Virus record (IMG/VR): IMGVR_UViG_3300025083_000288
Coordinates: 1-20,358 of that record
From: a virus
Direction: 5' to 3' (one strand)
Length of the DNA: 20,358 nucleotides
This document shows, piece by piece, positions 1-20,358 of this stretch. Numbering within the stretch: the first letter of the stretch is position 1; each line of letters starts with the position of its first letter. The translations under genes were made by a program, and so were the position numbers. The notes under the pieces were generated by a model. That model had not been told where the DNA came from, ran no database searches, and worked only from the letters and a program-made list of their open reading frames with translations.

Positions 1-444
1 AGGTGCTGCACCTGCTGATACCTCAACAGTTCCTGAAACATAATCAGTAACAGTTATAGTAATCTTGTAATTTTTACCTACAACCAAAACTCCATTTTGA
101 TTTAAGTTAGTGCTAGAACCGTTACAACTAGCTTTACCATTAGCAATAGACCAACCTGTACCCTTTACCCAATCACTATCAGTATCAAATGCACCATTAG
201 TTACAAGTTCATCACCTGTATAAGTCTTTACAGAGTGTACCCTTGCATCACTTGTTGCAGTAGGAGTAAGTAGTATAGATGCTTTGTCTAGTACATCAGC
301 ATTATCTATTGCCTTAATAGTAGATTTAGATGCACTACCATTCTCATAGTATGTTGCTCTACCTTTTAACGCAGATAATAAGCTATCTATGGCATCGCCT
401 AATATTCTTTTACCTACTGTTATTGCTAATCCTAATCCTAACAT
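1..444 (-). CDS. Fiber-like or glycan-binding virion protein, partial (C-terminus off the left edge)
   Basis: An open frame starts at ATG 444 and stays open for 148 codons to the window edge. The N-terminus (MLGLGLAITVGKRILGDAID) is a short hydrophobic/amphipathic stretch. After a linker with TPTATSDARV near residue 62, a beta-rich segment begins around residue 80 (ELVTNGAFDTDSDW, then GWSIANGKASCNG, then YKITITVTDY). The NGxFDTDSDW..GW.I.NGKA pattern is typical of carbohydrate-binding-module-like jelly rolls in phage fibers and secreted glycan-binding proteins. The gene follows another fiber-like gene by one base, so the two are probably cotranslated. I infer a virion-exposed adhesin or fiber; the missing C-terminus could carry a receptor-binding or enzymatic domain. 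The pattern match is by eye only. Confidence 0.75.
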   Translation of the reverse strand, partial: MLGLGLAITVGKRILGDAIDSLLSALKGRATYYENGSASKSTIKAIDNADVLDKASILLTPTATSDARVHSVKTYTGDELVTNGAFDTDSDWVKGTGWSIANGKASCNGSSTNLNQNGVLVVGKNYKITITVTDYVSGTVEVSAGAAP

Positions 445-445
445 A

Positions 446-1051
446 TTATTCTGTATATACTACTTCTAATGTAGCGTTAAACCTTGCGACAGTAGATGCT
501 GCTGCCCCTGCCGATATAGTAATTATAATAACATCTCCTGCTGAGAATGTAGCAGAAGAACCCATAGAACCTGCTTCAAAAACATCAACATTAGTTCCAC
601 CACCACCAACTTCAGATGCAGTATCTCCTAGTTGAGTTAATGCAAATCCTGACGAACTAGCATCAGCAGGTGTACCTTTGTAAACTTTAAAATTTACAGT
701 CTTTCCACTTGTAGCTGCTACAACACCACCAAATCCACCTATAAAACCTGCTCTATTGCAATATAACTGAGCCTGTGCAACAGCATCTTGTGCGTCATTA
801 GTAGAATTAGTAACTACTGTGTCCCAAAGATGAGTTGCGTTTGCTGCATAAGTCGGTGCATACTCATTAGTATCAGACTTACTAAAATATCCTGTAACTC
901 TAAATTGTTGAGTTCTTCTAAGATTGTCGTCTGCCCAAGTTAAGTTATTGCTACCGTCTTTTGTTAATACAGTATTCGCAGAAGCTGTGCTAAAGTCCTT
1001 TGGTACGTGAAGCTGACTGTTATCTAATCCACTATGTTCGTTACTTGCCAT
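446..1051 (-). CDS. Fiber or decoration-like virion protein (201 aa)
   Basis: Starts at ATG 1051, three bases after the upstream gene's stop. The N-terminal segment (residues about 8-39: LDNSQLHVPKDFSTASANTV, then LTKDGSNNLTW) resembles the short attachment leaders seen before fiber domains of some Bacteroidota phages; this is from memory, not a search. The rest is rich in Ala, Thr, Gly and Val, with alternating beta strands (TVNFKVYKGT, DVIIITISAG, FNATLEVVYTE) and a Gly-rich turn (GGGG near residue 150), consistent with a small beta-sandwich. No enzymatic motif is visible. The position after the portal/connector genes and before another fiber-like gene suggests a head or tail appendage. The exact role is unknown. 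Confidence 0.7.
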   Translation of the reverse strand: MASNEHSGLDNSQLHVPKDFSTASANTVLTKDGSNNLTWADDNLRRTQQFRVTGYFSKSDTNEYAPTYAANATHLWDTVVTNSTNDAQDAVAQAQLYCNRAGFIGGFGGVVAATSGKTVNFKVYKGTPADASSSGFALTQLGDTASEVGGGGTNVDVFEAGSMGSSATFSAGDVIIITISAGAAASTVARFNATLEVVYTE

Positions 1052-1054
1052 ATT

Positions 1055-1540
1055 TTATACACTTGCAATTAATACTTCTACATCTATATCTTCCGACAAA
1101 GGGTCAACCAAAAGACTTTCTAAGTCAGTTAAAGCATCTACAAGAGTAGCGTTAGCATCACTAACAGCAATACCATCGTGAACTGTGTGCATAATGAAAC
1201 TTTGACCTGCACCTACTAAGTGTGTAGCAGACATATTTGCAGCTCCATCTTCTCCACCTGCAACTTGTAAAGACAAATTCATTGGATTAGTGTCATCTAA
1301 ATTAGTTACCCTAATATATCTAACATTCTCTAAATCAATAGCATTATCTGCTGTGTTTGTTGCTGTTTGAAATGTTGCTATTGTGCAATCAGTATCATCA
1401 ACACAACGAACAATACGCTTAAAAACCTCTTTAATAGATGCTATTTCTAGTGTTTTTGTTCCTCCATACTGAGTACCTCCCAATGTTATACTTTCGTTAA
1501 TAGTTATTGTGAGTGCTGCTGCTATTATTGTACTTGCCAT
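1055..1540 (-). CDS. Beta-rich virion protein, probable capsid decoration (161 aa)
   Basis: Starts at ATG 1540, four bases after the preceding stop. The sequence is almost entirely short beta strands: TITINESITLGG near the N-terminus, then VRYIRVTNLDD (about residue 83), NLSLQVAGGE and LVGAGQSFIMHT. The pattern 'aromatic-hydrophobic N-terminal arm, R-V-T-N-L, then xL..GxSF' recalls small structural or decoration proteins of marine phages. Cys46 and Cys52 (RCVDDTDCTI) could form a disulfide or metal site. The C-terminus is acidic (EDIDVEVLIASV). It shares the first ten bases of its gene start (ATGGCAAGTA) with the next gene downstream. No enzymatic motif is visible. Structural role inferred from composition and neighbours. 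Confidence 0.65.
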   Translation of the reverse strand: MASTIIAAALTITINESITLGGTQYGGTKTLEIASIKEVFKRIVRCVDDTDCTIATFQTATNTADNAIDLENVRYIRVTNLDDTNPMNLSLQVAGGEDGAANMSATHLVGAGQSFIMHTVHDGIAVSDANATLVDALTDLESLLVDPLSEDIDVEVLIASV

Positions 1541-1544
1541 ATTA

Positions 1545-1820
1545 TTATCTGTTATATCCTATTACTACTCCACTTGTAAGTGTTACTGCTGTAATGTTAA
1601 GCATCAACATTGTTCCCGCAGGAAGCGTTGTTTGTAAACCTGCTGCGTTTGTAACCTCACTATCGCAAGTTATAGAAGCAATAACAGTTTCAGTAACACA
1701 GTAAAGGCAGTAAAAGTCTTTGCTTGTATGAGCTGCTGTATCGCTAATAACCTGAATACTTTGACACTCTCCCAACATTCTCATTAAAGCAATATTGTCA
1801 TCTAAAAATTCGTAAGCCAT
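1545..1820 (-). CDS. Small beta-rich virion protein (91 aa)
   Basis: Starts at ATG 1820, 12 bases after the upstream stop. It has a short N-terminal helix (LDDNIALMRMLGE), then a Cys-containing segment (FYCLYC, later ITCDSEV), then a C-terminal motif (TLPAGTMLMLNITAVTLTSG, then VVIGY). The PAGT..xxNIT.V.LTSG.V..Y arrangement is reminiscent of small trimeric beta proteins next to decoration genes in phage genomes. The four cysteines (residues 19, 38, 41 and 52) are unusual for an intracellularly assembled virion protein and may bind metal. No function can be assigned; a decoration or small spike-like role is a guess from position and composition. Confidence 0.6.
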   Translation of the reverse strand: MAYEFLDDNIALMRMLGECQSIQVISDTAAHTSKDFYCLYCVTETVIASITCDSEVTNAAGLQTTLPAGTMLMLNITAVTLTSGVVIGYNR

Positions 1821-1832
1821 TTTATATATTTT

Positions 1833-2291
1833 TTATTTGTTTCTATCGTATGCCCAATTCTTTAAAGCAATATAGTTCTTGGAGTAAGGGCAATCTTTAC
1901 TCACATTCTTGCCTTGTGGTTGTTTTTTTGCTCTTGCAATATAAGCAATAGCTTTTCTAGCTTCAGTTGCGTTTGCAGAAGTCCAATCAGCTTTCTTCTT
2001 AGAAAGTAGTGTTAGGTTTCTGTTTATAGCAGTTCTTCCTATACTAGCCTTTTTACTACACTCTGTTTCAGACCATCTCTTTAATTCAGAGTAGCTCATA
2101 TTAACAGATGCCTTGTATTCTTTATATGTTTCATCTATTTCTTCTTGCGAAAGATTATAGGCTTCTTCGTGTTCCCTTCCACACATATAAGAACCGTCAG
2201 GCATTTGATGTTCATACCCATCAGGACAATTATCATTCTTCCTTACGGTTGCGTTACATATATGTCTTAAATAATACTTTATTAAATCCAT
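1833..2291 (-). CDS. Protein of unknown function with Cys-containing N-terminus (152 aa)
   Basis: Starts at ATG 2291, which overlaps the stop of the connector gene by one base (TAATG), so it is probably translationally coupled. The N-terminal third carries cysteines at about residues 12, 22 and 37 in a Gly/Asp-rich context (CPDGYEHQMPDGSYMCG), resembling a small zinc or disulfide knuckle. The rest is helical and basic, with a Lys/Arg/Ala-rich segment (about residues 70-130: SKKASIGRTAINRN, KKADWTSANATEARKAIAYI) that could bind nucleic acid or another virion part. Two further cysteines lie at about 79 and 131. I do not recognise the family. It sits between connector and decoration genes, so a head-completion or minor virion role is possible. 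Confidence 0.6.
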   Translation of the reverse strand: MDLIKYYLRHICNATVRKNDNCPDGYEHQMPDGSYMCGREHEEAYNLSQEEIDETYKEYKASVNMSYSELKRWSETECSKKASIGRTAINRNLTLLSKKKADWTSANATEARKAIAYIARAKKQPQGKNVSKDCPYSKNYIALKNWAYDRNK

Positions 2292-2824
2292 TAGTAAAAA
2301 ATTATTCCGTTCATTTTTTTAGCCATATCCCCATCTAAGTTAGGCATAGATGTATCTCCGTCTTGACCAAATAAAGGATAGTCATTGTTTTGGTCATCGT
2401 GCATTATATATGCCAACATATCATCACTTAAAACCTGTGCCTTTCTAAAAGTATCAGACTTCATTTGATTGAATTGCTCTACATTTGCAGGATTACTAAA
2501 CTCGGAAACATTAACAACCAACCCTGCCGATGTAGTGTTGTATTGCATTTCATTCATAACCTCAAACCTAACATACCAAGCTAGTGCATCTTTAAGATAA
2601 TGCGTTAAAAGGGTCGTATTAACAGCAGTTAATGTGCTGTTGTGGTTTTGAGTTTTAAGTTCCTCATACATATCCAAACCCAACATAGGTTTAATGTGAG
2701 CAAGTTCTGCAATAGTAATCAACTCATTACTTATTAAAGCTAAATCAGTAGCTTGATTTGTAAATGATTTTGATACAACCTCTGAAGCTGTTATTAGATT
2801 ATCATATTGTCTTACGTTTGCCAT
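2291..2824 (-). CDS. Head-tail connector (adaptor-like) protein (177 aa)
   Basis: Starts at ATG 2824, overlapping the portal stop by one base (TAATG). The N-terminus (NLITASEVVSKSFTNQAT) and following helices (LISNELITIAELAHIKPMLG, then LDMYEEL, then LLTHYLKDALAWYVRFEVM) match the all-helical plan of gp6/gp15-type connectors, in which a helix bundle of about 100-180 aa joins the portal ring. The stretch 'I..AQ..xIKPxLG..xYEEL' is characteristic of Bacteroidota phage connectors as I remember them. The C-terminal 50 residues are acidic and look flexible (MHDDQNNDYPLFGQDGD). Being immediately downstream of and coupled to the portal gene supports the assignment. It should form a ring under the portal and close the DNA-filled head. 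Confidence 0.65.
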   Translation of the reverse strand: MANVRQYDNLITASEVVSKSFTNQATDLALISNELITIAELAHIKPMLGLDMYEELKTQNHNSTLTAVNTTLLTHYLKDALAWYVRFEVMNEMQYNTTSAGLVVNVSEFSNPANVEQFNQMKSDTFRKAQVLSDDMLAYIMHDDQNNDYPLFGQDGDTSMPNLDGDMAKKMNGIIFY

Positions 2825-4116
2825 TATACCTCTGTGTTTTGTCGTTCAACTCTAATTGTTTGTCTATCAGAAAGCAACAACTCTCCATCTTCAATATCAG
2901 GAAGGTCTTTGTTAAGCATTGCTCTCTGCTCATTTATAGTAAGAACCTGTTTAGGGTCTATGTCAGAAAGGAACGATATAGGTGGCTCGTAAGCAACCGT
3001 TAAATCTTCCGTATCTATTCCTATCTCATTTGTTATAACTCTCTTTATAGGGTCTAGTAGTATGTTTGTTGTATCTCTAATTACCGTACTCATAGCAAGG
3101 TCGTAAGCTATTCTAATCTCACTACCTGTATTGTTCATCTTTCCTGAAGAAACAATACCACTTAATGCAGGTTGCCATCTGTGAGCAGTAATTATGTTTT
3201 GGTCTGTTAGCTTCTGTAAATCTAAGAAGTCGCCATCTTCCTTGTTGTTTATAATCTGAACATCAGTACCTCTACTGTCGTCCCCATTCTTTACAAGGAA
3301 TAATATTTTTGAATTGTTACCACTTCCTGTTAGCGTATCTTTGGCAGTTTCTACAAATTTCTCTGCTTCTGCCTCTCCAAAATCGCCATTAACAGTAACA
3401 ATAGCAGAAGGACTAAATCCATTTTTAAATGCTGTATGGTTAAATTTTCCTATTTCAAAATCTATCGCTATATGCTCTAAAGCAGCTACATAGTCAGGTA
3501 AACCATAAAAGCTAAATGTGCTTTCATAATCCTTGTAATGTATTATAAATCTGCTGTTAGCTACATTAGGATAAATTGGTATTCTTTGTGTTTTTTCCTT
3601 AAACTTTCTTTGATTTGCCCAATCAGGGTGGAAATAAACGTGCTTTTTATTTTTGCTTAATCTCGCAGTCGAAGCATCTTTGTGATAAAAATTAACACCA
3701 CCATCATATATAACTCCCTCAAGATAAGCATTTCCATAAGTAAAATAATCATCAGCTAATTTCTTAAAACAATCCTTTAAACTTTCTCCGTTTGCATTTA
3801 CATCAGATATAAAATCCGTTAATTGCTCATTATCAGTCAAAAAACCTCCACCTGTTGTGAAAGTTGTTTTCTGTGCTAATACAGAACGATGTGTTGAAGA
3901 TTGTCTTTTTAGCTCTGCTAAATACTGTGGAAAGAGATTATCTGCACCAAATGGAATCCAATCATCTCTTAATCTATCTAAGTCTTTTACCTCAGTATTT
4001 ACTTGAGGTGTAGATAAGTTTACAAAAGCGTACTTAGTATTAAAACTACTCGTTATCGGAGATTTCTGAACCTTCGACTTTTTTTGCTTTTGACTTGTTC
4101 TTTTTTGGTGCTGCAT
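2824..4116 (-). CDS. Portal protein
   Basis: A 430-aa protein within the usual portal range. Recognisable elements are an N-terminal clip/wing region with WIPFGADNLFPQYLAELKRQ (about residues 52-71), then TFTTGGGF, an aromatic/acidic core (FKKLADDYFTYGNAYLEGVI), a NGFSPSAIVTVNG segment near residue 238, and a helix-rich C-terminal half with QPALSGIVSSGKMNNTGSEI, which resembles the crown/stem region of HK97-type portals. It would form the dodecameric ring at the capsid vertex through which terminase pumps DNA. The start at ATG 4116 lies inside the preceding 68-aa gene (71-base overlap, +1 frame), and the first 20 residues are very Lys/Gln-rich. The connector gene follows by a TAATG junction. 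Confidence 0.85.
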   Translation of the reverse strand: MQHQKRTSQKQKKSKVQKSPITSSFNTKYAFVNLSTPQVNTEVKDLDRLRDDWIPFGADNLFPQYLAELKRQSSTHRSVLAQKTTFTTGGGFLTDNEQLTDFISDVNANGESLKDCFKKLADDYFTYGNAYLEGVIYDGGVNFYHKDASTARLSKNKKHVYFHPDWANQRKFKEKTQRIPIYPNVANSRFIIHYKDYESTFSFYGLPDYVAALEHIAIDFEIGKFNHTAFKNGFSPSAIVTVNGDFGEAEAEKFVETAKDTLTGSGNNSKILFLVKNGDDSRGTDVQIINNKEDGDFLDLQKLTDQNIITAHRWQPALSGIVSSGKMNNTGSEIRIAYDLAMSTVIRDTTNILLDPIKRVITNEIGIDTEDLTVAYEPPISFLSDIDPKQVLTINEQRAMLNKDLPDIEDGELLLSDRQTIRVERQNTEV

Positions 4117-4252
4117 CTTCTTCTTTTGTTACAAGGTCGTTGTCGCCCATTTCATAAACTTCTTTTAATTGCTCTTGCGTTGCATCTGCCCAAGCAAAGT
4201 TTAATCCACCTACAAAATATGCGTGTCCCTCTTTTAATCTTGATTTATACAT
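4046..4252 (-). CDS. Small protein overlapping the portal gene start (68 aa)
   Basis: ATG 4252 follows a 70-base spacer with an A-rich leader. The N-terminal half (RLKEGHAYFVGGLNFAWADA, then TQEQLKEVYEMG) looks folded, with a small beta hairpin and a helix; the C-terminal third is a charged tail (EEDAAPKKNKSKAKKVEGSE). The size and pattern resemble small head or packaging-associated proteins next to portals in Bacteroidota phages, but I cannot name the family. The last 71 bases encode both this tail and the Lys-rich portal N-terminus in another frame. Constraint on both reading frames in an A-rich tract probably explains the shared Lys/Gln bias. A role in head assembly is inferred from position only. 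Confidence 0.55.
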   Translation of the reverse strand: MYKSRLKEGHAYFVGGLNFAWADATQEQLKEVYEMGDNDLVTKEEDAAPKKNKSKAKKVEGSEISDNE

Positions 4253-4276
4253 AGTGTAAATATAATAAAAAGAAGG

Positions 4277-4308
4277 GGAATGACAAATTTCTCTGCCAAA
4301 CCCATTCC
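4277..4308 (-). terminator. Hairpin after the probable tail tube gene
   Basis: In the 70-base gap between the tube-like gene and the 68-aa gene, GGAATG (minus strand 4308-4303) pairs exactly with CATTCC (4282-4277) around a 20-base loop. A pyrimidine-rich run ending in TTTTT follows at 4271-4261. The stem is short for an intrinsic terminator, so it may act as a weak attenuator or a 3' end-stabilising structure. The plus-strand version would be longer because of G-T pairs, but no plus-strand gene needs it. Confidence 0.3.
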
Positions 4309-4322
4309 TTTTTAGTTAATTA

Positions 4323-4898
4323 TTAAGATATTGCTATTGTTCCGTCAGCAGCAGGATTAAATGTTCCTGTAAACAATCTAGGAAGTTCTCCTGAAGAACA
4401 AGTAATTGTTACTGTAACACCATTTTCATCTCCTAAAGCAGCACCTGTACCACCTTCGACAGCAGATAATCTTGCATACATTTGTTGGTTAGTAATTTCG
4501 TCTGCGTTTTTATAAGCTTTTGAAAGACCAATACAATGATTTGTACCATTATAATCTTCAGTAACTACCACTAGATTCTCATTGTTTAGTGTCTGTAATG
4601 CTCTAAAGTGTTGATTTGAACAGTTAGGAACATAGAATGAAACCGTGTGTTCAAACATAATCGTTCCACCATCTTTAGAACCACTTGTAGATAAAGAACC
4701 TGTGCCTTGCTTTAAGTCAAAAAGTAAAGCTACATTGGAACTTGTAAGACCACCAATGGCTGATATTCCGTGTGCAGTATCTGCTGTGTCAGTAAATGTA
4801 ATAGCACTTACTGCTGATAATTTACCGATAGCGATATATTGTAGTCCACCTCTAATTTCTAAATCAGAAGCTGCTACTGTTAAAGTTTCTATTGCCAT
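4323..4898 (-). CDS. Probable major tail tube protein (191 aa)
   Basis: Starts at ATG 4898 after a leader with a long A run. The protein is Thr/Ser/Ala/Gly-rich and almost all beta: TLTVAASDLEIRGGLQYI at the N-terminus, a long central strand pair (MFEHTVSFYVPNCSNQHFRA) with a helix (LQTLNNENLVVVTEDYNG), and a C-terminal hairpin (VTVTITCSSGELPRLFTGTF). This 'HTVSFYxP....F..LQ.L.N..LVVVTED.NG' layout is that of the tube-forming beta barrel plus helix in siphovirus major tail proteins, in my judgement. It follows the major capsid gene and is bounded by hairpins on both sides, consistent with a separately tuned, highly expressed virion protein. Alternatives are a head decoration protein or a tail completion protein. 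Confidence 0.55.
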   Translation of the reverse strand: MAIETLTVAASDLEIRGGLQYIAIGKLSAVSAITFTDTADTAHGISAIGGLTSSNVALLFDLKQGTGSLSTSGSKDGGTIMFEHTVSFYVPNCSNQHFRALQTLNNENLVVVTEDYNGTNHCIGLSKAYKNADEITNQQMYARLSAVEGGTGAALGDENGVTVTITCSSGELPRLFTGTFNPAADGTIAIS

Positions 4899-4920
4899 TT
4901 TTTTTTATTTTTAAAAGTTA

Positions 4921-4954
4921 AAATATAAGGGGGTGTATTGCAACCCCCTATATT
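4921..4954 (-). terminator. Strong hairpin downstream of the major capsid gene
   Basis: The 63-base gap after the capsid stop holds GGGGGT (minus strand 4948-4943) pairing with ACCCCC (4934-4929) around an 8-base loop. A flanking A/T stem of about six pairs extends to 4922/4954 with one bulge, and U-rich then A-rich sequence follows. This is the best terminator-like structure in the window. It probably acts as a partial terminator or as a protective 3' end for capsid mRNA, since the genes beyond it still need expression. Confidence 0.6.
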
Positions 4955-4961
4955 ATATTAA

Positions 4962-5969
4962 TTACGCCATATTATCAGGTGTGTAGTACACAGCCAATTT
5001 AGCATCTTTCAATGCACAACCGATTGAGTAAGCTACACGGAAACGATATTCTTTGTTATCGTTAGAGTACCATTGCTCTACTGAGTTCTCGCTGAAGTCT
5101 GTTGCAACAACGAAAGCATCTTTAGTAGTTAGCATAGCTCTGTGAGTTTCAGCAGCGTTAGAAGCACCGTTGATGTTTGCAACGTTAGCAGCAATAGCTA
5201 CGTCCCAATCTCTACGAACAATGATAGGAATACCTCTGTAAGTAAGTTGTGGAACACCATTAACCATAGCACCATAACCTGCTGCTGCAAAGTTAGAAGA
5301 TTCTAAAGTTGCAGCCATATAATCATCAGCAACATCGCCTGAAACAATGTAAACGTGATTTCCTGCTTCTAATAATTCAGGTGCAGCGTTATCATAAAGA
5401 CCTTTTAAAATCTCAAGACCTTTACCTGAAGCTAAAGCAGCATCAGAACCTTGAGAAATAGTATCTCTGTTGATTTTGTTTGCAGTAACAGCAAAAGCTG
5501 CATCAAACAAACCATCGAAATCTCCAAAAGCACCTGATGCTGAAGTATCAGATAACCAAAGGTGCTTGTTAAAGTCAGACTTAACGCCTTGACCAATCAT
5601 TTCTAATAAGATGTTCTTAACAACAGTTCCTTCAACATTGTCAAAGTCGTGTCCACCTCTCATAAGCTGACCTTTGATTTTGTTGTATAAAGAATCTCCT
5701 GCGAAAGCAATCTCTGCTTCTCTACGAACAGGAGTAATTGTTACAGTATCGCCTATCTCTCCTGACTCTCCTGCGAAAGCACCTGAAGCGAAAGCGTTAG
5801 TAATTCCACCAATAGCCTTAAACTTATCAACAACGATTGTTCCTGATACGTTAGGCATTACGTCCATATAGGACATATAATCTTGACCCATAAATAATGG
5901 TTCTAAAATATACTTACTTACGTCATACGACTTTACAGTAGGTAAATTTGCACTTGTATAAGTTGCCAT
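4962..5969 (-). CDS. Major capsid protein (HK97-fold)
   Basis: A 335-aa protein of the size and composition of a HK97-fold capsid subunit, directly after the protease-scaffold gene. It begins at ATG 5969 in an AT-rich leader. It shows an N-terminal arm (LPTVKSYDVSKYILEPLFMG), an E-loop/P-domain-like region with EIAFAGDSLYNKIKGQLM (about residues 88-105), a long spine-helix candidate (VVKNILLEMIGQGVKSDFNK) and A-domain strands near the C-terminus (GVPQLTYRGIPIIVRRDWD about 239-257, then KDAFVVATDF and YRFRVAYSIGCALKD). 'Y.G.PI.....W' and 'R....YSIG.....' are common late motifs of capsid proteins. About 400 copies would form the procapsid shell, with maturation by the neighbouring protease. No N-terminal delta domain is obvious, in line with a scaffold made separately. 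Confidence 0.85.
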   Translation of the reverse strand: MATYTSANLPTVKSYDVSKYILEPLFMGQDYMSYMDVMPNVSGTIVVDKFKAIGGITNAFASGAFAGESGEIGDTVTITPVRREAEIAFAGDSLYNKIKGQLMRGGHDFDNVEGTVVKNILLEMIGQGVKSDFNKHLWLSDTSASGAFGDFDGLFDAAFAVTANKINRDTISQGSDAALASGKGLEILKGLYDNAAPELLEAGNHVYIVSGDVADDYMAATLESSNFAAAGYGAMVNGVPQLTYRGIPIIVRRDWDVAIAANVANINGASNAAETHRAMLTTKDAFVVATDFSENSVEQWYSNDNKEYRFRVAYSIGCALKDAKLAVYYTPDNMA

Positions 5970-5994
5970 AATTTTCTAATTTTTTATTTAATTA

Positions 5995-6372
5995 TTATTT
6001 TAATATTGATTTAGCGAAAGAATCCCACTCATTAACTACAACATCACTTTCGTTGATTGCAGGGTCTGTGTCAGCTTCTACGCTTGTTTCAGTAGCCTCT
6101 AATTTAGCTAATTTAGCTTCCATCTCAGAAATCTTGTTAGTTAAGTCAGTAATTGTACTTTCTTTTTCTCCAACAAGACCTGCTAGTTCTTCTTTTTCTT
6201 CTCTTAAAGATGTAGCGTTTTCTTCAAGTTCCTCGAACTTGTTTACCACAGCTTCATTGTCAGAAAGAATAACGGAAACTTCTTCAACAGGAGATGAAAC
6301 TTCTTCTCCTTTAACAGCGTTTAAGATTTCCTCTTTAACACCATTGAACCAAGTTTTTAATTCTTCAGTCAT
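5995..6372 (-). CDS. Possible internally started scaffold protein (nested in protease gene)
   Basis: An in-frame ATG at 6372 begins MTEELKTWFNGVKEEILNAV and would give 125 residues. It covers exactly the coiled-coil, acidic C-terminal region and none of the protease domain. The preceding bases (AATAATAAAACAAAA) look like the A-rich, low-structure leaders of other genes here, more so than an ordinary coding stretch. Phage lambda makes scaffold Nu3 from inside gene C by the same arrangement, so a free scaffold form is plausible. It remains an inference without expression data, and the ATG could simply be an internal Met. Confidence 0.4.
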   Translation of the reverse strand: MTEELKTWFNGVKEEILNAVKGEEVSSPVEEVSVILSDNEAVVNKFEELEENATSLREEKEELAGLVGEKESTITDLTNKISEMEAKLAKLEATETSVEADTDPAINESDVVVNEWDSFAKSILK

Positions 6373-6996
6373 TTTTGTTTTATTATTAATTAAACTTAAT
6401 TTATCATTAACCTCTTTTTCATTTACATTAGTAAATTTAGAGAGGTCAAATGTTGCTGCTATCTTCATTGGCTCTGTTACATTGTTTACAAATCCAAATT
6501 CAATAGCTTCTTGACTTGATAGCCAAGTTTCTTTATCCATCATATCAGAAAGTTCCTCATAAGTTAAGTCGGTCTTTTTTTGATATATCTCGATAATTTC
6601 ACTTTTTATTTTGTCAAGTAAATCAGCAGTCTTACGCATATCTACTGCTTCTCCTGCCGATTGTCCGAATGGGTTGTGTATCATAAAAAATCCGTTCTCT
6701 GACATTTCAATATTATCTCCTGCCATCGCAATAACAGTAGAAATTGATGCTGCCAAACCTTCAATCTTAATGTTTACAAAACCTCTGTGGGAACGCAAAG
6801 TGTTGTAAATAGCAAGACCGTCAAAAACACTACCACCAACAGAGTTGATTCTTAGTGTAATATCTCTCTCGCTTACATTCTTTACTTCCTCTATAAAGTT
6901 TTTAGCAGAAGTTCCGTAATCTCCTATCTCATCATAGATGGATATTTCAACAGGATTACCGTCTGCTTTGTTTTCTATTGAGTACCATTTGTTCAT
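5995..6996 (-). CDS. ClpP-type prohead protease with C-terminal scaffold region
   Basis: Serine protease of the S14/ClpP-like phage family. Numbered from an upstream in-frame GTG at 7002, the catalytic Ser lies in GLAASISTVIA (about residue 86) and the His in MIHNP (about 109). The third residue, usually Asp before 'WL..EA...G', seems to be E158 or nearby D156 (ETWLSSQEAIEFG). RINSVGGSVFDGLAIYNTLR (51-70) is the classic oligomer-interface strand-helix. Residues about 210-305 are Glu/Lys-rich and coiled-coil-like (EELEENATSLREEKEEL), then an acidic tail, as in protease-scaffold fusions. I start the gene at ATG 6996 rather than GTG 7002. It would cleave scaffold and perhaps itself inside the procapsid, just before the capsid gene. 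Confidence 0.85.
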   Translation of the reverse strand: MNKWYSIENKADGNPVEISIYDEIGDYGTSAKNFIEEVKNVSERDITLRINSVGGSVFDGLAIYNTLRSHRGFVNIKIEGLAASISTVIAMAGDNIEMSENGFFMIHNPFGQSAGEAVDMRKTADLLDKIKSEIIEIYQKKTDLTYEELSDMMDKETWLSSQEAIEFGFVNNVTEPMKIAATFDLSKFTNVNEKEVNDKLSLINNKTKMTEELKTWFNGVKEEILNAVKGEEVSSPVEEVSVILSDNEAVVNKFEELEENATSLREEKEELAGLVGEKESTITDLTNKISEMEAKLAKLEATETSVEADTDPAINESDVVVNEWDSFAKSILK

Positions 6997-7019
6997 AACC
7001 ACAAATATATTATTAGTTA

Positions 7020-7036
7020 TTTCGCTATATGCGAAA
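7020..7036. promoter_or_regulatory. Palindrome between HTH gene and protease gene
   Basis: TTTCGC (7020-7025) and GCGAAA (7031-7036) form a perfect inverted repeat around the five bases TATAT, in the 53-base gap between the small HTH gene's stop and the protease ATG. It could be an operator half-site pair, a weak RNA hairpin or chance. The adjacent gene encodes a candidate DNA-binding protein, which makes an operator worth considering. Confidence 0.3.
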
Positions 7037-7049
7037 AAGTTTACAATAC

Positions 7050-7370
7050 TTATCTTATATTGTTTATTCTTTTGCTTTTCTTGCTTTCTTTATATACTAC
7101 ATTCTGACAAGTCCTATCTGAAACATCATACTTAATAGACAAGTCCATAAATGTATGTGTGCTGTGTCCTAAGTTTTCTTTTAGTATTTTGTGAAAGTCA
7201 GATATAATCATATAGTTTCTTAACCTTTTAGGCTCTACAAGACCTTTTTCAATCAAGTGAAACACAACATTCTTTATACCTGCATCATCAGAATACTTAG
7301 ACCTAATCTCTTTATACATTAATTCTAAAAACTCATCAACCACCTCTTGTTTATTTTGTCTTATAGCCAT
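7050..7370 (-). CDS. Small helix-turn-helix protein of unknown role (106 aa)
   Basis: Starts at ATG 7370, 12 bases after the tape-measure stop. The protein is helical and basic. The C-terminal part (about residues 72-95: THTFMDLSIKYDVSDRTCQN, then VVYKESKK) has the spacing of a helix-turn-helix: an L-S-I-K-Y 'A-K-x-x-G'-like turn, V-S-D-R-T leading into a recognition helix, and a Lys-rich end. This resembles the Mor/C-type and Sigma-70 region 4-like transcription activators of phages. The N-terminal half (VVDEFLELMYKEIRSKYSDD) is a helix that could mediate dimerisation. Its place in the middle of the structural operon, between tail and head genes, suggests a late-gene regulator or a protein that binds DNA during packaging. 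Specific function unknown. Confidence 0.6.
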   Translation of the reverse strand: MAIRQNKQEVVDEFLELMYKEIRSKYSDDAGIKNVVFHLIEKGLVEPKRLRNYMIISDFHKILKENLGHSTHTFMDLSIKYDVSDRTCQNVVYKESKKSKRINNIR

Positions 7371-7382
7371 AGTTCAAATATA

Positions 7383-10300
7383 CTAAAAAGTAGCCTGACT
7401 TTCAATAGCAGATACTTTACCTTGTGTTTTTGTTACATCACTCTCAACCATTATAACTCTTTGAGATGTTTGCTGTTGAGAAATCATACCTTGAATATCA
7501 GCCAACTGACCACCTCTAGCAAACTTTTCTCCACTATTCAGAAGTCCACCATCAGCAAACTTTACTCCGTTTCCATTGTAGGAGTTTATAGCAGAAAGAA
7601 CAGGCTTGAACATAGATGTTGAACGCTTGTTTATAATAGCTTCTCCACCTTCTGCTTCGTGTATTCTACCACCTACTGCAAACTTTACACCACCGTTAGC
7701 GTGAGAGTTACCTCTAAACATTCCACCTTTAGTAAGACCACCATTAGCAAACTTGCCACCTTCTGTTACAGTTTTAGAATCTCCTCCACCCATACCTCCA
7801 CCAAACATAGATAGTACAGAAACCACAACAGCTAAAGTTGCAGCCATAGCAGCTATGTTTTCAGGGAATGGTCTTGCTGCCTGTTTGGTTACCCCTTCCC
7901 CTGCATTTGCACCCATCTTTACCAATGATGTTGTTGTTCCTGCTTCATCTGCTTTTGTTTGCAGTATTGTTCTTAATGTTTCTATATTTTTAGCAACAGC
8001 AGCAGCTTGTGATAACTTAGTCCCTATCTTTGTAAGAACGTGGTTTTCTCCCATAATATTACCAAGCTCAGACATAGAAGAACCTAAATCATCAACAGCC
8101 TGTATTCTTTCTTGATTTGCTTGTTTTTCTAATTCTATTGCATCTATATCTAATTGCCTTTGAGCATTTTGATTTTCTAAATATGCTTGGAAATCTTGTG
8201 CAATCAACTCTCCCTTCTGACCTAAGAACCACGCTTCTAAATCAAGCAACGCTTGTTTGTGTTGAAGCTCAGTCATAAGCTCATTAGTAAAGTCCTCGTC
8301 AATCTGAAGCTTTCTATCTTCTTTTTCTTGTTTTAAAGCATCTAGTTTTAGCTTGTTAGTTTCTTTTAAAAGTTTATCACGCTTTTTCTGTATTTTTAAA
8401 TCCTCTTTAAGACCATCTTCTCCCATCTTCATATTAAGGAGTTTCATAGTTTCAAGATGTTTTATTTCTTCTTCTAACTGAAGTATGTTTCTATCACTTT
8501 CAAACTTGTATGATTCATTACCTATATCAAGTAGTGCCTTAGAATGTCTTTGAGCTTCTTCTTCTATTTGAGCAGTAACAGCCTTTATGTTAGGGTCATC
8601 GCCTGAACCCTTCTTCCCTGTTGAGAATAAATCTCCGATAGAAAGACTTGTTGATTCCCCTTTTTTTAAAATTAAATCCATTATTTTTTGTTGCTCTTTT
8701 TCAAAGTAGCCATCTTCTAATGTATCTAAAAATTGTTGAAGGGTTAATCCTGACTGCTCTAATAAAGCATCTAACATATCAACATCTGCAAAAAGCTCTT
8801 GTTCTGTTCCTGAGCCAAACATTCCTAATATAAAATCATAAACAGTACCACCGACATCTTGTGTTAGCCATTGCCTGAAAGAACTCATTTCCTCAAGTTC
8901 CTTTTTCATTTCTGCTATCCTTTTAGGGTCTAGCTGAAAATTCTCTCCTAAAGCTTCTTGTATCATATCAGACTGAACAGTCATACTTATAAGCTCTTTG
9001 TTGAGGTCGCCAAATGCTTCTACTAGCATTTTATTTGTCATAGCATCAATAAGACCACCACTACCTGATATAGCTTCTGTGATTTTATCTATATTGTCTT
9101 TTTCATCTATAAGCTCTAGGTTATGAGTGTTTAACAACTTATTGAGAGATGCTATTTCAGACTTTTCTTTTTTTCTTAGTCCGTCAAGTATTTTTCTTGT
9201 TGAAGCGTTGTCATTTAATAACTTCCCTTCTTTATCTGTAAGCTCATTTATTCTTTCTCTAGTTCTAGCTAAAGATTTAAGATTGGTTTGAGCTTCAACT
9301 ATTCCTTCATTGCTAGTTTTAGTTGCCTTTGTAAGTTTTGAAGTCCAACTCTCAGCTTGTTCCAACCCACCTGCATACTTAATCATACCTGCAATAGCAG
9401 TACCTATAAGAACAACAAAAGCACCTATACCTGTTTTAATGAGAGCTGTTCTAAATAAATTAACAGCACCTGTTAATCTAACAGTTCCACCAAAAGCTAA
9501 GTTTATAGCAGTATTATATAGAAAAAGACTTCCTTTAGTCCAAGCAAGAGTTGCAAGAGAAGCAGCCTTAACACCAATAGTGTAAAGCAATATTGCTTTT
9601 ACTAAAGTGCTTATGGTTTTTGCAACCTTTGATATTCTTTTTATGCTTTTTTCACTAGCTAAATTATTAAAGAACTTAGCAAAAGAATCAAATCTTTTTT
9701 GTAAGTTTTCTCCAAACAAATCAACTAAAGCAATCTTCAGTCCGTCTGTTGCTGACTTAAAACGAAGCATAGCACCTTGTAAGCTATCTCCTACAATTTC
9801 AGCCATAGCTTCTGCTGCACCCTCAGAGTTTCTTAGTTGCTTTGTTAGGATAGCCACACCATCTGCACTATCTAACATTCTACCAAAAGCAGCAGCAGTT
9901 CTTCTGTCCGTAATACCTAAAACATCAGAAAGAGCAATACCCTCATCTTTCATAGCTTTTAGTCTTGGTAAAAGCTCATCAACAGACTTTACAGAGCCAC
10001 CTAATCTTTTAGAAAGTTTTGATGTTGGGTCTGCTAGTCTTAATAATATGTTTCTTAAAGAAGTACCTGCAATAGATGCTTCGATACCTGCATCTGTAAG
10101 GGAAGCTAATATCGCTGTTGTACCTTCAATTTCAAAACCTGCCATCTTTGCAATAGGTGCAACCTTTGTCATTGATGTTTGAAACTTCTCAATATCTAGT
10201 GCAGAACTTGTAAAGGCAGATGCCATAACATCTGCAACTCTTGTTGCTTCACTTGCATCAAGACCAAAACCTCGTATAGCAGAACCCATTACCGTTGCTG

Positions 10301-10907
10301 TTCTTGCTAGGTTCTCTCCTGTTGCAGTAGCAGTTGCTAATGTTGCACCCTGTGCTTGTAGTATTTCTTCGGCAGTAAAACCTAGTTTAGACAGGTTTGT
10401 TTGCAGCTCGGCTACCTGTGTTGCAGTAAAGAATGTTGTTCTACCTAATGCTTCAGCAGATTCTTTTAGTCTTTTAAACTCCAAGTCAGTTGCACCACTA
10501 ATAGCTCTAACCTTCTGCATTTGAAAATCAAACTCCTTAAAGACATTTATACCGTCTTTCATTTGATTAGCAAGGAAGCCTACAACTTTTTGAAAACCAT
10601 TAACAGCTAGTTGAGCAACCCCAAAAGCAGTAGCCATCTTCATAGTAAAGCTAGTGGTCTTTTTGGTTTCTTGTTGAACTTTTTGCTGCTGTTTAGTTCC
10701 TTCTCTAAACTCTTTTCTTTGCTTTTTTAAAGTGTCTGTAAGCTGAAGAACGGACTTCATATTTTCCTGCTGACCTTCTTTGTCTGTCTTTAGAGCTTTC
10801 TTCTTTTCCTTTAACTCCTTAGAGGTGGCTTGTATTTGATTGTTTAATTCAACAAGCTCTTTAATACCTAATACTCGTACTTTAAAATCTAAATTTTCTC
10901 CTGCCAT
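7383..10907 (-). CDS. Tail tape measure protein (TP901 family)
   Basis: A 1174-aa protein with the layout of a siphovirus tape measure. Residues about 20-90 are a Lys/Gln/Glu coiled coil. The TP901 core spans about 130-330 (MQKVRAISGATDLEFKRL, GRTTFFTATQVAELQTNLSK, GIEASIAGTSLRNILLRLAD). Hydrophobic segments lie near 440-515 (GAFVVLIGTAIAGMIKYAGG) and 1030 (ATLAVVVSVLSMFGGG), with a further coiled coil at about 796-875. The C-terminus carries four KFAxGG repeats and a basic, Ser/Thr-rich tail. It sets tail length and helps DNA entry; by the common estimate of about 0.15 nm per residue, the tail would be near 175 nm. It starts at ATG 10907, coupled by TAATG to the gp10-like gene. Family assignment is confident. 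Confidence 0.92.
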   Translation of the reverse strand: MAGENLDFKVRVLGIKELVELNNQIQATSKELKEKKKALKTDKEGQQENMKSVLQLTDTLKKQRKEFREGTKQQQKVQQETKKTTSFTMKMATAFGVAQLAVNGFQKVVGFLANQMKDGINVFKEFDFQMQKVRAISGATDLEFKRLKESAEALGRTTFFTATQVAELQTNLSKLGFTAEEILQAQGATLATATATGENLARTATVMGSAIRGFGLDASEATRVADVMASAFTSSALDIEKFQTSMTKVAPIAKMAGFEIEGTTAILASLTDAGIEASIAGTSLRNILLRLADPTSKLSKRLGGSVKSVDELLPRLKAMKDEGIALSDVLGITDRRTAAAFGRMLDSADGVAILTKQLRNSEGAAEAMAEIVGDSLQGAMLRFKSATDGLKIALVDLFGENLQKRFDSFAKFFNNLASEKSIKRISKVAKTISTLVKAILLYTIGVKAASLATLAWTKGSLFLYNTAINLAFGGTVRLTGAVNLFRTALIKTGIGAFVVLIGTAIAGMIKYAGGLEQAESWTSKLTKATKTSNEGIVEAQTNLKSLARTRERINELTDKEGKLLNDNASTRKILDGLRKKEKSEIASLNKLLNTHNLELIDEKDNIDKITEAISGSGGLIDAMTNKMLVEAFGDLNKELISMTVQSDMIQEALGENFQLDPKRIAEMKKELEEMSSFRQWLTQDVGGTVYDFILGMFGSGTEQELFADVDMLDALLEQSGLTLQQFLDTLEDGYFEKEQQKIMDLILKKGESTSLSIGDLFSTGKKGSGDDPNIKAVTAQIEEEAQRHSKALLDIGNESYKFESDRNILQLEEEIKHLETMKLLNMKMGEDGLKEDLKIQKKRDKLLKETNKLKLDALKQEKEDRKLQIDEDFTNELMTELQHKQALLDLEAWFLGQKGELIAQDFQAYLENQNAQRQLDIDAIELEKQANQERIQAVDDLGSSMSELGNIMGENHVLTKIGTKLSQAAAVAKNIETLRTILQTKADEAGTTTSLVKMGANAGEGVTKQAARPFPENIAAMAATLAVVVSVLSMFGGGMGGGDSKTVTEGGKFANGGLTKGGMFRGNSHANGGVKFAVGGRIHEAEGGEAIINKRSTSMFKPVLSAINSYNGNGVKFADGGLLNSGEKFARGGQLADIQGMISQQQTSQRVIMVESDVTKTQGKVSAIESQATF
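7510..7770 (-). repeat. Four KFAxGG repeats in the tape-measure C-terminus
   Basis: Within the last 130 residues of the tape measure, KFANGG, KFAVGG, KFADGG and KFARGG recur between Gly/Asn-rich linkers and a basic 'EGGEAIINKRSTSMFKPVLS' stretch. At the DNA level the plus strand repeats GCAAACTT near 7519, 7556, 7678 and 7748. Such Gly-rich C-terminal segments are common in TP901-type tape measures; the regularity here is higher than usual. Confidence 0.7.
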
Positions 10908-11401
10908 TATTTCTTAGTTGCTTTTCTAAATTCTGTTTTTATTATATCTCCAAACTTCTTCTGAAGTTGATTCTTTATTCCCTTCTTACTAAATCCTACA
11001 ACACGATTTATATATCCTTTTCTATATCCGTTGTTAGAGTATTGGTTGCTACCTTTTGTAGGAGTACCTTCTATTTCAATACGAGCAATAATAGCTGCTG
11101 CTATCTGATGCTTTTCATTTTCGTTTGAGTATGAAATCTTTTTATCATCTATCCAATCAAGTATAGCATCTAGGTTGGGTGTATGAGGTTTTGTACCATC
11201 GTTTACAGCCTTTGAATAGTTTGTCTTTGATGTTATACTAATACTTGCTTCTCCACCCTTAAAAACGACCTTATGTTTTGTTGTGTCGTGTAGCTTACCT
11301 GTTGCAATATGCCCTTGATTTACCAACTCCTTACGAAATCTTTTAACAAGAGTTCTTCCTATTTCATCTAGCTCTCTGCCTATTTGTTCTTGTATTTTCA
11401 T
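10907..11401 (-). CDS. HK97 gp10-like tail completion/minor tail protein (164 aa)
   Basis: Starts at ATG 11401 and is joined by TAATG junctions to both neighbours. The motif NYSKAVNDGTKPHTPNLDAI (about residues 80-99), then LDWIDDKK, with an N-terminal Arg/Lys-rich helix (GRELDEIGRTLVKRFRKELV) and a 'Y-A-xx-VxxGTxPHxP' core, matches the HK97-gp10/Mu-gpG-like virion morphogenesis family. These proteins work at the head-tail interface or in tail completion. The C-terminal 40 residues are strongly basic (GFSKKGIKNQLQKKFGD). Here it sits upstream of the tape measure and downstream of hub-like genes, whereas the usual place is just after the connector genes. Confidence 0.7.
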   Translation of the reverse strand: MKIQEQIGRELDEIGRTLVKRFRKELVNQGHIATGKLHDTTKHKVVFKGGEASISITSKTNYSKAVNDGTKPHTPNLDAILDWIDDKKISYSNENEKHQIAAAIIARIEIEGTPTKGSNQYSNNGYRKGYINRVVGFSKKGIKNQLQKKFGDIIKTEFRKATKK

Positions 11402-12363
11402 TATACCGATTTAGATTGTGATGCTAATTTAATAATTGAATTTTCTACTTTAGTTAGGCTTTTATTCATAGCACCGTCATAAGCAGAAAAGTGCCATACC
11501 CCACCATTAAATGATAAATCTATATTTCCTGTTCTTCCAAATTGGTCGAAAACAAAATCACTTGTAGGGCAAGTTTGTGTTCCTACCTCAACACCATTTT
11601 CTCTTATTGTTAATTGGTCTTTTTTTCTTACAACAGATATTAGCAATGGATTTGATGATGGGGTGTAATAATATGTAGATGAATCAAATTGAACGGTGTT
11701 AGATGAGTCAAACTTCATTATATAGCTCTTGTTACTTGCATCTCCTGCCGACAAAAACATATCATTATCGTCAGACTTACCCAAGAATCTCATATACTTA
11801 TTTACAGGGTGTCCTATTATACTAACATAAAAGAACATTGTAAAATCTCCTGAAAGTGTAACAGCAGAGTTTAATGACATAAAACTACTATTGTATAAGC
11901 TAAAATAAATGGGAGATTGATTGCTAACACCTTTACCATATTTTCCTAAACTAGGCATATTAGCAGATGTGGATTGAGAAAAAGCAAATGAATCATAGCT
12001 ACTTGCCCATTTAGAAACAGACCCACCACTTGAATAAACCTTATGGTTGTAATTGAATATGCAAACAGGGTTTATCTTTGTTGTTGTCTTTGTTGTTACT
12101 GTTCCTGACTGTGGAGTTGTTGTTGTAACTTCTTCTTCTTCCGTAAATACGGTTTGTGTTTTAGATGTTGCTTTAAGCGAATCTTGTATTCCAACCCTAT
12201 AACTATTTGTTATTTTTAAGTCAGAATAATTTGAGTATGTGCTTCCACTATCATTATACCCCTCTCCTGACTTGTAAACAACTTTTACCAACGCACCATC
12301 AACAGTACAATAAACATACTTTGATAAAGAATCTTCTCTTTGTTTTTTATATATTTTTGACAT
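11401..12363 (-). CDS. Tail protein with C-terminal LamG/concanavalin-like domain (320 aa)
   Basis: Starts at ATG 12363 (TAATG overlap with the hub-like gene). The N-terminal about 70 residues form a small domain (YVYCTVDGALVKVVYKSGEG). A low-complexity linker of Glu then Thr (TEEEEVTTTTPQSGTVTTKT) follows. From about residue 100 to the end the strand pattern is that of a LamG/concanavalin-A-like sandwich (TLSGDFTMFFYVSIIGHP, FLGKSDDNDMFLSAGD, LLISVVRKKDQLTIRENGVE, then WHFSAYDGAMNKS). Such domains bind host glycans or protein partners. I infer a tail-tip or minor tail adhesin. The linker suggests the lectin domain was appended to a smaller tail protein. Identification rests on motif pattern, not a database match. 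Confidence 0.65.
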   Translation of the reverse strand: MSKIYKKQREDSLSKYVYCTVDGALVKVVYKSGEGYNDSGSTYSNYSDLKITNSYRVGIQDSLKATSKTQTVFTEEEEVTTTTPQSGTVTTKTTTKINPVCIFNYNHKVYSSGGSVSKWASSYDSFAFSQSTSANMPSLGKYGKGVSNQSPIYFSLYNSSFMSLNSAVTLSGDFTMFFYVSIIGHPVNKYMRFLGKSDDNDMFLSAGDASNKSYIMKFDSSNTVQFDSSTYYYTPSSNPLLISVVRKKDQLTIRENGVEVGTQTCPTSDFVFDQFGRTGNIDLSFNGGVWHFSAYDGAMNKSLTKVENSIIKLASQSKSV

Positions 12364-14945
12364 TATAAATTTAACGAATCTGAAATGTTCATAACTAAAG
12401 TAGAGCTAACCTCTTTTTTACCCAAATCAAGATACTCTACAAGCTCAACCTTTGTGCTTTGCTTTAGGTGTGGTTTAAAATCAATTATCTTGTTTATCCT
12501 GTAATAATTACCATCTATAAAAACAAGTCTTGTAAAGTCAAGAATAGCCATATCCGTATTACTTAAATTAAGATATATTGTTTTTATTCTAGGTTTTTGT
12601 TTTAGCTGCCCAACCATTTTAGAGTAAAAAGACTGATACAAACCAATATGCGTTTGACTTCCTTGACCTGAAAAATCGTAAGTGATATTATTAAAAGACA
12701 GGTTAGGGTCTAACGACAATGTAGAGCCATTGTAAGTTCCTGCATCTAACTGCACAAAAGAATCAAATGTATCGTTGTTGTCTGCACTATTTTTAGCACT
12801 ATCCAAGTGAAAAAAGTTAGCTCTACAAAAATCAGTCTGAAAAGCGTTAGAAGCAACAGCTTCTCCATTATTGTTGTAGGAGTACCCTGTTCTTATACCT
12901 GACTGACTACTCAAATATTGATTAGCACCTGAATAAACAGGAAGCGTTATTAATACCCTAGCACCTATGTTAAATTCTTTCTCAGCTCTTTCTACACTCC
13001 GTTTAGAATCTATGTTTGTAAACTTTGTGTGATAAACAGGAATAAAAGGTCGTCTTGTAAATGAATGACCAACATCTTGGTCAATATAATCCCCCTCGTA
13101 CCAATTAAAAGAAGGAGAAAAGTATTTATTCTCAACCTTGTATGTTCCGTCTGCAAAAACTCCATCGTCATTTAGCTCTCTGTAAGAACCCCAATCAGTA
13201 TCATTTTTCTTGTTAAATCTTTCTAAAAAAGCATCTCCTGAAGCATCTTTATATTTTATTATTAGCTCTGACTTTATATCGTTTATAAACTCATCTTCAA
13301 TAGGCTTTGAATAGTCTATTTTAGAAGTCCAATCTCTAGCTTTTGTGTAGTCTTGATAAAAATAATCGTAAGGCTCAACCTTTACTATCTTTGATTTAGA
13401 ATCGGTAAAGAATTGAAGATTAAACATTTGAGATATTCCTGATACAAAATCAGACTGCTTACCCTTTGGTAAAAGGAACTGAACAGGAGAGTAGTCCTCC
13501 CCTACATTAATAGTGTCATTACCTTTAATCTCCATAGTGCCATTTTTATAACCAAATTTAACGTGTCCACCATCAAAAGCTGCATAATCCACCATTCTAA
13601 CAGAAACTGTAAATATAAATTTTCTACCAACTTCTGTTGAATCAATTTCTACTTCATCATTAAAGTTCTCAACAGAATCGTGGTCGCCATTTTTAACGTG
13701 AGTTATAGTTCCACTATCCCATTTTCTTATTATGTTTGGGTTTGTGTTGTTTCCGTTATTGCTATCTTCTACTGCCTGATAAAAAGAATTTATATCTTGG
13801 TCAAGGTCATTATCAACCTCCCAAATCTCTCCCCTTAGCTTGTATGTCATAGAGCCACTACTAGCACCACTATCCCTGTAATGACGAAAGTCTATATTAA
13901 AGTCTATTGTATGAGTTCCTGTTTCGTTTATAACCAACATTGTATGTGAATTTAAAGTAGGGTGTGTATTACCACCTGTCTGAACATTTCCTGTTGATGT
14001 GCTACTAGGTAGTGGGGAGTCGTCTAAAGCAAAATTACCACTAAAAGGGTATCTTGCTGCAACATTGGTATTATCTGTTAAGTAACCCCACCTACGACTT
14101 ACTTCAATGGCGTTATACCCTATATGAGGAACGGTTGAAATAGCAGGGTTACTATCGTGAAAATAGTGTGCTGCCTTTGTATATCCATCATTTTTTTCTA
14201 TCTTTCCGTACTTATCATTTATAAGTTCTGATTGCTTTTCAAAGTTAAGTGGAACTATCAATGATTTAAAGTATTCGCTATTGCAAAACTCACTATCAAC
14301 TACATACCCCTCTCCCTCAAATATCTTATCCCAAATATTTTTTACATAAAGGCAAGGAACAAAGTCTGCATCTGTTACCTGATTCCTAGAGCTAACACCC
14401 TCTCCAACAGATAGCAAAGGAAATAATGGTTTGTCAGAGTCGGCATTAAATGTTGCAGCATCTCTAGCGTTACCTGAAAGACCTTGCATATTCTCAAAAA
14501 CATAACCTGTGTTTCCACCACCACTTGTATTATCAAATGTAAGCTCTTTGAGGTCTTTGTTTTTTATCTTAGATGCCCAATCCATATTGTCTGAAAGAAA
14601 ATTACACTCATACTCCAAAGGGTCTTTTCCTTTAAGAATTTTTGTTATTTTCAGCGTTCCTGAAACTATCGGAATGTTATCAGAATATATTGTTGAAGGC
14701 AAAGAACCCCTAACATTTTTTTTATCTATATTACCGTCTTGATAAATATGGTTTAGCAGCTTGTTGTTTCTCTTTGTTGCAGGAACTTTAAAGGTTTTAC
14801 TAAAGCCACCGTTTCTTGAGTTAAAATCTCTAATGTCAAAATTTTGATAAGTTAAAGATAAAGGGAACTCATCGCTTGAAGTAATATCAAGGTCGCCCAA
14901 TGTATTTTTGTCAAAATCTCTTAACTCTATTCTTATTTCAGCCAT
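12363..14945 (-). CDS. Hub/baseplate-like tail protein (860 aa)
   Basis: Starts at ATG 14945, coupled by TAATG to both neighbours. The N-terminus has FPLSLTYQNFDIRDFNSRNG, then GFSKTFKVPATKRNNKLLNH (about residues 27-66), an arrangement typical of large tail-hub proteins of Bacteroidota phages in my recollection. From about 490 comes FLLPKGKQSDFVSGISQMFN, then LQFFTDSKSKIVKVEPYDYF, a hub-like segment with a 'DFxxGIxxxFNLxFxTD' pattern. Between them, about residues 305-480, lies a Thr/Asn/Gly-rich beta region (MLVINETGTHTIDFNIDFRH) that looks like an inserted beta-sandwich. The gene lies upstream of the tape measure, as a hub or distal tail gene often does (though normally on the far side). 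It probably forms the tail tip to which adhesins attach. Confidence 0.55.
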   Translation of the reverse strand: MAEIRIELRDFDKNTLGDLDITSSDEFPLSLTYQNFDIRDFNSRNGGFSKTFKVPATKRNNKLLNHIYQDGNIDKKNVRGSLPSTIYSDNIPIVSGTLKITKILKGKDPLEYECNFLSDNMDWASKIKNKDLKELTFDNTSGGGNTGYVFENMQGLSGNARDAATFNADSDKPLFPLLSVGEGVSSRNQVTDADFVPCLYVKNIWDKIFEGEGYVVDSEFCNSEYFKSLIVPLNFEKQSELINDKYGKIEKNDGYTKAAHYFHDSNPAISTVPHIGYNAIEVSRRWGYLTDNTNVAARYPFSGNFALDDSPLPSSTSTGNVQTGGNTHPTLNSHTMLVINETGTHTIDFNIDFRHYRDSGASSGSMTYKLRGEIWEVDNDLDQDINSFYQAVEDSNNGNNTNPNIIRKWDSGTITHVKNGDHDSVENFNDEVEIDSTEVGRKFIFTVSVRMVDYAAFDGGHVKFGYKNGTMEIKGNDTINVGEDYSPVQFLLPKGKQSDFVSGISQMFNLQFFTDSKSKIVKVEPYDYFYQDYTKARDWTSKIDYSKPIEDEFINDIKSELIIKYKDASGDAFLERFNKKNDTDWGSYRELNDDGVFADGTYKVENKYFSPSFNWYEGDYIDQDVGHSFTRRPFIPVYHTKFTNIDSKRSVERAEKEFNIGARVLITLPVYSGANQYLSSQSGIRTGYSYNNNGEAVASNAFQTDFCRANFFHLDSAKNSADNNDTFDSFVQLDAGTYNGSTLSLDPNLSFNNITYDFSGQGSQTHIGLYQSFYSKMVGQLKQKPRIKTIYLNLSNTDMAILDFTRLVFIDGNYYRINKIIDFKPHLKQSTKVELVEYLDLGKKEVSSTLVMNISDSLNL

Positions 14946-17227
14946 TATTTTATAGTTCTTTTCTCTTTACTTTCAACATAGTTTACGGTCATAGTAGATT
15001 GATTCTCACTATCAAAACTTGTAGTAGTAGCATCTTTTATGTTTACAGGAACATAGTAGTGTCTGTTTAATGTGCTATACCAACCACCTGCTGTCGGCAA
15101 ATCACTCTCATACTCCCTAACCACAATATAGTCAATCATAGTTCTACCTGCTTTTGAATCAAATTGTAAAAGTATTAGTGGTGCAAAAAACTCAACATCT
15201 GCGTGTGCGTTAGCAGGGTCTTTAGGGTCGTTGGACTGCCCTTGAAAAGACTCTGATGTTGAAGAACCCTCTGCCAACCTACCTGTTATATACCCTCTGT
15301 GTACCTCCCATTCGTTATCAGTATCTTGGTCGTAGCCATTTAGCGTAATGTAGTGCTGAGAGCTATGGGCATTTGCACCACTTGTGTTTACTAATGTCGT
15401 TCCGTCTGCTGCAATACCTCCTAATCCAATATAGTTTGTAGCAGCAGCATCTTGATACTGAACTTTTATTCTTACCTCAACCTCATATATTTTATTTGGG
15501 TCGTATGGAAACTTCTTGGCTTTAGCAATCGCCCAAACGTCATCGGCAGGGTCGCCACCACTAATATCATTATCGCCTTTTAAATAAGCACCTGTACCTG
15601 CTGTATGTCCGTTTGAAGTTGTTATTTGGTCTGTATTACCACCCTCGTAAATATACGTTCCTGAATACGTAGTCCAATCAGCTTGTAAAGCTGTGAGGTC
15701 ATCGAAGTTATCCCTAAAGACCTCTTTTCCTCTCCAACCTCTTTCTACCCATACATTAGGAGATGACAGTAAATCTTCCATCATAGCTTGTTCTTGTCTT
15801 GGATAAGGTCGTGATACTGCCTGACCCTCTCTAAAGGCTTTTACAACGGATTTAGACACCCCCCTATATTCATCTGAGGTCAATCCACCAACTCTAGGGA
15901 CTAAAGCACCGTAATTATTCTTAACATTAGGTAGATTACCCTGCCAAATACTATCACTTGAACTTGGTTGTCCTAATTGACTTTGAAAGTCAGGATATAT
16001 AGTCTGCTCGTAAGTTTTTGAAGAAACATTTATTCCCTCAGTAGCTGTTCCATCAAAAGTGTAGCTATCAATACCACCTAACCTGTTTTGCCAATGAAAC
16101 CTTACAGATTGACCAAAATATTTTTTATCTTCCGACTTGTGGTCTATATAGTAGTACATCATTTGACCTATTTCTCTAGTTTCTGCTGATGTGTAAAACT
16201 GAACTGTATAGTATTCAACATTAGACCAATCTCCAAATTTTGGAAGGTTATCATTAGTGGTATTAGTCCAACCAACTATTGCTTCTCTTATATTTCTTGT
16301 TCCAACGCCAATCTGAAACACACCAAGCTCAGGCTTGTTTGAATTAAAGTCGTTTGTGCTAGTGCTTCCTCCCCAATGAAAAACACCACCTGAAGCACTA
16401 TAATTGCCATCTCCCCTAGCAGAGCTGTTTAAAACCAAAGATAATGTTTGACCCAACCCATTTGTAAGAAGGCTTCCATCTTTAAAATAAATCCTAATCT
16501 GAGCATAAGGATAATCTGTACCATCTCCCTTATCCATAATAGCACTCAAGTATTCGCACTCGTCAGTTCCTATTATCTTGTAGTTAGGCTTTAGTGTAAG
16601 ACACCTAACCCTTTCATTAGCGTTATCTTTACTAAAAGTAAATGCTTTTGATAGAGAATCATTTTGTTCTTCGCTAGCTGTGCTTCCTGACATTGCATTA
16701 GACAATACCAAGCTGTGTTGTTCTTCGTGAGATAAAGCTACATTAGCAACGAAAAAATTATGTGTTATGTCTAAACTAGTATCTGTGGTAAGCTGACCAC
16801 TAGAATTTACATACTCAGGTCGCATACGAACACTAAACTCCTTAAACATATTATAAGAGGGCATTGACTGAGTTATATCTCTTTGAACCTTATCGGTAGT
16901 GTCGTGAGTACAAGCTCTTAAATCATACGAGAGGTAATCCCTACACATACTGCTTACATCTAAGCTAAAGTATTTGTATGTGCCATCGTTAGCTGTTGCA
17001 GTAGCACCCCAATTATGTATGTATGTACTTGGCTGAACCCTAATAAATGTTTGATTTTCGTATTCATAATCGTTAGTCCTAGAGTTTCTAGGTGTTATAA
17101 TAAACTGAACACTTTTATAATCTCCTAACTCTGCTCCTTGAAGCCTTGATGTTAGTTTTATAGGCTCGTATGCAGATATTAAAGCATTTGTTATTGGTTG
17201 GTCAATAATTATTTGTGTTACTGCCAT
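14945..17227 (-). CDS. Large tail protein with inserted carbohydrate-binding-like module (760 aa)
   Basis: Starts at ATG 17227 (TAATG overlap with the LamG-neck gene). Residues 1-500 are beta-rich (QIIIDQPITNALISAYEPIK; YKYFSLDVSSMCRDYLSYDL), with VRFHWQNRLGGIDSYTFDG near 375, a conserved-looking core segment. Residues about 501-705 (15115-15715) differ: FRDNFDDLTALQADWTTYSG, then AYLKGDNDISGGDPADDVW, YEVEVRIKVQYQDAAATNYI and VEFFAPLILLQFDSKAGRTM have the shape of a galactose-binding-like jelly roll. The flanks (LLSSPNVWVERGWRGKEVF before; GWYSTLNRHYYVPVNIKDAT after) seem to belong to one fold split by this insertion. Probable tail-tip or side-fiber component binding host polysaccharide. Function inferred. 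Confidence 0.55.
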   Translation of the reverse strand: MAVTQIIIDQPITNALISAYEPIKLTSRLQGAELGDYKSVQFIITPRNSRTNDYEYENQTFIRVQPSTYIHNWGATATANDGTYKYFSLDVSSMCRDYLSYDLRACTHDTTDKVQRDITQSMPSYNMFKEFSVRMRPEYVNSSGQLTTDTSLDITHNFFVANVALSHEEQHSLVLSNAMSGSTASEEQNDSLSKAFTFSKDNANERVRCLTLKPNYKIIGTDECEYLSAIMDKGDGTDYPYAQIRIYFKDGSLLTNGLGQTLSLVLNSSARGDGNYSASGGVFHWGGSTSTNDFNSNKPELGVFQIGVGTRNIREAIVGWTNTTNDNLPKFGDWSNVEYYTVQFYTSAETREIGQMMYYYIDHKSEDKKYFGQSVRFHWQNRLGGIDSYTFDGTATEGINVSSKTYEQTIYPDFQSQLGQPSSSDSIWQGNLPNVKNNYGALVPRVGGLTSDEYRGVSKSVVKAFREGQAVSRPYPRQEQAMMEDLLSSPNVWVERGWRGKEVFRDNFDDLTALQADWTTYSGTYIYEGGNTDQITTSNGHTAGTGAYLKGDNDISGGDPADDVWAIAKAKKFPYDPNKIYEVEVRIKVQYQDAAATNYIGLGGIAADGTTLVNTSGANAHSSQHYITLNGYDQDTDNEWEVHRGYITGRLAEGSSTSESFQGQSNDPKDPANAHADVEFFAPLILLQFDSKAGRTMIDYIVVREYESDLPTAGGWYSTLNRHYYVPVNIKDATTTSFDSENQSTMTVNYVESKEKRTIK

Positions 17228-18390
17228 TATATACTGTATTTATGTTTTAGGTAGTCTGTTAATTCTTTTATCTTTCCATCTTCAAAGGCACTTCCAAATA
17301 TTATTATCTCCTGCATAGAGCCTTTGAAAAATCTAGCAGTTAATGAAGAAGAAGCACCCAATGTTAGTTTTCTGTTTGAGCCATAGTCTGAGAAGCTGTC
17401 AAAAGAAGGTGCTGTTTCACTATCTATCATTGTCGTATCTTTGTATATCTTAGTTGTCTTATTATTAAATGTTGCCACAAAAACAGACAAAGTGTTTGAC
17501 GAGTGTGTGCTACCACTATTTACACTAGCATCATCTCCATCGTCATCTTCATAGTTTGTTTGCCAAAAATTACTTGCATTAATGTCTATATAGAATTGCC
17601 TTGTGTTTGCAATACCATCATTCTTAGCTAGAAGGTAGCCTTCTTGACTATCGCCCTTAGCCACCCAAGCTATTGTATGGTCTTTTGGTATTCCACTACC
17701 TGAGTTTATTCCACCGTTTACACAGGTCATAAAATCGTTAGTACCATCAAAAAGAAGGTAAGGATAGTTGTTTTCCGTTATCTCATACTTGAATTGTGGC
17801 ATCTTTATTGCTGTGGCTTGTTCAAAGTGATTTCCGTTACCACTTTGGTCTATCCACTTGCTTACAACTTCGTTGCCACCACTAAACGAGGTCTTAACAC
17901 CCATATCGCTACGAAGCCATACCAAAGGACTTAGATTAGTTATAGACGACTCATCTGTAAATGTAAATGAGTGTGAAAACGCATTAAGAGTAAAACTAAG
18001 TCTGACTTGTATCAACTTGTCGTTATATAATTCTTTTTCTCGTTCAACAGATATACTGTCAGGACTTAATATTACTTCTTTATTTGCGTAACTGTCTAAA
18101 ACTCTTTGTAGCCAACCTAACGCTTCTTGCTCTAGTAGTGTGAACACGCTATCAAGAGAACCTGCGTGGTTCTGATGATATGGTTTTACTATTAGACACT
18201 CATAGGAGTATTCTTCCTGAACATCTCCTTCGGTTGTGGGAAGCACCGATGTTGGTGGTAAGACTAACAATAATGGGTAGTCGTTGTTGTGGTTTTCGTT
18301 GATTTCGTTCTCGTAACCAAAGATAAAGCCACCGTTTATCCATTTTTGTTCAAACCTGTTAGTTAATTCTCTTAATTTATTAAAACTCAT
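17227..18390 (-). CDS. Tail-completion-like protein with C-terminal LamG-like domain (387 aa)
   Basis: Starts at ATG 18390, overlapping the chaperone stop by one base. Residues 1 to about 145 form one domain (KLRELTNRFEQKWINGGFIF, then YECLIVKPYHQNHAGSLDSV, FTLLEQEALGWLQRVLDSYA), with an alpha/beta pattern like a tail terminator or neck protein of a Bacteroidota siphophage; this is a tentative fold guess. Residues about 155-387 are a clear LamG/concanavalin-like lectin sandwich: LSPLVWLRSDMGVKTSFSGG, WIDQSGNGNHFEQA, YLLFDGTNDFMTCVNGG, then LTLGASSSLTARFFKGSMQE, then IIIFGSAF. Joining a tail-assembly domain to a lectin domain is unusual and would display the lectin at a defined place on the tail. 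Cellular partner unknown. Confidence 0.65.
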   Translation of the reverse strand: MSFNKLRELTNRFEQKWINGGFIFGYENEINENHNNDYPLLLVLPPTSVLPTTEGDVQEEYSYECLIVKPYHQNHAGSLDSVFTLLEQEALGWLQRVLDSYANKEVILSPDSISVEREKELYNDKLIQVRLSFTLNAFSHSFTFTDESSITNLSPLVWLRSDMGVKTSFSGGNEVVSKWIDQSGNGNHFEQATAIKMPQFKYEITENNYPYLLFDGTNDFMTCVNGGINSGSGIPKDHTIAWVAKGDSQEGYLLAKNDGIANTRQFYIDINASNFWQTNYEDDDGDDASVNSGSTHSSNTLSVFVATFNNKTTKIYKDTTMIDSETAPSFDSFSDYGSNRKLTLGASSSLTARFFKGSMQEIIIFGSAFEDGKIKELTDYLKHKYSI

Positions 18391-18701
18391 TATTTCTTAA
18401 CTTGTTTACTCTGTTCTTCTTGTACTGCCATCTCAAAGTCGCTTTTTGATGTTTTCCAAGATAAATATGTCATTACTTTATACAATTTCTCATCTTTTAC
18501 ACTTTGTATTGCATCTTTACCTTTGTTTGTAAAAATACCGTCTAAAGCTATGTCATATAGAGTGTTTAACCAACCATAAGGCTTCATTATCCTACTAGCC
18601 TTAACTACTGCTACACTTTTTGAGCTTCCTTCCCTAAAAAGGTTTGGATAACGTTTAGTGAGTTGCTCGTTTGCCTGTTCAAAAAAAAAGCGAACTCCCA
18701 A
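18390..18701 (-). CDS. C-terminal part of tail assembly chaperone, reached by -1 frameshift
   Basis: This frame, whose first possible codon is TTG 18701, has no early ATG and no gene start of its own (the first in-frame Met is residue 39). After a -1 slip on the T9 run, the upstream chaperone continues as FFFEQANEQLTKRYPNLFRE and ends at 18390, giving a fusion of about 288 residues (192 upstream plus 96 here). The C-terminal section is basic and helical (KPYGWLNTLYDIALDGIFTN, then KGKDAIQSVKDEKLYKVMTY). The arrangement is that of lambda gpG/gpGT-type chaperones, in which a long and a short form share their N-terminus. It is separated from the tape measure by five genes, unlike the usual immediate neighbourhood. 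Confidence 0.65.
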   Translation of the reverse strand: MGVRFFFEQANEQLTKRYPNLFREGSSKSVAVVKASRIMKPYGWLNTLYDIALDGIFTNKGKDAIQSVKDEKLYKVMTYLSWKTSKSDFEMAVQEEQSKQVKK

Positions 18702-19255
18702 ACGATGTCCATTGTCAATCTCTTAAAAGCCTTAGCTTTATCGTCTATATTATCCAAATCAACCTCCTCATCAACGGATTTACACAAAATAGCCATCTGT
18801 TCAGGTAAAATATCAAATCTACCGTTCTTTAGGTACTCTGTGTTCATCTCCAACTGCGTACTCTCTATATATTCGCCAAAAGTACCCTCTCTAAAGAAAT
18901 TCATAGGGAAATAGTATATATCTCCTTCAAATTCAAAGTTGGTCATACCTTTTGGCTTGTATTCCTCCAATATGTTGTCTAAAGAACTAATAACAGCTTC
19001 TATCTCCTCAGTCTTTACCTTTTTTACATTCTCCTTACTCATTCCTGTCATATAACAAAATAAATCGTTATACATCTTGATTTCTTGAGTAAAAAAGAAT
19101 TTAGTTAGGTCTTTACCTTCGTCATTCTTGTCTTGTTCCTCAGTTCTCTTATATTTTTGCAATATTTCATAAATACCACAATAATATTCGAGTGTCATTT
19201 CTTTCCAATCGCTTGGAATATCTTTTTGCTTTCCGTTGATGTCTATTACTAGCAT
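18611..19255 (-). CDS. Tail assembly chaperone, short form (214 aa)
   Basis: Starts at ATG 19255, one base after the upstream gene's stop. Helical and acidic in its first two thirds (MTLEYYCGIYEILQKYKRTE), then FEFEGDIYYFPMNFFREGTF and MNTEYLKNGRFDILPEQMAI, a pattern I associate with chaperones of Bacteroidota phage tails. The non-shifted product ends with LNRQTSNSLNVIQTFLGKEA and then stops. The -1 shifted product swaps these last 23 residues for a 96-residue extension. The homopolymer and 91-base overlap make a programmed shift the simplest reading; the pair would guide tape measure and tube assembly. If the true run is T10, this is simply one 288-aa ORF. Confidence 0.65.
   Translation of the reverse strand: MLVIDINGKQKDIPSDWKEMTLEYYCGIYEILQKYKRTEEQDKNDEGKDLTKFFFTQEIKMYNDLFCYMTGMSKENVKKVKTEEIEAVISSLDNILEEYKPKGMTNFEFEGDIYYFPMNFFREGTFGEYIESTQLEMNTEYLKNGRFDILPEQMAILCKSVDEEVDLDNIDDKAKAFKRLTMDIVWEFAFFLNRQTSNSLNVIQTFLGKEAQKV
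18683..18689 (-). promoter_or_regulatory. Probable -1 ribosomal frameshift site (T TTT TTT within T9)
   Basis: Minus-strand codons GCT TTT TTT TTG around residues 189-192 of the 214-aa frame contain the canonical X XXY YYZ slippery heptamer T TTT TTT, in a run of nine T (18689-18681). A one-base backward slip gives TTT GAA CAG and joins the downstream open frame exactly. No strong downstream stem or pseudoknot is evident by eye. Confidence 0.6.
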
Positions 19256-19256
19256 A

Positions 19257-19625
19257 CTAATCTTGTTTATACATATCCGAAATCAAGCCTATTGTTTCCA
19301 TTGTAGCTTGAATAACTTTCGTTTCTATGTTGTTTATAAGTCTATAATTACTTCTATTCTTAACTCCTGCCAAAAAACCCAAGAAAGAGTACATTAAAAG
19401 GTTAGGCAACATATATACCCATTCTTCAATACCTCCCTCGTCTTTGACAGCATACTTTCTAAAATCAACATAATATGCGAAAACATCTTCCATCACATCA
19501 GCAAAATCTTGATATTTACCATCTTCACACTCCTCAGTTATAATATATGTCTGTTGTTTGACATAAACTATAAAATCGTTTAATATCTTAGTGTGAACCT
19601 GATTTATACCTTCTATTTCGTTCAT
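19257..19625 (-). CDS. Small acidic hypothetical protein (122 aa)
   Basis: The start at ATG 19625 (MNEIEGINQVHTKILNDFIV) is preferred over the longer TTG 19664 frame, which would add 13 residues with no support. The protein is acidic and helical, with a hydrophobic segment at about residues 75-95 (YMLPNLLMYSFLGFLAGVKN) that could be membrane-associated or a buried helix. It lies between terminase and the chaperone pair, with a one-base gap before the latter. I do not recognise the family. Position suggests a small tail or packaging helper, but nothing in the sequence shows which. Confidence 0.55.
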   Translation of the reverse strand: MNEIEGINQVHTKILNDFIVYVKQQTYIITEECEDGKYQDFADVMEDVFAYYVDFRKYAVKDEGGIEEWVYMLPNLLMYSFLGFLAGVKNRSNYRLINNIETKVIQATMETIGLISDMYKQD

Positions 19626-19636
19626 TATGCAAATAT

Positions 19637-19676
19637 TATCTAAAAAATGTAAAAAGTTTCGCAATTTCTTGTCAAA
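19637..19676 (-). promoter_or_regulatory. Weak candidate Bacteroidota-type promoter
   Basis: In the 69-base gap between the terminase stop and ATG 19625, the minus strand shows TTTG (19676-19673), then 21 bases, then TACATTTT (19651-19644). The latter matches the flavobacterial -7 element TAnnTTTG except at the last base, and the spacing lies within the reported 17-23 bases. AT-rich DNA yields such matches by chance, so confidence is low. Confidence 0.2.
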
Positions 19677-19694
19677 ATCAATTTTATATGTTAA

Positions 19695-20358
19695 TTATCC
19701 AAAGAATACTACTTTTTGCCCTGAAAAATGTCTATTAAGAGCCATAACAAGGCAATCTACCATATCATCGTGCTTCGCAGCAGGAAATGACTGACATTGC
19801 AGTAAAAATTCTTCATTCCAATGCCCTTTCATTAAAGACACCCTTCCTGTTTCTATTGTAGCACTAATATCCTGTACTCTTGCTACTTTATCTTTCGTTG
19901 GTGGCTTATCTTCCTTAATATTCAGTCCTGTTTCTCTAATCAGGGTTTGAACTATTGATTTCCCACTCGCCTTTGGTTCAACGAAAATTTTTGATTGGCT
20001 GGTATATCCGTTTTTGTGTACGAATTTTTTTATGTGTTTGATTAGTTCAGGAAATTCTAACCTCACATTTTGTACTTCGGTTATTTGCCAAGTTTTATCT
20101 TTGTATATATAAGCCATAAGAGCTGATGGGTCGTTCTTGCTACTTGCTGTATATGCAGGGTCAATAACGAAGTTTACCACTCCCTCCTCCTTATCTTTAT
20201 CAATTCTAAACCAATTTTTCTGAAGCATACCGCTATCGGCAGGTGTTGGTCGCTGTTGTAGCTGTCCTGCATATCCATAAGAGCCTAGTGCTGACTTATA
20301 GTCGTCTAGTATAGCCTGAGAAAACCTATCTTTCCAAAAAAGTCCATCTTCATAGTGT
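19695..20358 (-). CDS. terL: Terminase large subunit, C-terminal nuclease part (partial; N-terminus off the right edge)
   Basis: The frame is open at the right edge and ends at TAA 19695. The first visible residues (LFWKDRFSQAILDDYKSALG, then YGYAGQLQQRPTPADSGMLQ) form the linker seen in TerL proteins ('Y..Q.QQRP.P..G..'). The nuclease domain follows: Asp in FVIDPAYTASS, Glu in IFVEPKASGKS, and the late pair in AAKHDDMVDCLVMALNR, which together give the RNase H-like acidic triad. It cuts concatemeric DNA and powers packaging with the missing ATPase half. It is the most upstream gene here and probably follows a small terminase outside the window. The annotated start must lie beyond 20358, so ATG 20228 is internal and not the true start. 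Confidence 0.9.
   Translation of the reverse strand, partial: HYEDGLFWKDRFSQAILDDYKSALGSYGYAGQLQQRPTPADSGMLQKNWFRIDKDKEEGVVNFVIDPAYTASSKNDPSALMAYIYKDKTWQITEVQNVRLEFPELIKHIKKFVHKNGYTSQSKIFVEPKASGKSIVQTLIRETGLNIKEDKPPTKDKVARVQDISATIETGRVSLMKGHWNEEFLLQCQSFPAAKHDDMVDCLVMALNRHFSGQKVVFFG

Follow-up and report, generated by a model that had tools for sequence, protein, structure and literature searches.

The window analysed here, by which we mean the whole stretch of 20,358 bases, is the complete IMG/VR virus record IMGVR_UViG_3300025083_000288 and belongs to a marine, uncultivated phage. Its A+T content is about 65%, and the minus strand carries nearly all genes. In order of transcription on this strand, a partial gene for the terminase large subunit, a 135-aa gene, a frameshift pair, and a gene for a 387-aa LamG-type protein are followed by genes for 760-, 860-, and 320-aa proteins, a Neck1/HK97-gp10-like protein, and the tape measure, and finally by a 106-aa gene and genes for a ClpP-like head protease, a probable major capsid protein, a 191-aa protein, and the portal (Table 1). 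The head genes (protease, capsid, and portal) come after the tail genes and the tape measure (window 1–11401, minus strand), and this tail-before-head module order is unusual where the terminase leads the cluster. Another run of nine identical bases (T9 on the plus strand, A9 on the minus strand) was observed at 4898–4906; it is noncoding and lies immediately 5′ of the start of the 191-aa gene. The best matches of the terminase were Croceibacter phages, and those of the tape measure included Bacteroides, Cellulophaga, and Flavobacterium phages. From these matches, a Flavobacteriia host is likely.

In the frameshift pair, the zero frame and a −1 frame overlap and are joined at T TTT TTT within a T9 run, and the coordinates, phase, and sizes given for them in the original prediction were exact. 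The joining motif is a heptamer of the X XXY YYZ form and is present in the zero-frame phase. On the minus strand, the −1 frame stays open between 18725 and its stop at 18390. The addition of one T to the run produced a single continuous frame of exactly 288 aa, in line with the predicted fusion of about 288 aa, and the predicted junction-spanning peptide of this fusion is WEFAFFFEQANEQ. The second frame had been described as having no start of its own. This held for ATG, which is absent from the −1 frame 5′ of the junction, but not for all start codons, as a TTG arising from conserved Val-Trp codons is found at 18701, 12 nt before the run. At the other end of the −1 frame, the ATG of the next gene overlaps the −1 stop in the sequence TAATG.

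Table 1. Coordinates of the features of the window
Feature	Position in window	Strand	Remarks
Terminase large subunit, partial	19695..20357	−	Runs off contig; phrog_38, E 2.8e-41
135-aa conserved gene between terminase and pair	19257..19664	−	No assigned function
Zero-frame ORF, 214 aa	18611..19255 (19255->18611)	−	Short product (gpG-like); kept in 117 scored loci
Nearly frozen TGG GAG TTC	18692..18700	−	Directly upstream of run; TTC in 36/38
T9 slip run	18681..18689 (18689->18681)	−	Zero-frame phase GCT TTT TTT TTG; T TTT TTT in shift phase
−1 frame after slip	18390..18689	−	96 codons past run; C-terminal domain of fusion (gpT-like)
387-aa gene after pair	17227..18390	−	N-terminal part, then LamG/concanavalin-like domain
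760-aa tail-module protein	14945..17227	−	P12024S counterpart, 474 aa
860-aa tail-module protein	12363..14945	−	P12024S counterpart, 754 aa
HK97 gp10-like/Neck1 tail-completion protein	10907..11401	−	phrog_5, E 2.2e-6
Tail tape measure protein, 1174 aa	7383..10907	−	phrog_1533, E 1.3e-55; PF10145, E 2.2e-31

Conservation of the slip run and selection on the two frames

IMG/VR searches with the two frames yielded 92 and 44 relatives, respectively, and a profile search with the −1 domain yielded 241. The run was scored automatically in 117 IMG/VR loci of the window's family, the window included, with identities down to about 30%; overlapping stretches of single contigs are among these loci, so that the independent viruses are fewer than the loci. 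The run was kept in the shift phase in all 117, as T9 in 105 and as T10 in 12. The original prediction had named T10, giving a single ORF, as a refutation. T10 does occur in distant members, but there the additional T sits in the preceding codon (GTT TTT TTT TTG), and the shift is therefore still required. Together with the second family described below, T9 or T10 was in the shift phase in 258/258 scored loci, which strongly supports the predicted −1 recoded pair. Such retention is far beyond chance and indicates that the frame shift is real and programmed, the conserved slip linking the two frames near the end of the first. No prophage or host-genome homologue was found in GTDB genomes.

Outside the overlap, the −1 frame had a pN of 0.114 and a pS of 0.644, corresponding to a pN/pS of 0.176, and the zero frame was looser, with a pN/pS of 0.256. 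By these ratios, both frames are under purifying selection at the protein level, which is strong for the −1 frame. Synonymous differences were reduced in the eleven codons before the slip (0.256 versus 0.769 in the rest of the gene). Both Phe codons of the slip were TTT in all 38 aligned sequences of the family, and the other conserved Phe sites mix TTT and TTC. At the frozen site directly upstream of the run, TTC was used in 36/38 sequences, compared with about 20% of the Phe codons in the gene. The frozen TGG GAG TTC is not needed by the fused protein and does not occur in the second family; these bases may act as a ribosomal stimulator in the window's family. A GTTC/GAAC hairpin around the run was also considered and was dropped, as it is not kept across the family.

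A second family in cultured Nonlabens phages and the layout of the locus

The AlphaFold model of the zero-frame protein (mean pLDDT 77) matched uncharacterised phage proteins in BFVD, including a 175-aa protein of Nonlabens (Persicivirga) phage P12024S. P12024S_38, the only 175-aa protein identified in that genome, is encoded directly after the terminase, and its gene has an overlapping −1 frame with the run CTT TTT TTT TAT. The gene, at 23136–23830, is annotated as two hypothetical proteins, P12024S_38 and the 55-aa P12024S_39, and its −1 frame comprises 83 codons counted from the slip. Scans with the two halves of the gene yielded 320 and 63 relatives, respectively. The run was scored in 141 loci of this second family (140 from IMG/VR and P12024S, with overlapping loci of the same contig included, so that independent viruses are again fewer) and was in the shift phase in every one of them, as T9 in 138 and T10 in 3. 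In 134 of these loci, the stretch from the last −1 stop to the run contains no start codon, and the slip is therefore the only route to the −1 domain there.

Comparison of the window's family with the second family by hhalign gave 98.5% with an E value of 3.8e-15 for the zero frames and 97.0% with an E value of 8.9e-11 for the −1 domains, the latter alignment starting with the FF of both slip junctions. Independent searches with the HMMs of the window's family, at a threshold of E≤0.1, matched 66 and 123 ORFs of the second family, with best values of 1.9e-9 and 1.2e-8, respectively. These alignments indicate that the two families are homologous in both halves and at the junction. The halves of the P12024S gene are held by PHROG_32199 and PHROG_38404, both labelled 'unknown function'. 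Among 50,697 phage records, clear relatives were found only in the two Nonlabens phages, P12024S and P12024L. Like the window, these phages have a homologous zero frame and −1 domain, and a T9 run in the shift phase, and their gene precedes both Neck1 and the 860-aa-type tail protein. They differ from the window in that the identity is low, the likeness being visible only by profile and fold comparison, the zero frame is smaller (175 aa), the run has the phase xTT TTT TTT TAT, and the pair directly follows the terminase without the 135-aa gene between them.

Two further loci were observed in these searches. Flavobacterium phage 6H gp10 gave a weak zero-frame HMM match (E 5.4e-5), and it is followed by a 305-nt unannotated gap with open frames (L168 10047–10927), in which the frames show no clear pattern and no T9 run is used; gp10 and the gap possibly represent another recoded chaperone. 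In L035 10561–11724 (same contig as L104), the −1 frame reads without a stop into the next gene, owing to a one-base insertion relative to the near-identical L037. The insertion is probably an assembly or sequencing error; if genuine, it would join the −1 domain with the protein encoded downstream.

The distance between the pair and the tape measure in the window was measured as five genes and 7.48 kb (18390 to 10907), which agrees with the five genes and about 7.5 kb of the original prediction. There, this distance was considered odd, a view that the wider comparison did not bear out: in both families, the gene lies near or after the terminase and is followed by several tail genes and then by the tape measure. 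In the window's family, one or more genes intervene between the terminase and the pair. The commonest order in the second family (89 loci) was terminase, pair, 138-aa gene, Neck1, and 474-aa protein, and the tape measure, where it could be placed, lay about 4.1–6.2 kb after the pair. Judging from gene order, the distance from the tape measure is the fixed, standard layout of both families. No major tail protein is adjacent to the pair, which lies outside the position between the major tail protein and the tape measure that is typical of chaperone genes, though not an absolute requirement for them.

The −1 stop overlaps the next start by four bases in 60/141 second-family loci, and in nearly all 50 representatives of the window's family the start codon that follows is at most about 11 bases away. 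The arrangement suggests a possible coupling between arrival in the −1 frame and translation of the gene that follows. The N-terminal part of the 387-aa gene occupies the same position as the 138-aa gene of the second family; the sequence link between the two is weak, and their hhalign comparison was not significant. A tail-terminator-like identity of the gene after the pair is tentatively proposed and weakly indicated, with a best HMM E value of 1.2e-4.

With both families in hand, readings of the locus that involve no programmed slip can be weighed. Homopolymer errors are common in sequence data, and the true sequence might be T10 with a single ORF, or the gene might be broken. This is scarcely credible, since T9 was found in all nine contigs of 83–100% identity, which bear different sample codes, and both frames are under purifying selection; the same out-of-frame run in 258 scored loci refutes a sequencing artefact or pseudogene. 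It is also very improbable that the −1 frame is a gene in its own right, translated without fusion from the NTG (TTG at 18701 in the window) twelve bases before the run. An NTG is indeed present in 50/50 representatives of the window's family, and synonymous change is suppressed just upstream of the run; both observations favour such a start. However, the Val codon and the invariant Trp codon behind it inevitably create an NTG, whose first base is T in 39, A in 8, and G in 3, so that ATG occurs in only 8/50; the zero frame, by contrast, begins with ATG in 115/117 loci. A separate start would also leave the retention of the run unexplained. With no possible start before the run in 134/141 homologous loci, it is rejected for the second family and is unlikely in the window's family.

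Ribosomal frameshifting and transcriptional slippage

The original prediction had assumed that the ribosome is the slipping agent. The in-phase heptamer that this assumption calls for is present, but slippage by RNA polymerase fits the data about equally well, and we regard it as a candidate as serious as ribosomal frameshifting. Reiterative transcription at nine or more Ts would generate some mRNAs with U10, on which ribosomes would pass directly into the second frame. The same proteins would result, but by a mechanism unlike that of the characterised tail chaperones. In support of this possibility, to which we assign somewhat less than an even chance, 9 or 10 Ts were present in 258/258 scored loci, although a ribosomal heptamer needs just seven. 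Moreover, in the second family, the seventh T could be replaced by C with both proteins unchanged, yet it was T in 40/40 representatives. Stimulators of −1 frameshifting, which are usual but not obligatory, were scarce. No 3′ stem-loop was detected downstream of the run in either family (mean z about 0 for structures other than pseudoknots), and an SD-like GGAG before the run was found in only part of the window's family. The case for transcriptional slippage in tssM of C. rodentium started from a long homopolymer that lacked SD-like or structural signals (PMC4256274).

The coding regions of the fetched loci of the window's family and the P12024S family were also examined for homopolymers, with expected counts obtained from synonymous shuffles. 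Apart from the slip run, the 1.32 Mb of coding sequence in these loci contained no T run of at least nine, against 12.6 expected, and A runs of at least nine occurred 27 times, against 111 expected. The number of A runs dropped sharply at length nine; it is at nine bases that coding A/T runs are avoided in a large proportion of bacterial genomes (Baranov 2005, PMC1088944). T7 was depleted both in the shift phase (0.61) and out of it (0.48 and 0.69); with depletion equal in and out of the shift phase, the avoidance is therefore not specific to the ribosomal heptamer. The pattern seen here, with T9–T10 always at the slip site and T runs of at least nine avoided elsewhere in coding sequence, is that expected of transcriptional slippage, and the avoidance suggests slippage-prone polymerases in these phages or their hosts.

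On the other hand, every T9 holds the ribosomal heptamer in phase, the encoded amino acids also account for most of the extra Ts in both families, and the avoidance of long runs could come from DNA replication slippage. In addition, published cases of transcriptional slippage run at 15–55% (PMC4256274), which exceeds the few percent that tail chaperones usually reach, and the nearly invariant bases before the run in the window's family may stimulate a ribosomal shift. A ribosome slipping on U UUU UUU would be the conventional explanation; in E. coli, this heptamer is less shift-prone than A AAA AAG (PMC5009743), which, by analogy, would suit a low ratio of long to short form. We estimate that the ribosome alone has about an even chance of being the slipping agent, that the share of the polymerase, acting wholly or in part, is somewhat below that, and that the share of any other mechanism is small.

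The pair as probable tail assembly chaperones

No other recoded gene of long-tailed phages is as widely conserved as that of the tail chaperone. By analogy, the gene described here, with its short 214-aa and long 288-aa forms, probably encodes tail assembly chaperones of the gpG/gpGT type, because its architecture, product sizes, and place in the tail module fit such proteins; the assignment is not one of homology. The gpG/gpGT logic of the original prediction was accordingly retained for these three features, and the chaperone-family match by homology was not obtained. Pfam and PHROG searches with both frames yielded no family match and no PHROG of known function, respectively, and a profile search of both frames against known tail chaperones, which had been proposed as a check, matched no named chaperone family. 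No solved-structure relative was found in a fold search of the PDB. The chaperone-labelled Foldseek matches of the zero-frame model had E values of 0.19–0.59 and were not significant, and the −1 domain, whose model was poor (pLDDT 61), gave two short unnamed fold matches (E 4e-4 and 5e-3). Comparison by hhalign with lambda G/T/U and HK97 gp13 gave no signal, but this test is powerless, as lambda G versus HK97 gp13 also fails in it.

The absence of homology to chaperones and the location of the gene near the terminase, not the tape measure, could also be accounted for by another kind of recoded gene, namely one whose product is a structural protein of the virion and also exists in a minor, −1 extended version, like the extended capsid or tail-tube proteins of some phages. 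We consider this unlikely, since candidates for capsid, portal, protease, tape measure, and Neck1 have already been placed elsewhere in the window and the zero-frame fold predicted by AlphaFold is mostly helical and not a tail-tube fold.

In known tail chaperones, the short form binds the tape measure, and the rarer −1 extended form binds the major tail protein as well; the short-to-long ratio in lambda is about 30:1, and neither form is found in the virion (PMC5009743). If the pair acts as chaperones, the 214-aa zero-frame protein would make up the bulk of expression, and a minority of events at the T9 run would shift to the −1 frame to give the 288-aa fusion with its conserved C-terminal domain. 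As proposed by analogy with lambda gpG/gpGT, the short form would coat the tape measure, the long form would recruit the major tail protein, and the efficiency of the slip would set the ratio between them. The fuller proposal that polymerase slippage on a fixed T9–T10 run sets this ratio, in a chaperone family located near the terminase and not recognisably related to those of lambda and HK97, is put forward tentatively for a large, mostly uncultivated set of phages from marine and other environments; we consider it less likely than not.

The assignment provides a likely function for two PHROG families of unknown function and more than 300 environmental phage loci, and the annotation of the cultured Nonlabens phages is corrected. 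It also shows that, in long-tailed phages, the slip of a recoded gene can persist through changes in the sequence and position of that gene. The nine-base run, avoided in the other genes of the loci and accompanied by no evident 3′ stimulator, offers a clean test case for polymerase versus ribosome slippage.

Thermus dnaX, Citrobacter tssM, and Shigella mxiE/spa share with the present run a homopolymer of at least nine A or T, two products per gene, and no evident 3′ stimulator. The window's run differs from these transcriptional-slippage genes in containing an in-phase ribosomal heptamer and in being known here from DNA sequence alone. Compared with lambda gpG/gpGT and HK97 gp13/gp13-14, the pair has no detectable sequence similarity, though lambda G and HK97 gp13 have none to each other in the same test. 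In those phages, the chaperone gene adjoins the tape measure or a known major tail protein; the pair described here is located several genes before the tape measure and has a T9–T10 slip run. As in lambda and HK97, a short zero-frame protein is combined with a rarer −1 extended form, the overlap is near the 3′ end, and the gene belongs to the tail module and precedes the tape measure. The pair is thus of a known kind by mechanism, that of recoded tail chaperones, but its family is unannotated, has a distinct layout, and slips at a homopolymer.
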